Under the pieces are notes generated by a model. The model ran no database searches, was not told the DNA's origin, and saw only the letters and a list, made by a program, of their open reading frames with translations. From Ectopseudomonas mendocina (GTDB lineage: Bacteria > Pseudomonadota > Gammaproteobacteria > Pseudomonadales > Pseudomonadaceae), in contig NZ_JADTQG010000010.1 of assembly GCF_016008875.1 (NCBI RefSeq), positions 124,001 through 188,000 on the forward strand: DNA of 64,000 nt, given 5' to 3'. Below, one piece after another: positions 1-64,000 of the stretch. The position numbers were made by a program, and so were the translations under genes. How positions within the stretch are numbered: the first letter of the stretch is position 1; each line of letters begins with the position of its first letter.

Positions 1-1
1 C

Positions 2-772
2 CTGAGCGAGCCGCGCGCGGTGGATCGCTCGATTGCTTCGCTGGCTGCGGCCAGCATCTATAGCACCGATCATCACCTGGCCCTGGCACGCTCGCAGACG
101 AGCGGCGGGCATGATCCCGAGGCACTGGTCGAGCGTCATGTGCGTCGCCTGGAAGCGCTACGTCGAGCCGGTATCGTCGAGCGGCTGGCCGAGGGGGTCT
201 GGCGGGTGCCGACCGATCTGCCCGAGCAAGGCCGGCAGCATGATGCTCGCCGCCTGGGCGACGTCGCCGTCGAGCTGCGCACGCCGCTGCCCCTCGAGCA
301 GCAGGCGCGCGCCGTCGGCGCGACCTGGCTGGACCAACAGCTGATCGGCGGCAACCGCGAGCTGGTCGACAAGGGCTTCGGCAAGGAGGTGCGCGAAGCG
401 TTGCGGCAGCGCGCCGACTTCCTGGTGGAACAGGGGCTGGCCGAACGCCTGGGCCAACGCGTGGTGCTTGCACGCAACCTGCTGGCCACGCTACGCGGGC
501 GGGAGCTGACGGCGGCAGCGCGCGAGATCTCGGAGCAGACAGGTATGCAGTACCGCCCGACGGCGGAGGGCCAGCGCGTCAGCGGGATCTACCGGCGCAG
601 CGTGCAGCTAGCCAGCGGCCGTTATGCCCTGCTCGACGACGGCATCGGCTTCAGCTTGGTGCCGTGGAAGCCGGTGGTCGAGCAGAGGCTTGGGCAGAGC
701 GTGTCGGCAGTGATCCAAGGCAACAGCGCGTCCTGGCAACTGGGTCGCCAGCGCGGGCCGTCGATTGGTTGA
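2..772 (+). CDS. Relaxase, DUF3363 family, C-terminal part (cut by window edge)
   Basis: The reading frame is open to the left edge, so only the last 256 codons are visible and the true start lies outside the window. The sequence matches the C-terminal DUF3363 region of VirD2-like relaxases carried by Tn4371-type ICEs (often called RlxS), including the end section with YRRSVQLASGRYALLDDG and FSLVPWKP. The catalytic Tyr/His N-terminal domain is not visible. Such relaxases nick oriT and pilot the strand through the TraG/Trb channel encoded at 31427-42953. It ends 17 bases before the convergent regulator gene. Family assignment is from recalled similarity; the ICE context supports it strongly. 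Confidence 0.85.
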   Translation: MSEPRAVDRSIASLAAASIYSTDHHLALARSQTSGGHDPEALVERHVRRLEALRRAGIVERLAEGVWRVPTDLPEQGRQHDARRLGDVAVELRTPLPLEQQARAVGATWLDQQLIGGNRELVDKGFGKEVREALRQRADFLVEQGLAERLGQRVVLARNLLATLRGRELTAAAREISEQTGMQYRPTAEGQRVSGIYRRSVQLASGRYALLDDGIGFSLVPWKPVVEQRLGQSVSAVIQGNSASWQLGRQRGPSIG

Positions 773-789
773 GCAACAGGCGCCGGGGC

Positions 790-1644
790 TTATACCAACG
801 CCGGTTCCTGCTGCAACCACTGCTCGAAGTCGCGGCTCTGCGGCATGCCTTCCTTGGCTGCGTAGTAGACCAGCCGCAGGTGGCGATCCTCGTCGATGGT
901 CAGCGTGGTGTGTTCGAACACCACCTGGCCAACCGCTTCGATGTGCAGGTGGCGGATCCCCTGGCACGGGCCGTGGATGTCCTGCTGCCGCCACCAGTCC
1001 CTGAAGTCCGGCGAGGCCTTCTCCAGGTCCTTCACCAGCGCGGCGATATCCGGATCCTGGGTCGCCCGCACGAAGTCGCGGCGAAAGCTGGAGAGGATCT
1101 GCAGCGCCTGCTCATCCCAAGGGTTGAACAGCTCGCGCATGGCCGGGCTGGTGAACAGCATCCACAACAGGTTGCGGCGGTCCGCCGGCAGCGCGGAGAA
1201 ACCGAACACCCGATCCGCCGCGGCATTCCAGGCCAATACGTCCCAGCGCAGGTTGAGCACGTAGGCCGGGCGCGAGGGGATGTCGCCCATCAGTCGGTGA
1301 ATCAGCGCAGGCACCGTGCACCAGGTCTTGCCCGGCTCTGGCGGCAGACGCTGGTGAGCCAGCAGGAACAGGTGGCGACGCTCGGTGGCATCCAGCTTGA
1401 GCGTGCGCGAAAGGTTGTCGAGGAAGGTCGCAGACACGCTGATGTCCCGCCCTTGTTCCAGCCAGGTGTACCAGGACAAACCCACCCCTGCCAGTGCCGC
1501 GACCTCCTCGCGACGCAGCCCTGGCGTGCGCCGTCGACTACCGGCGGGCAGGCCCACCTCCTCCGGCGAAATTCGTTCGCGGCGACTACGCAGGAATTCG
1601 GCCAGCTCTACCCGAGTGCGTTCAGCTGTGCGAGGCGCGCTCAT
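790..1644 (-). CDS. MmyB-like HTH transcriptional regulator
   Basis: A 284-residue protein. An N-terminal XRE-type helix-turn-helix (about residues 35-90, with RREEVAALAGVGLSWYTWLEQGR) is followed by an MmyB-type ligand-binding domain (about residues 105-275, with WDVLAWNAAADRVFG). The start at 1644 was chosen over longer options because GGAGG sits 7 bases upstream. Members usually sit divergent from, and control, an enzyme or exporter gene. Here it is divergent from the aminolevulinate-synthase-like gene, so it is the likely pathway regulator. The effector is unknown. Confidence 0.85.
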   Translation of the reverse strand: MSAPRTAERTRVELAEFLRSRRERISPEEVGLPAGSRRRTPGLRREEVAALAGVGLSWYTWLEQGRDISVSATFLDNLSRTLKLDATERRHLFLLAHQRLPPEPGKTWCTVPALIHRLMGDIPSRPAYVLNLRWDVLAWNAAADRVFGFSALPADRRNLLWMLFTSPAMRELFNPWDEQALQILSSFRRDFVRATQDPDIAALVKDLEKASPDFRDWWRQQDIHGPCQGIRHLHIEAVGQVVFEHTTLTIDEDRHLRLVYYAAKEGMPQSRDFEQWLQQEPALV

Positions 1645-1800
1645 ACGGTTACCTCCAGTACTAGGATAAACAGTCAAATTGTAACCCCTATAAATCCCGA
1701 GAAGAATAGCCCGACCTGGCCGCAATTACCCGAGCCAGGGCTCTCGCTTGATGAGGAACCACACAGAGACGTGTCATCAACTCGCTAAGGAGATAAACGG
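1645..1800. promoter_or_regulatory. Divergent promoter region of the biosynthetic locus
   Basis: This 156-base gap separates the MmyB-like regulator from the ALAS-like gene. It holds the inverted repeat CCTGGC (1715-1720) / GCCAGG (1734-1739), a possible operator, and a strong ribosome binding site AAGGAG directly before 1801. No convincing -35/-10 pair stands out, so the promoter assignment rests on gene arrangement. Confidence 0.4.
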
Positions 1801-3033
1801 ATGTACCAAGCACTTCTTCGGGAACAACTGGAGACATTGAAGTCCTCCAACCAATACCGCACCTTCACCACCCTCAGCCGCATCTGCGGCCAGTACCCGT
1901 TGGCCAAACTGGATGGCTGTGAGCAAGAACCGGTGATGGTCTGGTGCAGCAACGACTACCTCGGGATGTCGCAACATCCTGCAGTGCGCGAACAGATGCA
2001 CGATGCGTTGGAGACCTACGGTGCAGGCTCCGGCGGCTCGCGTAATATCGGCGGTTCGCACGAGGTGTATGCCAGCCTCGAGGCAAGCCTGGCCGACTGG
2101 CACGGCAAGGAAGCTGCGCTTGTTTTTCCCACCGGCTTCGGCTCCAACGATGCCACCCTACAGTGCCTGCTGCGGCGCATCCCCGACTGCGTGGTGATCA
2201 GTGACGAATTGAACCACGCCTCCATCGTCAACGGCATTCGCTCGACGCCCAACGAGCGCAAGATCTTCCGCCATAACGATGTCGAGCATCTGGAGCAGAT
2301 TCTCGCCAGCTACCCGCTGGGTCAGCCGAAGATCGTGGTGTTCGAGTCGATCTACTCGATGGATGGGGACATTGCCCCAATCGCCGAAATCGTTGCGATC
2401 GCCAAGCGCTACAACGCCCTCACCTACCTCGACGAGGTGCATGCAGTGGGCATGTACGGCCCGCGCGGCGCCGGCATCGCCGCCGAGCTGGGTGTATCTG
2501 ATCAGGTCGACATCATCCAGGGCACCATGGCCAAGGCCATCGGTGTAATCGGCGGCTATATCGCCTCGACCCAGGTGATCGTCGATGCGGTGCGCTCCTT
2601 CGCCACAGGTTTCATCTTCACCACCTCGTTGCCGCCGGCGATCACTGCCGGCTGCCTGGCCAGCGTCGAGCACCTCAAGGCCAGCAGTACCGAGCGTGGT
2701 CGCCTGCATGCCCAAACCGCCAAGCTGCGCGAGCGGCTCAAGCATCATGACGTGCCGGTGATGCCCTGCTCGCAGACCCACGTGCTACCGGTGCGGGTAG
2801 GTGAAGCCAAGCGCTGCAAAGCGGCAGCCGAACGTCTGCTGCACAAACATGGTGTGTACCTGCAGCCGATCAACTATCCCTCGGTACCGGTGGGCACCGA
2901 GCGTTTCCGCGTCAACGCCACGCCGAACCACAGCGATACGCAGATCGAGCACCTGGCGCTGTCGCTGCGCGAGACCTTCGAGCATTTCAGCATCCCGCTT
3001 GCGTCCGAGGTGTTCGCTGCGGAGGTGGCCTGA
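1801..3033 (+). CDS. 5-aminolevulinate synthase-like alpha-oxoamine synthase
   Basis: A 410-residue PLP enzyme of the alpha-oxoamine synthase family, close to Rhodobacter-type 5-aminolevulinate synthase (glycine + succinyl-CoA). Visible landmarks: WCSNDYLGM near residue 48, H139 in [17 protein letters not shown] from D211, and the PLP lysine K245 in GTMAKAIG. At the position equal to Thr83 of R. capsulatus ALAS, the glycine-specificity residue in GGTRNISG, this protein has Ser80 (GGSRNIGG). Pseudomonads make heme by the C5 route, so a housekeeping role is unlikely. It leads a tight operon with acetyltransferase, oxidoreductase, amidotransferase and exporter genes. That suggests condensation of succinyl-CoA with an amino acid, perhaps serine, for an antimetabolite. 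Family is certain; substrate is inference. Confidence 0.9.
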
Positions 3034-3034
3034 G

Positions 3035-3538
3035 ATGGAGCAGTCCTTCCTCACCGTACGCCCGGCGACCCAGGCCGACTTGGCCAGCCTGGTGGAGCTG
3101 CGCGCCTATCTGCTGGACGGCACAGCCGCCAGCTATTCGAGCAAGACGCCGGAGGACGCGGCGCACTGGCGGGTGGCCTACCGCACCTGGCTGAGTAGCC
3201 GCCTGAACGACAGCGACTGCGTGCAGATCCTCTCCGCCGAGCACAAGGAATCCGGCCAGGTGCTGGGCTGCGCGACGGCCATCATCGACCAACGCGCGCC
3301 GGCGCCGGGCTGCCTCAACGGCCTGTCCGGCTGGGTGCAGTCGGTGGTGGTGGAACCGCAGTGGCGGGGCCGTGGCATCGCCAAGCAACTGATGCAGCAC
3401 CTGCTGCGCTGGTTCGCCAACCGCGACGTCGGCTGCGTGGTGCTGCAGAGCACCGCGGATGCCGGCACGCTGTACCAGACCCTCGGCTTCGCCGTCAGCG
3501 ACGAGCGCCTGCTGATCCGTCAGGAGGCCTCGGCATGA
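3035..3538 (+). CDS. GNAT-family N-acetyltransferase
   Basis: A 167-residue single-domain GNAT protein. The acetyl-CoA-binding motif is visible as VVVEPQWRGRGIAKQLM near residues 107-123, and the C-terminal part carries the usual LYQTLGF signature. The start lies one base after the stop of the ALAS-like gene, and its own stop overlaps the next start (ATGA), so the genes are translationally coupled. In an alaremycin-type pathway an enzyme of this family would acetylate the new 5-amino group. This is inferred from context, not from the sequence. Confidence 0.88.
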   Translation: MEQSFLTVRPATQADLASLVELRAYLLDGTAASYSSKTPEDAAHWRVAYRTWLSSRLNDSDCVQILSAEHKESGQVLGCATAIIDQRAPAPGCLNGLSGWVQSVVVEPQWRGRGIAKQLMQHLLRWFANRDVGCVVLQSTADAGTLYQTLGFAVSDERLLIRQEASA

Positions 3539-4605
3539 AGATTCTGATCATCGGCCTGGGCTACGCCGGCAACCGCTACCGCCGCGCCTTCGAACATATC
3601 GCCACGAGTACCGGCCTGCCGCTGTCGCTAGCCTATGTCGGGCGTCGGCAGAAGACGACCGAACTGCCCTACTTCGACAACGTTGGCCGCGCGCTGCTGG
3701 TGTTTGAGCCGGACATCGTGGTGGTCAGCGTCAACGACCACAGCCATGCGCCTGTGCTCAAGCAGCTGGCCGGCTACCGGGGCTTCGTGCTCTGCGAGAA
3801 ACCCCTGGTCACGCCTGCTGACGACCTGGATGAGCTGCTCGGTGCGCTAGATCGGATCAGTGGCTTTGCCCTCGACCTGGTTGAGCGCTACTCGGAAGTA
3901 ACCCAGCAATTGCGTGACTGGGTCGAGCGTCACGACTGGCAACTGGTACGCGCCAGCTTTCACTGGGGCAAGGATCGTATCAACGACTACCGCCCCACCT
4001 GCGGCGTGACCAGCGAGGTGATCCATGCCCTGGATCTGGTCGGCTGGATCTGCCCGCGCCCCGGCCAGCTCCAGCTCGAAGGTGTGCTCGGTGTGCGCTC
4101 GGACTTCTCCATCTCCGGCGCAGAGGTGCTCGACACCGTGCAACTCACCGCCAGCCTGGGCGAAGCGCGGATCACCGGTTACGCCAGCTTCGTCAACATC
4201 GTGCGTCAGCGCACCGTGGATTTCAGCTTCGTCGACCGCGACGCCCGGCTGATCCATGCGCGCCTGGTGTTCGACACCCCGCGCTGGGATCACGACCAGT
4301 TGCGTATCTGGACGCGCGCCGCCAACGGCACCGAGGAGCTGCTGCACGAGTTCGCCACCGCTCCCGACGAGCCAGGGCTGGACACCCTGCACAAACTATC
4401 GCGGCTGTGCCGGCAGGTTGTGCGCGCCGTAGCACTCAAGGAGCCGCCCCGCCAACCCTTCGCCGGCCTCGATACCGCCGTGGCGCTGCAACGCCTGCTC
4501 AACGACATGGAAACCCATGCCCAAACCCCAGCACCGGCGCGCTGCGTCCATGGCGAGACGCGCGTGCTGCTGGCCGAGGACAGCGACCTGGAAAGCCTCG
4601 GGTAA
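3535..4605 (+). CDS. Gfo/Idh/MocA family oxidoreductase
   Basis: A 356-residue protein with an N-terminal NAD(P)-binding Rossmann fold (GLGYAGNR at residues 7-14) and the family motif CEKPL near residue 87. The C-terminal half has the beta-sheet substrate domain typical of Gfo/Idh/MocA proteins. The start overlaps the stop of the acetyltransferase gene by four bases. The C-terminal tail after about residue 330 is unlike the family core and may be flexible. In the operon it could carry out the redox or dehydration step that turns a hydroxymethyl side chain into an exomethylene. That role is inference only. Confidence 0.85.
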   Translation: MKILIIGLGYAGNRYRRAFEHIATSTGLPLSLAYVGRRQKTTELPYFDNVGRALLVFEPDIVVVSVNDHSHAPVLKQLAGYRGFVLCEKPLVTPADDLDELLGALDRISGFALDLVERYSEVTQQLRDWVERHDWQLVRASFHWGKDRINDYRPTCGVTSEVIHALDLVGWICPRPGQLQLEGVLGVRSDFSISGAEVLDTVQLTASLGEARITGYASFVNIVRQRTVDFSFVDRDARLIHARLVFDTPRWDHDQLRIWTRAANGTEELLHEFATAPDEPGLDTLHKLSRLCRQVVRAVALKEPPRQPFAGLDTAVALQRLLNDMETHAQTPAPARCVHGETRVLLAEDSDLESLG

Positions 4606-4627
4606 CCCAATCACAAGGAGAACGACT

Positions 4628-6481
4628 ATGTGTGGAATCGCTGGATGGCTGTCCTACAGCCAGAACCTGGAAACGAAACGCGACACCCTGCAGCGCATGA
4701 CCGACACCATGGCCCTGCGCGGGCCTGATGCCGGCGGACTGTGGATCGACGGCCCGGTCGGCCTGGGTCATCGGCGTCTGTCGATCATCGATTTGGAGGG
4801 CGGCCGCCAACCGATGACGGCGATGCACGATGGCCCGCGCGAGGTTGCCGCCATCACCTACAGCGGCGAGGTCTACAACTTCCGCGAGCTGCGCACCGAG
4901 TTGCAGCGACTCGGTCATCAGTTCAAAACCCGCAGTGACACCGAAGTGGTGCTGCGCGCCTATGTCGAATGGGGCGAGGCTTTCGTCGAGCGACTCAATG
5001 GCATGTATGCCTTCGCCATCTGGGACCTGCGTTCGCAAGAGCTGCTGCTGATCCGCGACCGCATGGGCGTCAAGCCGCTTTATTACTTCCCCACCACAGA
5101 CGGCGTGGTGTTCGGCTCCGAACCCAAGGCGCTGCTGGCCAATCCGCTGGTGCCGCGCAAGGTGCGCGCCGATGGCCTGCGCGAAATCCTGGAGATGGTG
5201 AAGACGCCGGGCCATGCCGTGTTCGACGGCATGCGCGAGGTGATGCCGGGCGAGATCGTGCGCATCAACCGCCAGGGCCTGGGCCGCCGCCACTACTGGA
5301 AGCTCGAGGCGCGCGAGCACGAACACACACTGGACGAGACCATCCGTCATACCCGCGATTTGCTGGAGGACATCGTCGATCGCCAGATCGTCGCCGACGT
5401 GTCGCTGTGCAGCCTGCTCTCCGGCGGCCTGGATTCTTCGATCATCACCGCGCTGGCGTCGAAGAAGCTGTTGGCCGTAGGCAAGGAGAACATCCGCTCC
5501 TTCTCCGTCGACTTCGTCGACCACGGCAGCGGCTTCACCGGCGATGCCGTACGCGGTACGCCCGATGCACCCTTCGTGCGCGACCTGGTGGAGAAGATTC
5601 GCTCCAGCCACCAGGAGATCGTCCTCGACAGCCGCGAGCTGGCCGATCCGGCGTTGCGCGCGCAGATCGTCCGCGCCCTCGACCTGCCACCGGCCTTCTG
5701 GGGCGACATGTGGCCATCGCTCTACCGGCTGTTCCAGGAGGTGCGCAAGCACTCGACGGTGGCGCTGTCCGGCGAGAGCGCGGACGAGGTGTTCGGTGGC
5801 TACCGCTGGTTCCACGATCCGGAGGCAATCCAGGCCGACACCTTCCCCTGGCTGACCTCGGTCACCGGCAAGTACTTCGATGGCAAGACCCTGTTCGATC
5901 CAGGACTGCTGGCCCAGCTCGACATGCACAACTTCCTGCGCGACAGCTACACCCAGGCCATCGCCGAAGCGCCGCTACTGACCGGCGAAAGCGCGGTGGA
6001 TCAGCGCATGCGGCAGATGAGCTACGTCAACCTGACCCGCTTCGTGCAAACCCTGCTCGACCGCAAGGACCGCATGAGCATGGCCGTCGGCCTCGAGGTG
6101 CGGGTGCCCTTCTGTGACCACCGCCTGGTCGAGTACGCCTTCAACATCCCGTGGGCGATGAAGGCCTTCGACGGGCGGGAGAAAAGCATCCTGCGCGCGG
6201 CGACCCGCGACCTACTGCCGGAGTCGATCAGCGAACGGGTCAAGAGCCCCTACCCCTCAACCCAGGATCCGGCCTATGAGCAGGCGCTGCGTGATGCCCT
6301 GGCCGCCATCCAGGCGGATCGCAATGCGCCAGTCACGCCCCTGCTCGACAGCGGCCGTATCCAGCAGACCCTGGCCAAGCCGCTCGGCAGCGTCTCGCCC
6401 ATGTACGAGCGCATGGGCATGGAGCTGGCGGTCGGCCTCAATACCTGGCTGAACGAGTACGACGTCAGCCTCGAACTCTAG
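4628..6481 (+). CDS. Asparagine synthase-like glutamine-dependent amidotransferase
   Basis: A 617-residue AsnB-type protein. Cys2 (MCGIAGWL) is the N-terminal nucleophile of the class II glutaminase domain, with RGPDAGG near residue 32 and GHRRLSIID near 49. The synthetase domain carries the ATP pyrophosphatase loop SGGLDSS near residue 267 and SGESADEVFGGY near 385. The start is preceded by AGGAG seven bases upstream. Both half-reactions look intact, so it should transfer ammonia from glutamine to an adenylated carboxylate. Inside this operon the acceptor is more likely the pathway product than aspartate, giving a terminal amide. A plain asparagine synthetase cannot be excluded. Confidence 0.88.
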   Translation: MCGIAGWLSYSQNLETKRDTLQRMTDTMALRGPDAGGLWIDGPVGLGHRRLSIIDLEGGRQPMTAMHDGPREVAAITYSGEVYNFRELRTELQRLGHQFKTRSDTEVVLRAYVEWGEAFVERLNGMYAFAIWDLRSQELLLIRDRMGVKPLYYFPTTDGVVFGSEPKALLANPLVPRKVRADGLREILEMVKTPGHAVFDGMREVMPGEIVRINRQGLGRRHYWKLEAREHEHTLDETIRHTRDLLEDIVDRQIVADVSLCSLLSGGLDSSIITALASKKLLAVGKENIRSFSVDFVDHGSGFTGDAVRGTPDAPFVRDLVEKIRSSHQEIVLDSRELADPALRAQIVRALDLPPAFWGDMWPSLYRLFQEVRKHSTVALSGESADEVFGGYRWFHDPEAIQADTFPWLTSVTGKYFDGKTLFDPGLLAQLDMHNFLRDSYTQAIAEAPLLTGESAVDQRMRQMSYVNLTRFVQTLLDRKDRMSMAVGLEVRVPFCDHRLVEYAFNIPWAMKAFDGREKSILRAATRDLLPESISERVKSPYPSTQDPAYEQALRDALAAIQADRNAPVTPLLDSGRIQQTLAKPLGSVSPMYERMGMELAVGLNTWLNEYDVSLEL

Positions 6482-6566
6482 TCCCCAACCGGATGTGGCC
6501 CCGGTGCGGGGCCGCATCACTCCGCTGTACCACCCACGCGTTCTTGCAACGCAAGCGAGTCCGAGC

Positions 6567-7766
6567 ATGCACACACCCAACCAATCACCCATCTACCTCA
6601 TAGCGCTGGGGGCCTTCGCCCTCGGCATGGCCTCCTACGTCACCGCCGGGTTGATCCCGATGATCGAGGCCTCGTTCGCGGTTTCCGTCGCGGTGGCCGC
6701 CCAGCTGGTCACCGCCTTCACCCTGGCCTACGGCCTGGGTTCGCCGATCTTCGTGGCCCTGACCCCAGCAAATCGTCAGCGCGCCGGCCTGTTGCTAGCC
6801 CTAGGCCTGTTCGTCATCGCCAACGCCGCCAGCGCGCTGGCCGAGAGCTTCACCGCGCTCATGGTCTGGCGCGCCATCGCTGGCATCGGCGCCGGCGTCT
6901 ACCTGGCCATGGGCATCGGCGCCTCGGCCGCCGTGTCCACCCCGGAACGCCGCGGCAAGGCCATCGCCATAATCATGGGCGGCATGGCCAGCGGCGTGGT
7001 GCTGGGCGTGCCGCTCAGCCTGCTGATCGCCGAACAGCTGGGCTGGCAGTCCGCCCTGTGGCTGGTCACCCTGCTTGGCCTGGTGGCCTTCTTCGGCCTG
7101 CTGCTGAAGCTCCCTTCACTGCCTGCGGCCACCGCCACCACGCTGGGCCAGAAGCTGGCGATCCTCGGCGATGGTCATGTGCTGGTCATTCTGCTGGTGT
7201 CGCTGCTGGCCGCCATTGCCAGCCTGGGCATGTACACCTTCATCGCCCCGCTGCTGGCTGACCCGGCCTATGGCGGGGTGCGCTCGGTCACGCCCTATCT
7301 GTGGGTCTGGGGCATCGGCGGCGTGCTGGGCAGCTTCCTGATCGGCCCGCTGGTGGATCGCATCAAGGGCCCGATGCTTACCTTTGCCATCATGCTGATC
7401 CTCGCCGTGTCGCTGTTCGTACTGCCGCTGGCGGCGGCCCTCAGCACCTGGCTGGTGATGCTGCCCATCGCCCTGTGGGGCGCGGTCGGCTGGGCGCTGC
7501 AGGTGCCGCAGAATAACGAGCTGATCCTGGCGCGCCAGGCCCAAGGCGACGGCAACCTGGCCATCGCCCTGAACGAGTCGGCGCTGTACCTGGGCAGCGC
7601 CATTGGTGCCGCGGCTGGCGGTTTCGTGCTGCTGTTACAGCTGCCCACCTGGACCCTGGCTGCCAGTGCCGGCGGTGTCGCCGCGCTGGGCGCCCTGCTG
7701 CAGATCGTCAACCTGCGTCGTCAGCCAAACTGGAACGGCGACGTGCAAGCCGAACCCTACAACTGA
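6567..7766 (+). CDS. MFS exporter, 12 membrane segments
   Basis: A 399-residue major facilitator protein of the DHA1 drug-efflux type, with about twelve hydrophobic segments and no signal peptide. The loop between segments 2 and 3 (near PIFVALTPANRQRAG) corresponds to the MFS signature region. It follows the amidotransferase gene by 85 bases. As last gene of the biosynthetic operon it is the likely exporter and self-protection factor for the product. Family assignment is firm; the cargo is inferred from context. Confidence 0.88.
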   Translation: MHTPNQSPIYLIALGAFALGMASYVTAGLIPMIEASFAVSVAVAAQLVTAFTLAYGLGSPIFVALTPANRQRAGLLLALGLFVIANAASALAESFTALMVWRAIAGIGAGVYLAMGIGASAAVSTPERRGKAIAIIMGGMASGVVLGVPLSLLIAEQLGWQSALWLVTLLGLVAFFGLLLKLPSLPAATATTLGQKLAILGDGHVLVILLVSLLAAIASLGMYTFIAPLLADPAYGGVRSVTPYLWVWGIGGVLGSFLIGPLVDRIKGPMLTFAIMLILAVSLFVLPLAAALSTWLVMLPIALWGAVGWALQVPQNNELILARQAQGDGNLAIALNESALYLGSAIGAAAGGFVLLLQLPTWTLAASAGGVAALGALLQIVNLRRQPNWNGDVQAEPYN

Positions 7767-7779
7767 CGGAGGAAAGGCC

Positions 7780-8706
7780 GTGGAACTGCGCCACCTTCGC
7801 TGTTTCATCGCCGTCGCAGAAGAACTGCATTTTGCCCGCGCCGCCGCGCGCCTGCATATCGAACAATCGCCTCTATCGCGGATCATCAAAGAGCTGGAGT
7901 ACCGCCTGGGCGTGCAGCTGTTCGAGCGCACCACGCGGCGCACGCGCCTGACCTGGGCCGGCAAGGTGCTCTTGGAAGAAGCGCGCCGGGTACTCGCTGT
8001 GGTCGACCAGGCCAAGGCCAGCGTCAAGAGCGCAGCGGCCGGCTACCGCGGGCGCATCCGCGTCGCGCTGTCCGACGGCATCCCTCAAGCGCGCCTGGCC
8101 GCCCTGCTCGCCCTGTGCCGCGAAGAAGAACCGGAGGTCGAGATCTGCCTGTCGGAAGTCACCTTCAGCGAACAGGCCAGAGGCCTGAGCGATGACCTGT
8201 TCGACATCGGGCTCGCACAGTCCGACGAGGTGGGCGATGGACTGGTGGCCGAGCCGGTCTGGTTCGATCCGCTGGTGGTGGCGGTGCCTGCCCGCCACCC
8301 GCTGCTGACCTATCGACGCGTGCCGCTCGACGAGGCGGTGCGCTATCCGCTGGTGCTCTGCGATCCGCAGGTCTGCGAAGGCTTCTGGCAACAGCTGCAG
8401 CGGGTGCTGGGCGCTGTGGACACACGGCTGACCATCGCAGACCGCGTCCCCACCCTGGACCTGATGATGGCGCTAGTCGCCGCGGGCTACGGGCTGGGTT
8501 TCTCCAGCCTGGCGCGCATTACCGAACTCAACAACCCGGACGTCGTGGCCCGGCCGCTGGCCGGCTGCCCCGCGATGCTGACCACCTACCTGATACGGCG
8601 CCAAGGCGAACCGGCCGAGCAACTGGCCCGGTTTATTGGCCGGGTGAGCCCGACGGAAAGCCAGGCGTTGCTGCCTAATCACACATTCCACGAGGAGATC
8701 GCTTGA
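7780..8706 (+). CDS. LysR-family transcriptional regulator of the ICE core
   Basis: A 308-residue LysR regulator with the N-terminal winged helix (LRCFIAVAEELHFARAAARLHIEQSPLS, residues 4 onward, abbreviated) and a C-terminal effector domain of the CbnR/ClcR type. GTG is the start, with GGAGGAAAGG upstream. In Tn4371-type ICEs a LysR gene followed by an eexN gene normally sits just before traG, so I read this as ICE core (traR-like), not part of the biosynthetic locus. The gap to the MFS gene is only 13 bases, so read-through from the biosynthetic operon is possible. Confidence 0.85.
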   Translation: MELRHLRCFIAVAEELHFARAAARLHIEQSPLSRIIKELEYRLGVQLFERTTRRTRLTWAGKVLLEEARRVLAVVDQAKASVKSAAAGYRGRIRVALSDGIPQARLAALLALCREEEPEVEICLSEVTFSEQARGLSDDLFDIGLAQSDEVGDGLVAEPVWFDPLVVAVPARHPLLTYRRVPLDEAVRYPLVLCDPQVCEGFWQQLQRVLGAVDTRLTIADRVPTLDLMMALVAAGYGLGFSSLARITELNNPDVVARPLAGCPAMLTTYLIRRQGEPAEQLARFIGRVSPTESQALLPNHTFHEEIA

Positions 8707-8972
8707 TGAAGAAAATATCGTTGCTACTGGCTGCCATGCTGTTGAGCGCATGCGAAAAACCGATGCCGTTTGAGTCGGCTGAAGCGCTTGCGGAGAATCC
8801 CGAGCGGCTCAAAGAACTGCGACTGCAGTGCCGGGACAATCGAGCAAAGTTGGGTGAGGCCCAGTGCAACGCAGTTAGCGATGCCCAGCGCATACGCTTT
8901 ATGGGCGAAGGCACACCCTACACTCCTCACCCCGTCCAATTCTTCCACTCGGGCACTGAAGATGGACGCTAG
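8706..8972 (+). CDS. eexN: EexN-family entry-exclusion lipoprotein
   Basis: An 88-residue protein with a lipoprotein signal peptide ending in LLSAC (Cys17), then a short periplasmic domain with two further cysteines (about residues 39 and 51). It overlaps the lysR stop by one base. EexN-type lipoproteins of conjugative elements are linked to blocking redundant transfer. The segment RFMGEGTPYTPHPVQFF (codons 64-80, 8895-8945) is nearly the same as the C-terminus of TrbJ in this element (38574-38624). The usual neighbour traG is 22 kb away because cargo is inserted in between. Confidence 0.8.
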   Translation: MKKISLLLAAMLLSACEKPMPFESAEALAENPERLKELRLQCRDNRAKLGEAQCNAVSDAQRIRFMGEGTPYTPHPVQFFHSGTEDGR

Positions 8973-9000
8973 GAACGGCACCGGTGAAATGGCTACTTTT

Positions 9001-9041
9001 AATCTGCAGAGCCATATATGCTATATTTTGCTCTACAGATT
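9001..9041. promoter_or_regulatory. Operator/promoter of the RES-Xre pair
   Basis: Two 12-base arms, AATCTGCAGAGC (9001-9012) and GCTCTACAGATT (9030-9041), form an inverted repeat with one mismatch. They flank an AT-rich centre with TATATGCTATATTTT, which can serve as a -10 region. It lies 16 bases before the antitoxin start, where autoregulation by a Xre/ParS antitoxin would act. Confidence 0.7.
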
Positions 9042-9057
9042 AAATCAAGGGCTCCCC

Positions 9058-9465
9058 ATGACAGCTGCCGCCATCCAAGCTCAGGACTTCTCGAAAAACC
9101 AGTGCGCAGCCGGCCTGCGTGCCGCGCTGAACATCCTGGACAAGTGGAAGGCCTCTTGCGAGCAGGCCTGCCGGGTGCTGCGGATTTCCCGCAGCACCTA
9201 CACCCGCGCCAGTCAGAAGGATTCGGCGTGGGCGGTGAGCCTGGACTCCGATCAGATGCAGCGCATCAGTCTTGTGCTGAACATCCACGCGGCACTACGC
9301 GTTGTGTTCGACAACCCCGAGAACGTCTACGGTTTCCCCTCGATGGAGAACCGCAATGAGTTCTTCAACGGTCGCGCGCCGCTCGACATCATGACGCAGG
9401 GCGACATGATCTCGCTGTACGAGACGTTCCGGCGGATCGACGCGCTGCGAGGCGCCCAGTGGTAA
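9058..9465 (+). CDS. Xre/ParS-type antitoxin (DUF2384) of a RES-Xre system
   Basis: A 135-residue protein with an N-terminal helix-turn-helix (about residues 35-70) and a C-terminal DUF2384 (Xre-MbcA-ParS) domain showing NRNEFFNGRAPLDIMTQGD near residue 98. This domain neutralises the partner RES toxin by burying its active site. The start at 9058 places the palindromic operator directly upstream. The stop overlaps the toxin start (TAATG). Such pairs stabilise mobile elements, which fits its place in ICE cargo. Confidence 0.88.
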   Translation: MTAAAIQAQDFSKNQCAAGLRAALNILDKWKASCEQACRVLRISRSTYTRASQKDSAWAVSLDSDQMQRISLVLNIHAALRVVFDNPENVYGFPSMENRNEFFNGRAPLDIMTQGDMISLYETFRRIDALRGAQW

Positions 9466-10175
9466 TGCTCGACGATCTTCCCCGCCTGGAAGGTGAGAGC
9501 CTGCAGGCCTACCGCTTGGTCAACTCCAAGTTTCCGCCCATTGCCCTGTTCGACGACGTCGCCGACGCAGAGGACTTCGAAGCCCTCTATCAGATCCAGG
9601 CGCTGACCAATCCACGGCTGCAGAACGAAGTTGGTCGTCTGGAGCTGATTCCGCGCGACCAGATCCCGTTCGGCATTCCTGGGTGTTCGTATGCGACAGC
9701 GCCCTTCACCCACGTCAACCCGGCCGGCTCGCGCTTCAGCAACGGCAGCTTCGGCGTGCTCTACCTGGCCGACAGGATGGACACCGCAATTGCAGAGGTG
9801 CGTCATCACCAGGAGCATTACTGGTCGAATGTGCCGGAACTCAACTATGAGCGTTTCGTCTTCAGAGGGCTGACCGCCAGCTTCAGCGACAGTGAGATGA
9901 GAGACGCCACAGCACTGCCGCTTTCAGACCCCATCTATGCGCCGGATGACTACGCACACTCGAATCGATTGGGAAGCGAAGTGAATCGAGCGGGATACCC
10001 AGGACTGCGCTACCACTCGGTTCGCGCTCCGAACAACATCTGCTGGGCCCTGATGACGCCGCGACCTGTTACCTCGATCATCCAGAGCGCGCATTTTGAA
10101 ATGATCTGGAGCGGGCAAGTTATTAGTGTCAATCAGATCACGACACTTCTAGCCACGTTGCTGAAAGCGGGCTGA
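9465..10175 (+). CDS. RES-domain toxin (NAD+-depleting)
   Basis: A 236-residue RES family protein. The family's conserved Arg, Glu and Ser lie in AYRLVNSKF (near residue 21), RFSNGSFGVLYLADRMDTAIAEVRHH (abbreviated, around residue 90) and YHSVR near residue 185. Characterised RES toxins degrade NAD+. The ATG at 9465 overlaps the antitoxin stop, so the two are translationally coupled. All three motif regions look intact, so the toxin should be active. Confidence 0.88.
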   Translation: MLDDLPRLEGESLQAYRLVNSKFPPIALFDDVADAEDFEALYQIQALTNPRLQNEVGRLELIPRDQIPFGIPGCSYATAPFTHVNPAGSRFSNGSFGVLYLADRMDTAIAEVRHHQEHYWSNVPELNYERFVFRGLTASFSDSEMRDATALPLSDPIYAPDDYAHSNRLGSEVNRAGYPGLRYHSVRAPNNICWALMTPRPVTSIIQSAHFEMIWSGQVISVNQITTLLATLLKAG

Positions 10176-10291
10176 ACAGCCTAGCCCTCCTCCGCAAGTA
10201 ATCACAGTCCGCTGAAATCGGCTCATAGCAGCCGGTGAGAACAGGCAGGATCCGGCCAGAAGTGGCCATTCAGGCTCTACAGTGTGCTGCG

Positions 10292-10528
10292 CTAATCAAA
10301 CAGGATTTCGGCGAAAATAATGCCTGCGCTCTCCAGGCGAGCCGCAATTTTATTTTGAAGCTGAATCCATGCGTCCACACTGTTGTCATCCCACACGGTT
10401 AGCTCCCCGCAAATGCTAGTGGCCGCAAGGTCAATCTGTATCTCGTCCTTATCGTCGTAGTAGTAGATCTCCGCCACTGCTCTACTGCCGTCGACGTTAT
10501 GACGCGTGAGTACATAGAAAGTTCTCAT
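10292..10528 (-). CDS. Small hypothetical protein, possibly an orphan immunity-type protein
   Basis: A 78-residue acidic protein (MRTFYVLTRHNVDGSRAVAE...), predicted soluble, with no family I recognise. It is more AT-rich than its neighbours. The start overlaps the stop of a 26-codon frame upstream on the same strand (ATGA). A short coding remnant followed by a small acidic protein resembles a truncated toxin-immunity cassette, but there is no direct evidence of function. Confidence 0.55.
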   Translation of the reverse strand: MRTFYVLTRHNVDGSRAVAEIYYYDDKDEIQIDLAATSICGELTVWDDNSVDAWIQLQNKIAARLESAGIIFAEILFD

Positions 10529-10605
10529 GGTTGCTTCCCTGCAGGCAGCGCAATGACCTTTGTGGTGTTGCCTTGAAGTGGCGATGGGCCGACTTTGAAT
10601 TTCAT
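10525..10605 (-). CDS. Short frame, likely 3' remnant of a lost gene
   Basis: From the ATG at 10605 this frame codes 26 residues ending VIALPAGKQP, and it stays open upstream for about 15 more codons, up to the 3' end of the metallo-hydrolase gene. The stop overlaps the start of the 78-residue protein, as in an operon. It reads like the C-terminus of a longer protein cut off by recombination near 10637. It could also be a short coupled leader or chance. Confidence 0.3.
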   Translation of the reverse strand: MKFKVGPSPLQGNTTKVIALPAGKQP

Positions 10606-10636
10606 TCGTGACTCCCGCCCAAGCGACGCTTTATAG

Positions 10637-11701
10637 CTACAGAGTCCGTCTCAGCATCGTGAATGCCCGCCACCACGCATCGGAGAAGTACCAAAGTGCG
10701 GGCTCAACTGGCTCCCCCAATCGAGGTAAAAGCAGGCGGGAGTTCAACGGGGCAATCGTATTTAGCAAGAATTCGATAGGCTGGTCCCATGCATGTGGCG
10801 CTAGGCTGAAGGTCCCCCAATGAATGGGAAGCAAGGCTCCCCCGCCCAAAAGCTGAAGAGCCTTGAGTGCGTTCTCCGGCCCAAGATGCATATGGCCCCA
10901 CGCAGGGTGAAAGGCTCCGACTTCCAGCATTACTAGGTCGAAAGGACCGAATAGCTCACCAATGGTTTGGTACTCGGTGGTGAGCCCCGTGTCGCCACTG
11001 AAGAACGCACTGGCGCTCGGCGAACGCAGAACGAAGGATGACCAAAGCGTGGCATTACGATCAGTCAGTCCTCGTCCAGAGAAGTGTTGCGAGGGGGTCG
11101 CAGTCACCACCAGCTCAGTATTGGGGACTGCATGTGACTGCCACCAATCTAACTCCACGATACGCTGAGGCTGAATGCCCCAAGCCTCAAGATGCGCACC
11201 CACGCCAAGAGGCGTGACAAACGCGACGTCGCTCTTTGCCAGCTGGCGGATGGTTGGGAAGTCTAGATGGTCATAGTGATCATGAGAAATCACTACTAGA
11301 TCGATTGGGGGCAGAGCGTCAAGGGCAGCGGGTACAGGCTGAAATCGTTTTGGCCCAATGAAGCTTGACGGTGAAGCTCTCAAACCCCATACCGGATCCG
11401 TCAAGATACGGATGCCGTCCATCTCCAGCAGAACTGTCGAATGCCCAAGCCAGGTGGCGCGCAATCCTGAGGATGCCGGCTTAGTCCAATGCACGAGAGG
11501 ATTCACGGCTGGCAGAGGCTCACTAGGAACACTTTGCTTACGACCACTGAGAAACTCGCTCATCGATGGCATCATTCTTTTGGGGTCGCGCAACCCGGGC
11601 AGTATCGGATGCTGATTGCGGAAACCCTTACCATCCCAAAGCGGCGAGGCCCGCATCCGTTCGAGCCGCTCGCCTGTAGGTTTTCGAGAGCCGATTCTCA
11701 T
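10637..11701 (-). CDS. MBL-fold metallo-hydrolase (UlaG / NAPE-PLD-like)
   Basis: A 354-residue metallo-beta-lactamase-fold protein. Metal ligands are visible in SHDHYDHLD (HxHxDH, about residue 141), SQHFSGR (about 207), SGDTG (about 237) and PIHWGTF (about 297). The layout, with an N-terminal extension before LGHSTVLLEMDG, is that of the UlaG/RomA/NAPE-PLD group. The start overlaps the ferredoxin stop (ATGA), so the two are coupled. The substrate is unknown. It is divergent from the TetR-led efflux operon, whose regulator may also control it. Confidence 0.82.
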   Translation of the reverse strand: MRIGSRKPTGERLERMRASPLWDGKGFRNQHPILPGLRDPKRMMPSMSEFLSGRKQSVPSEPLPAVNPLVHWTKPASSGLRATWLGHSTVLLEMDGIRILTDPVWGLRASPSSFIGPKRFQPVPAALDALPPIDLVVISHDHYDHLDFPTIRQLAKSDVAFVTPLGVGAHLEAWGIQPQRIVELDWWQSHAVPNTELVVTATPSQHFSGRGLTDRNATLWSSFVLRSPSASAFFSGDTGLTTEYQTIGELFGPFDLVMLEVGAFHPAWGHMHLGPENALKALQLLGGGALLPIHWGTFSLAPHAWDQPIEFLLNTIAPLNSRLLLPRLGEPVEPALWYFSDAWWRAFTMLRRTL

Positions 11702-12027
11702 CGCTGAGCCCCTTGGTGGCCTGGTTCGTTGCGTTTGAGCGAGATCGCCTTTTCCGGACATGCACTAACGCAAAGCCCGCAGGCTTCACAAGCATGGACG
11801 TTCGGCGTGAATGCCTGCTTCCAGCCGTGGGCGAAGCCTTTTATTTTGCCGACCAGGGTTAGGTTACTTCGCTCTGCCTTGTCCAGAGTCCCCAGTGAGA
11901 AAACATCTGCTGGGCATACCCTTAGACAGTCGCCTTTACCCTCACACCGGTTCCGATCAATCACAGGCGCGAACAGACCTGGCGCTTGCTTGCACGATGT
12001 CGCATCGATTTTAGGGTCGCTTATCAT
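11698..12027 (-). CDS. Ferredoxin-like 4Fe-4S protein
   Basis: A 109-residue protein. The second cluster motif is classical (CEACGLCVSACP, CxxCxxCxxxCP). The first is CEGKGDCLRVCP, where one Cys of the usual CxxCxxC spacing is missing, a variant seen in some dicluster or 3Fe/4Fe ferredoxins. The start at 12027 was chosen for the AGGAGAGG just upstream. Coupled to the metallo-hydrolase gene, it may supply electrons to a partner enzyme, though none is obvious nearby. Confidence 0.8.
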   Translation of the reverse strand: MISDPKIDATSCKQAPGLFAPVIDRNRCEGKGDCLRVCPADVFSLGTLDKAERSNLTLVGKIKGFAHGWKQAFTPNVHACEACGLCVSACPEKAISLKRNEPGHQGAQR

Positions 12028-12102
12028 AGAGCCCTCTCCTGGGTCGCTCGTGGGCATGCCTAGAAGAATCCATGAATGCCTTTTCGATAGAATCACACAA
12101 AA

Positions 12103-12135
12103 TGTCACTAGGCGCCATATTGACACCAAGTGACA
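12103..12135. promoter_or_regulatory. Putative TetR operator in the divergent gap
   Basis: TGTCACT (12103-12109) and AGTGACA (12129-12135) form a perfect 7-base inverted repeat between the divergent ferredoxin and tetR genes. It spans a TTGACA (12120-12125) that could be the -35 for tetR. The position suits autoregulation by the TetR protein encoded at 12155. Confidence 0.5.
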
Positions 12136-12154
12136 CATTTGGATAGTGTAAACC

Positions 12155-12745
12155 ATGACAGCAAAGATCGTAGGCTTGCGAGAGCAGCAGAAAGCAGCAA
12201 CGCGGGCAGAGCTCTACCAATTCGGATTCGAACTGTTTCTGAAGCAGGGTTTTGCCGAAACAACGATCGAACAGATCGTCGAGCCCCTGGGAATCGCTAA
12301 GCGCACGTTCTTCCGTTATTTCGCCACCAAGGAAGACTTGGTCTTCGCTTGGTATGAGGAAAAAACCGCAGAACTGGTTGCAGAACTGAAAGGCCGACCA
12401 AAGAAGGAAAAGCCGCTGAATGCCGTGTGCGAGACCCTAGGGTCGTTGCTCAAACGCTATGACGCCTCCCCGGACATGGCCTTTGCTTTGGTCCGGCTGT
12501 TGAAAACGAACCCCTCACTAGAGGGCAGAGGCTTTGAGAAGCAAACCGGACGAGAGAAGGCGCTAGCAAATGCGCTTATCGAGCGTGAAGGAGCAGACAA
12601 GCTGCCCATGCTCAAAGCACGAATTGTCGTCGGCGTAGTGATGACCGCTTTTTCTGCGGCGCTCGATGAGTGGTATGCGAGCGAAGGCAAAGCGGATCTT
12701 CGCCCCATAGTTGAAACAGCATTTTCCATGGCTAGAGCGCCATAG
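12155..12745 (+). CDS. TetR/AcrR-family regulator of the efflux operon
   Basis: A 196-residue TetR protein with the helix-turn-helix at about residues 28-52 (TTIEQIVEPLGIAKRTFFRYF) and a helical ligand domain. It is divergent from the ferredoxin/metallo-hydrolase pair and is followed after 22 bases by the RND outer-membrane gene on the same strand. It is therefore probably the first gene of the efflux operon and its own repressor, through the inverted repeat at 12103-12135. Confidence 0.88.
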   Translation: MTAKIVGLREQQKAATRAELYQFGFELFLKQGFAETTIEQIVEPLGIAKRTFFRYFATKEDLVFAWYEEKTAELVAELKGRPKKEKPLNAVCETLGSLLKRYDASPDMAFALVRLLKTNPSLEGRGFEKQTGREKALANALIEREGADKLPMLKARIVVGVVMTAFSAALDEWYASEGKADLRPIVETAFSMARAP

Positions 12746-12767
12746 GAGCTACTAGTGAAGAGGATCG

Positions 12768-14309
12768 ATGAGCAGACACTGGTTTACCCGATACGCGCTG
12801 ACATCGATGCTCTTAGTGGGAGGCTGCTCACTTCAGCCCCCCTACCAGGCACCGAAACTAGACGTCCAGCCGCGCTGGTCAAATACACCAAGCGATTCTC
12901 AGGCCTTCCAGTTACCCCGAGTTGCAGACTGGTGGCTGCAGCTGCATGACCCTGCCATCAATGAGCTGATCGCGTCAGCGATCCTCGATAGCCCCAATCT
13001 TGCTCAAGCGGCTGCCCGCGTCGATGAAGCCAGGGCCGCTCTGTCTCTCAGCCGCGCACAGCGTTTTCCCCTTCTCACGGCCGATGGCTCTATTACTCGG
13101 GGTAATTCACAGAGTCAGTCCGCGGGAGGTGCTTCAGGAAGCAGTGACCCGGTAAACATTACCGCAGCATCGTTGGGGCCATCGCTCAGTTGGGAGCTGG
13201 ATCTATGGGGCAGAGCCCGATCCGTAGCAGAGGCATCACGGCTCCGCTTAGACGCTCGCAACGCAGACGCTGAAGATGCGCTGCTCTCACTGTCCGCTCA
13301 GATTTCTGATGGTGTCCTGAATCTGCGTGCGTGCCACTACTCCCTGGCCATTCGTGACCAGGACATAGTCTCCAGGCAAACCGAACTCACCTTGATGCGA
13401 CAGCGCCTGGCACTCGGTAACGTTGCACCAGTGGATGAAGCCAATGCGATAAGCAGTCTGGCCAGCGCCCACACAAATCGGCTGAGTCAGCAAGAAAGCT
13501 GCACGCAGCTGGAAAACGCCTTGGTGACGCTGAGCGGTCGTGATACCGGAACGATTCGACATCTGATGAAGGCTGCGTATGCAGCCAGAGAAACCCCCGA
13601 CACGACTGGAAATCCCCACCAATACCTCTCGGCCACAGTGATACCTGTAGCTCCGCTAGTACAACCGCGCCTCCCTGCCATCGTTCTCACGCAGCACCCT
13701 ACTGTTCGCAGCGCTGAGCGGGAGGTTGCGGCAGCCTACGCCGAAATTGGTGCTTACCGAGCCGAACGTCTGCCCCAGGTCGACCTGTCGTTGCTCCTTG
13801 CCGGCCAATGGATCCACGCTCTGGGCTCAACCACGTACAACGACACCTGGTCAGTAGGATCCGCGCTCTCCATGCCGATCTTTGATGCCGGTGCCGGTGC
13901 GGCCAATGTCCGCGGTGCAGAAGCTCGGTACAGGGGAGCGCTGGCCAACCTGCAAGCCGCGTTAAGAACGGCGACCCAGGAAGTTGAAGACGCCCTGGCA
14001 ATGCAGCTATCCGCCAGGCAGCGACTGGTGACATCTCAGCAATCAGTGACAGCCGCCCGGCAAGTTATGCGCAGTGATGAAGCTCGTTATCGACTGGGGG
14101 CTATCAGCCTATTTGAACTGGAGGGAACTCGCCGGCAGCTCAATACCACCCAGGAAAGTGCCATCGCCGCTCAACGGGATAGTGCCAGCGCTTGGGTAGC
14201 ACTAGTACGGGCTTCGGGTAACTCGCTCTCAAACGTTCCACTGGCGCAGACAACCGCTCCCCAGTTGAACACTCTTCATACCGATAAGAACGGCAGCAGT
14301 GCCCAATGA
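12768..14309 (+). CDS. RND efflux outer-membrane lipoprotein (NodT/OprM type)
   Basis: A 513-residue outer-membrane factor with a lipoprotein signal peptide (LLVGGC, Cys20) and two long repeat halves of the TolC fold. WELDLWGRARSVAEASR marks the first half and GLGAISLFELEG-like RYRLGAISLFELEGTRR the second. Start is preceded by AGAGGA. It forms the exit duct for the adaptor and pump encoded immediately downstream; its stop overlaps the adaptor start (ATGA). Moderate GC suggests an origin different from the biosynthetic locus. Confidence 0.9.
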   Translation: MSRHWFTRYALTSMLLVGGCSLQPPYQAPKLDVQPRWSNTPSDSQAFQLPRVADWWLQLHDPAINELIASAILDSPNLAQAAARVDEARAALSLSRAQRFPLLTADGSITRGNSQSQSAGGASGSSDPVNITAASLGPSLSWELDLWGRARSVAEASRLRLDARNADAEDALLSLSAQISDGVLNLRACHYSLAIRDQDIVSRQTELTLMRQRLALGNVAPVDEANAISSLASAHTNRLSQQESCTQLENALVTLSGRDTGTIRHLMKAAYAARETPDTTGNPHQYLSATVIPVAPLVQPRLPAIVLTQHPTVRSAEREVAAAYAEIGAYRAERLPQVDLSLLLAGQWIHALGSTTYNDTWSVGSALSMPIFDAGAGAANVRGAEARYRGALANLQAALRTATQEVEDALAMQLSARQRLVTSQQSVTAARQVMRSDEARYRLGAISLFELEGTRRQLNTTQESAIAAQRDSASAWVALVRASGNSLSNVPLAQTTAPQLNTLHTDKNGSSAQ

Positions 14310-15421
14310 CTTCAACGACCCCGAGTTCGAACACCCCCACTCTTCGATCGCGAAAGCGTTTCATATACGTATTTGTGGCAGCAACCATCATAACAGTGAC
14401 GATGCTTTTTGCTTTGGGCACTAAGCACGACTCCCCCGACGAAGAGGCACAGCTGGGCACCGCAGCGTTGGCTGTCACCAGCACTCGCCCACGTGCGGTC
14501 ATATGGCCAGAAACACTGCAGGCGTCTGGAGGAATCTCAGCCTGGGAGGAGGCTAGCATTGGCGCTCAGATCGGCGGGTATCAGCTGGCAGAAGTCCGGG
14601 TGAACGTCGGCGACACCGTAAAAAAAGGGCAGGTGCTTGCCCGATTTGACCGAGCATTGCTGTTGGCAGAAAAAGCGCAGTTACAGGCGAACGCTGACCA
14701 GGCCGCAGCCAACCGACAACGTGCGCTTGGCCTGAAGAGCAGCGGGGGCATCAGCGATCAGGATGTACTGCAGTTTGTTACCCAATCCAAAGCGGCTGAC
14801 GCACAACTCGCCTACAAGCAGTTGGAGCTGCGTTATGCCGATGTACTGGCTCCCGATGATGGGGTGATAAGCGCCCGTTCAGCCACGCTCGGTTCGGTCG
14901 TGCCGGTCGGACAAGAGCTGTTTCGCATGATTCGCCAGGGGCGCCTGGAGTGGCGCGGCGAACTTACCGCAGCTCAACTCGCAAAAATCCAGATCGGCCA
15001 GGAGGTGGCGCTTGCTCTGCCTGATGGCAGTTCGGCGACCGCACTGATTCGCCAAACATCGCCATCACTCGACGAAGATACGCGTCTTGCCATCGCCTAC
15101 GCCGATATCCAACCAGGAAGCCATGCGCGTGCGGGTATGTATGCGAACGGTAGCGTGCAACTTGGTGATAGCCCGGCCCTGGTCGTACCTGCCGAAAGCA
15201 TGGTCATTCGCGACGGGCGTAGCCATGCGCTCACGCTGGCCAACAGCGACAGCATCACTTCCGTATCGCTCCGTGAAGTCGTCGTCGGGCGGCGAGTTGG
15301 TAGAGAAGTTGAAGTAACCACTGGGCTCGATTCCGAGGAGCAGGTGGTGGTAAAGGGGGCAGGATTTCTCAAGGATCGTGATCTGGTGCGCGTCGTGCCC
15401 AGCGGAGCGGCCAAGCAATGA
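14306..15421 (+). CDS. RND efflux periplasmic adaptor (membrane fusion protein)
   Basis: A 371-residue adaptor with one N-terminal membrane segment (about residues 17-36). The biotinyl-lipoyl-like half GYQLAEVRVNVGDTVKKGQVLARFD is near residue 92, followed by a coiled-coil hairpin and the second lipoyl half DVLAPDDGVISARSATLGSVVPVG near residue 186, then beta-barrel and membrane-proximal domains. It overlaps both neighbours by four bases. It links the inner-membrane pump to the outer-membrane duct. Confidence 0.9.
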   Translation: MTSTTPSSNTPTLRSRKRFIYVFVAATIITVTMLFALGTKHDSPDEEAQLGTAALAVTSTRPRAVIWPETLQASGGISAWEEASIGAQIGGYQLAEVRVNVGDTVKKGQVLARFDRALLLAEKAQLQANADQAAANRQRALGLKSSGGISDQDVLQFVTQSKAADAQLAYKQLELRYADVLAPDDGVISARSATLGSVVPVGQELFRMIRQGRLEWRGELTAAQLAKIQIGQEVALALPDGSSATALIRQTSPSLDEDTRLAIAYADIQPGSHARAGMYANGSVQLGDSPALVVPAESMVIRDGRSHALTLANSDSITSVSLREVVVGRRVGREVEVTTGLDSEEQVVVKGAGFLKDRDLVRVVPSGAAKQ

Positions 15422-18400
15422 ATTTCGCTACCTGGTCGATCCGCAACCCTATCCCTTCGATCCTGCTGTTCGTCCTCCTTGCTCTGGCAGGACTATGGGG
15501 TTTCCGGCAGCTTCCAACTCAGGATTTGCCTGACTTCGACCTGCCAATGGTGACCGTTACCCTGACGCAGCCAGGCGCAGCACCGGCGCAGCTGGAAACA
15601 GAGGTCGCACGCCGGGTTGAAGACTCTCTCGCTACCCTGAACGGTCTCAACCATCTGCGCACCTCGATCACTGATGGTCTGGTCTCTATTCAGGTTGAGT
15701 TTGTCCTGGAGAAGAAACTTTCGGATGCGCTGATCGAAACCAAAAATGCAGTCGACAGTATCCGTACCGAACTGCCTGCCGATCTGTTGCAACCGACGGT
15801 AAGTGCCTCGACCAGTGTTGGTCAGCCGGTGCTGACCTACGCCATATCGTCCGCTCGCCTAGACGAGGAGCAATTGTCCTGGCTCGTCGACGACAGGGTT
15901 GCCAAGGCGGTTTTGGCAGTTTCTGGGGTCGGCCGCTTTGAGCGGCTAGGCGGGGTCGAGCGCGAGGTACGAATAGAGGTAGACCCGCAGCGCATGCAAG
16001 CGCTTGGCGTTACAGCCGCCGACGTGTCGAATGCCTTGCGCCAGATACAGCTGGAATCATCCGGAGGGCGCGGACAATGGAGCGGTGAAGAGCAGTCAGT
16101 TCGAACCATTGCCACTGTGCGCCAGGCCTCTGAGCTCAAAGAGCTACGTATATCGCTACCAAGTGGAAAGAGTTTTCGCCTCAACCAGATCGCAAGGATA
16201 GAAGATGGCCCGGCAGATCCCACTCAAGCTGCCCTGCTGGATGGCAATCACGTTGTCGGGTTTAACGTCTATCGCGCCAGGGGCTTTGACGAAGTTCGCT
16301 TGGCCGAAGGCGTTAGAGAGGCTCTACAGGATCTCCAGCAGAATGAGCCGGACCTCAAATTCAGTGAGATATCCGGCTCTGTAAGTCAGACGGTCGAGCA
16401 GTACGAAGGCTCAATGACAATGCTGTACGAAGGCGCATTGCTGGCCATGCTGGTGGTTTGGATCTTTCTGCGCGACTGGCGGGCAACTCTGATCGCCTCC
16501 GCTGCCTTGCCCTTATCCATTCTGCCTGCCTTCGCCGCCATGGCTTGGCTCGACTTCACGCTCAACACCGTCACGCTGCTGGCCCTAGCGGTGGTAGTGG
16601 GCATTCTCGTCGATGATGCGATTGTCGAGATCGAGAACATCGAGAGACATCGACACATGGGCAAGTCCATCCGCGAGGCTGCGGAGGATGCCGTCAACGA
16701 GATTGCACTAGCGGTGATGGCCACCACCATGAGTCTTGTCGCGGTCTTTCTGCCGACCGCGCTGATGAGCGGCATTGGTGGCTTGGTCTTCAAGCAGTTC
16801 GGATGGACCTCTGTAATCGCGGTGCTGGCATCCCTGCTGGTAGCCCGTCTGCTAACGCCGATGATGGCGGCCTACATGCTCAAGTCCGAGCCGATGCCGC
16901 CGCATCAGGATGGCCGCATCATGCAGTGGTACATGTCAGCCGTGCATTGGTGTCTGGCACACCGCAAGACCACGGTGGGCGGCGCACTGGCCTTCCTGAT
17001 TGCCTCACTTGCTCTAGTGCCCCACATCGAGACTGGCTTCATACCGCCAGCCGATGGCAGCAGCACCATGGTGACCATAGAGCTGCCACCTGCCAGCTCG
17101 CTGGATGACACCCTGGCCGTGGCCGAAGAAGCACGCCATGCCTTGCAGGATGTCGCGGGGATAGAGCACGTTTTCACGACGGTGGGCGCTGCGCAAAGTG
17201 CCGGCCAAGGTGCTTCCGCCCCCGGAGAGGTTCGTCGAGCGTCTATTACGCTGACGTTTCTTCCCCGAGGCGAACGGGACTCTCAACAAGCCATTGAAGA
17301 CAGGGTTCGCGAACGACTTCAGATGGTGCCAGGAGCTCGCTTTTCGCTAGGTAGCGGCGCGCCAAGCGAGAAACTCCAGATCATTCTTGCCAGTGACAAC
17401 GCCGACGCTCTTAAGGTCAGCGCAGAAAAGGTCGAATCGGAGCTCAGGGACGTCAGGGGACTGTTTAACATCACCTCCACGGCTAGCCTTGAACGCCCCG
17501 AAATCATTATCCGCCCTGACGGGCAGCGAGCGGCTGAACTAGGGGTCACCAGTGCTGCGATCGGCGAAGTGGTACGCGTGGCAACCAGCGGCGATTTCGA
17601 CCAGCAGGTCGCTAGACTGAACCTCGACAATCGCCAGCTGTACATTCGTACGCGCCTGCCCGACGAGGCTCGTACCGATACCGCCACACTGGCAAATATG
17701 AGGGTTCCGGGCCGAAATGGCTCAGTGCCCTTGGCCAGTGTTGCGACTATTTCACTGGAAAGCGGCCCCGTACAGATCGACCGTTTTGACCGACTGCGCA
17801 ACATCACCATCTCTGCCGACCTAGGCGGTACGGCCTTGGGCACGGCTCAAGCAGCTGCCGCCAAGCTGCCTTCGATTCGAGCACTGCCATCCACTGTGAA
17901 AGTCATCGAAGCAGGTGATGCCGAGATTGTCGCAGAGCTGGGCATGGGCTTCGCCATGGCGCTCGTAGTCGGCGTGTTGTGCATCTATTGCGTCCTCGTG
18001 CTGCTGTTCGGTGATTTCCTTCAGCCCGTCACCATTCTCTCGGCAATACCTCTGTCCATAGGCGGGGCGTTTCTCGCACTTTTGATAGGAAACAGCCTGC
18101 TCAGCGTGCCCTCAATGATTGGCCTGGTGATGCTCATGGGCATCGTTACCAAGAACTCGATTCTGCTTGTGGATTACGCCGTCATGGGGCGCAAGAAGGA
18201 TGGTCTTTCTCTGCACGAGGCATTGGTAGACGCCTGCCACAAACGCGCGCGCCCCATCGTGATGACGACCATCGCGATGGTCGCAGGCATGTTGCCCATC
18301 GCGCTGGGGTTCGGAGCTGATTCGAGTTTTCGTCAACCCATGGCAGTTGCCGTGATTGGAGGCCTGATCACCTCTACCGCGCTCAGCCTACTCGTCGTTC

Positions 18401-18492
18401 CAGTGGTGTTCACCTATGTGGACGGCTTCGAACGTCGACTAGCAAAACTCTTCCACCGTCGTCCTCCAGAACCTCAGCTAGAAAGGAGATAA
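15418..18492 (+). CDS. RND efflux pump, HAE1-type inner-membrane permease
   Basis: A 1024-residue AcrB-like permease with twelve membrane segments and two large periplasmic loops. The proton-relay acidic pair is visible in segment 4 (VGILVDDAIVEIENIERH, near residue 397), and a conserved lysine lies in segment 10 (GIVTKNSILLVDY, near residue 909). Length is normal for the family. Substrates cannot be told from sequence. The operon continues into envelope and redox genes, which hints at efflux of a toxic organic compound. Confidence 0.92.
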   Translation: MNFATWSIRNPIPSILLFVLLALAGLWGFRQLPTQDLPDFDLPMVTVTLTQPGAAPAQLETEVARRVEDSLATLNGLNHLRTSITDGLVSIQVEFVLEKKLSDALIETKNAVDSIRTELPADLLQPTVSASTSVGQPVLTYAISSARLDEEQLSWLVDDRVAKAVLAVSGVGRFERLGGVEREVRIEVDPQRMQALGVTAADVSNALRQIQLESSGGRGQWSGEEQSVRTIATVRQASELKELRISLPSGKSFRLNQIARIEDGPADPTQAALLDGNHVVGFNVYRARGFDEVRLAEGVREALQDLQQNEPDLKFSEISGSVSQTVEQYEGSMTMLYEGALLAMLVVWIFLRDWRATLIASAALPLSILPAFAAMAWLDFTLNTVTLLALAVVVGILVDDAIVEIENIERHRHMGKSIREAAEDAVNEIALAVMATTMSLVAVFLPTALMSGIGGLVFKQFGWTSVIAVLASLLVARLLTPMMAAYMLKSEPMPPHQDGRIMQWYMSAVHWCLAHRKTTVGGALAFLIASLALVPHIETGFIPPADGSSTMVTIELPPASSLDDTLAVAEEARHALQDVAGIEHVFTTVGAAQSAGQGASAPGEVRRASITLTFLPRGERDSQQAIEDRVRERLQMVPGARFSLGSGAPSEKLQIILASDNADALKVSAEKVESELRDVRGLFNITSTASLERPEIIIRPDGQRAAELGVTSAAIGEVVRVATSGDFDQQVARLNLDNRQLYIRTRLPDEARTDTATLANMRVPGRNGSVPLASVATISLESGPVQIDRFDRLRNITISADLGGTALGTAQAAAAKLPSIRALPSTVKVIEAGDAEIVAELGMGFAMALVVGVLCIYCVLVLLFGDFLQPVTILSAIPLSIGGAFLALLIGNSLLSVPSMIGLVMLMGIVTKNSILLVDYAVMGRKKDGLSLHEALVDACHKRARPIVMTTIAMVAGMLPIALGFGADSSFRQPMAVAVIGGLITSTALSLLVVPVVFTYVDGFERRLAKLFHRRPPEPQLERR

Positions 18493-18496
18493 GCGC

Positions 18497-19306
18497 ATGA
18501 CCCGAGAACTCGTGACCCGACCATTCGCTCTGCCCACATTGGCGTGCTTGTTCGGTATCCCAGCGAGTCCATTGCTGGCGCAAGAGCAATCGGAAAGTCC
18601 ATGGCGGATTGGTTTGGGCGTCGGTGCAATCCATGCGCCGGAGTATTTGGGCAGCGATGAATCCGAATCCCAACCTCTGCCACTGGTCAATATCCGCTAC
18701 CAGCGATTCTTTTTTGGTGGAGCACCGGGGTCAGGCCTGCCTGGTCCCGGGCTGGGCGTATACCTGCACGAAAGCGAAGCCTTGACCTTAGGAGCGGTAC
18801 TAACCAGGGATTTAGGAGACCCGAGGGAGGAGTCGGATGATCACCGTTTGCAGGGGTTAGGTGATATCGACGCAACGACCCGTACAGGCCTGTTTGGTAG
18901 CTATCGCGCCGGATGGTTTTCGCTCAACGCTAATGTACTTTCCGACATCGGCGGCAACGAACAAGGCACTACTGTCAGCCTGGACGCCAAAGCAACATAT
19001 CGCCCTTCTCAAAAGCTCCAGCTATCAGCTGGCCCCGGCATCACCTGGGGAAGTAGCGACTACATGCAAACCTTCTTCGGCATCGATCAGAGCCAAGCAG
19101 TCCACTCAGCCTATTCACCATATGACGTTGGCAGTGGTGTTTCACTACTGCGCTTCTCCATTGGCGCCAACTACCAACTGGCCAGCCGATGGGCATTGGG
19201 AGCAAGCCTCACAGCGGCTCGCCTTCAAGGCGATGCGGCAGATAGCCCAATCGTTCAAGACAAGAACCAGAACAGCTACGCCGTTTTTCTGATGTACCGC
19301 TTCTGA
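18497..19306 (+). CDS. MipA/OmpV-family outer-membrane protein
   Basis: A 269-residue beta-barrel protein with a cleavable signal peptide (cleavage near ALLAQ, residue 29). It has the MipA/OmpV pattern IGLGVGAIHAPEYLGSDES at the N-terminus and a terminal aromatic residue in AVFLMYRF, typical of Bam-inserted barrels. It starts four bases after the pump gene, with AAGGAGAT overlapping the pump's last codons. MipA-type proteins are associated with envelope scaffolding or small-molecule passage. The exact role here is unknown. Confidence 0.88.
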   Translation: MTRELVTRPFALPTLACLFGIPASPLLAQEQSESPWRIGLGVGAIHAPEYLGSDESESQPLPLVNIRYQRFFFGGAPGSGLPGPGLGVYLHESEALTLGAVLTRDLGDPREESDDHRLQGLGDIDATTRTGLFGSYRAGWFSLNANVLSDIGGNEQGTTVSLDAKATYRPSQKLQLSAGPGITWGSSDYMQTFFGIDQSQAVHSAYSPYDVGSGVSLLRFSIGANYQLASRWALGASLTAARLQGDAADSPIVQDKNQNSYAVFLMYRF

Positions 19307-19344
19307 ACCTTGCCAGTGCCAACGGTCACGTGGAGTACATAGAC

Positions 19345-20262
19345 ATGAGCCAAGCCAAGCAGCAGCGCGTAATCGTAATGACGGGCGCAACAGGAGGCTT
19401 TGGGGCGAAAGCGGCGCAGTTGATCGCCGAGCGGACAGATACTCGCGTTATCGTTGGCGCTCGTGACGTGAGCAGAGTCCCCGGGAGTATTGAGGCGTTG
19501 CCGCTGGATCTCGCCTCTCTCGCCAGCGTACGAGAGTTTGTCATCCGACTGACTGAACAACTCGCCGAGCACCCAATCGACATCCTGATATTGAATGCGG
19601 GGACCCATCTGGCCAAGAACGACAGGCGAAGTGCAGATGGCTTCGAACTGACGTTTGCCGTCAACCATCTCGCGCATTACCTACTGGCCAGATCATTGCT
19701 GCCCCATTTGGCTGAGGGTGGCCGGCTCTTAATCACTACCAGCGATACCCACGACCCCGCAGTGACCGGCATGGCTCCGCGGAGTCTGGCCCCCCAACAG
19801 TTGGCGCACCCAACAACGAGCGGTTTCGGTACCGGCGTAAAGGCCTATGCGTCGTCTAAATTGTGCAACCTCATGACCGCGCAGACCCTGGCAGCGCATC
19901 CGGAGATCCAGTCACGAGGCATCAGCGTGATTGCCTTCAGTCCGGGCTTGACCAGTGGGAGCGCTGGGCGCGACAGCCCTGTGCTCTTGCGCCGTGTTGT
20001 CCAGGTACTGATGCAAACCGTCTTTCATGTCTTGGGCCTGTTTCGACCAGCATACGCCGCTAATCCGCCTGAGCGATCGGGAGCATCACTGGCAGACTTT
20101 GCACTGGGCAACGCCAACCTGCCGTCAGGTCACATTTACGTGGCCTTGGTTAAAGGCAAGCCAACGTTTCCCGAGCCATCTGAGCTGGCACGAAGCCAAA
20201 GCGCGCAACAACAATTGTGGCGCGACAGTGCAGCCATGGTCGGCATCGACTACGAGGCATGA
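19345..20262 (+). CDS. Short-chain dehydrogenase/reductase (retinol-dehydrogenase-like)
   Basis: A 305-residue SDR. The cofactor motif TGATGGFG is near residue 13, NAG near residue 84, and the catalytic YASSK at about residue 170. The longer C-terminal part resembles protochlorophyllide/retinol-type SDRs. GGAG sits nine bases before the start. It is probably co-transcribed with mipA and the next hydrolase gene and may modify an alcohol, aldehyde or ketone handled by this operon. Confidence 0.85.
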   Translation: MSQAKQQRVIVMTGATGGFGAKAAQLIAERTDTRVIVGARDVSRVPGSIEALPLDLASLASVREFVIRLTEQLAEHPIDILILNAGTHLAKNDRRSADGFELTFAVNHLAHYLLARSLLPHLAEGGRLLITTSDTHDPAVTGMAPRSLAPQQLAHPTTSGFGTGVKAYASSKLCNLMTAQTLAAHPEIQSRGISVIAFSPGLTSGSAGRDSPVLLRRVVQVLMQTVFHVLGLFRPAYAANPPERSGASLADFALGNANLPSGHIYVALVKGKPTFPEPSELARSQSAQQQLWRDSAAMVGIDYEA

Positions 20263-20264
20263 CC

Positions 20265-21545
20265 ATGAGTCACTACACCCCAATCAATGTGCTCTCTAAA
20301 AGCTGCAAGCTCCTGAATATCAGATCGCTTATGCTTGTTGTGTCAGCGCTGACGTTTGTATTCGCGATCAGCGCCTGCACGTCCATGAGCAGCATGACTC
20401 GACCTGTATCCTCGGTTAGCTTCGCCGACTATCGAAGCAGCAGCCTGAAGCTACTGGCAACCGAACGCCAACAGTTTTCCAACAATGCGGATGAGCTTCA
20501 ATGGAACGCTCCTCAGGAATGGCAACCCGCCCCTTCACAACCCGGCACAAGGCCCCGTAAAGGTGTTTTGCTGGTTCATGGTCTTGGCGACTCTCCTTGG
20601 TCTTTCTATGACCTGGCGCCACAGCTCGCAGGTCAGGGCTTCCTCGTTCGCACCATACTGCTGCCCGGCCATGGCACACACCCCGAAGACCTGCTGGACG
20701 TAACCGCAGAACAGTGGCAGAGAGTAGTGTATGAGCAGGCCCAGACGCTGGAGCAGGATGTCGATGGCCCGGTTTATCTGGGGGGGTTCTCTACCGGGGC
20801 CAATCTGGTTCTGGACTATGCCTATGGCCATCCAGAAATTGCAGGTTTGATCTTGGTCTCACCCGGCTTCAAAAGCTTTCCATTCGGCTGGCTGGCCCCA
20901 ATGCTTTCTCGTATTCGCCCCTGGCTGGTGAGCCCTGACGGTTCAGTGAAGAACCAAACGCCCGTGCGATACATGAATGTCCCAACCAATGCTTACGCTC
21001 AGTTCTACCGAACAAGCGCTCTCGCTCAGGAGTTGCTGACTCAACCTTATAACAAGCCCGTGTTCATGGTGGTCGCACAGCACGACTCGGTAATTGATAC
21101 CGACTACCTGCTCGACGTCTTCCAGCACAGCTTCACCCATCCGCAAAGCCGCTTGATCTGGTACGGAACCCCACCGGAAGGATTGCACGCCAACCACAGA
21201 GTCCTGATGAAGGCGGACCGAATCCCTGCACAGCGCATAAGCCAGTTCTCGCACATGGGGCTGCTGTTCTCTCCATCCAATCCACTGTATGGCGGACACG
21301 GAAGCCTTCGCATCTGCCTGAATAGTCTCTCAAGCCAGGATACCCAGGCCTGTGAGGACGGTGTGCAAACCTGGTACTCGGATTGGGGCTACCGAGAAGA
21401 AGGCAAGATCCACGCCCGGCTTACGTTCAACCCGTATTTCGATTGGCAGACCACGATCATGGCCGAAGTACTTGATGAAAAAACGTCATCGCGCTCATCC
21501 GCCAGCGCATTCAACTCCATCCAGGCAAACGATTCAAAGCCCTGA
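20265..21545 (+). CDS. Alpha/beta hydrolase lipoprotein
   Basis: A 426-residue protein with a membrane-targeting N-terminus ending in a lipobox-like SAC (near residue 38), so it is likely anchored in the envelope. The alpha/beta hydrolase core shows HGLGDSPWSF (oxyanion region), the nucleophile elbow GGFSTGAN, the acid in VAQHDSVID and the histidine in FSHMGLLF. It starts two bases after the SDR stop. It may act as an esterase on a substrate shared with the neighbouring SDR and reductase; the substrate is not predictable. Confidence 0.82.
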   Translation: MSHYTPINVLSKSCKLLNIRSLMLVVSALTFVFAISACTSMSSMTRPVSSVSFADYRSSSLKLLATERQQFSNNADELQWNAPQEWQPAPSQPGTRPRKGVLLVHGLGDSPWSFYDLAPQLAGQGFLVRTILLPGHGTHPEDLLDVTAEQWQRVVYEQAQTLEQDVDGPVYLGGFSTGANLVLDYAYGHPEIAGLILVSPGFKSFPFGWLAPMLSRIRPWLVSPDGSVKNQTPVRYMNVPTNAYAQFYRTSALAQELLTQPYNKPVFMVVAQHDSVIDTDYLLDVFQHSFTHPQSRLIWYGTPPEGLHANHRVLMKADRIPAQRISQFSHMGLLFSPSNPLYGGHGSLRICLNSLSSQDTQACEDGVQTWYSDWGYREEGKIHARLTFNPYFDWQTTIMAEVLDEKTSSRSSASAFNSIQANDSKP

Positions 21546-21607
21546 GTTCTAGCGCATCCCGAATATTTCCTATAGCCAGATCAATGCTTCATCTTGCGAG
21601 AAAAAAC

Positions 21608-22540
21608 ATGAAACGAGTGCAATTCAACCGATACGGTGGCCCTGAATACATGTCATTTGGTGACTACACCTTGCCCAAACTTGCACCCAATAGGGTCCGA
21701 GTAAGAGTGAAAGCCGCGGCACTGAATCCGCTGGACTGGAAGATCCGACGCGGGGTCATGCGCCTAGCGACCGGACGACGCTTCCCTCAAGGCATGGGCT
21801 CGGACTTCGCGGGAGTGATCGAGGCTGTTGGCTCGAAGGTCAGGGGCTTTCAGGTGGGTGATGAGGTATTTGGCACCGTCGAAATACGACGGCAAGGTGC
21901 ATTTGCCGAACTGGTCGATGCGGATGCCCGGCTAGTCGTACACAAACCTAGCTCATTGTCATTTAGCGAAGCTGCGTGCTTGCCGATTCCTTCTGCAACT
22001 GCCTGGGCCGCCATCGTCGTCGCGGCAAAAGTTGGTCCCTACTCTCGTATTCTGATCAACGGGGCTAGCGGCGCTGTTGGTCGCTCAGCAATGCAGCTGG
22101 CATTGGCAAATGGCGCAGAGGTTGTTGTTGCGGCCAGTAAGTCTTCTGTTGGGCAATTCAATGAGGTTGGTCTCAAGGCAGCCTGCCTTTATGGAGACAA
22201 AGCTGCGCTGTCTGCTCATGGTCCTTACGATGCTGTATTCGATACGTTAGGCACTCTTTCTATCATCGATGGTGTAGCACTGTTGAAACCACGAGGATGC
22301 TTTCTGGACATCAACCCGACTCCCGGACGCATCTTGAGAGGACTATTAAGTCGACGATACAAGATGATATTCGCTACAGGTGGATTAAAGCACTTGCCTG
22401 AAATTGCAGCGGCTGCTGCTGATGGAGCACTTCGGCAAAGTATTGGTATGGAGGTTCCCTTCTCCGAGGCTCTGTCCGCAATACAGAGTGCTGAGCTTGG
22501 CGACCGTCCCGTTGGACGGGTGGTGCTTATGCTCGAATGA
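21608..22540 (+). CDS. MDR-superfamily NAD(P)-dependent reductase (quinone oxidoreductase-like)
   Basis: A 310-residue medium-chain dehydrogenase/reductase of the zinc-free quinone-oxidoreductase type. It has the N-terminal GroES-like domain (AALNPLDWKIRRG), the conserved GSDFAGVIEAVG, and a Rossmann fold with INGASGAVGRSAMQ near residue 148. No structural-zinc cysteine loop is present. The start at 21608 aligns with the family; an upstream ATG at 21584 is possible. It closes the efflux/detoxification operon and may reduce an enone or quinone. Confidence 0.85.
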   Translation: MKRVQFNRYGGPEYMSFGDYTLPKLAPNRVRVRVKAAALNPLDWKIRRGVMRLATGRRFPQGMGSDFAGVIEAVGSKVRGFQVGDEVFGTVEIRRQGAFAELVDADARLVVHKPSSLSFSEAACLPIPSATAWAAIVVAAKVGPYSRILINGASGAVGRSAMQLALANGAEVVVAASKSSVGQFNEVGLKAACLYGDKAALSAHGPYDAVFDTLGTLSIIDGVALLKPRGCFLDINPTPGRILRGLLSRRYKMIFATGGLKHLPEIAAAAADGALRQSIGMEVPFSEALSAIQSAELGDRPVGRVVLMLE

Positions 22541-22914
22541 TCTGACGGCTGGATACCCTGTCTTTAGCAGCACCATCTCAGATCTAAGTATGTATAGCTG
22601 GAGGGACGAAGATCCACTTGTGGCCCAGAGTGTGTAAAACACCCGAACATACCCTTGCTGTGATTTCTGAGAATTTCATCGCAAGGGATGCCCATGCAAC
22701 GGTTTATCCAGGGTGAACACCGAGGTCAAAGGACCCAGCCTTTACTGCTTTAGAGGCCATCAATACGTCATGAAGCCCCAAGAGCGTTAGCGCCGCTGAT
22801 CGTGGCGAACGCTCGGGCTATCTTAACGACTAGGAACTGCGCTCGTACTCACCAGCGCCTCAAATATGTTTTTGGGCTTACTCCATGAACGAGAGCAGTG
22901 ACTCAGAGCCCCGG
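22541..22914. other. Gap without a recognisable gene
   Basis: About 370 bases between the converging reductase and cupin genes. It holds the 7-base inverted repeat CCCTTGC (22652-22658) / GCAAGGG (22681-22687). No T-run marks a terminator, and I see no coding frame with a family match. Confidence 0.4.
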
Positions 22915-23310
22915 TTAACCCTGTGTGCCGCTGGTCACGACCGTGAATTTCCGGCTGAACTCAAGCACCTCGCACACACCGGTTCGCCCGGCCGGAATCG
23001 AGATGGCATCTCCCGCGCCCATTTCATGGCGCTCGCCATCATCCATGGTGATCACGATCTTTCCCTCGATCAGAACGAAGGCTTCATCGTTGTCGAATCG
23101 CCAGTGAAACTTTGCCGGCTGCGAGGTGAAAAAAGCCACCGACTTGTGTGGCGTTTTCACACCCACGGTACGCAGCAATTTCATCCTGGTATTGGGCTGG
23201 CCCTCGAGGACATCGTCTCCCAGGGGGTATGGCAACCAGCCATCCGGGGTATCGAGCGACGCTCTGGATATCGAGGTAATCGGGTTGGGAAGCAGCGGGC
23301 GGGTATTCAT
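22915..23310 (-). CDS. Cupin-domain protein
   Basis: A 131-residue single-cupin protein. The two cupin motifs appear as FHWRFDNDEAFVLIEGKIVI (near residue 68) and GDAISIPAGRTG (near residue 100). The histidine pattern is reduced compared with metal-binding cupins, closer to the DUF861 group. It is divergent from the tetR gene at 23414, with a 20-base palindrome between them, so it is the probable target of that repressor. The function is unknown. Confidence 0.75.
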   Translation of the reverse strand: MNTRPLLPNPITSISRASLDTPDGWLPYPLGDDVLEGQPNTRMKLLRTVGVKTPHKSVAFFTSQPAKFHWRFDNDEAFVLIEGKIVITMDDGERHEMGAGDAISIPAGRTGVCEVLEFSRKFTVVTSGTQG

Positions 23311-23346
23311 GTTGTTGTCGCCTCATGCGGACAGGGGTGGAAGACG

Positions 23347-23366
23347 ACTATGCCACGTGACATAGT
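23347..23366. promoter_or_regulatory. 20-base palindromic operator between cupin and tetR
   Basis: ACTATGCCACGTGACATAGT is palindromic at 18 of 20 positions. It lies 37 bases upstream of the cupin start and 48 bases upstream of the tetR start. This is the expected binding site for the TetR protein, controlling both genes. Confidence 0.65.
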
Positions 23367-23413
23367 GCCACGACTGAGACTACATCAAATATGACAGATG
23401 GCATAATCAAAAC

Positions 23414-24022
23414 ATGACCTTATCGACACGCGATCGGATGATCCTCGGCGCTGCGGACCTGCTGCGCCGACGCGGGGTATGCGCCACCAGCGTTCGCGAG
23501 GTGGTCCGCTACTCCGCTACGCCAAGGGGGTCCATTGCCTACCACTTCCCAGGTGGCAAGCAGCAATTGCTCGAGGCGGCGGTCGAGCATGCAGGCCGTG
23601 AGGTGAGCATTCCGCTGGCAGAACTTCTCGCCCAGCACGGCACCGTGGTCGGCCTGGAATGTTTCGTCGCAAGGTGGCGGCAGATGCTGGAGGAGACGGA
23701 CTTTCAGGCCGGCTGTGCGGTGCTCGCCGTGGCCGTCGAGCAGTATTCGTCGGAGCAGCGCGGGGATGCCAGCCCGGAACAGGATCACCGGATCCACGAG
23801 CAGTTACTGGATCAGGCCAACGCCATATTCCGCGAGTGGCAAGGCATCATCAGCCAGTCGCTGATGAGTTCCGGCGCGTCGGAGGCTCGAGCAATGAGCC
23901 TGGCAGTGCTGGTCATCGCCTCGATCGAGGGCTCGGTTGCGTTGTGTCGTGCCGCGCGAAGTGCCGAGCCCCTGAACGCCATATGGCAGGAACTCCAGCG
24001 GGCGCTGGAGAGCTCGACTTGA
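23414..24022 (+). CDS. TetR-family regulator, LmrA/YxaF type
   Basis: A 202-residue TetR protein with an N-terminal helix-turn-helix containing the subgroup signature TPRGSIAYHFPGGKQQLL (about residues 36-53). CATAAT (23402-23407) lies six bases before the ATG, which suggests a very short or absent leader if it is the -10. The palindrome at 23347-23366 is the likely operator. LmrA/YxaF-type repressors usually respond to small planar compounds. Confidence 0.85.
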   Translation: MTLSTRDRMILGAADLLRRRGVCATSVREVVRYSATPRGSIAYHFPGGKQQLLEAAVEHAGREVSIPLAELLAQHGTVVGLECFVARWRQMLEETDFQAGCAVLAVAVEQYSSEQRGDASPEQDHRIHEQLLDQANAIFREWQGIISQSLMSSGASEARAMSLAVLVIASIEGSVALCRAARSAEPLNAIWQELQRALESST

Positions 24023-24064
24023 GTCCTGCACAGGGGCCTGAAAGATCAGGCCCGACGCCGACAC

Positions 24065-24541
24065 TCACTTGCCCGAAGCTGGCTTTTCCATGATCAGCAG
24101 CGTGGAGGTCGCCGAGGCCAGGAGCCTGTCCTGGCTGTCCACGATGCGGGCTTCGGTAAAGGCCACTCGCCTGCCGGCGCTCATCACCTCGCCGATGGCA
24201 CGCACCTGACCGGTGTCACGGGTGATGGGACGGTGGTATGCCACTTTCAGCTCCAGGGTGGTATAGGCCTGGTTGGCCTGCAGCAGGGTGTGGGTGACGC
24301 AGCCACAGACCGAGTCCAACATCGTCGCAGCGTACCCGCCGTGCACTGTCCCGATCGGATTGTAGGCATGCGCGTCGGGGATCCCGGCCACCACCACACG
24401 CCCTTTGGTCCCCTCGGCGAACTCCAGCTTCAATGACTCAAATATCCCGACTTTCCTCGGTGAGCGAAGCAGCGCTTCCATCTGCTCCAGACCGTTCAGG
24501 TCTGCGGCAATCTCGTCGATCCGCGACGTTGCTTTCTGCAT
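24065..24541 (-). CDS. PaaI-type hotdog-fold thioesterase
   Basis: A 158-residue hotdog-fold protein with the PaaI signature TVHGGYAATMLDSVCG near residue 65, which contains the acidic active-site residue. Proteins of this group hydrolyse acyl-CoA thioesters and often rescue CoA in aromatic or fatty-acid catabolism. It is downstream of the tetR gene on the same strand (81-base gap). It is likely part of the same regulatory unit as the divergent acyl-CoA operon. Confidence 0.82.
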   Translation of the reverse strand: MQKATSRIDEIAADLNGLEQMEALLRSPRKVGIFESLKLEFAEGTKGRVVVAGIPDAHAYNPIGTVHGGYAATMLDSVCGCVTHTLLQANQAYTTLELKVAYHRPITRDTGQVRAIGEVMSAGRRVAFTEARIVDSQDRLLASATSTLLIMEKPASGK

Positions 24542-24622
24542 ATCCAGTACCGTTCAGGGCGCCACTCAGGTGAAGGATGCTGACCAGTACCCAGTCCGCT
24601 GGTACCCCAGGGGACAAGGTTT

Positions 24623-25192
24623 CTAGTCAGTCGGTTTGAGCTGTTCGATGGCTCGCCGTGTTACCGCGTCGATATAGGACGGGTCGTTGTAGATCCGCGC
24701 CAGCAGAATCGCCCCTTCGTAATCGGCAACGAGCTGCCTGGCCTTGGGTTCAGCGCCAGCGGCACCTCCTGGCTCGAAGAGCTTGGCGAATGCGGCGATC
24801 CAGTCGTCCAGAAATGCGCGGATCGGCTCCATCAACTCCTTTCGGCCGTAGCTGGCATCAACGGCGATGACCCCCATCAGGCAGCCGATGGAGTCGTCCT
24901 GGAACAGCTTTTTCGCCCTCTGCCCCATGTCATGCAGCCTCTCCTCGGGAGGGCTCCCCTCTTCATAGGCGAGCGAGAACAACGACACCTTCAGACGCTG
25001 GTGCGTCCACCCCAGGACGTCCTTCAACAACGCGTCCTTGTTGGGGTAGTGGTGATAGAACGATGCCTTGGTCAGGCCGCAGGCCGTCGACAGCGCATCC
25101 ATCGTGGTGCCGTGATAGCCCAGGCGCTTGAAGGTGTTGGCGCAACGTTGCAGCAGCTCTTCGCGAGAAATCTTTGACGGACGCACGGACAT
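24623..25192 (-). CDS. TetR-family regulator of the acyl-CoA operon
   Basis: A 189-residue TetR protein with the helix-turn-helix TTMDALSTACGLTKASFYHHYPNK near residues 28-51 and a C-terminal domain of the kind found with acyl-CoA-related regulators. The start at 25192 was chosen over an upstream in-frame ATG because the helix-turn-helix then lies at the usual distance. It is divergent from the crotonase-led operon, with two palindromic operators in the gap. Confidence 0.86.
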   Translation of the reverse strand: MSVRPSKISREELLQRCANTFKRLGYHGTTMDALSTACGLTKASFYHHYPNKDALLKDVLGWTHQRLKVSLFSLAYEEGSPPEERLHDMGQRAKKLFQDDSIGCLMGVIAVDASYGRKELMEPIRAFLDDWIAAFAKLFEPGGAAGAEPKARQLVADYEGAILLARIYNDPSYIDAVTRRAIEQLKPTD

Positions 25193-25247
25193 TTCCTGCT
25201 CTCGATAATGCGGGCTGATCATACGACATAAGCCATGTCTTCTCAAT

Positions 25248-25296
25248 TTGACGATTACCAAATGTTTGGTTAGCTTTCTAAAACCGAACATTCGGT
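25248..25296. promoter_or_regulatory. Two TetR-type operators and promoter of the acyl-CoA operon
   Basis: ACCAAATGTTTGGT (25257-25270) and ACCGAACATTCGGT (25283-25296) are two palindromes with perfect 6-base arms and the same architecture, 26 bases centre to centre. The first fills the 17-base gap between a TTGACG (25248-25253) and TAGCTT (25271-25276), a plausible weak promoter reading toward the crotonase gene. Occupation by TetR would block this promoter. Confidence 0.75.
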
Positions 25297-25339
25297 AAGT
25301 AATAATTCACTGCCTAACCCATCGCAGGAGAAGCATCTC

Positions 25340-26137
25340 ATGAGCGAAGCGAATAGCGGCCCAGGTCGCGTCACCCGTGAACAACGCGGCAACCTGTTCC
25401 TGGTCGGCCTGGACAGGGCCGGGAAACGGAACGCTTTCGACAGCGCCATGCTCACGGACCTGGCCCTCGCCCTCGGCGAATACGAAGGCAACGACGAACT
25501 GCGTTGTGCGGTGGTCTTCGCTCACGGCGAGCACTTCACGGCCGGGCTTGACCTGATGGAACTGACGCCGAAGCTGGCCTCCGGCGGATTCAAATACCCG
25601 GACACAGGCATCGACCCCTGGGGCGTGTCCAAACCGCGCCGCACCAAGCCGGTCGTCGTTGCGGTACAGGGCACCTGCTGGACGGCCGGGATAGAGCTGG
25701 TGCTCAACGCGGACATCGCCATCGCCGCCCGGAACACACGCTTCGCGCACCTGGAGGTGCTGCGCGGCATTCCACCTTCCGGTGGCTCCACGGTGCGCTT
25801 CACCCAAGCGGCCGGCTGGACCAACGCGATGCGCTACATGCTGACGGGTGAAGAGTTCGGCGCAAACGACGCACTGAACATGCGCCTGCTGACCGAGGTC
25901 GTCGAGCCCGGCCAGGAGCTGGCCCGCGCCATCGAGTATGCCGAGCGCATCGCCAAGGCAGCGCCTCTCGCGATCAAGGCGACGCTGCAGTCAGCCTTCC
26001 AGGCCAGAGACGAGGGCGATGACGCAGCGCTTTCGCAGCTCAACGCATTGCTGTTCAGCCTGATCAGCAGCGAAGACGTGCGCGAAGGCGTCATGGCCAT
26101 GCTGCAGAAGCGTGAGCCACTGTTCAAAGGCCGCTAG
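25340..26137 (+). CDS. Enoyl-CoA hydratase/isomerase (crotonase) family protein
   Basis: A 265-residue crotonase with HFTAGLDLMEL (oxyanion loop, about residue 63) and VQGTCWTAGIELVLNADIAIA near residue 109. The glutamates of classical hydratases are not both obvious, so the exact reaction (hydratase, isomerase or other) is open. AGGAG sits nine bases before the start. It is the first gene of the operon behind the two TetR operators. Confidence 0.82.
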   Translation: MSEANSGPGRVTREQRGNLFLVGLDRAGKRNAFDSAMLTDLALALGEYEGNDELRCAVVFAHGEHFTAGLDLMELTPKLASGGFKYPDTGIDPWGVSKPRRTKPVVVAVQGTCWTAGIELVLNADIAIAARNTRFAHLEVLRGIPPSGGSTVRFTQAAGWTNAMRYMLTGEEFGANDALNMRLLTEVVEPGQELARAIEYAERIAKAAPLAIKATLQSAFQARDEGDDAALSQLNALLFSLISSEDVREGVMAMLQKREPLFKGR

Positions 26138-26222
26138 CACCCGCCCTGGCGAGAGAGGCGTGCCCTCGCCCCTCTCGTACACCCGTAGCCAATGCCCACA
26201 TGGTCAGCCAGAGCAGCCCTCG

Positions 26223-27911
26223 ATGAATCATCCGAACAAGAAAGAGAACAGCAGGTTGAGGGTCGTGAGCACCCAGGACAACAACGAACTGCATGAACCG
26301 GCAGTGGACACGCTGGATGAACTGCTTCGCCGAGGTGCTGTTCGCGCGCCTGAAGCCGCTGCGCTTTCGGCCCTGGGCGTGGATGTCAGCTATGCCGACC
26401 TGCAGACCATGAGTGCCTCGATCGCAGCCTGGCTGACAGGTCAGGGGCTCGAGCCAGGCGCCTGCGTTGCTGTTGCCCTGCCCAATCTCCTGGCGCATCC
26501 CATTGCCTGCCTGGGCATCATCCGCGCAGGACTGACAGCCGTATGTGTAAACCCGCTCTACACCGGGCAGGAGCTGGTTCACATATTCGAGGACAGCGAC
26601 GTCAAGGCCGTATTCTTTTTCGACCCCATGAGCGGCCCGATGCAGCATGCAGTACAGGCGGCAGGCATCGCAATCTCGGTCCGAGTCACCCCGGGCGACA
26701 TGCTGGGATGGAGGCGCCCGCTGGTGAACTGGATCGCCAAGAGACGCCTTCGAGGACAATCGGCAGCCGTAGAGAACGCGGTGTCCTGGCGGCGCGTGAT
26801 ATCGACCCGCCCCGTCGCCAGCGAACAGATGGCAAGGCCCGAGGCTCGGCAGATCGCCTTCATCATCTATAGCGGCGGAACGACGGGACAACCCAAGGGC
26901 GTCCCGATCAGCCATCGCGCCCTGCTGCACAACGTGGCACAGCAGTACTCGGCATTGCGGCAGCATCTGAGCGACCGGGCCGAGCACGAATACGTCCTGC
27001 TGCTGGCCGTCCCGCTCTACCACATCCTCGGCCTCGGCAACCTGTTGTTCAGCCTGGCACGAGGAGGCAAGGCCGTGCTGGTGATGAACCCACGAGATAC
27101 TGCAGCCCTGGCCAGAGAGTGGGCACGTCATCGCATCAGCAGTTTTCCCGGCGTGAACACGCTGTACAGCGCTCTGCTCGAGCACGGTGAGTTCAGAGCC
27201 CTTGATTTCAGCTCGCTGGTCATCTGCCTTGGCGCCGGCATGCCCGTCTCTGAGGCTACCGCCAAGCACTGGTATCAGGTTACCGGGTGCCACATAACCG
27301 AGGCCTACGGAATGACCGAAACCGGGTTGATTTCCTGTAATCCGGCGGGTCGTTCCCGGCCTGGATCGGTCGGCCTGCCGGTCAGCGGAATCGAGATATC
27401 GCTGCGTGACGAGAGCGACAGCGAGGTCACCATCGGAGAAGGCGAGATCTGCGTCAGAAGCCCGGCAATCATGAGCGGCTACTGGAAACGTGAGGCTGAC
27501 AACGCCTCGGCGTTCACCTCCGACGGTTTCTTTCGAACGGGTGACGTCGGTACCTTCGATGCCGATGGTTATCTACGCATCATCGACCGCAAGAAGGAGA
27601 TGATCATCTGCTCCGGATTCAAGGTTTTCCCTTCTGAGGTCGAGCGCGTCCTCAATGCCCATCCAGGCATCCGTGAGTCGGCGGTGATACCCACACCTGA
27701 TGACAAGGCCGGAGAAGTGCCTGTCGCCTATATCGTCCGCCGCCAACCCTACCTGGAGGAGCAACACGTGATGAAACACTGCGAAAAACACCTGGTCAGC
27801 TACAAACGACCACGGCGCATCATCTTTTGCGACGAACTGCCCAAGAGCGCCGTGGGCAAGGTCCTGCGCAAAGCGCTGATCGAAAGCCATGCGCGGGAGC
27901 GAAACCAATGA
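26223..27911 (+). CDS. AMP-forming acyl-CoA ligase
   Basis: A 562-residue ANL-superfamily ligase. The P-loop motif YSGGTTGQPKG is near residue 219, EAYGMTETG near residue 360, the hinge TGDVGTFDADGYLRIIDRKKE near residue 440, and the catalytic lysine in SAVGKVLRK near residue 545. It resembles long-chain or medium-chain fatty acyl-CoA synthetases (FadD-like). It would activate the acid substrate for the flanking crotonases. An in-frame start at 26112 is possible but lacks family similarity. Confidence 0.87.
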   Translation: MNHPNKKENSRLRVVSTQDNNELHEPAVDTLDELLRRGAVRAPEAAALSALGVDVSYADLQTMSASIAAWLTGQGLEPGACVAVALPNLLAHPIACLGIIRAGLTAVCVNPLYTGQELVHIFEDSDVKAVFFFDPMSGPMQHAVQAAGIAISVRVTPGDMLGWRRPLVNWIAKRRLRGQSAAVENAVSWRRVISTRPVASEQMARPEARQIAFIIYSGGTTGQPKGVPISHRALLHNVAQQYSALRQHLSDRAEHEYVLLLAVPLYHILGLGNLLFSLARGGKAVLVMNPRDTAALAREWARHRISSFPGVNTLYSALLEHGEFRALDFSSLVICLGAGMPVSEATAKHWYQVTGCHITEAYGMTETGLISCNPAGRSRPGSVGLPVSGIEISLRDESDSEVTIGEGEICVRSPAIMSGYWKREADNASAFTSDGFFRTGDVGTFDADGYLRIIDRKKEMIICSGFKVFPSEVERVLNAHPGIRESAVIPTPDDKAGEVPVAYIVRRQPYLEEQHVMKHCEKHLVSYKRPRRIIFCDELPKSAVGKVLRKALIESHARERNQ

Positions 27912-28822
27912 GTCGCCTGTCCGCGCATCCCGGTACGGTCGAACCGATCAGCCTGCTGGCCAGCGATGGCTATCGTCTCGCAGCCACCCGCTACGCTGCC
28001 TGTGGCAGGCAAAAGGGCAACCTCATCGTGGCCGGCGCCACCGGCGTTCAGCAGCGCTACTATCGGCGTTTCGCAGAACACGCGAGTGCACAGGGTTTCA
28101 ATGTGCTGACCCTTGACTACCGGGGCGTCGGCGGCTCACGACCCAGGTCGCTCAAGGGCTTCGAGATGTCCTATCTGGACTGGGGGTTCCAGGACCTGGC
28201 TGCGGCAGTGGAGTTCATGGCAGACGACCTGCCGCTCTACTGGGTGGGACACTCGTTCGGCGGTCATGGCCTCGGCCTGCTGCCCAATCACCACAAGGTC
28301 AGCGCCGCTTACTGCTTCGGCTCGGGTGCCGGCTGGGCCGGCTGGATGCCCAGGGCAGAAGCGCTCAAGGTTCGCCTCCTGTGGTCCACCATCCTGCCGC
28401 TGATCGTTTCCTGGAAAGGCTATATGGCCTGGAGCCTTCTCGGCATGGGCGATGACCTGCCGCTGGGTGTCTACAAGGACTGGAAACGCTGGTGCGCGCA
28501 CCCTCACTACTTCTTTGACGACCCGTCCATGCAGGCTGTGACCAGGAAGTATGCCGACATTCGCCTGCCCTGCGTGTTCTCCAACGCCGTCGATGATCCC
28601 TGGGCACCTCCCGCGTCGCGGGACGCGTTCGTCAAGGGCTACCGCAATGCAGACCTGGCGATCCAGGACCTGAAGCCTGGCGAAACGGGTGAGCCCATCG
28701 GCCACATGGGCTACTTCAGAGCGTCCTCCACATACATCTGGGATGAAATGCTCGACTGGTTCCAGGCGATCAGCGCTGATAGCAGCGCCCACCCATATGC
28801 CGATGCGAGCGTCGCGCAATGA
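27908..28822 (+). CDS. Alpha/beta hydrolase
   Basis: A 304-residue soluble hydrolase with the nucleophile elbow GHSFGGH near residue 114, a probable acid in NAVDDPWAPP near residue 232, and the histidine in IGHMGYF near residue 265. It overlaps the ligase stop and the nitroreductase start by four bases each. The family (predicted alpha/beta hydrolases with DYRGVGGSRP) has no agreed substrate. It may open an ester or lactone before ligation. Confidence 0.8.
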   Translation: MSRLSAHPGTVEPISLLASDGYRLAATRYAACGRQKGNLIVAGATGVQQRYYRRFAEHASAQGFNVLTLDYRGVGGSRPRSLKGFEMSYLDWGFQDLAAAVEFMADDLPLYWVGHSFGGHGLGLLPNHHKVSAAYCFGSGAGWAGWMPRAEALKVRLLWSTILPLIVSWKGYMAWSLLGMGDDLPLGVYKDWKRWCAHPHYFFDDPSMQAVTRKYADIRLPCVFSNAVDDPWAPPASRDAFVKGYRNADLAIQDLKPGETGEPIGHMGYFRASSTYIWDEMLDWFQAISADSSAHPYADASVAQ

Positions 28823-29550
28823 CCACGGCGGACGGCACGACGACAGATAGCACAGCCGCCGGCTTTCGCGCGCTGGTCGACGGGCGCCGTGCGGTACGTT
28901 GCTTTACCGGGCAGCAGGTGCCCGATGCCGTCATCAGGGATTGCCTGGAGACCGCCGTCCTGGCACCCAGCTCATGCAACCTTCAGCCATGGTCGTTCGT
29001 CGTCGTCACAGACCCGCAGCGGCTCGAACGCCTGCACCCGGTCTGTCTGGGACAACGTGCAGCCAGAGCGCCCCTGATCATTGCCGTTCTGGCACGCCCC
29101 GATACCTGGAAGTCCGCGTGCCAGGAAATTCTGCAACGCTGGCCCGCCACCGAGGTGCCGCCCGCCGTCGAGCGCTTCTACACGACGAGCGCGCCACGCC
29201 AGTACAACCAGGGGCAACTGGGATGGAGGGGCTTGCTGAAGCGCGGCCTGACGTACGTGACAGGCTTGCGCAAAGCGGTCATGCGCACACCCAACAGCCA
29301 GGGCCAGATGCGCCTTTGGGCGGTGAAATCCACCGCACTGGCGGCGCAGAACCTGATGCTGGCGTTCCAGAGCCATGGCTACGCCACCTGCCCCATGGAA
29401 GGCTTCGATGAGAAGCGGTTGAGGAAGGTCCTGCCCCTGCCCCGCCAGGCAATCCCCATCATGCTCCTGGCAGTAGGCCAACCGGGGGAGCGGGCGATCC
29501 ACGCTCCCAGGCTACGCTTCCCTGTCGAACAGTGCGTCACCTGGTACTGA
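28819..29550 (+). CDS. Nitroreductase-family flavoprotein
   Basis: A 243-residue nitroreductase with the FMN-contacting start RRAVRCFTGQQVPD near residue 24 and APSSCNLQPWSFVVV near residue 49. Proteins of this family reduce nitro groups, quinones or enones using NAD(P)H. Overlap with the hydrolase gene shows tight coupling. Its presence in an acyl-CoA operon suggests reduction of an unsaturated or nitro-bearing substrate; this is inference. Confidence 0.82.
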   Translation: MTTADGTTTDSTAAGFRALVDGRRAVRCFTGQQVPDAVIRDCLETAVLAPSSCNLQPWSFVVVTDPQRLERLHPVCLGQRAARAPLIIAVLARPDTWKSACQEILQRWPATEVPPAVERFYTTSAPRQYNQGQLGWRGLLKRGLTYVTGLRKAVMRTPNSQGQMRLWAVKSTALAAQNLMLAFQSHGYATCPMEGFDEKRLRKVLPLPRQAIPIMLLAVGQPGERAIHAPRLRFPVEQCVTWY

Positions 29551-29582
29551 AGCGTCCCGATAACAACAAGAGAGCCGCCGAA

Positions 29583-30428
29583 ATGGTCTTTACCGAAATC
29601 GAATACGAGGCCCTCGGGCCGATCAGGATCATCCGCCTGAACCGTCCCGAGAAACGCAACTGCATTGGCCCCACCACGCATGAAGAACTGATCGAGGCCT
29701 GGCGCCGCTTTCGCGACGACGATGAGGCGCTGGTCGCGATCATGACAGGCGCCGGCGACAAGGCATTCTGCGCCGGCGGCGACCTGGAAGCAGGATTGAC
29801 CCTGGTGCCATCTTCAGCCGAGGAGATCGCAGCACACGATCGTGGAGAGCGCCCCGGCATTCTCGGCCCCAGCCGCTGGACCGACATCTACAAACCCGTG
29901 ATCGCGGCAGTCAACGGCGTGGCGTACGCCGGTGGCCTGGAATGGGCCTGTTTCGCGGACATCCGTATTGCCGAGGAACACGCCTCGTTCGGCGTGACAT
30001 GCCGACGCTGGAACATCGGACTCGCTGACGGTGGTAGCCAGCGACTACCGCGAATAATCGGCATGGGCAGGGCCATGGAGCTCATCCTGACCGGGCGAGT
30101 CATTTCCGCGCACGAAGCGCTGGCCATGGGGTTGGCTAACGAGGTCGTCGCGAAGGGCCATTCATTGACCCGCGCGATGGAACTGGCGACCTTCCTTTGC
30201 GCACTGCCACAACCAGCCATGCGCTCTGACAAGGAAGCTGCAGTGCGTGGATTCGGCCAGCCTCTGGCCGAGGGGTTACGCATCGAGGCCGAGTGTTTCA
30301 ACCGGTCTATCCACCACGAAGAAACCCGAGAAGGCCTGAGGCGTTTTCTTCAGCGTGATCACCCGGATCGCCGGGTCGGCGAGCCCAACCAGACGCCTGG
30401 TCTGGTTCGAGACCAAGGGGGTAAGTGA
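29583..30428 (+). CDS. Enoyl-CoA hydratase/isomerase (crotonase) family protein
   Basis: A 281-residue crotonase with AFCAGGDLEAG near residue 61 and VNGVAYAGGLEWACFADIRIA near residue 108, and a C-terminal helical region. It differs clearly from the first crotonase of the operon, so the two probably do different steps. The stop overlaps the start of the next gene (TGATG). The start at 29583 was chosen because the family core begins there. Confidence 0.84.
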   Translation: MVFTEIEYEALGPIRIIRLNRPEKRNCIGPTTHEELIEAWRRFRDDDEALVAIMTGAGDKAFCAGGDLEAGLTLVPSSAEEIAAHDRGERPGILGPSRWTDIYKPVIAAVNGVAYAGGLEWACFADIRIAEEHASFGVTCRRWNIGLADGGSQRLPRIIGMGRAMELILTGRVISAHEALAMGLANEVVAKGHSLTRAMELATFLCALPQPAMRSDKEAAVRGFGQPLAEGLRIEAECFNRSIHHEETREGLRRFLQRDHPDRRVGEPNQTPGLVRDQGGK

Positions 30429-30865
30429 TGAACCACTATCAGTTGCTTCAGCTTCACCTGTTCGCCGTTGCCTTCTGGTTGGGAGTGGTCGCTGTGGAAT
30501 ATCTGCTGGAACGGACCCGAGCCCAGAGCAGGAGTCACGGCTTCACCATTGCCCAGTTGCATCGCAAGATCGATCTGTTCTTCGAAACGCCCGCCTTTCT
30601 GGTCGTGCTGCTGACCGGCATCCTGCTTTTCGAGCCTGGACGTTTCGATGGCATCTACGCGCTGAAAGTAGTCGCCGGTGCAATAGCCGTAGTGGGCAAC
30701 ATGATCTGCCTGGTGCCGGTACTGCAACGGCATGCTGCCGCGCAACGGGACGACCTGGGCAATGTCATTGCCCAGTCCAGACTGATCGACAGGATATCGC
30801 TGACGGCAATACCGGCCGGACTGATCGCGCTGGCCTGCGGCCTGTATTTGGCGGCTGTGCGCTGA
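30428..30865 (+). CDS. Small membrane protein, about four membrane segments
   Basis: A 145-residue hydrophobic protein with four predicted membrane segments (about residues 8-26, 50-68, 74-96 and 120-142). It resembles DUF2269/CopD-like small membrane proteins, but I cannot name it with certainty. It is the last gene of the acyl-CoA operon, before a hairpin terminator at 30946. It may be a transporter helper or a cytochrome-like membrane anchor. Confidence 0.65.
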   Translation: MNHYQLLQLHLFAVAFWLGVVAVEYLLERTRAQSRSHGFTIAQLHRKIDLFFETPAFLVVLLTGILLFEPGRFDGIYALKVVAGAIAVVGNMICLVPVLQRHAAAQRDDLGNVIAQSRLIDRISLTAIPAGLIALACGLYLAAVR

Positions 30866-30945
30866 CTTCGCGTGCGGGCGCACTGACGCACGCGCTACAA
30901 CAGGGCTACTCCCCTGCTTGGCCGGCCTTATCCGGCTGGCCCCTT

Positions 30946-30972
30946 AAGCCGCCTTGATGGTGGCTTCTTTTT
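30946..30972 (+). terminator. Rho-independent terminator after the acyl-CoA operon
   Basis: The stem AAGCCGCC/GGTGGCTT (one G-T pair) has a 5-base loop and is followed by CTTTTT. It is the only clear terminator in the 560-base gap before traG. Confidence 0.75.
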
Positions 30973-31125
30973 ATCGATGCCGAACATCCCGCTGTCAGAG
31001 CACATAAAACGAGACGTCGTCTCAGCAACTTACTCAATTTGCTGTATGAGCACGTGACGTTAGAAGACTGTCAGGACGCTGCCCCAGGTTACACAGCACA
31101 GACAGATCGAAAACCTCGGTATAAC

Positions 31126-31151
31126 TGAATCGCCCCTAGTTTTGTAGCCAC
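31126..31151. repeat. Solo end of an IS3-family element
   Basis: These 26 bases match the terminal repeat of the complete IS at 43388-44618 (the 44593-44618 end) at 24 positions, starting TGAATCGCCCCTAGT. Weaker similarity continues for about 30 bases inward. No transposase is present, so this is the scar of a related element. It lies between the cargo and traG. The rest of the 30866-31426 gap holds a terminator and no gene I can support. Confidence 0.65.
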
Positions 31152-31426
31152 CGCCAAGCTACAAGGGAGGCCTGCTAAGTCTTGCGTAACCGTCCGCTTT
31201 TGACCGTTTTCCGCCTGATGCAACCGGCAGCAGTCGTTCGCCACCTAATGAACGTTTACACCACACCGTGCTGATTTTACCTGCCATCCGCCACAAGGTG
31301 ATGTGTTGCCCCAACCTTCTTAATCCCAGCCGAAACGGTCTTTGACCCCTACGCCTCCAGTACCGAACCTCTCGCCCGCGGCACATCTGCGTGCCGTGCG
31401 TTTTTTCTGGGAGGTTGGGTTCAAGG

Positions 31427-33418
31427 ATGCATGCAACAACGGTGCTGTACGGCCAGGTTCTGGTGGTATTGGCCATTACCCTTTCCGGCGTTTGGAGTGC
31501 CACACAGTGGACGGCGGCCGCGCTCGGCTATCAAGCCCGCTTGGGAGCACCTTGGTTCGAGTTGCTGGGCACTCCGGTCTATCACCCCTGGCGTCTGTTC
31601 GAGTGGTGGTTTGTCTTCGATGCCTATGCCCCGGACGTATTCAACGTCGGTGGCAGCATCGCTGCTTGCAGTAGCCTGCTGGCATTGGTGGTGGCCATCG
31701 GCATGGCAATCTGGCGCGCGCGCCAGGCACGCAGGGTCACCACCTACGGTTCGGCGCGCTGGGCCGGTGCGGATGAGGTTCGCAAGGCTGGCCTGACCCA
31801 ACCGGCAGGTGTGTTCCTCGGTCAGTTCGACGATCAGTACCTGCGCCACCAAGGCCCTGAGCATGTGCTGACCTTCGCGCCGACGCGTTCGGGCAAGGGC
31901 GTCGGCCTAGTGGTACCCACCCTGCTCTCCTGGCCCGCTTCGGCGGTGATCCACGATATCAAGGGAGAGAACTGGAGCCTGACTGCGGGATGGCGTTCGC
32001 GCTTCTCCCACTGCCTGTTGTTCAACCCCACCGACCTGGCCTCGGCCGCCTACAACCCGCTACTCGAAGTGCGTCGCGGTGCCCACGAGGTGCGCGACGT
32101 ACAGAACATCGCCGACATCCTGGTCGACCCTGAGGGCGCGCTGGAGCGGCGCAACCACTGGGAGAAGACCAGCCACGCGCTGCTGGTCGGCGCCATCCTG
32201 CATGTGCTCTACGCCGGCGAGGACAAGACCCTGCGCGGTGTCGCCAACTTCCTCTCCGATCCGGCCTGCACCTTCGAGCTGACCCTGCACCGGATGATGA
32301 CCACGCCGCACCTGGGCGATGCACCGCACCCGGTGGTGGCCTCGGCGGCGCGGGAGGTGCTGAACAAGAGCGACAACGAGCGCTCGGGCGTGCTGTCCAC
32401 GGCCATGTCCTTCCTCGGTCTGTATCGCGATCCAACGGTGGCCGAGGTCACCTCGCGCTGCGACTGGCGCATCGCCGACCTGATCTCAGCCGAGCATCCG
32501 GTGTCGTTGTATCTGGTGGTGCCGCCCTCGGATATCAGCCGCACCAAGCCGCTGATCCGCCTGATCCTCAACCAGGTAGGCAGGCGCCTGACCGAGTCGC
32601 TCGACGGCTCCGACGGTATCGAGCGTCGGCACAAGCTGCTGCTGATGCTCGATGAGTTTCCGGCGCTAGGACGGTTGGACTTTTTCGAGACGGCCCTGGC
32701 CTTCATGGCCGGCTATGGGCTGCGCGCCTTTCTGATCTCGCAGTCGCTGAACCAGATCGACAAGGCCTACGGCCAGAACCACTCGATCCTCGACAACTGC
32801 CATGTGCGGGTGACCTTCGCCACCAACGACGAACGCACCGCCAAGCGCATCTCCGAGACCCTGGGCACCGCCACCGAACTGCGCGCGCAGCGCAACTACG
32901 CCGGCCACCGACTGGCGCCCTGGCTGGGCCATCTGATGGTCTCGCGCCAGGAAACCGCACGCCCGCTACTGACTCCAGGCGAGGTGATGCAACTGCCCAA
33001 CGACGAGGCCGTGGTGATGCTCTCCGGCCTCGCACCGATCCGCGCCAAGAAGCTGCGCTACTTCACCGACGCCAACTTCCAGAGCCGGGTGCTGCCTGCC
33101 CCGCGCTTGCAGCCGGGCCGCTATGCCGACGCACCGTCGCCACGCGCAGACGATTGGAGCGACCTGGCCGTGCCTTCGGCCCCCGACGCTGCGCCGGCTC
33201 ACTTGGCCAATGTAGAAAGCGTCGAGGACGGCGGCCCACGCCGTCAGCCCGAACTAGAGGAGCTCGTCCAGTTGCCGGATCACGACGAGCTAGCTAGCGA
33301 CCTGCTCCTGCTCGACGAGGACGACAGCCCCACTCCCTTCCCCACCCAGCCGGATCCGCGCCTACAGCGCGTGGCGCGGCTGGCCGCCCTCGACCCTGAC
33401 GATGGAATAGCCCTATGA
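31427..33418 (+). CDS. traG: TraG/VirD4-type coupling protein (T4CP)
   Basis: A 663-residue coupling ATPase. Two N-terminal membrane segments (about residues 7-27 and 75-95) are followed by Walker A APTRSGKGVG near residue 150 and Walker B LLLMLDEFPALG near residue 404. It carries the relaxase-DNA complex to the Trb channel. The start at 31427 was chosen over 31391 because GGGAGG sits upstream and the membrane segment then begins at the usual place. The acidic C-terminal tail (after about residue 590) is family-typical. The gene opens the conjugation operon, overlapping the copG stop/start. Confidence 0.92.
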   Translation: MHATTVLYGQVLVVLAITLSGVWSATQWTAAALGYQARLGAPWFELLGTPVYHPWRLFEWWFVFDAYAPDVFNVGGSIAACSSLLALVVAIGMAIWRARQARRVTTYGSARWAGADEVRKAGLTQPAGVFLGQFDDQYLRHQGPEHVLTFAPTRSGKGVGLVVPTLLSWPASAVIHDIKGENWSLTAGWRSRFSHCLLFNPTDLASAAYNPLLEVRRGAHEVRDVQNIADILVDPEGALERRNHWEKTSHALLVGAILHVLYAGEDKTLRGVANFLSDPACTFELTLHRMMTTPHLGDAPHPVVASAAREVLNKSDNERSGVLSTAMSFLGLYRDPTVAEVTSRCDWRIADLISAEHPVSLYLVVPPSDISRTKPLIRLILNQVGRRLTESLDGSDGIERRHKLLLMLDEFPALGRLDFFETALAFMAGYGLRAFLISQSLNQIDKAYGQNHSILDNCHVRVTFATNDERTAKRISETLGTATELRAQRNYAGHRLAPWLGHLMVSRQETARPLLTPGEVMQLPNDEAVVMLSGLAPIRAKKLRYFTDANFQSRVLPAPRLQPGRYADAPSPRADDWSDLAVPSAPDAAPAHLANVESVEDGGPRRQPELEELVQLPDHDELASDLLLLDEDDSPTPFPTQPDPRLQRVARLAALDPDDGIAL

Positions 33419-33849
33419 GCCGAGCCCGCCTCAATCTGTTTATCCAACCCGAGCATGCCAAGCGCCTGAACGAACTGGCAATCACCAAGGGCGTATCGAA
33501 GTCCTCGATCATCGCTGCGGCGCTGGCCTCCTGGCTGTCGCCCGAGTCCGGCGAGCAGCGCGAGGTGGCCATGGCCAAGCGTCTGGATCGACTGTCGCGC
33601 CAGTTCGAGCGGCTGGAGCGCGACCAGAACATCCTCATCGAGACCGTGGCGCTCTACGTGCGCTACTACCTCACGGTCAGCACACCGGTACCAGAGGCGC
33701 ATCAGGAAGCAGCACGCGCGCAGGGCAAGCTGCGCTTCAGCCAGTTCGTCGAACAACTGGGGCGCCACCTGCAGCGCGGACGCAGCCTGGTCAGAGACGT
33801 ACACGAAGAGGTTCAGGCAGAGGCTCAGGTCTCGGGAGAGCGTTCATGA
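33415..33849 (+). CDS. CopG/ribbon-helix-helix protein of the trb operon
   Basis: A 144-residue protein with an N-terminal ribbon-helix-helix (RLNLFIQPEHAKRLNELAITKGVSKSSIIAAAL, about residues 5-37, abbreviated) and a helical C-terminal part. A CopG-type gene between traG and trbB is standard in Tn4371-type ICEs. It is thought to regulate the transfer operon or act at oriT. It overlaps both neighbours by four bases. Confidence 0.88.
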   Translation: MSRARLNLFIQPEHAKRLNELAITKGVSKSSIIAAALASWLSPESGEQREVAMAKRLDRLSRQFERLERDQNILIETVALYVRYYLTVSTPVPEAHQEAARAQGKLRFSQFVEQLGRHLQRGRSLVRDVHEEVQAEAQVSGERS

Positions 33850-34877
33850 CTGTCGCCTTTTCCCCAGCGCTGAGTGCAGCGGCAGCTTCTCTGGATCGGC
33901 GCACGCGCATGTTGCGCACGGCGATGGGCCCGCTCATCGCTGCCGCTCTGGACGACCCGGACGTGGTCGAGGTGATGCTCAACCCCGATGGCGTGCTTTG
34001 GCTGGATCGCCTGTCCGCTGGCCGCGCTCATCTGGGCACGCTGGCAGCTGCCGACGGTGAACGGATCATCCGACTGGTGGCAGCGCATGTCGGCCAGGAA
34101 GTACATCGCAACAAGCCGCTGCTGAGTGCCGAGTTGCCAGGAACTGGCGAGCGCTTCGAAGGTGTACTGCCGCCAGTGGTGGCCGGGCCGACCTTCGCTC
34201 TACGCAAACGCGCCGCCGGCGTCATCCCGCTAAACCAGTATGTGGCTGACGGCATCCTCAGCGCTGCCCAGGCAGAGCACCTACGCGTGGCCGTGTGTGA
34301 GCGGCAGAACATCCTGGTCGCCGGCGGCACCAGCAGCGGCAAGACCACTCTGGCCAACGCTCTGCTGGCCGAGGTGGCCGGCAGTGGTGACCGTGTGCTG
34401 GTGCTTGAGGACACGATCGAGTTGCAGTGCCCGGCCCTCGATCACGTTGCCCTACGCACCAAGCCCGGCGTGGTCTCCATGGCTGATCTGGTGCGCAGCA
34501 CGCTGCGTTTGCGCCCCGATCGCGTGGTGGTCGGCGAAGTGCGCGGCGGCGAGGCGCTGGACCTGGTCAAGGCCTGGGGCACCGGCCATCCCGGCGGCAT
34601 CGCCACCATTCATGCAGGTTCCGCCCAGGGCGCGCTGTTGCGCCTGGAGCAACTGATCTTGGAAGTCGCCCTGACCGCGCCGCGGGCGCTGATCGCCGAG
34701 GCGGTCAACCTGGTGGTGTTTCTCGCCGGGCGTGGCAGCACGCGCTATGTCCAGCAGATCGCCCGCGTCACCGGCTATGACGAGCGCAGCTATCAACTTA
34801 CGTCCATCGCCCCCGCATTCATTCCTTCGCTTACTCAGGAAAACAGCCATGACTGCCTGCCATCCCCGCGTTGCTAA
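33846..34877 (+). CDS. trbB: TrbB, VirB11-type secretion ATPase
   Basis: A 343-residue hexameric ATPase with Walker A GGTSSGKTTLANA near residue 159, an Asp box region LVLEDTIELQC, Walker B-like VVVGEVRGGEALD near residue 223 and a His box GHPGGIATIHAG near residue 247. It energises pilus assembly and DNA transfer from the cytoplasmic face. The last 29 bases overlap trbC. Confidence 0.93.
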   Translation: MTVAFSPALSAAAASLDRRTRMLRTAMGPLIAAALDDPDVVEVMLNPDGVLWLDRLSAGRAHLGTLAAADGERIIRLVAAHVGQEVHRNKPLLSAELPGTGERFEGVLPPVVAGPTFALRKRAAGVIPLNQYVADGILSAAQAEHLRVAVCERQNILVAGGTSSGKTTLANALLAEVAGSGDRVLVLEDTIELQCPALDHVALRTKPGVVSMADLVRSTLRLRPDRVVVGEVRGGEALDLVKAWGTGHPGGIATIHAGSAQGALLRLEQLILEVALTAPRALIAEAVNLVVFLAGRGSTRYVQQIARVTGYDERSYQLTSIAPAFIPSLTQENSHDCLPSPRC

Positions 34878-35190
34878 TCGTCGCCGCTCCGTTGGTGCCT
34901 TGATGCTAGGAGCCCTATGCCTGGGCGCCTCCCTGCCGGTTCTCGCAGCCGGCTCCGGAATGCCCTGGGAAGGGCCGCTGCAATCGATCCTTGACTCGGT
35001 ACAGGGGCCGGTAGCGCGCATCATCGCGGTGATCATCATCATTACCACAGGCCTGACGCTGGCCTTCGGCGATACCAGCGGCGGCTTTCGCAAGCTGATC
35101 CAGATCGTCTTCGGCCTGTCGATTGCCTTCGCCGCGTCGTCATTCTTCCTCAGCTTTTTCAGCTTTGCCGGCGGGGCGGTGATCGCATGA
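34849..35190 (+). CDS. trbC: TrbC, VirB2-type pilin precursor
   Basis: A 113-residue prepilin with a long signal peptide ending near VLAAGSG (about residue 32) and two membrane segments (about residues 57-75 and 85-108). In RP4 TrbC is processed and cyclised to form the conjugative pilus. The start at 34849 lies inside the trbB 3' end. Confidence 0.9.
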   Translation: MTACHPRVANRRRSVGALMLGALCLGASLPVLAAGSGMPWEGPLQSILDSVQGPVARIIAVIIIITTGLTLAFGDTSGGFRKLIQIVFGLSIAFAASSFFLSFFSFAGGAVIA

Positions 35191-35459
35191 ACGGCGAGCG
35201 CGAACTCATACCCGGCTTCGAGGTACCACTGCACAGCTCCCTGGCCGAGCCGATCCTGCTCGGCGGAGCCCCGCGCAACGTAGCGATCCTCAACGGCACC
35301 CTGGCGGCTGTGGTCGGCTTGGGCCTGCAGTTGTGGCTGCCAGGCCTGGCGCTGTGGTTGGTCGGCCACTCGCTGGCGGTCTGGGGTGCCCGTCTGGACC
35401 CGCAGTTCCTGCAGGTGTTTGCCCGGCACATCAAGCAGCCGTCGCTGCTGGATGTGTGA
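35187..35459 (+). CDS. trbD: TrbD, VirB3-type inner-membrane protein
   Basis: A 90-residue protein with the VirB3 pattern: a polar N-terminus (ELIPGFEVPLHSSLAEPILLGG) and one or two adjoining membrane segments near residues 38-65. It overlaps trbC by four bases. VirB3 proteins dock with the VirB4 ATPase, here encoded by the next gene. Confidence 0.9.
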   Translation: MNGERELIPGFEVPLHSSLAEPILLGGAPRNVAILNGTLAAVVGLGLQLWLPGLALWLVGHSLAVWGARLDPQFLQVFARHIKQPSLLDV

Positions 35460-35469
35460 GGAGCCCGCC

Positions 35470-37899
35470 ATGCTGAACCTCACCGAATACCAGCGCCGCC
35501 CCGCCCAGCTTTCAGACTGGCTGCCCTGGGCCGGCCTGGTCGCCCCCGGCGTCGTGTTGAACAAGGACGGCTCGTTCCAGCGCAGCTTGCGCTTTCGCGG
35601 GCCAGACCTGGACAGCGCCACCCAAGGCGAGTTGGTAGCTACGTCGGCGCGCCTGAACAACGCCCTGCGTCGCCTCGGCTCGGGCTGGGCGTTGTTTATC
35701 GAGGCCGAGCGCCTGGCGGCCGCCGACTACCCTGACAGCGACTTTCCAGAGCCGTTGTCCTGGCTGGTAGACGAGGAGCGCCGCGCCGCTTTCAAGGCCC
35801 AGGGTAGCCACTTCGAGAGCAACTACCACCTGACGCTGCTCTATCTGCCGCCGGAGGAATCGCGCTCGCGCGCCGCCGGCCTGCTCTACGAGCACCGGCC
35901 GCAACGCGGCGTCGACTGGCGCGAACGGCTGACTGCCTTTCTCGCCGAAACGGATCGTTTCTTCGACCTGCTGGACGGAGTGATGCCAGAGCTTGCCTGG
36001 CTCGATGACAGCCAGACGCTGACTTACCTGCATGCCACGATTTCGACCCAACGCCAGCGTGTGGCTGTACCCAAGGTCCCCTTCCACCTCGATGCCCTGC
36101 TGGCCGATAGCCCCCTGACCACTGGCCTAGCGCCGCGTCTCGGCGAGCAGCACCTGCGCACGCTGTCGGTACGTGGTTTCCCCACCTCGACGTGGCCAGG
36201 CGTGCTGGACGACCTTAACCGTCTGGGCTTCGCCTATCGCTGGTCGACCCGCTTTATCTGCCTGGACAAGGACGAGGCCGAGAAGGAACTGGTGCGCCTG
36301 CGCCGGCAGTGGTTTGCCAAACGCAAGGGTGTCCTGGCGCTGCTGCGCGAAGCGATCTTCCAGCAGGAAAGCCCGCTGCTCGACAGCGACGCCGCGAACA
36401 AGGCCTGCGACGCCGACGCGGCGTTGCAGGAACTCGGCGCCGACCAGGTCGCGTTTGGCTATGTGACCGCCACCGTGACGGTGAGCGATGCCGACGCCCA
36501 GGTCGCCGACGAGAAGCTGCGCCGGGTCGAGCGGGTGATCCAAGGCCGCGGTTTTGTCACCATCGCAGAGAGCCTCAACGCGGTGGAGGCCTGGTTGTCG
36601 TCGATCCCCGGCAACGCCTACGCCAATGTCCGCCAGCCGCTGATCTCCACGCTCAACCTCGGGCATCTGGTGCCGGTCTCGGCAGTCTGGGCCGGCCCGG
36701 CACGCAACGACCACCTGAATGGCCCGCCGTTGGTGATCACCCGCACCGATGGCGCAACGCCGTTTCGCCTGGTTACCCACGTTGGCGATGTCGGCCACAC
36801 CCTGGTGGCCGGCCCTACCGGCATGGGCAAGTCGGTGTTGCTGGCGACCCTGGCCCTGCAGTTTCGCCGCTACCCGGGCTCGCGCCTGTTTCTGTTCGAT
36901 ATGGGGCGCTCGCTGCGCGCGACGGTGCTGGGCCTGGGTGGCGAGCACTACGACCTCGGCAGCGACGGTGACCTGGCCTTCCAGCCCCTCGCGCGCATCG
37001 ATCAGCCGGGATACCGAGCCTGGGCCGCCGAATGGCTGGAGGCTCGCCTGCTGCAGGAAGGCGTGGCCGTCGTCCCCGAGCAGAAGGCGGCGCTGTGGAC
37101 AGCGCTCGACAGCCTGGCCGGCGCGCCCGAGGCGCAGCGCACACTGACCGGCTTGTCGGTGCTGCTGCAGGACAACGCCCTGCGCCAGGCACTGCAACCC
37201 TACGTGCTGGGTGGTGCTCATGGCGCATTGCTGGATGCCGATCAGGATCGGCTGGGCAGCGCCGACGTACAGTGTTTCGAGATGGAGGAACTGATGCACA
37301 GCAAGGCGGCGGTGGCTGCCGTGCTGAGCTACCTGTTCGCTCGCTTCGAGGAACGTTTCGACGGCGCGCCGACACTGCTGATCCTCGACGAGGCTTGGCT
37401 GTTTCTCGACGATCCGCTGTTCGCCGCGCGCATCCGCCAGTGGCTCAAGACCCTGCGCAAGAAGAACGTCAGCGTCATCTTCGCCACCCAGTCGCTGGCC
37501 GACATCAAGGATTCCAGCATCGCTGCGGCAATCATCGAGAGCTGCGCCAGCCGCATCTTTCTGCCCAACCCGCAGGCGGGCGAACCGCAGATCCGCGGCA
37601 TCTACCAAAGCTTCGGCCTCAATGACCGGCAGATCGAGATCGTCGCCCAGGCCACGCCCAAGCGTGACTACTACTTCCAGTCGCGCCTGGGCAACCGCCT
37701 GTTCGACCTCGATCTGGGGCCGGTGGCGCTGGCCTTCGCCGCCTCGGCCAGCCCGGCCGAGCAGCGTGAGATCGACCGCATCCTGCAGGCGTCCGGCGCC
37801 GCCGGTTTCGCCCCTGTCTGGTTGCGTCACCGTAGCCTGGACTGGGCTGCCGACCTGCTCACCGCTTATCCCTCATCACACAAGGAGTGCCTGCCATGA
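35470..37899 (+). CDS. trbE: TrbE, VirB4-type ATPase
   Basis: An 809-residue VirB4 ATPase, the largest part of the transfer machine. Walker A AGPTGMGKSVLLAT is near residue 448 and Walker B LLILDEAWLFLDD near residue 636. The N-terminal CagE/TrbE domain is full length. GAGGAG precedes the start at 35470. The stop overlaps the trbJ start (ATGA). Confidence 0.93.
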   Translation: MLNLTEYQRRPAQLSDWLPWAGLVAPGVVLNKDGSFQRSLRFRGPDLDSATQGELVATSARLNNALRRLGSGWALFIEAERLAAADYPDSDFPEPLSWLVDEERRAAFKAQGSHFESNYHLTLLYLPPEESRSRAAGLLYEHRPQRGVDWRERLTAFLAETDRFFDLLDGVMPELAWLDDSQTLTYLHATISTQRQRVAVPKVPFHLDALLADSPLTTGLAPRLGEQHLRTLSVRGFPTSTWPGVLDDLNRLGFAYRWSTRFICLDKDEAEKELVRLRRQWFAKRKGVLALLREAIFQQESPLLDSDAANKACDADAALQELGADQVAFGYVTATVTVSDADAQVADEKLRRVERVIQGRGFVTIAESLNAVEAWLSSIPGNAYANVRQPLISTLNLGHLVPVSAVWAGPARNDHLNGPPLVITRTDGATPFRLVTHVGDVGHTLVAGPTGMGKSVLLATLALQFRRYPGSRLFLFDMGRSLRATVLGLGGEHYDLGSDGDLAFQPLARIDQPGYRAWAAEWLEARLLQEGVAVVPEQKAALWTALDSLAGAPEAQRTLTGLSVLLQDNALRQALQPYVLGGAHGALLDADQDRLGSADVQCFEMEELMHSKAAVAAVLSYLFARFEERFDGAPTLLILDEAWLFLDDPLFAARIRQWLKTLRKKNVSVIFATQSLADIKDSSIAAAIIESCASRIFLPNPQAGEPQIRGIYQSFGLNDRQIEIVAQATPKRDYYFQSRLGNRLFDLDLGPVALAFAASASPAEQREIDRILQASGAAGFAPVWLRHRSLDWAADLLTAYPSSHKECLP

Positions 37900-38630
37900 G
37901 ATCCCCTGCCCACCGTTTTCCCGGCGCAACGTTGCTGGTACTGGGTCTGCTGGCCTTGAAGCCGGCCAACGCCTTCACCGTAATCGATCCGACCAACCTG
38001 GTGCAGAACACCTTGACCGCAGTACGCACCCTGGAGATGGCGAACAACCAGGTTCGCCAGTTGCAGAACGAGACCCAGATGCTGCTGAACCAGGCCCGTC
38101 ATCTGCAGCGCCTGGACTACAACGTAGTCCGCCAGTTGCGCGCGAGCCTGGCCAATACCGAGCGGCTGCTCGCCGAGGCGCAAGGGCTGGCCTACGAAGT
38201 GCAGCGCCTGGATCAGGAGTTCAGCCGACTCTACCCGAACGAGTACAGCAGCGATGTCAGCAGCCAACGCCTGGCAGAAGAAGCACGCGAACGCTGGCAG
38301 CAGGGCCTCGACGGGCTGCATACGGCGCTGCGTGTACAGGCTCAGGTGACGCAGAACCTGGCCGAGGATGAGAGCGCCTTGGCCGCGCTAGTGCAGCAGA
38401 GCCAGTCCGCGGGTGGCGCCTTGCAGGCTGCCCAGGCCACCAACCAGTTGCTGGCCCTACAGGCCAAGCAGTCTATCCAGGCGCAGCAACTGCAGATCAC
38501 CCAGAACCGCGCCGTCGCCCTGGAGCTTGCGCGCCAGACTGCAGCAGCCGAGGAGGCGCGCGAACGGCGGCGGCGCTTTATGGGCAGCGGCACGCCCTAC
38601 ACCCCCTACCCCGTGCAGTTCTATCGGTAG
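37896..38630 (+). CDS. trbJ: TrbJ, VirB5-type periplasmic protein
   Basis: A 244-residue protein with a signal peptide (cleavage near PANA, residue 27) and a long coiled-coil-rich body, as in VirB5/TrbJ pilus-tip proteins. AAGGAG precedes the start. The C-terminus RFMGSGTPYTPYPVQFY (codons 227-243) recurs almost exactly in the EexN lipoprotein at 8706-8972, which suggests a shared binding partner or competition in entry exclusion. Confidence 0.9.
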   Translation: MRSPAHRFPGATLLVLGLLALKPANAFTVIDPTNLVQNTLTAVRTLEMANNQVRQLQNETQMLLNQARHLQRLDYNVVRQLRASLANTERLLAEAQGLAYEVQRLDQEFSRLYPNEYSSDVSSQRLAEEARERWQQGLDGLHTALRVQAQVTQNLAEDESALAALVQQSQSAGGALQAAQATNQLLALQAKQSIQAQQLQITQNRAVALELARQTAAAEEARERRRRFMGSGTPYTPYPVQFYR

Positions 38631-38642
38631 GGAGGCGACTCC

Positions 38643-38828
38643 ATGAGATTCCTGACACTGCTGCCGCTGTTGGTGCTGGTCGCCTGCGGACAGGGCGACA
38701 ACGGCGTCATGGCTCGGCAAGACGATGCGACTGAACGCTTCTACTCGGGCAGAGCTCGACCCGGCGAGTTTCTCCGTCCTGCTGATCTACCCGCCATACC
38801 GCCAAGTTTCGACGAGGACGTGCAATGA
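38643..38828 (+). CDS. TrbK-like small lipoprotein
   Basis: A 61-residue protein with a lipobox (LLVLVAC, Cys15) and a short polar tail. In RP4 the gene after trbJ is trbK, encoding the entry-exclusion lipoprotein; position and type match here, but sequence similarity is too weak to be sure. Its stop overlaps the trbL start (ATGA). It lacks the TrbJ-like tail motif found in the EexN protein. Confidence 0.7.
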   Translation: MRFLTLLPLLVLVACGQGDNGVMARQDDATERFYSGRARPGEFLRPADLPAIPPSFDEDVQ

Positions 38829-39985
38829 ACGACGTCAGCGTGATCGACCGTTTCCTCGAGGTGTTCGGGCTGTATATCGACACCGGCTTCGGCCTGCTCG
38901 GCGGCGAGGTGGCCTTTCTCACCATGACCCTGGTGGTGATCGACATGACCCTGGCCGGACTGTTCTGGGCCATGGGCGGTGAGGATGTCAGCGCCAAACT
39001 GATCCGCAAGACCCTCTATGTCGGTGCCTTCGCCTTCATCATCGGCAATTTCAACGCCCTGGCGAAGATCGTCTTCAACTCCTTCGCCGGGTTGGGTCTG
39101 CTGGCCTCAGGTTCCGGGTTGAGTCATGCGGAGTTTCTGCAGCCAGGACGATTGGCCGCGATTGGGGTTGATGCCGGAGGGCCGCTGCTTGAGCAGATCA
39201 GCAAGCTAAGCGGCTTTCCCGAAGTCTTCGGCAACCTGCACAGCATCCTGGTGCTGTTCCTGGCCTGGCTGGTGGTGATCGTCAGTTTCTTCTTCCTGGC
39301 CATTCAGCTGTTCGTGACCTTGGTCGAGTTCAAGCTGACCACCCTCGCAGGCTTCGTGCTGGTGCCTTTTGCGCTATGGAACAAGACCGCCTTTCTCGCC
39401 GAGAAGGTGCTGGGCAATGTGGTCGCGTCCGGCATCAAGGTGCTGGTGCTGGCGGTGATCGTCGGCATTGGCAGCGGGCTCTTCGCCGAGTTCCAGGCTA
39501 TGCCGGACGAGCCCTCCATCGACCATGCACTCGTGGTCATGCTCGCCTCGCTGGCCTTGCTCGGCCTGGGCATTTTCGGGCCGGGTATTGCTACCGGGTT
39601 GGTCTCCGGCGCACCGCAACTGGGTGCTGGTGCAGCAGCCGGTACCGCGTTAGGCGCAGCGGGCATGGCAGCAGGTGCTGCTGCAGTCGCCACAGGTGTC
39701 GGCGGCGCGGTACTGGCCGGCGCACGCATGGCACCCGGTGCAGCACGCTTGGCAATAGGCGGCGCTCGCTCTCTGGCAGGTGCCCCCTCCGGCGCTGCAG
39801 CAGGTGGTGCCCCAGCAGCTTCCGATCCTGCAACCGCCCCGACCAAACAGCCCGGCTGGGCCAGGCGCCTGCAGCGCAGGCAACAACTCTCACAGGCTAC
39901 CAGCACGGTCGCCCACACCTTGCGTGGTGGCGATGGCGGTGGCTCATCACCTGGGCCGCAGATCCGCGACCCATCGAATTCGTGA
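38825..39985 (+). CDS. trbL: TrbL, VirB6-type polytopic membrane protein
   Basis: A 386-residue protein with about six membrane segments in the first 270 residues and a Gly/Ala-rich low-complexity tail (about residues 265-330) ending in a basic stretch. This matches TrbL of P-type transfer systems, which forms part of the inner-membrane channel. Ala/Gly-rich tails of this kind vary between family members. Confidence 0.92.
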   Translation: MNDVSVIDRFLEVFGLYIDTGFGLLGGEVAFLTMTLVVIDMTLAGLFWAMGGEDVSAKLIRKTLYVGAFAFIIGNFNALAKIVFNSFAGLGLLASGSGLSHAEFLQPGRLAAIGVDAGGPLLEQISKLSGFPEVFGNLHSILVLFLAWLVVIVSFFFLAIQLFVTLVEFKLTTLAGFVLVPFALWNKTAFLAEKVLGNVVASGIKVLVLAVIVGIGSGLFAEFQAMPDEPSIDHALVVMLASLALLGLGIFGPGIATGLVSGAPQLGAGAAAGTALGAAGMAAGAAAVATGVGGAVLAGARMAPGAARLAIGGARSLAGAPSGAAAGGAPAASDPATAPTKQPGWARRLQRRQQLSQATSTVAHTLRGGDGGGSSPGPQIRDPSNS

Positions 39986-39997
39986 AGGAGGACGAGG

Positions 39998-40705
39998 ATG
40001 CGATTCACACGTCCACGGGTGCGCTATAGCGACTCCCATCAGCCTGTCACCCCTTATCAGGAAGCGGCACAGGCCTGGGACCTGCGCATGGGCAGCAGCC
40101 TGGCGCAGGCACGCAACTGGCGGCTGATGGCCTTCGGCTGCCTGGGCCTGGCGCTACTGATGGCGGGCGGCCTGGTCTGGCGTTCGGCGCAGTCGTCGGT
40201 CACGCCCTACGTGGTGGAGGTCGACAACCTCGGCCAAGTGCGCGCCGTCGGCGAAGCCGCTAGCCCCTACCAACCCCAGGATGCGCAGATCGCCCATCAC
40301 CTGGCGCGCTTTATCGAGCAGGTGCGCTCGCTATCAATCGATCCGGTGGTGGTGCGGCAGAACTGGCTGGAGGCCTATCACTCCACCACCGACCGCGGTG
40401 CGGCAACCCTCAATGATTATGCCCGCGCCAACGATCCCTTCACCCGGGTCGGCAAGGAGTCGGTATCGGTCGAGGTCACCAGCGTGGTGCGTGCCAGCGA
40501 CAGTTCGTTCCAGGTGCGCTGGATCGAACGCCGTTTCGTGAATGGTTCAGCCGCCGGCCTGGAGCGCTGGACGGCGGTGATCTCTCTGGTACTGCAGCCT
40601 CCACGCACCGAGGAAAAACTGCGCCGCAACCCACTGGGCATCTACGTCAACGGCCTGTCCTGGAGCCGTGAGCTGGACACTACGGAAGGAGCCAAGAAAC
40701 CATGA
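39998..40705 (+). CDS. trbF: TrbF, VirB8-type bitopic protein
   Basis: A 235-residue protein with one membrane segment (about residues 45-65) and a periplasmic VirB8-like domain (YVVEVDNLGQVRAVG onward). The family motif NPLGIYVNGLSWSREL is near the C-terminus. VirB8 proteins nucleate assembly of the transfer channel. GGAGGACGAGG lies before the start. Confidence 0.92.
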   Translation: MRFTRPRVRYSDSHQPVTPYQEAAQAWDLRMGSSLAQARNWRLMAFGCLGLALLMAGGLVWRSAQSSVTPYVVEVDNLGQVRAVGEAASPYQPQDAQIAHHLARFIEQVRSLSIDPVVVRQNWLEAYHSTTDRGAATLNDYARANDPFTRVGKESVSVEVTSVVRASDSSFQVRWIERRFVNGSAAGLERWTAVISLVLQPPRTEEKLRRNPLGIYVNGLSWSRELDTTEGAKKP

Positions 40706-41688
40706 AAACCTCCCTCAACCTCTTAATCTGCCCTCTTCTGCTAAGCGTGCTGGCCGGCTGTGCCGGCCAGGAACCGCCAGTGATCGCGCTGGATGAACCG
40801 GTAGAAGCGCAGCGCCTGCCGGAGCCGCCCAAGCCCATTGAGGTAGTGGAAGTACCCAAGCCACTGGCCCTGCCCGCCCAGCTCAAGCCACTGCCGGAAA
40901 CTCAGCGCAGTAAGCCGGCCAAGGAACCGGCCGATGAGCGCGTGCGGGTCTCGCGTGCCAATCGCGACGCCCGCGTGGCACCGAGTCGCGAGGGCTATAT
41001 CAACGCCATCCAGGTGTGGCCCTACTCCGATGGCGCGCTGTATCAGGTGTACGCCAGCCCAGGACGGGTGACCGCAATCAACCTGCAGCCCGGCGAGGAA
41101 CTTGTCACCGTAGCCGCTGGCGACACCGTGCGCTGGATCGTCGGCGACACCACCAGCGGAAGCGGAGACGAGCTACGCACCAGCGTGCTGATAAAGCCGA
41201 CACGCGTCGACCTCAAGACCAACCTGGTGATCACCACCACGCGCCGTACCTACCTGATCGAGCTGAGTTCCACAGAGCAGGCCTGGATGGCGTCGGTGTC
41301 CTGGGACTATCCGAAGGATCACATGCTCTCCCTGCAACGCCGCGCCAGCATCGCCCAGGCCGCAGCGCCGGTGGATGCCGGCCTAACGCTGGAGCAGCTG
41401 CGCTTTCGTTATGCGATCAGCGGCAGCAATCCACCCTGGAAACCGCTGCGCGCTTTCGATGACGGCCGCAAGGTGTATATCCAGTTCCCCGCCGGTATCG
41501 CCCAAGGCGAGCTGCCGCCGCTGTTCGTAATTGGCCCCGAAGGTGATGGACAGCTGGTCAACTATCGCTTCCGCTCGCCCTACTACATCGTCGACCGTCT
41601 ATTCGGCGCAGCCGAGCTGCGCCTGGGCGCCGACAAGGGTGACGTGGTGCGGATCGAGCGCACCGATGGCGTGGCACGGAGGCCCTGA
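40702..41688 (+). CDS. trbG: TrbG, VirB9-type outer-membrane-complex protein
   Basis: A 328-residue protein with a signal peptide that ends in a lipobox-like LAGC (near residue 17), a proline-rich linker, and the VirB9/CagX domain (GYINAIQVWPYSDGALYQVY onward). It overlaps the trbF stop. Together with TrbI it forms the outer-membrane core complex of the channel. Confidence 0.92.
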   Translation: MKTSLNLLICPLLLSVLAGCAGQEPPVIALDEPVEAQRLPEPPKPIEVVEVPKPLALPAQLKPLPETQRSKPAKEPADERVRVSRANRDARVAPSREGYINAIQVWPYSDGALYQVYASPGRVTAINLQPGEELVTVAAGDTVRWIVGDTTSGSGDELRTSVLIKPTRVDLKTNLVITTTRRTYLIELSSTEQAWMASVSWDYPKDHMLSLQRRASIAQAAAPVDAGLTLEQLRFRYAISGSNPPWKPLRAFDDGRKVYIQFPAGIAQGELPPLFVIGPEGDGQLVNYRFRSPYYIVDRLFGAAELRLGADKGDVVRIERTDGVARRP

Positions 41689-41690
41689 GC

Positions 41691-42953
41691 ATGATGGCCA
41701 AGGACGACAAACAAACCGCCGCAACCTCTCTACCGCCCAAGGAAGCGCCGGAGTCGCTGGAGCTGCGCGCCAAGCCGCGCCCGGTCACTCGCCTCAATCC
41801 GCGCATGCTGGCGGTAGTGGTCGGCGGCCTATCGGCTGCAGTACTCGGAGCCATGCTGTGGTCGCTGCAGCCGCAGCAGCGCCGCCAGGGCGCCGAGCCG
41901 AACGAGCTATACAACGTCGACCGCGTGGCACGCTCCGAGGGGCTGGAGCAGTTGCCGGCAGACTACTCGCAGCTGCCGCCTCCCCCTGCACCCGAGGTGC
42001 CGCAACTGGGCCCGCCGCTGCCCGGCGATCTGGGCGGGCCAATCCTCAGGGCGGAGCAGCAGGCGCAAGGTTATGGACATGGGCCAGATGCCGTCGAAGC
42101 AGAGCGCCTGGCCCTGCTCAAGGAAGCTGAGGAAGCAGCGCAGTCCTCGGTGTTTTTCCAGACCAGCAGCGCGCGGAAATCGAATATCGCATCTGGTGGT
42201 GGCGCTCAACTCGATTCCCCGGCTCTGGGTATGGCTTCGTCAGGCGCAGTAGCCGCCGCAGGAACACCAACGCAGCAGGAGCGAAACGAGGCGTTTCTCA
42301 GTAAATCCGTAAACGCACAAATCCGTAATTCCGGATTGCTGCAGATGCCTGAATCGCCCTACCAAGTGATGGCCGGCACCGTCATCGCGGCAGCACTGGT
42401 AACTGGCATCAAGTCGGATCTACCCGGCGACGTGATCGCCACAGTGACCGAGCCGGTCTATGACAGCGCCACCGGTGAACACGTGCTGATCCCCCAAGGT
42501 GCCCGCCTGCTCGGTCGCTACAACAGCCAGGTGAACTACGGGCAGAGCCGCGTGCAGGTGGTATGGCAGCGGGTGATCTTGCCGGACACCTCGTCCTTCC
42601 AGCTCGACAATCTGGTTGGTACCGACGCCGCCGGCTATGCCGGCCTCGAGGATGGCGTCGACTGGCACTGGAATCGGATCGTCGCCGGAGCGGCCATGAC
42701 CAGCCTACTGGGCATCGGTGCCGAGTTGGCGGCACCGGCCAACCGCACCGACGGCGACCGCGTCATCATCGCCGGGCGCGACAGCCTGCAGGACACAGTG
42801 AACCAGGTCGGCCAGGAGGTCACCCGCCGCAACCTCGATATCCAGCCCACGCTGACCCAGCGCCCTGGGCTGCCCCTACGCGTGATCGTCAACCGCGACC
42901 TGGTACTGCGCCCCTTTCAACCTTTCTCCACTCAACAGAGGAGCCTGCAATGA
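41691..42953 (+). CDS. trbI: TrbI, VirB10-type core-complex protein
   Basis: A 420-residue protein with a short cytoplasmic N-terminus, one membrane segment (about residues 38-58), a proline-rich linker and the C-terminal VirB10 domain (PYQVMAGTVIAAALVTGI near residue 224; VYDSATGEHVLIPQGARLLG near 261). It spans the envelope and senses ATP use by the ATPases. It begins two bases after trbG. Confidence 0.93.
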   Translation: MMAKDDKQTAATSLPPKEAPESLELRAKPRPVTRLNPRMLAVVVGGLSAAVLGAMLWSLQPQQRRQGAEPNELYNVDRVARSEGLEQLPADYSQLPPPPAPEVPQLGPPLPGDLGGPILRAEQQAQGYGHGPDAVEAERLALLKEAEEAAQSSVFFQTSSARKSNIASGGGAQLDSPALGMASSGAVAAAGTPTQQERNEAFLSKSVNAQIRNSGLLQMPESPYQVMAGTVIAAALVTGIKSDLPGDVIATVTEPVYDSATGEHVLIPQGARLLGRYNSQVNYGQSRVQVVWQRVILPDTSSFQLDNLVGTDAAGYAGLEDGVDWHWNRIVAGAAMTSLLGIGAELAAPANRTDGDRVIIAGRDSLQDTVNQVGQEVTRRNLDIQPTLTQRPGLPLRVIVNRDLVLRPFQPFSTQQRSLQ

Positions 42954-43204
42954 GCACGACCAAGCTGCGTCTCGGCCCGCTGCCGAAAACCGAGAACCTG
43001 AAGCTGACCTTCACCTGCCCGGCCAGCCTGAAGGCTGACCTCGAGCGCTACGCGGCGCTGCACTCGCAAACCTATGGTGAAGAAGTCGACGCTCTGACGC
43101 TCATCCCGCACATGCTGGAAGCTTTCATGGCGAGGGATAGGGTATTCAAAAGAACTAACAAGCCTGCACTACCCGCTGCGCCGCAAACCACCGATCCACG
43201 CTAA
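42950..43204 (+). CDS. DUF2274 protein, last gene of the trb operon
   Basis: An 84-residue basic protein (MSTTKLRLGPLPKTENLKLTF...) of the DUF2274 family, which habitually follows trbI in Tn4371-type ICEs. Its role is not known. The start overlaps the trbI stop (ATGA). The ICE end sequence follows 15 bases after its stop. Confidence 0.88.
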   Translation: MSTTKLRLGPLPKTENLKLTFTCPASLKADLERYAALHSQTYGEEVDALTLIPHMLEAFMARDRVFKRTNKPALPAAPQTTDPR

Positions 43205-43219
43205 AAGCGGAAAGTGGAT

Positions 43220-43227
43220 TTTTTCAT
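43220..43227. other. Putative ICE right end (attR), TTTTTCAT
   Basis: TTTTTCAT is the 8-base sequence reported at the ends and target of Tn4371-family ICEs. Here it lies 15 bases after the last trb-operon gene, where the right end of these ICEs is found. Eight bases alone could be chance; position is the main support. The matching left end lies outside the window. Confidence 0.65.
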
Positions 43228-43248
43228 GCGCCGGACTGAATTGATAAA

Positions 43249-43319
43249 AATCCTCAAGATCGTGAGGTTTTGATGCTATCGATGGTCCACCGCCATTAAT
43301 CCTCACGATCATGCGGATT
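43249..43319. repeat. Duplicated imperfect palindrome just outside the ICE end
   Basis: CCTCAAGATCGTGAGG (43252-43267) and CCTCACGATCATGCGG (43301-43316) are related palindromic units 49 bases apart. Including the preceding AAT, 16 of 19 bases agree. They also form a perfect 10-base inverted repeat with each other (43258-43267 / 43301-43310). They could be operators or partition-type sites; no gene follows before the IS. Confidence 0.5.
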
Positions 43320-43405
43320 GATGACTGGAACAGACTTATGACAGCACAGTCCGCTTGAGCATTGAAGGCCAGGGCGTGCGGTCTCTCTGAATCGCCCCGG
43401 CTTTC

Positions 43406-44251
43406 CTAGACACTTTCCAAGCTCTGGATATATCGCTTCTCAAACTCCACTGGCGATAGCTGCATAGCGCTGCTGTGCCGGCGTTTAGGGTTATAGAACA
43501 TCTCGATGTAATCGAACACATCAGCGCGTGCTTCTTCGCGGGTGCCGTAGGTTTTCCGTCTAATACGTTCGCGCTTTAGTAGTTGGAAAAAGCTTTCTGC
43601 CACGGCGTTGTCGTGACAGTTACCGCGTCGGCTCATGCTACTAATAAGATTGTTGGCCTTGAGGAAACTTTGCCAGTCCAAGCTACTGAACTGACTGCCC
43701 TGGTCTGAGTGGATCATTACTTCCTGCTTGGGTTTGCGCCGCCACACCGCCATCAGTAAGGCATCAATCGCTAGATCGCTGCACATCCGCGGCTTCATCG
43801 ACCAGCCGACCACCTGGCGTGAAAACAGATCCAGCACCACTGCCAAGTACAGCCAGCCTTCATAGGTGCGAATGTAGGTGATGTCAGTGACCCAGACCTT
43901 ATTGGGTTCTGCGACTTTGAACTGTCTCTCCAAGCGATTGGGCGAGGCTACTGTCGGCTTGCCGCCGTAATAGCCAGGGCGCCGACGATAGCCAGTCTGC
44001 GAGCGCAGCTTCTCCAACCTCATCAGGCGGGCCACGCGGTGACGACCACAAGACTCACCCAGCTCACGCAGGTCGTCGTGGATCTTTCGGTAGCCGTAGA
44101 CACCACCACTTTCCAGCCACGCATGCTTGATCAGCCCGAGCAGACGCTGATCTTCCTTGGCGCGTATGGACTTAGGCTCGGATAGCCAAGCGTAGTAACC
44201 GCTGGGATGCACTTTGAGGGTTTCGCAGAGACGCCGAACCGGATACTCCAC
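43406..44251 (-). CDS. IS3-family transposase OrfB (DDE integrase domain)
   Basis: A 281-residue rve-domain protein with HTH_21 at the N-terminus and catalytic residues in WVTDITYIRT (first Asp), HSDQGSQFSS (second Asp) and NAVAESFFQLLKRE (Glu). It is normally made as an OrfAB fusion by -1 frameshifting at the slippery site at 44311-44317. The C-terminal MQLSPVEFEKRY is family-typical. Confidence 0.92.
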   Translation of the reverse strand: MEYPVRRLCETLKVHPSGYYAWLSEPKSIRAKEDQRLLGLIKHAWLESGGVYGYRKIHDDLRELGESCGRHRVARLMRLEKLRSQTGYRRRPGYYGGKPTVASPNRLERQFKVAEPNKVWVTDITYIRTYEGWLYLAVVLDLFSRQVVGWSMKPRMCSDLAIDALLMAVWRRKPKQEVMIHSDQGSQFSSLDWQSFLKANNLISSMSRRGNCHDNAVAESFFQLLKRERIRRKTYGTREEARADVFDYIEMFYNPKRRHSSAMQLSPVEFEKRYIQSLESV

Positions 44252-44277
44252 CGACAGCTTGCTGATGAAGGCGTACT

Positions 44278-44556
44278 TCAGCCGGACTCCTTGGCAAAGT
44301 ACGCGGCGGCCTTTTTTAGGATGTCTCGCTCTTCGGTCACTCGCTTGAGTTCAGCACGCAGACGCCGCAGTTCGGCCTGCTGATCGTCCTCTTGCTGCCG
44401 CTTTTCCTGCGGCTTGCTGTAGCGCTTGATCCAGGCATACAGGCTGTGTACCGACATACCTAACCGCGCTGCCACTTCGGCTACAGGAAGGCCACGCTCG
44501 GTCACTTGCTTGACCGCTTCGATTTTGAATTCTTCGGGGTAACGCTGGTTGCTCAT
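44278..44556 (-). CDS. IS3-family transposase OrfA (HTH_Tnp_1)
   Basis: A 92-residue protein with a helix-turn-helix (YPEEFKIEAVKQVTERGLPV...) followed by a leucine-zipper-like coiled coil ending in ERDILKKAAAYFAKESG. The heptamer A AAA AAG lies within the codons for LKKA (44311-44317, minus strand), the expected -1 frameshift signal that joins OrfA to OrfB. Confidence 0.92.
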   Translation of the reverse strand: MSNQRYPEEFKIEAVKQVTERGLPVAEVAARLGMSVHSLYAWIKRYSKPQEKRQQEDDQQAELRRLRAELKRVTEERDILKKAAAYFAKESG

Positions 44557-44691
44557 GGCACCTCCTAGTGGGCCTCATTATGAGGCTTGGAGGTGTCTAC
44601 GAAACTAGGGGCGATTCACTCCACCCCGGACCAATCTAGGTCAGGCAAAAATCAATGGGCCATATTTGAACCAATAAAAGTGATAATTGCC

Positions 44692-44719
44692 TATAATGGA
44701 TCTAAAATGAACCATTATA
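44692..44719. promoter_or_regulatory. hipBA promoter/operator
   Basis: TATAATGG (44692-44699) and CCATTATA (44712-44719) form a perfect 8-base inverted repeat. The left arm contains the -10 hexamer TATAAT. The site ends 12 bases before the hipB start, so binding of HipB would cover the promoter. Confidence 0.75.
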
Positions 44720-44731
44720 CGAGGCTTATCC

Positions 44732-45028
44732 TTGGCCCTAACCCATTCTCTGCTCGCTCCAGGCGAACTGGCCCAGAAGATCGGCGCCAACGCTCGAGAA
44801 GCGCGACTCGCACAGAACCTCTCCCGCAAATCCTTGGCGAAGATGGCGGGTGTTTCAGAATCGACCATCAAGCGATTCGAGTCCACTGGGCAGATCACCC
44901 TTGATGCTCTGGTGCTCATCGCTACAGCACTTGGTGCAACACGCCAAATCGCTGAACTGTTCAAGCATGAGCGGCCTGTCTCGCTTGAAGAAATCAAACA
45001 AACAGGACGTACCCGGGGGCGCCAATGA
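44732..45028 (+). CDS. hipB: HipB-type XRE antitoxin
   Basis: A 98-residue helix-turn-helix protein (NLSRKSLAKMAGVSESTIKRFE, about residues 29-50). The start is TTG with GAGG eight bases upstream; the upstream ATG at 44707 is in another frame. The stop overlaps the hipA start (ATGA). It should bind the palindrome at 44692-44719 and neutralise the HipA kinase. Confidence 0.85.
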   Translation: MALTHSLLAPGELAQKIGANAREARLAQNLSRKSLAKMAGVSESTIKRFESTGQITLDALVLIATALGATRQIAELFKHERPVSLEEIKQTGRTRGRQ

Positions 45029-46263
45029 AATCCATAAACACCGTAGAGGTATTGCTCGCAGGCACGCCGGTCGGTGAGCTGGTTGCCAGTCGACAGGGTA
45101 TCTACTTTGCCTATCATCCACAGTGGGTGGCGCAAGGCTTCAATCTGTCACCCCTGAACATGGACTTCACAACCCAACCCCAGAAAGCGGCTGATCCAGT
45201 CCTTTTCGCAGGCCTACCAGGCGCGATTGCCGACTCCCTCCCAGACGGATGGGGCATGTTGCTAATGGATCGTTATTTCCTTGCCAATCATGGCATAGAC
45301 CGTAGACACATTTCCCCGCTCGATCGGCTGGCTTACATGGCAGACAGGGGCATGGGTGCACTGGAATATCGCCCGGTGCTTGAGCACGCCACCGGTGAAG
45401 ATGATATTGATCTGGCCCAGCTCTACCAGGAGTCCCAGGCGGTCTACGAAGGAGACACCTCGTCCATTCTTGATGCTCTGCGCCTCGCTGGTGGCTCCCC
45501 TGCCGGCGCTCGCCCCAAGGTCGTCGTTGCACTGTCCCCAGACAGAAAACAATGCAATACATCTTTCCAGCAGCTCCCAGCCGGCTACCAACACTGGCTA
45601 GTGAAATTCCGATCACCAACCGAACATCGTGATACCGGCACCATCGAATATGCCTACGCGCTCTTGGCAGAACGCGCTGGAGTGGAGATGGCTGCGAGCG
45701 ACTTGCTCACAGTCAGCTCTGCAAACGGCACCGAGCGATTCTTTGCTGCCCAACGTTTCGACCGACACGGCAATAGCAAACTCCACATGATGACTGCCAG
45801 CGGTATTCTCTATGCAGATCACCGCGTGCCCTCACTGGACTATTCAGATCTCTTGAAAACAACCCACGCGGTCACCAACCATGCAGCGGAGGTAGAGCGC
45901 ATGGCAAGACTCATGGTTTTTAATGCGCTGACCCACAACCATGATGATCACGCCAAGAACTTCGCATTCCTGCACGACCAAGGACGGTGGACGTTAGCTC
46001 CGGCCTATGACCTGACCTATGCCCCTGTCCAGGGATTCGCGGACGAGCACACTACCTCTTTCAACGGCTCCGGACTGGCAACACGTAAAAACCTCAAACA
46101 AGTCTGCTCTGCTTTCCGCTATCTGGATCCGGATCTTTACATCGAGCAAACCCTTGATGTGCTCTCCGGGTGGTCTTCAATATGCGCAGAACTTGAGATC
46201 GATCCCAATCAGGAGAAAATAATTCAGCGGGCATTCAACGAAATCCGCAAGCGCCTCGATTGA
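45025..46263 (+). CDS. hipA: HipA-type serine/threonine kinase toxin
   Basis: A 412-residue HipA-family protein, close to full family length. It shows an N-terminal subdomain (TPVGELVASRQGIYFAYHP), the glycine loop GGSPAGARPKVVV near residue 156, the catalytic HNHDDHAKN near residue 309 and the metal-binding PAYDLTY near residue 329. HipA kinases phosphorylate aminoacyl-tRNA synthetases such as GltX and arrest growth. It likely maintains the island in which it sits. Confidence 0.9.
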   Translation: MKSINTVEVLLAGTPVGELVASRQGIYFAYHPQWVAQGFNLSPLNMDFTTQPQKAADPVLFAGLPGAIADSLPDGWGMLLMDRYFLANHGIDRRHISPLDRLAYMADRGMGALEYRPVLEHATGEDDIDLAQLYQESQAVYEGDTSSILDALRLAGGSPAGARPKVVVALSPDRKQCNTSFQQLPAGYQHWLVKFRSPTEHRDTGTIEYAYALLAERAGVEMAASDLLTVSSANGTERFFAAQRFDRHGNSKLHMMTASGILYADHRVPSLDYSDLLKTTHAVTNHAAEVERMARLMVFNALTHNHDDHAKNFAFLHDQGRWTLAPAYDLTYAPVQGFADEHTTSFNGSGLATRKNLKQVCSAFRYLDPDLYIEQTLDVLSGWSSICAELEIDPNQEKIIQRAFNEIRKRLD

Positions 46264-46450
46264 CGCTGGCATCGGTCGACGTCACGGACGTTGAATACAC
46301 ACCAAGGGGCAGGCACATACCTCCGGGTCGACAGGTTTATAAAATCCAGAAAATACTCACCATCAGTGAGCATTTCCCGCATTTCGTAAACCCAGATAGC
46401 ATCAGTCTCAGCGCGCTTGAGCCCCCTTTCATTCCAGCAACGCCTGCAGC

Positions 46451-46507
46451 GGATCCAGCTCGTCAACAAGTTCAGGCGCGTTGCCGGGCCGTTGGCGAGC
46501 TGGATCC
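46451..46507. repeat. Perfect 12-base inverted repeat in the hipA-prtN gap
   Basis: GGATCCAGCTCG (46451-46462) and CGAGCTGGATCC (46496-46507) are perfect complements 33 bases apart, in a 365-base gap without a gene. No T-run follows, so it is not a standard terminator. It could be a recombination or protein-binding site. Confidence 0.5.
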
Positions 46508-46628
46508 ACGGCACCGGCGATGCTCAAGGCATTACCCGCCCCACGCCCATCTACGACTTAGCTTGTTTGCGATCAGACCTAGCACCAATAGGCTGAATCC
46601 GATTGAAATAGCGCTGCGGCATGGAGCA

Positions 46629-46904
46629 ATGAAGACACTGTTTTTGCTAATGGCTCAGTACGACGGACAAGCCGTAATTCCTATCGAATGGGTTTGCCGA
46701 GATTTCCTCGGCCTTTCGGTGGACAAGTTCAAACGCAAGCGCCTGATGGGAGAAATCGACCTTCCGGTGATGCGACTGGGCGCTAACTCGCAGAAGGCCA
46801 ACCTCGGCGTACATTTGGAAGATCTCGCTGCCTACATAGATAGACAGCGCGAGGCCGCAATTAGAGAGCAGGATCAGTTGATGGATCGACGACGCCTGGC
46901 CTGA
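46629..46904 (+). CDS. PrtN-like small DNA-binding protein (possible excisionase)
   Basis: A 91-residue protein similar to the pyocin activator PrtN (FLLMAQYDGQAVIPIEWVCRDF, then LPVMRLGANSQKANLGVHLEDLAAYID, abbreviated). Family members bind DNA and activate phage-like genes. Next to an integrase they may act as recombination directionality factors. The 3' end overlaps the convergent integrase gene by 31 bases, tying the two together. Confidence 0.75.
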   Translation: MKTLFLLMAQYDGQAVIPIEWVCRDFLGLSVDKFKRKRLMGEIDLPVMRLGANSQKANLGVHLEDLAAYIDRQREAAIREQDQLMDRRRLA

Positions 46905-48067
46905 AGCACACCCCTTCTATCTTCTGCAGACTCCGGCTCTACACGTGCTCCAAGCACCACAGAGGCCCCGATTATCCTCTCCAGCCAAGACCAGTCCTTA
47001 TAGGGATCTCCTCGCCCATTCAGATGCGTATAACGGCGCATGGAGTTCCAGTCGCGATGGCCCGATACGCTGGCAACCCTCGGTATATCCCACTCCATCT
47101 CGAATAGCCGGCTCACGCCGTCATGGCGCAGATCGTGGAAATGCAAATCCTTGATAGCCAAAAACTTGCAAGCACGAGTGAACGCCGCAGAAATTGAGTC
47201 CGAGTAGTAAGGGAATATCTCTCGGCAAGACTTAGGCATGCTCTGAACAATCCGCCAGGCCTCATCTGGTAGATGGCACCAGACATCATTACCAATCTTC
47301 TGTCCGGGATTTTTCATATCTCGAACAAGCACCGCCTGCCGCCGCTCATCCAGATCCTCCCAGCGAATCCGAGTAATCTCTTCCTGCCTGCGTGTAGAGA
47401 AAATCGCGAAAGCTATGACCTTAGGCATGTGAATAGCGCTTGGCCTACGCGCCTGGAGATCAAAAAAGTAGGTGAGCAATTTGTCCAACTCATCCTTGCT
47501 AGGTCGTCGATCACGCTCTCGACTTCGAGACACCATGCCCAGCTTACGCAGCACCTTGCGCGCATCAGCCATTGCGCTCGCGTCGACCTCATATCCCCAG
47601 GCAGGCTTAGCGACTGACAGGACAGCGCCAAGATGTGCGAGATCGTTTCCAACCGTCTGCGCCTGGACACCACCTCCCCCCTGGCTCATCCGCCATTGCG
47701 CGTACTCGACCAGTTTCTGGCTCGTCAGATCGACATCAGCAATTTGACCTAGCCAGGTCTCGCTGATCGCTTTCAAGGTAGCTCGCTTGGTTTTTCCGAG
47801 CGGACGTATCAGCTCGTATTCATCAAGATAGCGCTCAATGATTTTCTTGAGCGGCACATCCTCCCGCGAAGCCTTTTCAAGAGCGCCTGGCAACGCCAGT
47901 TCGGCCTCCCTCCTCATCATCCAAGCGCGAGCAACCGGCTTACGGTCGAAGGACTGGCTTTCTTGGTAGACTATGACTCCCTTGCGGCGCAGCCGAATCT
48001 GAACCGTGTACTTGGTCTGCCCGCTTTTGTTCACGCGCCGAGTGATCGTTCCCACATCGCTCACCAT
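46874..48067 (-). CDS. int: Tyrosine recombinase/integrase, probably dusA-targeting
   Basis: A 397-residue phage-type integrase. Catalytic residues: Arg in FSTRRQEEITRIRW (about residue 228), Lys in DMKNPGQK, HxxR in HDLRHDGVSRLFE (about residue 314), then SGHRDW and the nucleophile Tyr in MRRYTHLN (about residue 348). The 5' end of dusA begins 98 bases upstream. A dusA-specific integrase family is known, and the adjacency suggests membership. It is not the Tn4371-type ICE integrase, which would lie at the other end of that element. Confidence 0.88.
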   Translation of the reverse strand: MVSDVGTITRRVNKSGQTKYTVQIRLRRKGVIVYQESQSFDRKPVARAWMMRREAELALPGALEKASREDVPLKKIIERYLDEYELIRPLGKTKRATLKAISETWLGQIADVDLTSQKLVEYAQWRMSQGGGGVQAQTVGNDLAHLGAVLSVAKPAWGYEVDASAMADARKVLRKLGMVSRSRERDRRPSKDELDKLLTYFFDLQARRPSAIHMPKVIAFAIFSTRRQEEITRIRWEDLDERRQAVLVRDMKNPGQKIGNDVWCHLPDEAWRIVQSMPKSCREIFPYYSDSISAAFTRACKFLAIKDLHFHDLRHDGVSRLFEMEWDIPRVASVSGHRDWNSMRRYTHLNGRGDPYKDWSWLERIIGASVVLGARVEPESAEDRRGVLQARRRRSIN

Positions 48068-48069
48068 CA

Positions 48070-48107
48070 GTGCTAAAAATGCATTTACCAGTGCTAAATT
48101 TTAGCAC
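48070..48107. promoter_or_regulatory. Repeated GTGCTAAA motifs at the int promoter
   Basis: GTGCTAAA occurs at 48070-48077 and 48091-48098, 21 bases apart. The second copy is part of the perfect palindrome GTGCTAAATTTTAGCAC (48091-48107). The position between int and the dusA junction suits autoregulatory operators or integrase arm-type sites. Confidence 0.5.
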
Positions 48108-48164
48108 CACATGCGCAAAAACGGGCAAAAATAAGCCATTTTGGCCTTTAACCGATCTAAAAAC

Positions 48165-48278
48165 ATGCCTCTAGAATCAGCCTCAAAGCCAGTAACCACG
48201 CGCACTGCCCTGTCCCGCCGCTTCTCCGTTGCCCCGATGATGGATTGGACGGACGGGCACTACCGACAAAGACCGTAG
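48165..48278 (+). pseudogene. dusA: Truncated dusA 5' end (37 codons) at island junction
   Basis: The frame from ATG 48165 codes ...ALSRRFSVAPMMDWTD, which is the conserved N-terminus of tRNA-dihydrouridine synthase A, then GHYRQRP and a stop. Similarity to dusA (RHCR...) fades within four codons after MDWTD, and the remaining 290 or so codons are absent. The 5' end of dusA is a known integration hotspot, so this marks an attachment junction. Confidence 0.8.
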
Positions 48279-48353
48279 GGTGGATGTCGCTTTTCACATC
48301 CACCGATCCAGACGAGCCAAACGGTGGATCGATAAAGCGCGATCCACCCTACG
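48274..48353. repeat. Nested inverted repeat (REP-like hairpin)
   Basis: CGTAGGGTGGAT (48274-48285) pairs perfectly with ATCCACCCTACG (48342-48353). Inside lies a second pair, ATCCACCG and CGGTGGAT. This is a common intergenic repeat type in Pseudomonas. It begins inside the last codons of the dusA fragment. Confidence 0.75.
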
Positions 48354-48362
48354 CCAGAACAC

Positions 48363-48384
48363 CGTAGCCCGGATGCAATCCGGG
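48363..48384. repeat. REP unit, copy 1 (GTAGCCCGGATGCAATCCGG type)
   Basis: A 22-base unit containing the stem CCCGGAT/ATCCGGG. An identical 22-base copy lies at 51332-51353, so the two bracket the atuF/atuG-like pair. Confidence 0.8.
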
Positions 48385-48407
48385 GAGCGTCCCACAGGAG
48401 CACAAAG

Positions 48408-50396
48408 ATGCCCGCATTCAACAAGATCCTGATCGCCAACCGCGGCGAGATCGCCTGCCGGGTGATGCGCACCGCCATCGAACTCGGCTACCGCACCGTG
48501 GCGGTGTACTCCGAGGCCGATGCCGACGCCCGCCACGTGCAGATCGCCGACGAAGCCGTATGCATCGGCCCGGCCCAGGTCAACCAGTCCTACCTGCGCA
48601 TCGAGGCTATCATCGAGGCGGCGCGCAAGACCGGCGCCGACGCCATCCACCCCGGCTATGGTTTCCTCTCCGAGAACGCCGATTTCGCCCGCGCGTGTGA
48701 AGCAGCCGGCATCATCTTTATCGGCCCGACTGTGGAAGCGATCCATCTGATGGGCAGCAAGCGCCTGTCCAAGATCGCCATGCTGGAGGCAGGCGTGCCC
48801 TGCATCCCCGGCTATGAAGGCGCCGCCCAGGATGACGAGACCCTGGCCAGCGAAGCCGAGCGTATCGGCTACCCGCTGATGATCAAGGCAAGCGCCGGCG
48901 GCGGCGGCCGCGGCATGCGCCTGGTACAGGAATTCTCCGAACTGCCGGGGCAGATCCGTACCGCCCGCTCGGAGGCGCAGAACGCCTTCGGTTCCGGCGA
49001 ACTGATCCTAGAACGCGCGGTGATCCGTCCACGCCATGTGGAGATTCAGGTCTTCGGCGACCAGCACGGCAATATCGTCTACCTTGGCGAGCGCGACTGC
49101 TCGGTGCAGCGGCGCCACCAGAAAGTGGTTGAGGAAGCCCCCTGCCCGGTGATGACGCCGGAGCTGCGCAAGGCCATGGGTGAAGCTGCGGTCAAGGCTG
49201 CAGCCTCGGTCAACTACGTCGGCGCCGGCACCGTGGAATTTCTCCTCGATACCTCCGGCGAGTTCTTCTTCCTGGAAATGAACACCCGCCTGCAGGTGGA
49301 ACACCCGGTCACCGAGCTGATCACCGGACAGGATCTGGTGGCCTGGCAGATTCGCGTTGCCGAAGGCCAGCTTCTGCCGCTGCAGCAGGACGAAATCCGC
49401 CTCAACGGCCACGCCATGGAAGTGCGCCTTTATGCCGAGGACTCGGCCGCCGGCTTCCTGCCGCAAACCGGCCAGGTGCTGCGCTGGGAGCCCGAACTGC
49501 TGGCCGGCGTACGCATCGACCACGGCCTGGTCGAAGGCCAGGCCGTCACCCCCTTCTACGACCCGATGCTGGCCAAGGTCATCGCCTACGGCGCAACCCG
49601 CGACGAAGCCCGGCGCAAGCTGGTGCGCGCTGTAGAACAATGCGTGCTGCTTGGCGTCAACGGTAACCAGCGCTTCCTCGCCAACCTGCTCAAGCATCCC
49701 GAGTTCGCCGCCGGCAATGCCACCACGGCGTTTATCGCCGAACACTTCGCTGATGACCCCAGCCTGCAGCTGCACCCAGCCAGCCTGGCCGAGCTGGCCA
49801 TGGCCGCCGCCCTGCTCTACCAGGCGTCGGCCGAGGCCCGCGCGCACCAACCCGGCCTGTCCGGTTGGCGCAACGCCGGCAGTGCGCCCTGGCGCTTCGT
49901 CCTCAAGCAGGGCGAACACAAGCACGCCGTGGAACTGGACGTGCTCGCCAGCGGCCAACAGGCGCAACTGCGTGTGCGTCGGGGCGAGGAACAACTGCCT
50001 GTGCGCCTGCTGGCCAGCGACGGCCGCTGGCTGACCCTGGAACTGGACGGCGTACGCCGCCGCCAGGCCTATCACATCGAAGGTGAGCACCTGTGGCTGT
50101 ATGGTGAGCACGGCAACCTCGAACTGGTCGATGCCACCCGCGAGCCAGCCGGTGGCCAGAACGCCGCCAGCAGCGGCGCGGTGAAGGCACCGATGGATGG
50201 CGCCATCGTCGAAGTGCTGATCGCCGAGGGTGCCAGCGTGAGCAAAGGGCAACTGCTGGTGGTGCTGGAAGCGATGAAGATGGAGCACCCGCTCAAGGCT
50301 GGCGTCGACGGCATCGTCCGCCGCGTTGGCGTGAGCCAGGGCGACCAGGTGAAGAATCGCCAGTTACTGGTGGAAATCGAAGCTGTAGAGGCCTGA
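48408..50396 (+). CDS. atuF: Biotin-dependent acyl-CoA carboxylase alpha subunit (AtuF-like)
   Basis: A 662-residue protein joining a biotin carboxylase domain (residues 1-450; KASAGGGGRGMRL near 160, EMNTRLQVEHPVTE near 287) to a biotinyl carrier domain with the biotinylation site EAMKM near residue 624. It is the alpha subunit of a methylcrotonyl-CoA or geranyl-CoA carboxylase. The pairing with an AtuG-like SDR, and close resemblance to P. aeruginosa AtuF as I recall it, favour geranyl-CoA carboxylase (acyclic terpene degradation). The beta subunit is not in the window. A leucine-pathway LiuD remains possible. Confidence 0.75.
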   Translation: MPAFNKILIANRGEIACRVMRTAIELGYRTVAVYSEADADARHVQIADEAVCIGPAQVNQSYLRIEAIIEAARKTGADAIHPGYGFLSENADFARACEAAGIIFIGPTVEAIHLMGSKRLSKIAMLEAGVPCIPGYEGAAQDDETLASEAERIGYPLMIKASAGGGGRGMRLVQEFSELPGQIRTARSEAQNAFGSGELILERAVIRPRHVEIQVFGDQHGNIVYLGERDCSVQRRHQKVVEEAPCPVMTPELRKAMGEAAVKAAASVNYVGAGTVEFLLDTSGEFFFLEMNTRLQVEHPVTELITGQDLVAWQIRVAEGQLLPLQQDEIRLNGHAMEVRLYAEDSAAGFLPQTGQVLRWEPELLAGVRIDHGLVEGQAVTPFYDPMLAKVIAYGATRDEARRKLVRAVEQCVLLGVNGNQRFLANLLKHPEFAAGNATTAFIAEHFADDPSLQLHPASLAELAMAAALLYQASAEARAHQPGLSGWRNAGSAPWRFVLKQGEHKHAVELDVLASGQQAQLRVRRGEEQLPVRLLASDGRWLTLELDGVRRRQAYHIEGEHLWLYGEHGNLELVDATREPAGGQNAASSGAVKAPMDGAIVEVLIAEGASVSKGQLLVVLEAMKMEHPLKAGVDGIVRRVGVSQGDQVKNRQLLVEIEAVEA

Positions 50397-50405
50397 TATA
50401 TCGCT

Positions 50406-50459
50406 GTGGGAGGGGCTTTAGCCGCGAGCGTGGTTCATCGCGGCTAAAGCCCCTCCCAC
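50406..50459. repeat. Pseudomonas REP pair, 22-base perfect arms
   Basis: The arms at 50406-50427 and 50438-50459 are perfectly complementary (start GTGGGAGGGGCTTTAGC). The hairpin lies between atuF- and atuG-like genes and may attenuate read-through. Confidence 0.85.
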
Positions 50460-50489
50460 GGCCCCATAACAACCAGAAGGAGCATGCCC

Positions 50490-51314
50490 ATGTCACTTTC
50501 CGGCAAGACCCTGTTCATCACCGGCGCCAGCCGTGGCATCGGCCGCGAAATCGCCCTCAAGGCCGCCGCGGATGGCGCCAACATCGTCATCGCGGCCAAG
50601 AGCGCCGAGCCCCACCCGAAACTGGAAGGCACCATCTTCAGCGTCGCCGCCGAGGTCGAAGCCGCTGGCGGCAAGGCCCTGGCCCTGCAGCTGGATGTGC
50701 GTGACGAGCAGGCCGTGGCGGCCACCATGGCAAAGGCAGCCGAGCATTTCGGCGGCATCGACGCCCTGGTCAACAACGCCGGGGCGATCAAGCTGGTGGG
50801 CGTGGAGAAACTCGAACCCAAGCGCTTCGACCTGATGTACCAGATCAACACCCGCGCGGTGATGGTCTGCAGCCAGGCGGCCTTGCCGTATCTGAAACAG
50901 AGCGCGGGCGGGCATATCCTCAACCTCTCCCCACCGCTTAACCTCGACGCCAAGTGGTTCGCCCAGCACGGCCCCTACACCGTCACCAAATACGGCATGA
51001 GCATGCTCACCCTGGGCATGAGCGAGGAGTTCAAGAAGTACGGCATCAGCGTCAACTCACTGTGGCCGAAAACCATGATCGCCACCGCCGCCATCGAGTT
51101 CGAGCTGGGCAGCCGCGACGCCTTTAAGCGCGCACGCACGCCAGCGATCATGGCCGACGCGGCCCATGCGATTCTGACCAGCCAGGGCCGTAGCCTCACC
51201 GGGCGCCTGCTGATCGACGAAGACATCCTGCGCGAACGGGGCGTCAGCGACTTCGAGCAGTACCGTTTCGATCCCGCTGGCGGCAGCCTGGTGCCCGACC
51301 TGTTCGTCGATTGA
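50490..51314 (+). CDS. atuG: SDR-family oxidoreductase (AtuG-like)
   Basis: A 274-residue SDR with TGASRGIG near residue 10, NNAGAI near residue 95, and the catalytic YTVTK near residue 164. The subgroup with LNLSPPLNLDAKWFAQHGPYT is the HSDL2/AtuG type. The start at 50490 is preferred to 50484 because AGAAGGAG then has normal spacing. In P. aeruginosa the counterpart follows atuF in the citronellol/geraniol operon. The exact reaction is not settled. Confidence 0.78.
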   Translation: MSLSGKTLFITGASRGIGREIALKAAADGANIVIAAKSAEPHPKLEGTIFSVAAEVEAAGGKALALQLDVRDEQAVAATMAKAAEHFGGIDALVNNAGAIKLVGVEKLEPKRFDLMYQINTRAVMVCSQAALPYLKQSAGGHILNLSPPLNLDAKWFAQHGPYTVTKYGMSMLTLGMSEEFKKYGISVNSLWPKTMIATAAIEFELGSRDAFKRARTPAIMADAAHAILTSQGRSLTGRLLIDEDILRERGVSDFEQYRFDPAGGSLVPDLFVD

Positions 51315-51331
51315 AGCCTCGGCGTTGGCGC

Positions 51332-51353
51332 CGTAGCCCGGATGCAATCCGGG
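51332..51353. repeat. REP unit, copy 2
   Basis: Identical over 22 bases to 48363-48384. It lies 18 bases after the atuG-like stop, and a looser hairpin GGCGG...CCGCC follows near 51403. The rest of the 51315-51481 gap shows nothing else. Confidence 0.8.
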
Positions 51354-51481
51354 TAAATCTGTGCTCGGATCGGGCTGACTAGAGTCAGGACTCTGCCGTA
51401 TGGCGGATGCAACCCGCCAGTTCACCGATGACGGGTTGCTACCGCGCCGGACTATCCGGGCGATCCCTGCCCTCCAGACGA

Positions 51482-51976
51482 CTACTGCTTGAACTCGAAC
51501 TGCACCTCGGCGCCCTCGATGGAATCCCAGTAATCGTCCACCCGCTCGTTGCTAATCAGCCGACCGCTGATCTGGAACGGGCTCTGAGCTTCGGGTTTCT
51601 CGCCAAATAATGGTGGCAGCACCGGCGAGAGTTCCTCGCGGGTGTCACTTTCCAGCGCCTGCTCGAACAGCTCCTGCGGCACGCTGAGATCCAGCGCCAG
51701 CTTCGGTTCGGGCTCGGCCGGCTTGGCTTTCGTTGCCACGACGGGCTTGGGTTTGGCGGCGACGGGTGCTTTGGCGGGCGCCGCTGGCTTGCTTTCGACC
51801 GCCTTGGCAGGCGGCGCCGGTTCAACAGGCTTGGGCTTGACGACCTCGGCAACGGGCTCAGGCGTTGCCACCGCTGCCGGTTCAGGCTCGGATTGCTGCG
51901 CGACAGGCTCCGGCTCGCGCTCGCAGGCGCTCAGCCAACCCAGGCACAGTAGTAACAGCAGGAACTTACGCATCAT
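51482..51976 (-). CDS. Hypothetical Pro/Ala/Lys-rich lipoprotein
   Basis: A 164-residue protein with a clear lipobox (LGWLSAC, Cys18). A low-complexity segment of PEP, KPKP and APAK repeats (about residues 20-92) may span the periplasm, and a short C-terminal domain ends in VQFEFKQ. I recognise no family. It follows the sigma/anti-sigma operon on the same strand, 90 bases downstream, and could belong to that regulon. Confidence 0.72.
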   Translation of the reverse strand: MMRKFLLLLLCLGWLSACEREPEPVAQQSEPEPAAVATPEPVAEVVKPKPVEPAPPAKAVESKPAAPAKAPVAAKPKPVVATKAKPAEPEPKLALDLSVPQELFEQALESDTREELSPVLPPLFGEKPEAQSPFQISGRLISNERVDDYWDSIEGAEVQFEFKQ

Positions 51977-52066
51977 GGGACTAGGGCAACTCGATCAATA
52001 ACGCGCCCATGCTCCTCCGCGTGGGCGCGCCTGACAAGCCGACTTACACGACTTTTACCCAACTGC

Positions 52067-52741
52067 TCATTCATCCGCTGGCTCGTTAGCCAGATGATCG
52101 AGCTCAGCTTCGATATCCAGTTGCGGGTAGTCGGCCTGCAGTTGCTCCAGCAGCCGCTGCGCCTCCTCCTGCTGACCACCCTTGCGCAGTTCCAGCAAAC
52201 GCAGCAGCGCCTCCCGCGGTTCGCTCTGGGTTACCAGTTCGGCCATCGGCGCGATTGCGGCGGCGCTGGCCACCGGCGCCTCAGCCATATCGGCAGAGGG
52301 GGCCTGGCGGGCCATGACCTGGGTTCTCATGCGCTCCTGCGGGGCAGCTGTCGGTGCCGCCTGCTGCTCTGCGGCGCGCTTGGCTGCCATTGGCGCGGGA
52401 GCCGGAGCAGCGGGGCTCATGGCCACGCTGGGCGGGACTGCATCGAAGTTGGCCGGCGTCTGCTCCAGCGTGCGCCAGGTCAGACTAACGCCGATCCCGA
52501 CACAAGCCAGCCCGGCCACGGCCACCGACCAGCGCTGGCGTCCGCTGCCGAACAGCCATTGGTGCAAGCGCTGCGCCCAGCCAGAGTCCGGCTTATCGGG
52601 TTGATGCGTTTCTCGGGCAGCCGCACTGGCCGCCGCCAGGATACGCGCGTCCAGCTCGGCCGAGGGTTCGCCGCTGCCATGGGCACGGAAATGCGCCAAC
52701 AGCGCCTGTTCGTGATCCAGCGGTTCTCGTTCATGGGTCAT
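52067..52741 (-). CDS. Probable anti-sigma factor
   Basis: A 224-residue protein with a cytoplasmic N-terminus (HFRAHGSGEPSAELDARILAAA), one membrane segment (about residues 72-90) and a long Ala/Pro/Met-rich periplasmic part ending in an acidic helical tail. The start overlaps the sigma-factor stop (ATGA). Topology and position are those of an anti-sigma factor, though no zinc-binding HxxxCxxC motif is visible. Confidence 0.75.
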   Translation of the reverse strand: MTHEREPLDHEQALLAHFRAHGSGEPSAELDARILAAASAAARETHQPDKPDSGWAQRLHQWLFGSGRQRWSVAVAGLACVGIGVSLTWRTLEQTPANFDAVPPSVAMSPAAPAPAPMAAKRAAEQQAAPTAAPQERMRTQVMARQAPSADMAEAPVASAAAIAPMAELVTQSEPREALLRLLELRKGGQQEEAQRLLEQLQADYPQLDIEAELDHLANEPADE

Positions 52742-53310
52742 GCGGACAACTCCTCGGTGGCCAGCAGCCGGCGCAGTTTCTGCAGGGCATAGCGCAGACG
52801 GCTCTTGACCGTCTCGGCCGGCGTGCGGGTCAACTCGGCGATCTCGTTCAATTCCAGATCGCCATGGGCGCGCAGCAGGAACACCTCGCGCTGATCTTCC
52901 GGCAGGTCGGCCAGTGCCGCCTGCAGCCGCTCGCTATCGCGGCTCAGGCCCCACAACTGCTCCGGGCCCGGTTGCGGGTCGGCCTGGGCGTGCTGGCCTT
53001 CATCGTATTCGTCATGCCCAGCCTGATGACGGCCCGTCTTGCGCCAGTGGTCGATCAGGCGATTGCGGGCGATCTGGTACAACCAGGTTTTGAACAGCAC
53101 CGTCTCGCGCTGCTCGCTCTGGCTGCGGATCAGGCTCATCCAGGTTTCCTGGAACACTTCCTCGGCCAGGGCATGATCGCCACACAGGCCTAGCAGAAAG
53201 CGGAACAGGCCCAGCCGATGGCGCTGGTAAAGCGCGTTGAAGGCCGTGGCATCGCCGCGGCGGTAACGCCGCAATAGAGCGGCGTCGTCATCCGTGAGAG
53301 GTGCGTTCAC
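52738..53310 (-). CDS. ECF-type RNA polymerase sigma factor
   Basis: A 190-residue ECF sigma factor. Region 2 (AFNALYQRHRLGLFRFLLGLCGDHALAEEVFQETW, abbreviated) begins near residue 22, and region 4 (LPEDQREVFLLRAHGDLELNEIAELT) near residue 135. It starts with GTG overlapping the stop of the vWA gene (GTGA). The acidic and His-rich linker (GRHQAGHDEYDEGQHAQ) is unusual. It forms a three-gene operon with the vWA lipoprotein and the anti-sigma factor. Confidence 0.9.
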   Translation of the reverse strand: MNAPLTDDDAALLRRYRRGDATAFNALYQRHRLGLFRFLLGLCGDHALAEEVFQETWMSLIRSQSEQRETVLFKTWLYQIARNRLIDHWRKTGRHQAGHDEYDEGQHAQADPQPGPEQLWGLSRDSERLQAALADLPEDQREVFLLRAHGDLELNEIAELTRTPAETVKSRLRYALQKLRRLLATEELSA

Positions 53311-55007
53311 TGCTGGACTCTTACTGGTGTGGAGCCGGAAGTTTGCAGGCTCTGGGCAATTTCGGCCAGCTGGATGAATTCGCCGCGCAGGCCGAAGCGA
53401 TCCTCGCCCTTGGCCGAGCGCGCCAGTTCGATGCTCTGCGCCAGACCGAAATCGCCCGTATAGCGTCCATCCTTAAGCTGCTGGGCAAAGGCCGCAACCG
53501 CAGCGGCGAAACGCAGGTCCTCGCTGGCAGCGTTCATCGGCTTGGCCTCGGCACGCGCGATAGGCCGCTCCAGCAGGCGACTGCTCGCCTCCCCCGGCGC
53601 CTTGTAGCGAATCCGCAGCCAGGCCAGCTCGCGTGTCTCGAGCGCAGGCTGAGTGATGACCTTATAGCGCAGCGGCTCGAGCCAGCCCTTGCCACCAGCC
53701 GGGACGATCTCGTACAGCGCGGTGACGGTGTGCCCGGCACCGATATCACCGGCATCGACCTTGTCGTTGCTGAAATCCTCGCGCTTGAGCGCGCGGTTCT
53801 CGTAGCCCAGCAAGCGGTACTCGCTGACTTCGCTCGGGTTGAATTCCAGTTGCAGCTTCACGTCGCTGGCCACCGTGGCCAGGGTCGAGCCGAGCTGATC
53901 GACCAGTACCTTGCGCGCCTCGCGCAGGTTATCGATATAGGCGTAGTTGCCATTGCCGGCATCGGCCAACTGCTCCATCAGACGCTCGTTGTAATTGTCC
54001 ACGCCGAAACCCAGGGTGGTCAGCGAGACGCCGCTCTTGCGCTTGTCGGCGGCCAGTTGCTTGAGGCTGTCGAAGTCGCTGATGCCGACGTTGAAGTCGC
54101 CGTCGGTGGCCAGCAGGATGCGGTTGATGCCGCCGTCGATCAGATGCTTGCCGGCCTGCTGATAGGCCAGCTGGATGCCCGACTCGCCCGCCGTCGAACC
54201 ACCCGCGCTGAGTTGATCGATGGCCGCACGGATCTTCGCCTTGTCGCTGCCGGGCGTGGAGTCCAGCACCACCTGGCTATCACCGGCATAGGTGACCAGC
54301 GAGACGCGATCCTGCGGGCGAAGCTGGTCGACCAACAGCTTCAGCGTACCCTGCACCATCGGCAGGCCTTCGCGGCGATGCATAGAGCCGGACACGTCGA
54401 CCAGGAACACCAGGTTGGCCGGTGGCAGCTCGTCCACACTGCGATCCGAGGCCTTGATGGCGATGCGCAGCAGCCGCGTCTGCGGGTTCCACGGCGTCAC
54501 CGCCAGCTCGGTGCTGACGCCGAACGGTACGTCGCCCTGCGGCAGCGGATAGGCATAGGGAAAATAATTGACCAGTTCTTCCAGGCGCACGGCGTCCTTC
54601 GGCGGCAGTTGCCCGCCATTGAGAAAGCGCCGCACGTTGGCGTAGCTGCCGGTATCGACGTCGATGCTGAAGGTGGATACCGGCGTTTCGGCGACAGCGA
54701 ACACCGGGTTGTCGGCATAGGCCTGATATTGCTCGCGCGACTCGTCACGGTAGCTTGGCGGCAGGCCATCGGCGATGGGGGCCGGCGCATAGGCCAGGGT
54801 CGCCATGCGCTTGTGGCTGGCTTCGGCAGGCATTTCGGCCGCTGCGGGTGCAGGCAGTCGTTCACGTACGAGCGTCGCCGCCGGCTGCGAGCTGGCCTGG
54901 GCTTCCGGCTCCGGGCCAGAAGCGCTGCAGGCGGCGAGCAGCAACAAGGTTCCAGCCGAGAAACCGACGGCGAACGGACGAACGAGCAACGCGGAATAAG
55001 CGGACAT
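53307..55007 (-). CDS. vWA-domain lipoprotein (YfbK-like)
   Basis: A 566-residue protein with a lipoprotein signal (LLLLAAC, near residue 27), an N-terminal YfbK-type domain (FSIDVDTGSYANVRRFL), a von Willebrand A domain with an intact MIDAS motif DVSGSM near residue 197, and a C-terminal DUF3520 region. The start at 55007 has AGGAG upstream. Gene order vWA-sigma-anti-sigma suggests that it senses, or is exported under, the same envelope signal. Function is unknown in Pseudomonas. Confidence 0.85.
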   Translation of the reverse strand: MSAYSALLVRPFAVGFSAGTLLLLAACSASGPEPEAQASSQPAATLVRERLPAPAAAEMPAEASHKRMATLAYAPAPIADGLPPSYRDESREQYQAYADNPVFAVAETPVSTFSIDVDTGSYANVRRFLNGGQLPPKDAVRLEELVNYFPYAYPLPQGDVPFGVSTELAVTPWNPQTRLLRIAIKASDRSVDELPPANLVFLVDVSGSMHRREGLPMVQGTLKLLVDQLRPQDRVSLVTYAGDSQVVLDSTPGSDKAKIRAAIDQLSAGGSTAGESGIQLAYQQAGKHLIDGGINRILLATDGDFNVGISDFDSLKQLAADKRKSGVSLTTLGFGVDNYNERLMEQLADAGNGNYAYIDNLREARKVLVDQLGSTLATVASDVKLQLEFNPSEVSEYRLLGYENRALKREDFSNDKVDAGDIGAGHTVTALYEIVPAGGKGWLEPLRYKVITQPALETRELAWLRIRYKAPGEASSRLLERPIARAEAKPMNAASEDLRFAAAVAAFAQQLKDGRYTGDFGLAQSIELARSAKGEDRFGLRGEFIQLAEIAQSLQTSGSTPVRVQQ

Positions 55008-55093
55008 GGTGCATCTCCTGAGCAATGGCACGAGACCTTCGCTCAGGTAGACGCAGCACTGCGACGAATCGGGTTAAGCCAGAAGGATCATTT

Positions 55094-56539
55094 TCAATCC
55101 TCCCAGGAGCCACCTGCCTCCTGGCACAGCTGCGTGGCCAGCATGCCCAGCGTCATCAGCGCCCTTTCCGCCTCGCGATTCCACGGGATGCCGCAGTTGA
55201 GGCGTACGCAGTGGTTGAACTGCTCCGTGTTGCTGAAGATCAGCCCCGGTGCGATCGAGATGCCCTGCTGCAGCGCACGCACGTGCAGATCCTTGGTGTT
55301 GACCCTTGCCGGCAGGCTGACCCAGAGGATGAAGCCGCCCTTGGGGCGGGTCATCTGCGTGCCAGCCGGGAAGTACTGCTGCACCGCCAACTGGAAGGCG
55401 CTGAGGTTCTTGCGGTACTCCTGGCGGATATGCCGCAGATGGCGGTCGTACCCGCCATTCTCCAGGTAGGCCGCCACCGCCATCTGGGTGACGCTGCACG
55501 CCGAATGGGTGGAGAAGGTCTGCAGGCGCTGAATCTCGTCCTGGTACTTGCCGGCGACGATCCAGCCGATGCGCACTCCCGGCGACAGCGTCTTGGAGAA
55601 GCTCGAGCAATAGATCACCCGGCTGTCGCGGTCATGCGACTTGAGCGCCTTGGTCGGCCCCTGTTCGAACATCAGCTCGCCGTAGATATCGTCCTCGACG
55701 ATCTGGAAATCATAATCACCGGCCAGGCGCAGCAACTGGCGCTGGCGCTCCTCGGGAATGGTACCGCCCAATGGATTGGACAGCCGTGCAGTCAGCACCA
55801 GCGCCTTGATAGGCCACTGGTTGGCCGCCAGTTGCAGCGCTTCCAGGCTGATGCCGGTGGTGGGGTCACACGGGATCTCGATGACCTTGAGCCCCAGCAA
55901 GTCGGCCAGTTGCAGCAGACCGTAATAGGTTGGCGACTCCACTGCGATCAGGTCGCCCGGCTTGGTCAGCACGCGCAGGCTCATCTGCAGCGCATCGACG
56001 CAGCCATGGGTGATCACCACTTCCGAGGGATCGACCACCACGCCGGCATCGCGCATGCGGATCGCCACCTGGCGGCGCAACGGCTCGAAGCCGGGGCTGA
56101 ACATGTAGCTGAAGGCACGCGGGCTGTGAAAACGAGTGACCTTGGCCAGTTGCTGGTGCAGCGCGCGCACCGGCAGGTAATCGACATGCGGCACCGCTGC
56201 GCCCAGCGGGAACACGCCCTCACGACGTGACTCGGTGAGCACCTGATTGATAATGCTGGCGCGGGTGACCAGGCCCGGCCGCTCGACCTTGGCAATATCG
56301 GGCGTCGGCGCGGTCAGCGCTGGCGTCTGGTGAACATAGAAGCCCGACTGCGGCCGCGCCCGGATCAGCCCCTGGTCCTCAAGATTGGCGTACGCCTGCA
56401 AAACCGTGGCGTGGCTGACATTGAGCTGCGCGCTCATCTTGCGCACCGAGGGCACACGCTCGCCCGGCTGGTAGACGCCACGGCGAATATCCTCGGCCAA
56501 CTGCTGGGCGATGCGTTGATAGAGCAGCAGATTGGTCAT
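55094..56539 (-). CDS. MocR/GntR-type regulator with aminotransferase-like domain
   Basis: A 481-residue PdxR/MocR-family protein. An N-terminal winged helix (about residues 1-70, with PGERVPSVRKMSAQLNVSHATVLQAY) is joined to a fold-type I aminotransferase-like domain with the PLP lysine in SSFSKTLSPGVRIG near residue 310. Start 56539 was chosen because GGAG precedes it. Such regulators bind PLP and an amino compound. No divergent target gene is adjacent. It ends 87 bases from the vWA gene start. Confidence 0.87.
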   Translation of the reverse strand: MTNLLLYQRIAQQLAEDIRRGVYQPGERVPSVRKMSAQLNVSHATVLQAYANLEDQGLIRARPQSGFYVHQTPALTAPTPDIAKVERPGLVTRASIINQVLTESRREGVFPLGAAVPHVDYLPVRALHQQLAKVTRFHSPRAFSYMFSPGFEPLRRQVAIRMRDAGVVVDPSEVVITHGCVDALQMSLRVLTKPGDLIAVESPTYYGLLQLADLLGLKVIEIPCDPTTGISLEALQLAANQWPIKALVLTARLSNPLGGTIPEERQRQLLRLAGDYDFQIVEDDIYGELMFEQGPTKALKSHDRDSRVIYCSSFSKTLSPGVRIGWIVAGKYQDEIQRLQTFSTHSACSVTQMAVAAYLENGGYDRHLRHIRQEYRKNLSAFQLAVQQYFPAGTQMTRPKGGFILWVSLPARVNTKDLHVRALQQGISIAPGLIFSNTEQFNHCVRLNCGIPWNREAERALMTLGMLATQLCQEAGGSWED

Positions 56540-56675
56540 GGCGAGATTCTCCGGGTCAATGGAGCATAACAGTAACCTATTGCTACACAATTGTACCGGC
56601 ACAGATGCAATCTGTTTTTCTGATACGGCAAGGTCTGCGGGAAAAACGCGGCGTCGCCGCTATCTTCAATGCATA

Positions 56676-56890
56676 AAAAACCCCGGACGCGCCGTAATGC
56701 TGTTCACATAAGAAGTGGTCGCAGGCGATTAGTCCCCTCGCCCCTGAGGGGAGAGGGTTAGGGAGAGGGGGAAACTGGCAGTCTTGCGGAATTTTCAGCC
56801 CTCTCCCCCAGCCCCTCTCCCATAAATGGGAGAGGGGAGCCAAGCGCGTACAACCTTAAGTGAACAGCATTGCGGACGCGCCGGGGTTCG
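56676..56890 (-). terminator. Terminator of the OmpA operon, split by an insertion
   Basis: Outer arms AACCCCGG (56679-56686) and CCGGGGTT (56881-56888) belong to one hairpin, followed on the minus strand by a T-run. Without the 178-base insertion and its 11-base duplication, the sequence would be a compact GC hairpin with a 5-base loop. Confidence 0.7.
56695..56872. mobile_element. MITE-like element, 178 bp, with terminal repeats and target duplication
   Basis: The ends TAATGCTGTTCACATAAG and, inverted, CAATGCTGTTCACTTAAG match at 16 of 18 bases. CGGACGCGCCG is duplicated on both sides (56684-56694 and 56873-56883), an 11-base target duplication as made by IS4-like transposases. The inside holds only G/C-rich inverted repeats (AGGGGAGAGGG and the reverse), with no coding frame. 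It sits in the loop of a terminator. Confidence 0.8.
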
Positions 56891-56909
56891 CATGCTCTAT
56901 GTCAGCGAT

Positions 56910-57722
56910 TCAACGCTCTGCGCCAAGCTGACCTCGCTCGTCGGAGAAGACGATCTCCACCCGACGGTTCTGCGCCCGACCGCGTGCCGAGGCGTTCTCC
57001 GCGACGGGAAAGTCCACGCCGTAACCGACCACCTGAATACGCTTGGCATCCACGCCCAGATCAACCAGCAGATCGGCCACAGCCTGCGCTCGCGCTCGTG
57101 AAAGCTCGAGGTTCTCGGCGGCGTCACCGGTATTGTCGGTATAGCCCTCCATACGCACACGCCGCTGCGGGTTGAGCTGCAGGAACTGCACGAGCTTGAG
57201 CACCGTGCGGTTGGCTGCCGGCTGCAGGTCGGCGCGGCCGGCATCGAACAGCATGTCGCCCAGGGTCATCACCAGGCCGCGCTCGGTCTCGCTGGTGGCG
57301 AGGCTGACCATCTGCTCTTCCAGCCAGCCGTTGTGCTGTTGCACGCTAAGCAGCTTGGCTTCGCGCAACGTCAGCTGCAGGCGCTGACGCTCCAGCTCGA
57401 GCTTGGCAGCGCGCTCATGATTGAGGCTGATTTCGCTGTGTTGTCGGGCGATATCGGCATAGCGCTGGCTGAGATAGGCGTAATGACGCACGTCGTCGCC
57501 ACTGCCCCAATAGCTGGACAGCCGCTCGGCGCGCGCCAGTGACTCACCTGCGCGAATCACGTCCTTGGGCGCGGCGCGCAGGACATTGGGATCTTCCTTG
57601 ACCGACTGGAAGCTCAGGCGCGCCTCTTCCAGCGCTTGATCGCTTGCCGGCTGGTGGGCTGCACAACCACTGAGCAAGGCACCAGCCAACAACAGGCCGC
57701 CGAGGTAACCGAAAGCCTTCAT
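56910..57722 (-). CDS. OmpA-family lipoprotein with DUF4398 region
   Basis: A 270-residue lipoprotein (LLSGC, near residue 20) with a helical DUF4398-type N-terminal half and a C-terminal OmpA domain. The peptidoglycan-binding pattern is GYTDNTGDAAENLELSRARAQAVADLL (abbreviated) near residue 195, ending in GRAQNRRVEIVF. It probably tethers the outer membrane to peptidoglycan. It overlaps the upstream DUF4398 gene by one base. Confidence 0.88.
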   Translation of the reverse strand: MKAFGYLGGLLLAGALLSGCAAHQPASDQALEEARLSFQSVKEDPNVLRAAPKDVIRAGESLARAERLSSYWGSGDDVRHYAYLSQRYADIARQHSEISLNHERAAKLELERQRLQLTLREAKLLSVQQHNGWLEEQMVSLATSETERGLVMTLGDMLFDAGRADLQPAANRTVLKLVQFLQLNPQRRVRMEGYTDNTGDAAENLELSRARAQAVADLLVDLGVDAKRIQVVGYGVDFPVAENASARGRAQNRRVEIVFSDERGQLGAER

Positions 57723-58072
57723 CACATGGCTCCCAGTTGCTGGCGCAAACGGCCGATACGCTGGTTGAGCTCGGTCAGCTGCTCGCGGCCCTTGCCGTTG
57801 AGATGCTCGGCCTCGGCCAGGCGCGCATCGAGCTCGGCCTGCTCGGCCAGTTGGCGTGCCTGCTTGTTTTCACCGTCCTGCATGGCTGCCTGGGCCTGGG
57901 CGAACTTGTCTTCGGCCTGGCGCAAGGACGCGGACTGCTCGCTGGCTACGCCCAGGGATTTGGTCTGTGCCAGGGCCTGCTCGGTCAGACGCAACTGCTC
58001 GGTGGGCGCAGGATCGCTTGCGCAAGCCGCCAGGCCCAGCGCCAGCAGCACGGGAAGAGTTCGATTGATCAC
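57722..58072 (-). CDS. DUF4398 small lipoprotein
   Basis: A 116-residue protein with a lipobox (LGLAAC) after a short signal, then a helical, charged body typical of DUF4398 (QAEDKFAQAQAAMQDGENKQA). GTG at 58072 was taken as start because the signal peptide begins there. It precedes the OmpA-family gene, and the two share helical-domain type, so their products may work together. Confidence 0.8.
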   Translation of the reverse strand: MINRTLPVLLALGLAACASDPAPTEQLRLTEQALAQTKSLGVASEQSASLRQAEDKFAQAQAAMQDGENKQARQLAEQAELDARLAEAEHLNGKGREQLTELNQRIGRLRQQLGAM

Positions 58073-58083
58073 TAAAAAATTTC

Positions 58084-58917
58084 CTACTGAGTCACGTCGC
58101 CGACCGGATCGGGCTGCATCTGCTGCGCCTTCCACAGTTCCAGATTGCTTTTCAGGTACTGCTCAGGCAGCCCGGCGGCGACCATTTCTGTCATCTTCCG
58201 CGCCAGCTGACCACGCAGCCAGGGCTCGTTGCATGCCGAATTATGCGAAAGGGTGAGGTAAAGACCCTCGCTGGATATCGGCGGGTCCAGCACCTCGAGA
58301 TCATCTTCCATGCCCAGCGTCTCCGCGAGCGCCAAGCCGGGGTAGCGCTCGTAGAGCACGTAATCGGTGCGGCCGAGTAGCAACTTCTGGAACGCCTGGG
58401 TCAGACTGGATACCCCCTCGAGCGTCAGGTTCTGCTTGGCAAAGTTATCGAACTGCTGACCGAAGCTATTGCCCACCAGGGTGTCGCCGGTGTGCCCCTG
58501 CAGGTCGATCCAGCTGCCATAGGGGAAGGTCTCTCCCTTGCGCACCCAGACCACGCTCGGCGTGAAGAAGAATGCAGGGTGTACGTAGTCCATGCTTTCC
58601 AGGCGTGGCAGCGTCAGGAACGCGCCCGCAAGCAGGTCGACACGGCCGGTGCGCACTTCGTCCTGCGCGCGCGACCAGGGCCCGGTATGGATCACGTCGA
58701 TCACCACACCCAGCTCTTTGCCCAGATGCTTGAGCATATCGGCATTGGCACCGATCAACTGTTGCGGATTCTGCGGATCGCGCCAGAGATAAGGCGGGTA
58801 TTCGGGGTTGCCGGTCGCCACCAGGCGTTCGCATTTACCTGCGGCCAGGGCGGCGCCGGGCATCACGGCCAGTGCGCACCACAGCAGCAGCGACTTAAAC
58901 AGACCACGCTCAGGCAT
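58084..58917 (-). CDS. Periplasmic solute-binding protein (SBP_bac_3 type)
   Basis: A 277-residue protein with a cleaved signal peptide (AALAAG, about residue 26) and the two-lobed fold of polar-amino-acid-binding proteins (VDLLAGAFLTLPRLESMDYVHPAF near residue 92). No permease or ATPase gene is adjacent, so it may serve as a sensor or work with a distant transporter. It is first in an operon with DUF4398 and OmpA genes, 11 bases apart. Confidence 0.82.
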   Translation of the reverse strand: MPERGLFKSLLLWCALAVMPGAALAAGKCERLVATGNPEYPPYLWRDPQNPQQLIGANADMLKHLGKELGVVIDVIHTGPWSRAQDEVRTGRVDLLAGAFLTLPRLESMDYVHPAFFFTPSVVWVRKGETFPYGSWIDLQGHTGDTLVGNSFGQQFDNFAKQNLTLEGVSSLTQAFQKLLLGRTDYVLYERYPGLALAETLGMEDDLEVLDPPISSEGLYLTLSHNSACNEPWLRGQLARKMTEMVAAGLPEQYLKSNLELWKAQQMQPDPVGDVTQ

Positions 58918-59030
58918 TGGCGACTCTCGGTTGTGCGTTGATCGGCAGGAGGGTCTCAGCCGCCCCGTAATCTTCTGCGTTCATGCTAGCTTAGTGGCGC
59001 CGCCATAATAATTCGCGATAAGGACGCGCC

Positions 59031-59957
59031 ATGAAAAAACTGCTGCTTGCACTGCTGCTTCTACTGTCAGGAAGCGCAGCCATGCTGTACTTCTTTCCAG
59101 CGGCTCAACTGGCCGGCCTGCGCCTGATCGAACAGTACCGCGCCGGGTTCAGTCACAAGCAGCTAGCTGTGCACAATCTTAACATCCATTACTACCAGGG
59201 AGGACCGGCGAGCGGCGAAACCCTGGTGCTGCTCCACGGCTTCGCCGCGGACAAGGATAACTGGCTGCGTTTCTCCCGCCACCTGACCCAGGACCATCGC
59301 GTCATCGCCCTGGACCTGCCCGGCTTCGGCGACAGCGACCTGCCACCTGGCAGCTATGATGTCGGCACCCAGGCCGAACGTCTGGCGGACATTCTCGATG
59401 CCATGGGCATCCAGCAGGCACACGTGCTGGGCAACTCGATGGGCGGACATATCGCCGCACTCTTCGCGGCGCGCTACCCGGATCGCGTGCGCTCGCTGGC
59501 GCTGTTCGCCAACGCCGGGATCGACAGCCCGCACAAGAGCGAGCTGTATCGCCTGCTGACCCATGGCGAAGCCAACCCACTGGTGGTCGCACAACCGCAG
59601 GACTTCGAAAAATTGCTGCAGTTCGTTTTCGTCGAGCCGCCCTATCTGCCGCAATCGCTCAAGCGTTATCTGGGCGAGCGTTCCATGGCCAAGGCCCCGC
59701 ACTACGAGATGGTCTTCAAGCAACTCGTCGAACGCAATGTCCCGCTGGAGCCTGAGCTGAAGAAAATCCAGGCGCCCACCTTGCTGCTCTGGGGCAAGCA
59801 GGATCGTGTGCTGGACGTGTCCAGCATCGAAGTCATGCAGCCGCTGCTGCGCAAATCCAGCGTGGTGATCATGGATAACGTCGGCCACGCGCCCATGCTA
59901 GAGCGCCCCGAAGAAAGTGCCCTGCTCTACCGGCGTTTTCTGCAAAGTCTGAAGTGA
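59031..59957 (+). CDS. plaF: Membrane-anchored alpha/beta hydrolase, PlaF-like
   Basis: A 308-residue hydrolase with an uncleaved N-terminal membrane segment (about residues 5-24), oxyanion motif LLHGFAADKDNW, nucleophile elbow GNSMGGH near residue 137, acid in GKQDRVLD and histidine in VGHAPML near residue 286. In P. aeruginosa the phospholipase A PlaF (PA2949) lies near etfA-etfB, as here, which supports orthology. Substrate preference cannot be read from sequence. Confidence 0.75.
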   Translation: MKKLLLALLLLLSGSAAMLYFFPAAQLAGLRLIEQYRAGFSHKQLAVHNLNIHYYQGGPASGETLVLLHGFAADKDNWLRFSRHLTQDHRVIALDLPGFGDSDLPPGSYDVGTQAERLADILDAMGIQQAHVLGNSMGGHIAALFAARYPDRVRSLALFANAGIDSPHKSELYRLLTHGEANPLVVAQPQDFEKLLQFVFVEPPYLPQSLKRYLGERSMAKAPHYEMVFKQLVERNVPLEPELKKIQAPTLLLWGKQDRVLDVSSIEVMQPLLRKSSVVIMDNVGHAPMLERPEESALLYRRFLQSLK

Positions 59958-59972
59958 CAATATGCAGGCAAT

Positions 59973-60001
59973 AAAAAACCCGCTCACGAGAGCGGGTTTT
60001 T
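59973..60001. terminator. Bidirectional terminator between plaF-like gene and etfA
   Basis: CCCGCTC/GAGCGGG with a 4-base loop is flanked by six A on the left and five T on the right. It can stop transcription from both converging genes. Confidence 0.92.
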
Positions 60002-60019
60002 CGTAGCAGGAAAAGCGGC

Positions 60020-60949
60020 TTAGACCGACTTCTCCAGCTCCGGTACGGCTTCGAACAGATCGGCAACCAGACCGTAGTCGGCAACCTGGAAGATCGGCGC
60101 CTCTTCGTCCTTGTTGATCGCAACGATCACCTTGGAGTCCTTCATACCGGCCAGGTGCTGGATCGCACCGGAGATACCAACGGCGATGTACAGCTGCGGG
60201 GCGACGATCTTGCCGGTCTGACCGACCTGCATGTCGTTCGGTACGAAGCCGGCATCGACCGCAGCGCGGGAAGCGCCGACGGCAGCGCCGAGCTTGTCGG
60301 CCAGGGAGTACAGGTGCTTGAAGTTGTCGCCATTGCCCATGCCACGGCCGCCGGAAACGACGATCTTGGCAGCGGTCAATTCCGGACGGTCGGACTTGGC
60401 CAGTTCTTCGCCGACGAAGGTGGACTTGCCGGCATCGGCCGGGCCGGAAACGGCTTCAACAGTAGCGGAACCACCCTCGGCAGCAGCGGCATCGAAACCG
60501 GTGCTACGTACGGTGATCACCTTGATGGCAGCCGAGGACTGCACGGTAGCGATGGCGTTACCGGCATAGATCGGACGCTTGAAAGTGTCGGCGCTCTCGA
60601 CGGCGATGATCTCGGAGATCTGGTCGACGTCCAGGGCAGCGGCGACGCGCGGCAGGATGTTCTTGCCGTTACTGGTGGCGGCAGCCAGGATGTGGCTGTA
60701 GCCCTTGCCGAGCTCGGCTACCAGCGGCGCGACGTTTTCCGGCAACTGGTTGGCATAGGCGGCATTGTCAGCAACCAGGACCTTGGCCACGCCAGCGATC
60801 TTGGCGGCAGCTTCGGCAGCAGCGCCAGCGTTGGCGCCGGCCACCAGAACGTGAATGTCGCCACCGATCTTCTGCGCGGCAGCAACGGTGTTCAGGGTAG
60901 CGGCAGCCAGAGCGGCATTGGTGTGTTCAGCGATAACCAGGATAGTCAT
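60020..60949 (-). CDS. etfA: Electron transfer flavoprotein alpha subunit
   Basis: A 309-residue ETF alpha subunit. The C-terminal FAD-binding region has [13 protein letters not shown] near residue 200 and [23 protein letters not shown] near residue 245. With EtfB it takes electrons from acyl-CoA dehydrogenases and passes them to ETF-QO, encoded at 62024. Its ATG follows the etfB stop directly, so translation is coupled. Confidence 0.96.
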
Positions 60950-61699
60950 TTAGATTACCTTCGCCTCGTTCTTCAGTTTCTCGACCAGTTCAGCCACGGA
61001 CTTGACCTTGATGCCGGCGCTGCGGGCAGCCGGTGCTTCGACTTTCAGGGTCTTGACGGTGGAAGCAGTGGAAACGCCCAGAGCGTCCGGAGTCAGAGTC
61101 TCCAGCGGCTTCTTCTTGGCCTTCATGATGTTCGGCAGCGACGCGTAGCGCGGCTCGTTCAGGCGCAGGTCGGTGGTGACGATCGCCGGCAGGTTCAGCG
61201 CAACGGTCTGCAGACCGCCATCGATCTCACGGGTGACATTGACCTTGTCGCCAGCCACTTCGACCTTGGAGGCGAAGGTGCCCTGGCCGAAGCCGGTCAG
61301 CGCGCCCAGCATCTGGCCGGTCTGGTTGTTGTCGCTGTCGATGGCCTGCTTGCCCATGATCACCAGCTGCGGCTGCTCCTTGTCGACCACAGCCTTGAGC
61401 AGCTTGGCCACGGCCAGGGAGTTCAGCTCGTCATTGGACTCGACCAGGATGGCGCGGTCGGCGCCCAGAGCCAGCGCGGTGCGCAGTTGCTCCTGAGCGG
61501 TAGCCGGGCCGATGGTGACGACGACGATTTCGCTCGCCACGCCCTTCTCCTTCAGGCGTACGGCTTCTTCCACGGCGATTTCGCAGAAGGGGTTCATGGA
61601 CATCTTGACGTTGGCGAGGTCGACGCCGCTGTTGTCCGCCTTGACGCGAACCTTGACGTTGTAGTCAACCACTCGTTTGACAGCTACAAGAACCTTCAT
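60950..61699 (-). CDS. etfB: Electron transfer flavoprotein beta subunit
   Basis: A 249-residue ETF beta subunit starting [20 protein letters not shown], with the ETF beta signature [25 protein letters not shown]-type segment near residue 172 and an AMP-binding pattern [12 protein letters not shown] near residue 85. The ATG at 61699 fits the family start. It forms an operon with etfA. The promoter region is shared with divergent etfQO and contains a PsrA-like operator. Confidence 0.96.
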
Positions 61700-61879
61700 G
61701 GATTCCTCGTTACTCTCCGGTGAATAAGAATGTCGCCCAGGCGAGCCTGGCCAGTGATGCAAAATCGGCCGCAACCAACCTTTCAGCTCAGACGGCGAGC
61801 GCAAAACCGCCCGTATCTTGACCCCGCGGCCTGGCCTGGTCAATACAGCGAACTGGCCGGTCATCCGCGATGTAGTACG

Positions 61880-61948
61880 ATTCTAGCAGGCCTACAGAAA
61901 ATTCAAACAAACGTTTGTATTGGCCCGTCGAGAGGGTGTAGATATAAT
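61880..61948. promoter_or_regulatory. Divergent etfBA/etfQO promoters with a PsrA-like operator
   Basis: CAAACAAACGTTTG (61904-61917) fits the PsrA consensus (G/C)AAAC-N2-4-GTTTG and contains the perfect palindrome ACAAACGTTTGT (61907-61918). On the plus strand TTGGCC (61920-61925) and TATAAT (61943-61948) are 17 bases apart and drive etfQO. On the minus strand TAGAAT (61885-61880) is a likely -10 for etfBA, with a -35 (TTGAAT, 61906-61901) inside the operator. One site can thus control both units. Confidence 0.75.
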
Positions 61949-62023
61949 GCCCACGCCGTGCCTAGGGAGCGAGTCGCGCCCTCCCCTATAAAACATCGAA
62001 GAGCCTTGAGTAGGAGATAGCCT

Positions 62024-63688
<1,665 letters not shown>

Positions 63689-63703
63689 TTCGCGTCCGGC
63701 GTG

Positions 63704-63729
63704 AAAAAGGCTCCCTCGGGAGCCTTTTT
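63704..63729 (+). terminator. Terminator of etfQO
   Basis: AAAAAGGCTCCC pairs with GGGAGCCTTTTT around a short loop, ending in a T-run, 15 bases after the etfQO stop. Confidence 0.93.
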
Positions 63730-63748
63730 ATTATCTGCAGGTGCTTGG

Positions 63749-63808
63749 GTGGGAACGGGCTTGTCCGCGAACCTGCGCGTAAAATTTCGCGGACAAGTCC
63801 GCTCCCAC
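63749..63808. repeat. Pseudomonas REP pair
   Basis: Arms 63749-63770 (GTGGGAACGGGCTTGTCCGC...) and 63787-63808 are complementary at all but one or two positions. A further REP half (63974-64000) is cut by the window edge. Confidence 0.85.
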
Positions 63809-63882
63809 AAAGCTCGCTTCTGTGCGCTGTCAGTCCTGATAGATGATCTTGCGGCTCATGCCACCACCGATGGCTGAGTGGT

Positions 63883-64000
63883 ACCGGAAGGCAGTGGCGG
63901 GCCGAATTAGCCCAACATGTGACGCAACGAAGAGTTCCACCGGAGCCCTTGTTCGCTAGCTGCAGTTGCTTGCGTGGGAGCGGACTTGTCCGCGAACCTG
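63883..64000. repeat. Diverged duplicate of the etfQO 3' end and downstream region
   Basis: Starting at ACCGGAAGGCAGTGG (63883) the sequence copies 63649 onward. The last dozen codons of etfQO (PEGTGGPNYPNM) are repeated with an internal stop, then a decayed terminator and the first half of the REP unit. The offset is 234 bases at the start and 225 at the end. No gene is encoded. Confidence 0.8.

Follow-up and report, generated by a model that had tools for sequence, protein, structure and literature searches.

Why does a pseudomonad that makes heme by the C5 route carry, on a conjugative element (ICE), an operon headed by an ALAS-like enzyme, and what might that operon make? The window analysed here is a 64,000-nucleotide stretch of Ectopseudomonas mendocina DNA (NZ_JADTQG010000010.1, positions 124,001-188,000, forward strand; the surrounding genome is 5.13 Mb) in which an ALAS-GNAT-Gfo/Idh/MocA-AsnB-MFS operon occupies 1801-7766 with every reading frame intact. 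The best-supported reading is that of an alaremycin-type cassette, with the amide as its probable end product. Gene families were assigned by Pfam and NCBIfam profile matches, and the parts of the cassette and its element are as follows (window coordinates).

20-772, forward strand: ICE relaxase DUF3363, C-terminal part (PF11843, 324 bits); the full ORF is open and starts upstream of the window.
790-1644, reverse strand: divergent MmyB-like transcriptional regulator, HTH_31 plus MLTR_LBD (MLTR_LBD, 149 bits); kept alongside the cassette in relatives.
1645-1800, no strand: divergent intergenic/promoter region, with AAGGAG upstream of the ALAS start (from sequence).
1801-3033, forward strand: ALAS-like alpha-oxoamine synthase (TIGR01821, 547 bits, cut-off 338.55; PDB matches 2bwn and 7x98).
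3035-3538, forward strand: GNAT N-acetyltransferase, gap of 1 after ALAS (PF00583, alignment).
3535-4605, forward strand: Gfo/Idh/MocA-family protein, 4-base overlap with GNAT (PF01408, alignment, model and fold search).
4628-6481, forward strand: AsnB-like glutamine amidotransferase of the TsnB9-like subfamily, gap of 22 after Gfo (TIGR01536, 499 bits; 7ylz, 573 bits).
6567-7766, forward strand: predicted MFS exporter, gap of 85 after AsnB (PF07690; distantly similar to Cmx/CmrA exporters).
7780-8706, forward strand: LysR-family regulator, 13 bases after the MFS gene (PF03466/PF00126); kept in most relatives.
31391-42953, forward strand: TraG coupling protein and Trb-type mating-pair genes (TrbB, TrbE, TrbL, TrbF, TrbG, TrbI).
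46874-48067, reverse strand: ICE tyrosine integrase (PF00589).

The ORFs and profile matches agree with an earlier note on this DNA in the five same-strand genes, their families and spacing, and the divergent MmyB-like regulator; the LysR gene had been overlooked there. Directly after the cassette, at 8770-10175, lie genes for a RES-domain toxin and an Xre-like antitoxin, which occupy the same spot in several related ICEs.

The cassette follows the DUF3363 relaxase gene and precedes traG. A relaxase, a coupling protein, mating-pair genes and a tyrosine integrase are all present, and the ICE location claimed previously is thereby borne out. TraG/VirD4, TrbB, TrbE, TrbL and CagX/TrbG were matched by profile at 31.4-41.7 kb, TrbF and TrbI were assigned by position and by conservation in relatives, and ORFs resembling ArdA, RepA, ParA and TraF lie ahead of the relaxase, left of the window (translations read by eye; conserved in relatives). 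A search for attachment-site direct repeats gave none that was convincing, the sole exact match being 14 bases long and away from the element ends. The same element occurs in Pseudomonas sp. AOB-7, where it lacks the RND cargo and its integrase is 65% identical. The other cargo of the window, at 12768-30957 and apparently missing from AOB-7, consists of outer-membrane efflux and RND pump genes, an alpha/beta hydrolase, a zinc-type dehydrogenase and an AMP-binding enzyme.

The host genome encodes one glutamyl-tRNA reductase (GluTR) and one HemB, and contains no second ALAS above the cut-off. The host thus makes heme by the C5 route, as had been supposed. Neither another HemB nor any other obvious immunity gene came to light, and a producer would therefore depend for its protection on export or on the product being an amide.

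In a C5-route host the operon might simply provide extra heme, with an ordinary ALAS giving ALA and neighbors that are unrelated to it. The ALAS does score above the heme ALAS equivalog cut-off (TIGR01821). However, in a tree of 39 rows a branch (98/97) divides the 16 cassette ALASs, that of the window included, from 20 heme-type ALASs, which are mainly alphaproteobacterial and are labeled by taxon and sequence rather than by assay, the heme and cassette labels reflecting context. The residue of the window enzyme that corresponds to R. capsulatus Thr83 is Ser80 (site mapped on 2bwn). At this site the window and the 15 other cassette sequences extending across it all have serine, whereas all 20 heme-type enzymes have threonine. 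Close co-conservation of the ALAS with GNAT, Gfo and the exporter across phyla also argues against extra heme supply, which we regard as highly improbable. Judged by its sequence, the cassette ALAS is not a heme enzyme. The earlier note had named grouping with housekeeping heme ALASs beforehand as a result that would count against its reading; the tree gives no such grouping.

Thr83 of ALAS directs amino-acid specificity, and serine at position 83 is crucial for cyclizing ALAS (PMC4525017). As Ser83 is also found in cyclizing C5N ALASs, including the C5N-type ALAS of S. clavuligerus (L112), serine at this site fits the use of serine as substrate without proving it. The cassette ALAS could instead be a cyclizing enzyme that forms the 2-amino-3-hydroxycyclopent-2-enone unit, with the operon making a C5N-like amide. 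A T365S-like substitution, described together with T83S for cyclizing ALAS (PMC4525017), is present in the gammaproteobacterial AsnB-bearing copies and in Rahnella, although the Bacillota cassettes retain threonine at that position. Actinomycete C5N cassettes (PMC4525017) likewise contain a secondary-metabolite ALAS with T83S, but the acyl-CoA ligase and amide synthase found there are missing from the operon and unseen in the relatives read, whereas GNAT and Gfo do not belong to the C5N gene set and are absent from those cassettes. The S. clavuligerus ALAS, in contrast, does adjoin ligase-like and PKS-like ORFs (read by eye). The AMP-binding ORF on the ICE (26112-27911) lies 19 kb off, outside the cassette. 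A cyclizing ALAS is thus very unlikely here. Note that Burkholderia stagnalis (L113, 5974-8980) has a second kind of Ser83 ALAS at a different ALAS locus, with genes for TauD and ketoacyl-ACP synthase III next to it.

In the alaremycin-type reading the neighbors of the ALAS all have a place. An ALAS distinct from heme ALAS, an N-acetyltransferase, an oxidoreductase-family protein and an MFS exporter lie in one operon. The alaremycin (alm) cluster of Streptomyces sp. A012304 is said to have been described by Okui et al. in 2025 as an ALAS homologue, an N-acetyltransferase, an oxidoreductase and an MFS exporter. These are the same four functions as in the ALAS-GNAT-Gfo plus MFS sets, a likeness that is by description of functions and not by sequence. 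The present locus differs from the alm cluster in its additional AsnB and two regulators, its pseudomonad host and its ICE location, and in having sister cassettes on plasmids. Primocarcin, from Nocardia, is the amide of alaremycin, and is the product type to be expected of an ALAS, a GNAT, a dehydration and an amidation.

From this gene content we infer the following reactions, product and activity. The ALAS-like enzyme would use L-serine (not glycine) and succinyl-CoA to form 5-amino-6-hydroxy-4-oxohexanoate, the GNAT protein would acetylate the amine of this amino ketone, and the Gfo/Idh/MocA protein would remove the 6-hydroxyl, yielding alaremycin (5-acetamido-4-oxo-5-hexenoate). The AsnB-like protein would then use glutamine to convert the carboxylate to the amide (primocarcin-type), and the MFS protein would export the product, with the MmyB-like and LysR proteins as putative regulators of the cassette. 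In cells other than the producer, the compound would block porphobilinogen synthase (HemB), either as such or once the amide has been lost. Alaremycin inhibits the P. aeruginosa enzyme, PbgS (PMC12670364). We speculate that amidation may keep the compound masked within a producer with a single HemB. The description of the locus as alaremycin/primocarcin-like in the earlier note stands as to gene content, ALAS lineage, host route and ICE, whereas the end product is a prediction.

We propose the Gfo protein for the dehydration step. Its EKP lysine (Lys89) and His164 are conserved in 14 of 14 Gfo sequences, and Ser160 aligns throughout these sequences with the catalytic aspartate of the inositol dehydrogenases. 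Loss of this aspartate fits a non-redox reaction, and gives a hint of one. An AlphaFold model of the protein (pLDDT 79) has the Gfo fold, and the fold search returned generic Gfo/Idh/MocA relatives only, among them inositol dehydrogenases and an NAD-dependent glycoside hydrolase.

Gfo also served as the marker in surveys of distribution. The cassette marker was present in 25 of 298 Pseudomonadaceae genomes including the present one, that is, in 24 of 297 others. Of 369 genomes sampled across the class, 3 matched (own included), and in a Bacilli sample of 300 only the centre genome did so. An ALAS query at 1e-90 matched 0 of 95 other near relatives, although the larger family sample shows that other members of the genus carry the cassette. 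A neighborhood search had been suggested for the ALAS-GNAT-Gfo/Idh-AsnB order in other ICEs, and the order indeed recurs, mostly beside ICE genes: 19 of 20 further Pseudomonadaceae loci have the order regulator-ALAS-GNAT-Gfo-AsnB-MFS (the remaining one is a partial remnant), the LysR gene is also present in all but one of these 19, and ICE genes lie within about 9 kb in 17 of the 20. The distance from relaxase to Gfo, calculated from coordinates, is 2.74-2.77 kb in 12 genomes, own included. The Halomonas cassette (L005) has AsnB but no ICE gene within 10 kb. Over nine comparisons the dN/dS values of all six genes were 0.03-0.27, indicating purifying selection. With the order conserved in 19 of 20 loci and such dN/dS values, the arrangement is far beyond chance, and the locus, far from being a one-off, is cargo that recurs on pseudomonad ICEs. 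In Pseudomonas sp. BN417 (L011, 10001-11228) the ALAS is broken into two frames near residue 108, and the remaining cassette genes are intact.

Sister cassettes that lack AsnB and consist of ALAS-GNAT-Gfo plus MFS were found on three plasmids, namely Parageobacillus pGEOTH01, one of Rahnella aquatilis and one of Staphylococcus capitis (9.3 kb), and also in a gammaproteobacterium from a different family, where the contig is chromosomal or unplaced. In the ALAS tree the AsnB-bearing cassettes form a single clade with the AsnB-less Rahnella cassette as sister, which suggests one gain of AsnB. Immediately upstream of ALAS-GNAT-Gfo in Parageobacillus L009 is a SerA-like dehydrogenase ORF (identified by eye only), which would fit a supply of serine.

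AsnB bears on the end product. Its Cys2, SGGLDS and GESADE motifs are intact, and an AsnB 53% identical to it lies within a Rhizobium phenazine locus. The nearest PDB relative is 7ylz, a hydroxyamidotransferase of the TsnB9 type (573 bits, versus 142 for E. coli AsnB). The subfamily, 7ylz included, has serine in the NGEIYN stretch in place of the E. coli AsnB asparagine that is presumably Asn74, and the nitrogen donor is thus uncertain. This substitution and the kinship with a hydroxyamidotransferase would suit a variant of the scheme in which the same scaffold yields a free acid (alaremycin or its 6-hydroxy or dihydro form), AsnB serving some other end, such as making a hydroxamate or attaching another amine, and the AsnB-less cassettes indicate that the core works without AsnB. 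On the other hand, AsnB is always in the operon in the pseudomonad/Halomonas clade, at dN/dS of 0.05-0.11. Hydroxamate formation requires the TsnB6/7 amide oxygenase pair (PMC13418202), and no such pair was recognized among the cassette-adjacent genes (by recognition, no dedicated search). The free-acid variant is therefore unlikely, and we favor the amide. Phenazine-1-carboxamide is the product of PhzH, which belongs to the class II amidotransferases and is related to asparagine synthetases (PMC6060551). As PhzH and the trichostatin-type TsnB9 (7ylz) illustrate, carboxylates of natural products are substrates of AsnB-type enzymes, although the substrates of these two differ from the one proposed here.

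New here is a mobile alaremycin-type cassette with a predicted amidation step; the alaremycin-type gene set itself was already known. In searches on alaremycin, primocarcin and ALAS loci on ICEs or staphylococcal plasmids, the cassette was undescribed in the literature covered, most subscription journals lying outside that coverage. There are few bacterial poisons of heme synthesis, and Streptomyces is the recorded source of the alaremycin pathway. The ability to make such a poison appears to spread between species. If the proposed chemistry is right, PbgS inhibition would be a common, transferable weapon, a four- to six-gene cassette carried by about 8% of the sampled Pseudomonadaceae genomes and also by plasmids of a skin staphylococcus, thermophilic bacilli and a plant-associated Rahnella. 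A serine-using ALAS, a Gfo-fold dehydratase and a carboxylate-amidating AsnB would be gained as small, easily expressed enzymes, and how a producer protects its own HemB would become a testable question. A wider picture, which we put forward tentatively and with some doubt, is of a family of heme-precursor antimetabolite cassettes that ICEs and small plasmids carry between Proteobacteria and Bacillota, much as happens with bacteriocin genes, and whose pseudomonad branch gained an amidotransferase; the masked amide made by this enzyme would spare the single HemB of the producer and lose its mask in the target cell.

Viral contigs scanned with Gfo gave no match. Phage ALAS matches were set aside as relatives, being only about 28-35% identical and of BioF/Kbl type where annotated, and AsnB matches on Streptomyces megaplasmids (L083 and L084) were rejected as alm clusters, their surroundings lacking any homologue of ALAS, GNAT or Gfo. 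Cassette-type ALAS genes with a DMT-family transporter gene nearby and no GNAT or Gfo homologue are found in Brevibacillus (L010, 10001-12138), Priestia (L088, 8001-9233) and Macrococcoides canis (L090, 6791-8857). The ALAS gene of the S. capitis H17 plasmid (L087, 3990-5173) is unannotated and matches as two separate pieces, and the copy on the S. capitis DSM 20326 plasmid (L089, 825-2012) is intact.

Follow-up and report, generated by a model that had tools for sequence, protein, structure and literature searches.

The window considered here is the whole 64,000-nucleotide stretch of Ectopseudomonas mendocina DNA under analysis, in which the gene for an OmpA-domain/DUF4398 lipoprotein is followed by an intrinsic terminator interrupted by a short mobile element (Table 1). 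An earlier note, made from the letters of this DNA alone, had described a 178-base MITE-like element with 18-base terminal repeats and an 11-base target duplication in the terminator of the OmpA operon. The element is indeed a 178-bp non-autonomous MITE with many copies, its 11-bp target duplication (TSD, CGGACGCGCCG) is exact, and the gene upstream of the terminator does encode an OmpA/DUF4398 protein. The terminal repeats (TIRs) have the length described but are not perfectly identical: 16 of 18 bases are shared by TAATGCTGTTCACATAAG and the right end read in reverse complement, CAATGCTGTTCACTTAAG. Compared with AATGCTGTTCACTTAAG, the left end differs at one internal base and the right end matches throughout (17/17 of the searched core). 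With 3 mismatches allowed, the TIR pair gives 2 matches in the window against 0.10 expected, and the TIR pattern occurs 54 times in the whole genome at up to 2 mismatches, against 2 for a reversed control pattern. The open reading frames that overlap the element encode at most 101 amino acids, which is below the size of a transposase of this family, so no transposase is encoded. The element is thus a MITE by every usual mark: it is short, has TIRs and a TSD, and lacks a transposase. By itself it folds into one long hairpin (−100.5 kcal/mol, z −9.1). A search of Rfam returned only sub-threshold matches, far under the gathering scores and mostly to microRNA models, which we took as chance matches arising from a G+C-rich hairpin. 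In plasmid and phage collections the matches were all partial and confined to the interior repeat, none of them spanning 80% of the query.

Table 1 Features of the interrupted terminator and its surroundings (positions in the window)
Feature	Position	Strand	Basis
T(U)-tract of the OmpA-gene terminator (A6 on the plus strand)	56675–56680	−	Sequence; conserved in the G012 empty site
Split terminator stem half with TSD copy 1	56681–56694	−	Inverted repeat I1 with 56873–56888
TSD copy 1, CGGACGCGCCG	56684–56694		Exact direct repeat
Left TIR, TAATGCTGTTCACATAAG	56695–56712	+	One internal mismatch to the IS4-subgroup TIR
178-bp MITE, single long hairpin	56695–56872		Folding; homologous copies
Interior CCCTCTCCC/GGGAGAGGG repeat	56748–56837		Inverted repeats I2–I6; found elsewhere without TIRs
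Right TIR, CAATGCTGTTCACTTAAG on the minus strand	56855–56872	−	17/17 of the searched core
TSD copy 2	56873–56883		Exact direct repeat
TSD copy 2 with the other split-stem half	56873–56888	−	Inverted repeat; empty orthologue L089
OmpA-domain/DUF4398 lipoprotein gene, upstream of the terminator	56910–57725	−	PF00691 E 9e-23; PF14346 E 3e-12

Joining the flanks and removing one TSD copy restores a AAAAAACCCCGG-ACGCG-CCGGGGTT hairpin, with the U-tract on the downstream side of the minus-strand OmpA/DUF4398 gene. The earlier note had read this empty site from the duplication and had placed the insertion exactly in the loop. The terminator is split as it claimed, but not exactly in the loop: the cuts fall within the stem, some 3 bp below the loop on either side, and the 11-bp TSD therefore takes in the loop and the innermost 3 bp of both arms. 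The reconstructed site is borne out by a sister genome (G012, locus L089), which carries ATAAAAAACCCCGGGCGCGCCGGGGTTTTCAGG uninterrupted at the same place, with the same genes on either side and an OmpA gene that is 88% identical. Using joined flanks, we searched for six further MITE sites in three relatives. An uninterrupted terminator was found at the orthologous place of L009 in G012 and G028 (and also in G008, with other DNA nearby), of L012 in G012, and of L017 and L007 in G028; for L005 and L006 no spanning empty site was found in the three relatives searched. According to the earlier note, a lack of other copies together with the absence of empty sites in related strains would have spoken against its reading; an intact terminator was instead present, in at least one relative, for five of the seven MITE sites examined. 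Judged by empty sites in relatives, the MITE has been mobile.

Other copies are numerous. The source genome (G000, 5.1 Mb in 44 contigs) gave 48 BLAST matches to the MITE, and 24 of the 41 loci examined there have a recognisable end pair and 17 do not; among 20 loci looked at in G012, four further copies have both ends. These make up 28 rows, of which 21 were classified (TSD with at most 2 mismatches) and seven were left out for want of a matching TSD. The target is a terminator-like hairpin with a strong tract at 11 of the 21 sites, a hairpin with a weak tract at four, a tract with a weak hairpin at one, and neither at five. A hairpin is centred on the TSD at 15 of the 21 sites of the two genomes, which answers the question raised in the earlier note of whether there are other copies and whether they too sit in hairpins. 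Four of the five sites with neither feature (L002, L015, L021 and L177, all in G000) represent one constant REP-like position, where the TSD starts with CGCTCCC or CGCTCCT, or the reverse complement, and no tracts flank it; we take this repeat to be the Pseudomonas REP. The fifth, L179, is neither a terminator-like hairpin nor a REP. A REP-targeting IS would have all its copies in REPs, and with 4 of 21 sites REP-like the MITE does not fit that description. L177 (G000:C1:73968-74062 region) and L179 (G000:C1:167859 region) hold shorter elements, 99 and 108 bp long, whose ends are the same. L011 (G000:C6:49727-49916) has CGCTTTTCTGCG on one side, its reverse complement on the other and no direct TSD, as would result from an inversion of the loop subsequent to insertion. 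Two contigs end within a MITE copy (G000:C30:1-80 and G000:C31:14874-14931), and the element thus breaks the assembly.

The earlier note had proposed the terminal repeat as a probe for the parent IS but had not named the parent; it is the IS4 subgroup of the IS4 family, present in other members of the genus and not in the source genome. There, neither a family search for a PF13006 (Nterm_IS4) transposase nor a search with the end pattern found a parent, and the MITE is therefore an orphan in this genome. A PF13006 transposase is encoded in 18 of the 199 genus genomes sampled. At the genus loci the IS4-subgroup insertion sequences measure about 1.42 kb and have exactly TAATGCTGTTCACTTAAG as their end; a sister IS type in the genus carries TAATGCCAGTCAGTTAAG or TAATGCCGATCAGTTAAG there. 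The proteins of both types carry PF13006 and PF01609 (E 8.6e-28 and 2.4e-25, respectively, for the L064 transposase). Ends identical to those of the MITE were found on IS4-type elements read at both ends at 14 genus loci. The likeness is limited to the ends, the subterminal DNA of the MITE showing no resemblance to that of the IS, so that mobilisation in trans is only inferred, and the unlike interior indicates that the MITE is not a simple deletion derivative. Among the fetched loci, that interior relates to a G+C-rich repeat that occurs elsewhere without TIR pairs. The CCCTCTCCC-type repeat was also seen alone, without IS4-type ends, in the source genome, in related genomes and in several other genera, and resembles the box C of E. 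coli. Shorter elements of 549–764 bp with IS ends were found at L068, L073, L087, L172 and L173. In the available part of its description, the IS4 subgroup has ends of the form -AATR---, direct repeats of 10–13 bp and a length of 1400–1650 bp (De Palmenaer, Siguier and Mahillon 2008, PMC2266710), and the MITE, with TAATGCTGTTCACATAAG/CAATGCTGTTCACTTAAG and a TSD of 11 bp, fits what is given there of the ends (-AATR--------WTW----) and the TSD (10–13 bp).

We then compared the MITE sites with those of IS4-subgroup elements. The latter came from the 199 genus genomes, from 398 genomes of the phylum (18 with the family), from the best 80 loci of a scan of named genomes, which included Pseudomonas, Xanthomonas, Acidovorax, Grimontia and Thaumasiovibrio, and from 14 hand-picked E. 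coli records. Ends were called by script and kept if they matched at 13 or more of 17 positions in a first set (89 loci) or at 12 or more of 17 in a second (104 loci, ten of which had been examined before). Four rows with wrong or doubtful ends (L071, L132, L161 and L163, L132 also being a weak family match) were excluded before counting; for L140 the first end call was excluded and a later one used. From 139 IS rows, 18 at contig ends or repeat sites and 14 without a matching TSD were removed, leaving 107 classified sites. Terminator-like hairpins account for 91 of these; three are hairpins with a weak tract, six are tracts with a weak hairpin and seven are neither. Among 23,957 random flank positions, 0.23% are terminator-like and 2.9% are hairpins without a tract. 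If targeting of terminators is taken to mean an intrinsic terminator cut around its loop, it is met by 91 of 107 IS sites and 11 of 21 MITE sites under the full rule, which the remaining 16 and 10 miss. The IS sites are distinct, but their hosts are not all independent, since several copies come from one genome or species (Acidovorax temperans, for example), and the named scan favours close relatives.

The IS4 copies of E. coli illustrate the limits of the preference. Eight of 14 copies, or six of ten distinct places, are in terminator-like hairpins, adjoining bamD, eno, glcA, nupC, rpoD and metK. The place in K-12, one plasmid place, ygeA and yicI are weak or poor and fail the terminator rule, the yicI place being nevertheless a palindrome, though imperfect, with short runs of A and of T. 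As sites of IS4 thus lie partly outside terminators, the preference is strong but leaky: it is not universal, and the background used here consists of random flank positions and not of the sites of other IS families. The contrast with this background could also be inflated by counter-selection of insertions in genes, at sites that lack a hairpin. Two E. coli records (L325 and L326) have IS4 at the same place in yicI with the TSD in opposite orientation, possibly as independent insertions at an intragenic hot spot. In distant members of the phylum, L133 and L135 have the ends GAATGGCACTAA(C/G)TTAAG, PF13006 matches below the curated cut-off and sites that are short A/T-flanked palindromes, hinting that the terminator habit is older than the subgroup.

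The geometry of the sites is precise. In the first 66 distinct sites (48 IS, 18 MITE), a mean of 6.06 of 8 possible pairs form when the centre is set at the middle of the TSD; moving the centre by one to eight whole bases leaves a mean of no more than 2.47. Runs of A lie 9–13 bases to the left and runs of T 9–13 bases to the right of this centre, and the gap between tract and TSD is 3 at 45 of 77 sites on each side. At each of stem positions 2–9 the observed pairs exceed the maximum of 2,000 shuffles, while pairing at the outer tract positions 10–13 does not exceed the shuffle maximum; for the MITE sites alone covariation is weak with the centre fixed at the TSD middle, the set being small (n = 18). 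TSD length, which ranges from 9 to 14, rises with the distance between the tracts (r 0.56, reached in 0 of 20,000 permutations), the mean distance being 16.8 for TSDs of 10 bp and 20.0 for TSDs of 14 bp. The relation persists when sites are compared only with others that have identical ends (68 sites, r 0.56, 0 of 5,000 permutations), and TSD length is independent of the gaps (r −0.03). Its correlation with loop length is weaker (r 0.29), as the length of a loop is ambiguous to call. Both gaps are near 3 at a fraction of 0.47 of the sites, which lies within what shuffled lengths give (mean 0.40, maximum 0.59); the decisive tests were the correlation with tract distance and one of variance.

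These data lead us to conclude, with high confidence, that the MITE belongs to the IS4 subgroup and was, by inference, moved in trans, and that the transposase selects terminators and similar hairpins. The element, its TSD, the empty orthologous sites, the occupancy of terminators across the family, the centring, the covariation and the relation of TSD to hairpin size were all observed directly. In the mechanism that we propose, the 178-bp MITE would be a non-autonomous derivative of the subgroup, mobilised, as we infer, by a transposase that binds the ends TAATGCTGTTCACTTAAG and that the source genome no longer has. This transposase would pick intrinsic terminators or similar hairpins, that is, an A-tract, a G+C-rich stem, a loop, the other stem and a T-tract. 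On each strand its cut would fall some 3 bp inward of the tract, and the 9–14 bp duplicated would thus be the loop and the inner stem. The target might be read as a two-fold palindrome or as an extruded hairpin, the position of each cut being set by the arm on its side; this last point is our reading of the TSD-length rule. The presumed benefit would be a harmless address beside a gene end, with the terminator largely rebuilt, because a self-complementary insert flanked by a palindromic TSD extends the stem that stands on the same U-tract.

It is conceivable that the MITE belongs to some other mobile family, or that it is a REP-like or box-C-like repeat whose ends resemble those of IS4 by chance. 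Its interior is common to repeats that lack such ends, and no IS4-type transposase was found in the source genome; however, the ends, the TSD length (10–14) and the type of target all match the IS4 subgroup, and 15 of the 21 MITE sites are the same kind of hairpin, which makes a different origin look far-fetched. The earlier note had also left undecided whether transposition was targeted to the terminator or merely tolerated there. Under tolerance, insertion would occur anywhere and the copies seen today would be survivors in harmless 3′-intergenic hairpins. Most target sites are at gene ends, where this would put them, as genic insertions would be lost, and the E. coli sites include two genes listed as broken, ygeA and yicI. 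Nevertheless, survival alone does not predict that hairpins are centred on the TSD to within a base or two, that the 3-bp tract gap recurs on each side or that TSD length follows hairpin size, and terminator-like positions make up so little of the random flank positions (the 0.23% given above) that, even if all of them lay in the intergenic DNA, assumed to be about 12%, they would be only about 2% of intergenic positions. We therefore think tolerance alone very unlikely; stem covariation and a TSD length that tracks hairpin size point to targeting, in line with the 91 IS sites, the hairpin-sited MITEs and the empty sites.

A separate question is whether the transposase reads a hairpin at all. 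It could recognise a consensus in duplex DNA, made of an A-tract, a G+C-rich core and a T-tract, in which case the hairpins would be incidental, most sequences of this make-up being terminators. The tracts are in fact the strongest columns of the alignment (A 0.80–0.89 at 9–11 left of centre, T 0.79–0.86 to the right), and the six IS sites with a tract and a weak hairpin would suit a consensus. However, when both tracts and a G+C-rich core are fixed, a hairpin is present at 60 of 62 IS sites but at only 9 of 30 background positions, and with both tracts and an intermediate core at 8 of 8 against 4 of 34. In a small sample of 176 kb, AAAA-N-TTTT gave 21 overlapping matches, eight of them with a paired core. 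Stem letters moreover covary beyond what column composition gives, and TSD length varies with hairpin size, both of which speak against a consensus alone. We consider a consensus alone rather unlikely, without dismissing it. That IS4-subgroup transposases recognise terminators as folded or two-fold symmetric hairpins, with cuts placed from the arms, as a family-wide pathway in which the stem is re-formed, is a possibility that we take seriously but do not regard as established, its chances being in our view slightly short of even. A dimer with flexible spacing that reads the duplex would also give the TSD-length rule, and extrusion of the hairpin is thus unproven.

What becomes of the terminator can only be predicted. 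With the element in place, the OmpA terminator is predicted to fold into a single hairpin without a break that leads onto U6 (−137.5 kcal/mol, z −12.1, against −82.0 for shuffles), and in 16 folded MITE sites the terminator arms retain 9 to 20 expected pairs. The idea that the MITE interior is required for this pairing was dropped: in equilibrium folding, shuffled interiors pair nearly as well, arm pairing being little changed at most of the 16 sites, and the interior is therefore not shown to aid termination. Because the palindromic loop is present on both sides of the insert, the stem becomes longer, and termination may well survive insertion, an inference that rests on equilibrium folding.

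The target specificity of bacterial transposons is commonly portrayed as weak or as restricted to one fixed sequence. Folded targets are known from other elements: group IIC introns insert beside intrinsic terminators, and IS30-type and IS1111-attC elements choose palindromic or folded targets. The introns differ from the present elements in being retroelements, in leaving no TSD and in not entering the loop, and the IS30-type and IS1111-attC elements differ in transposase family and target length. For IS4, a target rule of AAA-N20-TTT, which fits the present sites, has been given, and IS4 was reportedly found in the pheST attenuator in a 1984 paper, which fits them as well. The description of the IS4 subgroup speaks, in the part available, of a "spectacular apparent insertion specificity" (De Palmenaer et al. 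2008, PMC2266710), and its main text contains no occurrence of the word terminator. Relative to that account, here the specificity is identified as one for intrinsic terminators and a MITE is added; the specificity of the subgroup was thus already noted in 2008, and the family-wide terminator address is, as far as the available text allows us to judge, the new part. Our literature search met no statement that IS4-type elements target terminators, although it left older IS4 papers and subscription papers mostly uncovered.

Elements that target REPs offer another comparison. ISPsy8 inserts at the symmetry axis of the REP hairpin, and ISRm22, listed under the IS4 family, also targets REPs, according to the accessible portion of Tobes and Pareja (2006, PMC1525189). 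Like the present elements, these have many copies at one kind of palindrome (PMC1525189, same portion); they differ in using one repeat family per species, as opposed to the unrelated terminators of many genes found here, and the four REP copies of the present MITE form only a side class. MITEs are reviewed in PMC10969869, in the part available, as short and non-coding with TIRs and TSDs, like the present element; the terminator-like sequences mentioned there lie within MITEs, whereas here terminators are the target.

From a biological perspective, the members of a whole IS subgroup and their MITEs seem to use a common address that requires no conserved sequence, always lies at gene ends and is available hundreds of times in every bacterium. 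Terminator targeting would explain both the "spectacular" target arms and the variable TSDs of 10–13 bp described in 2008, and it raises a testable question, namely whether a DDE transposase reads DNA shape or an extruded hairpin; if true, recognition of hairpins would be a dedicated terminator-targeting pathway of the whole family. It also offers a route for the insertion of DNA at gene ends. Finally, IS4-subgroup elements may shuffle terminators as well as occupy them. Twelve of 15 IS copies without a matching TSD are flanked by a run of A to the left and a run of T to the right (L061, L080, L085, L118, L119, L169, L171, L236, L252, L255, L271 and L276), as if the halves of two terminators had been joined by recombination between copies.
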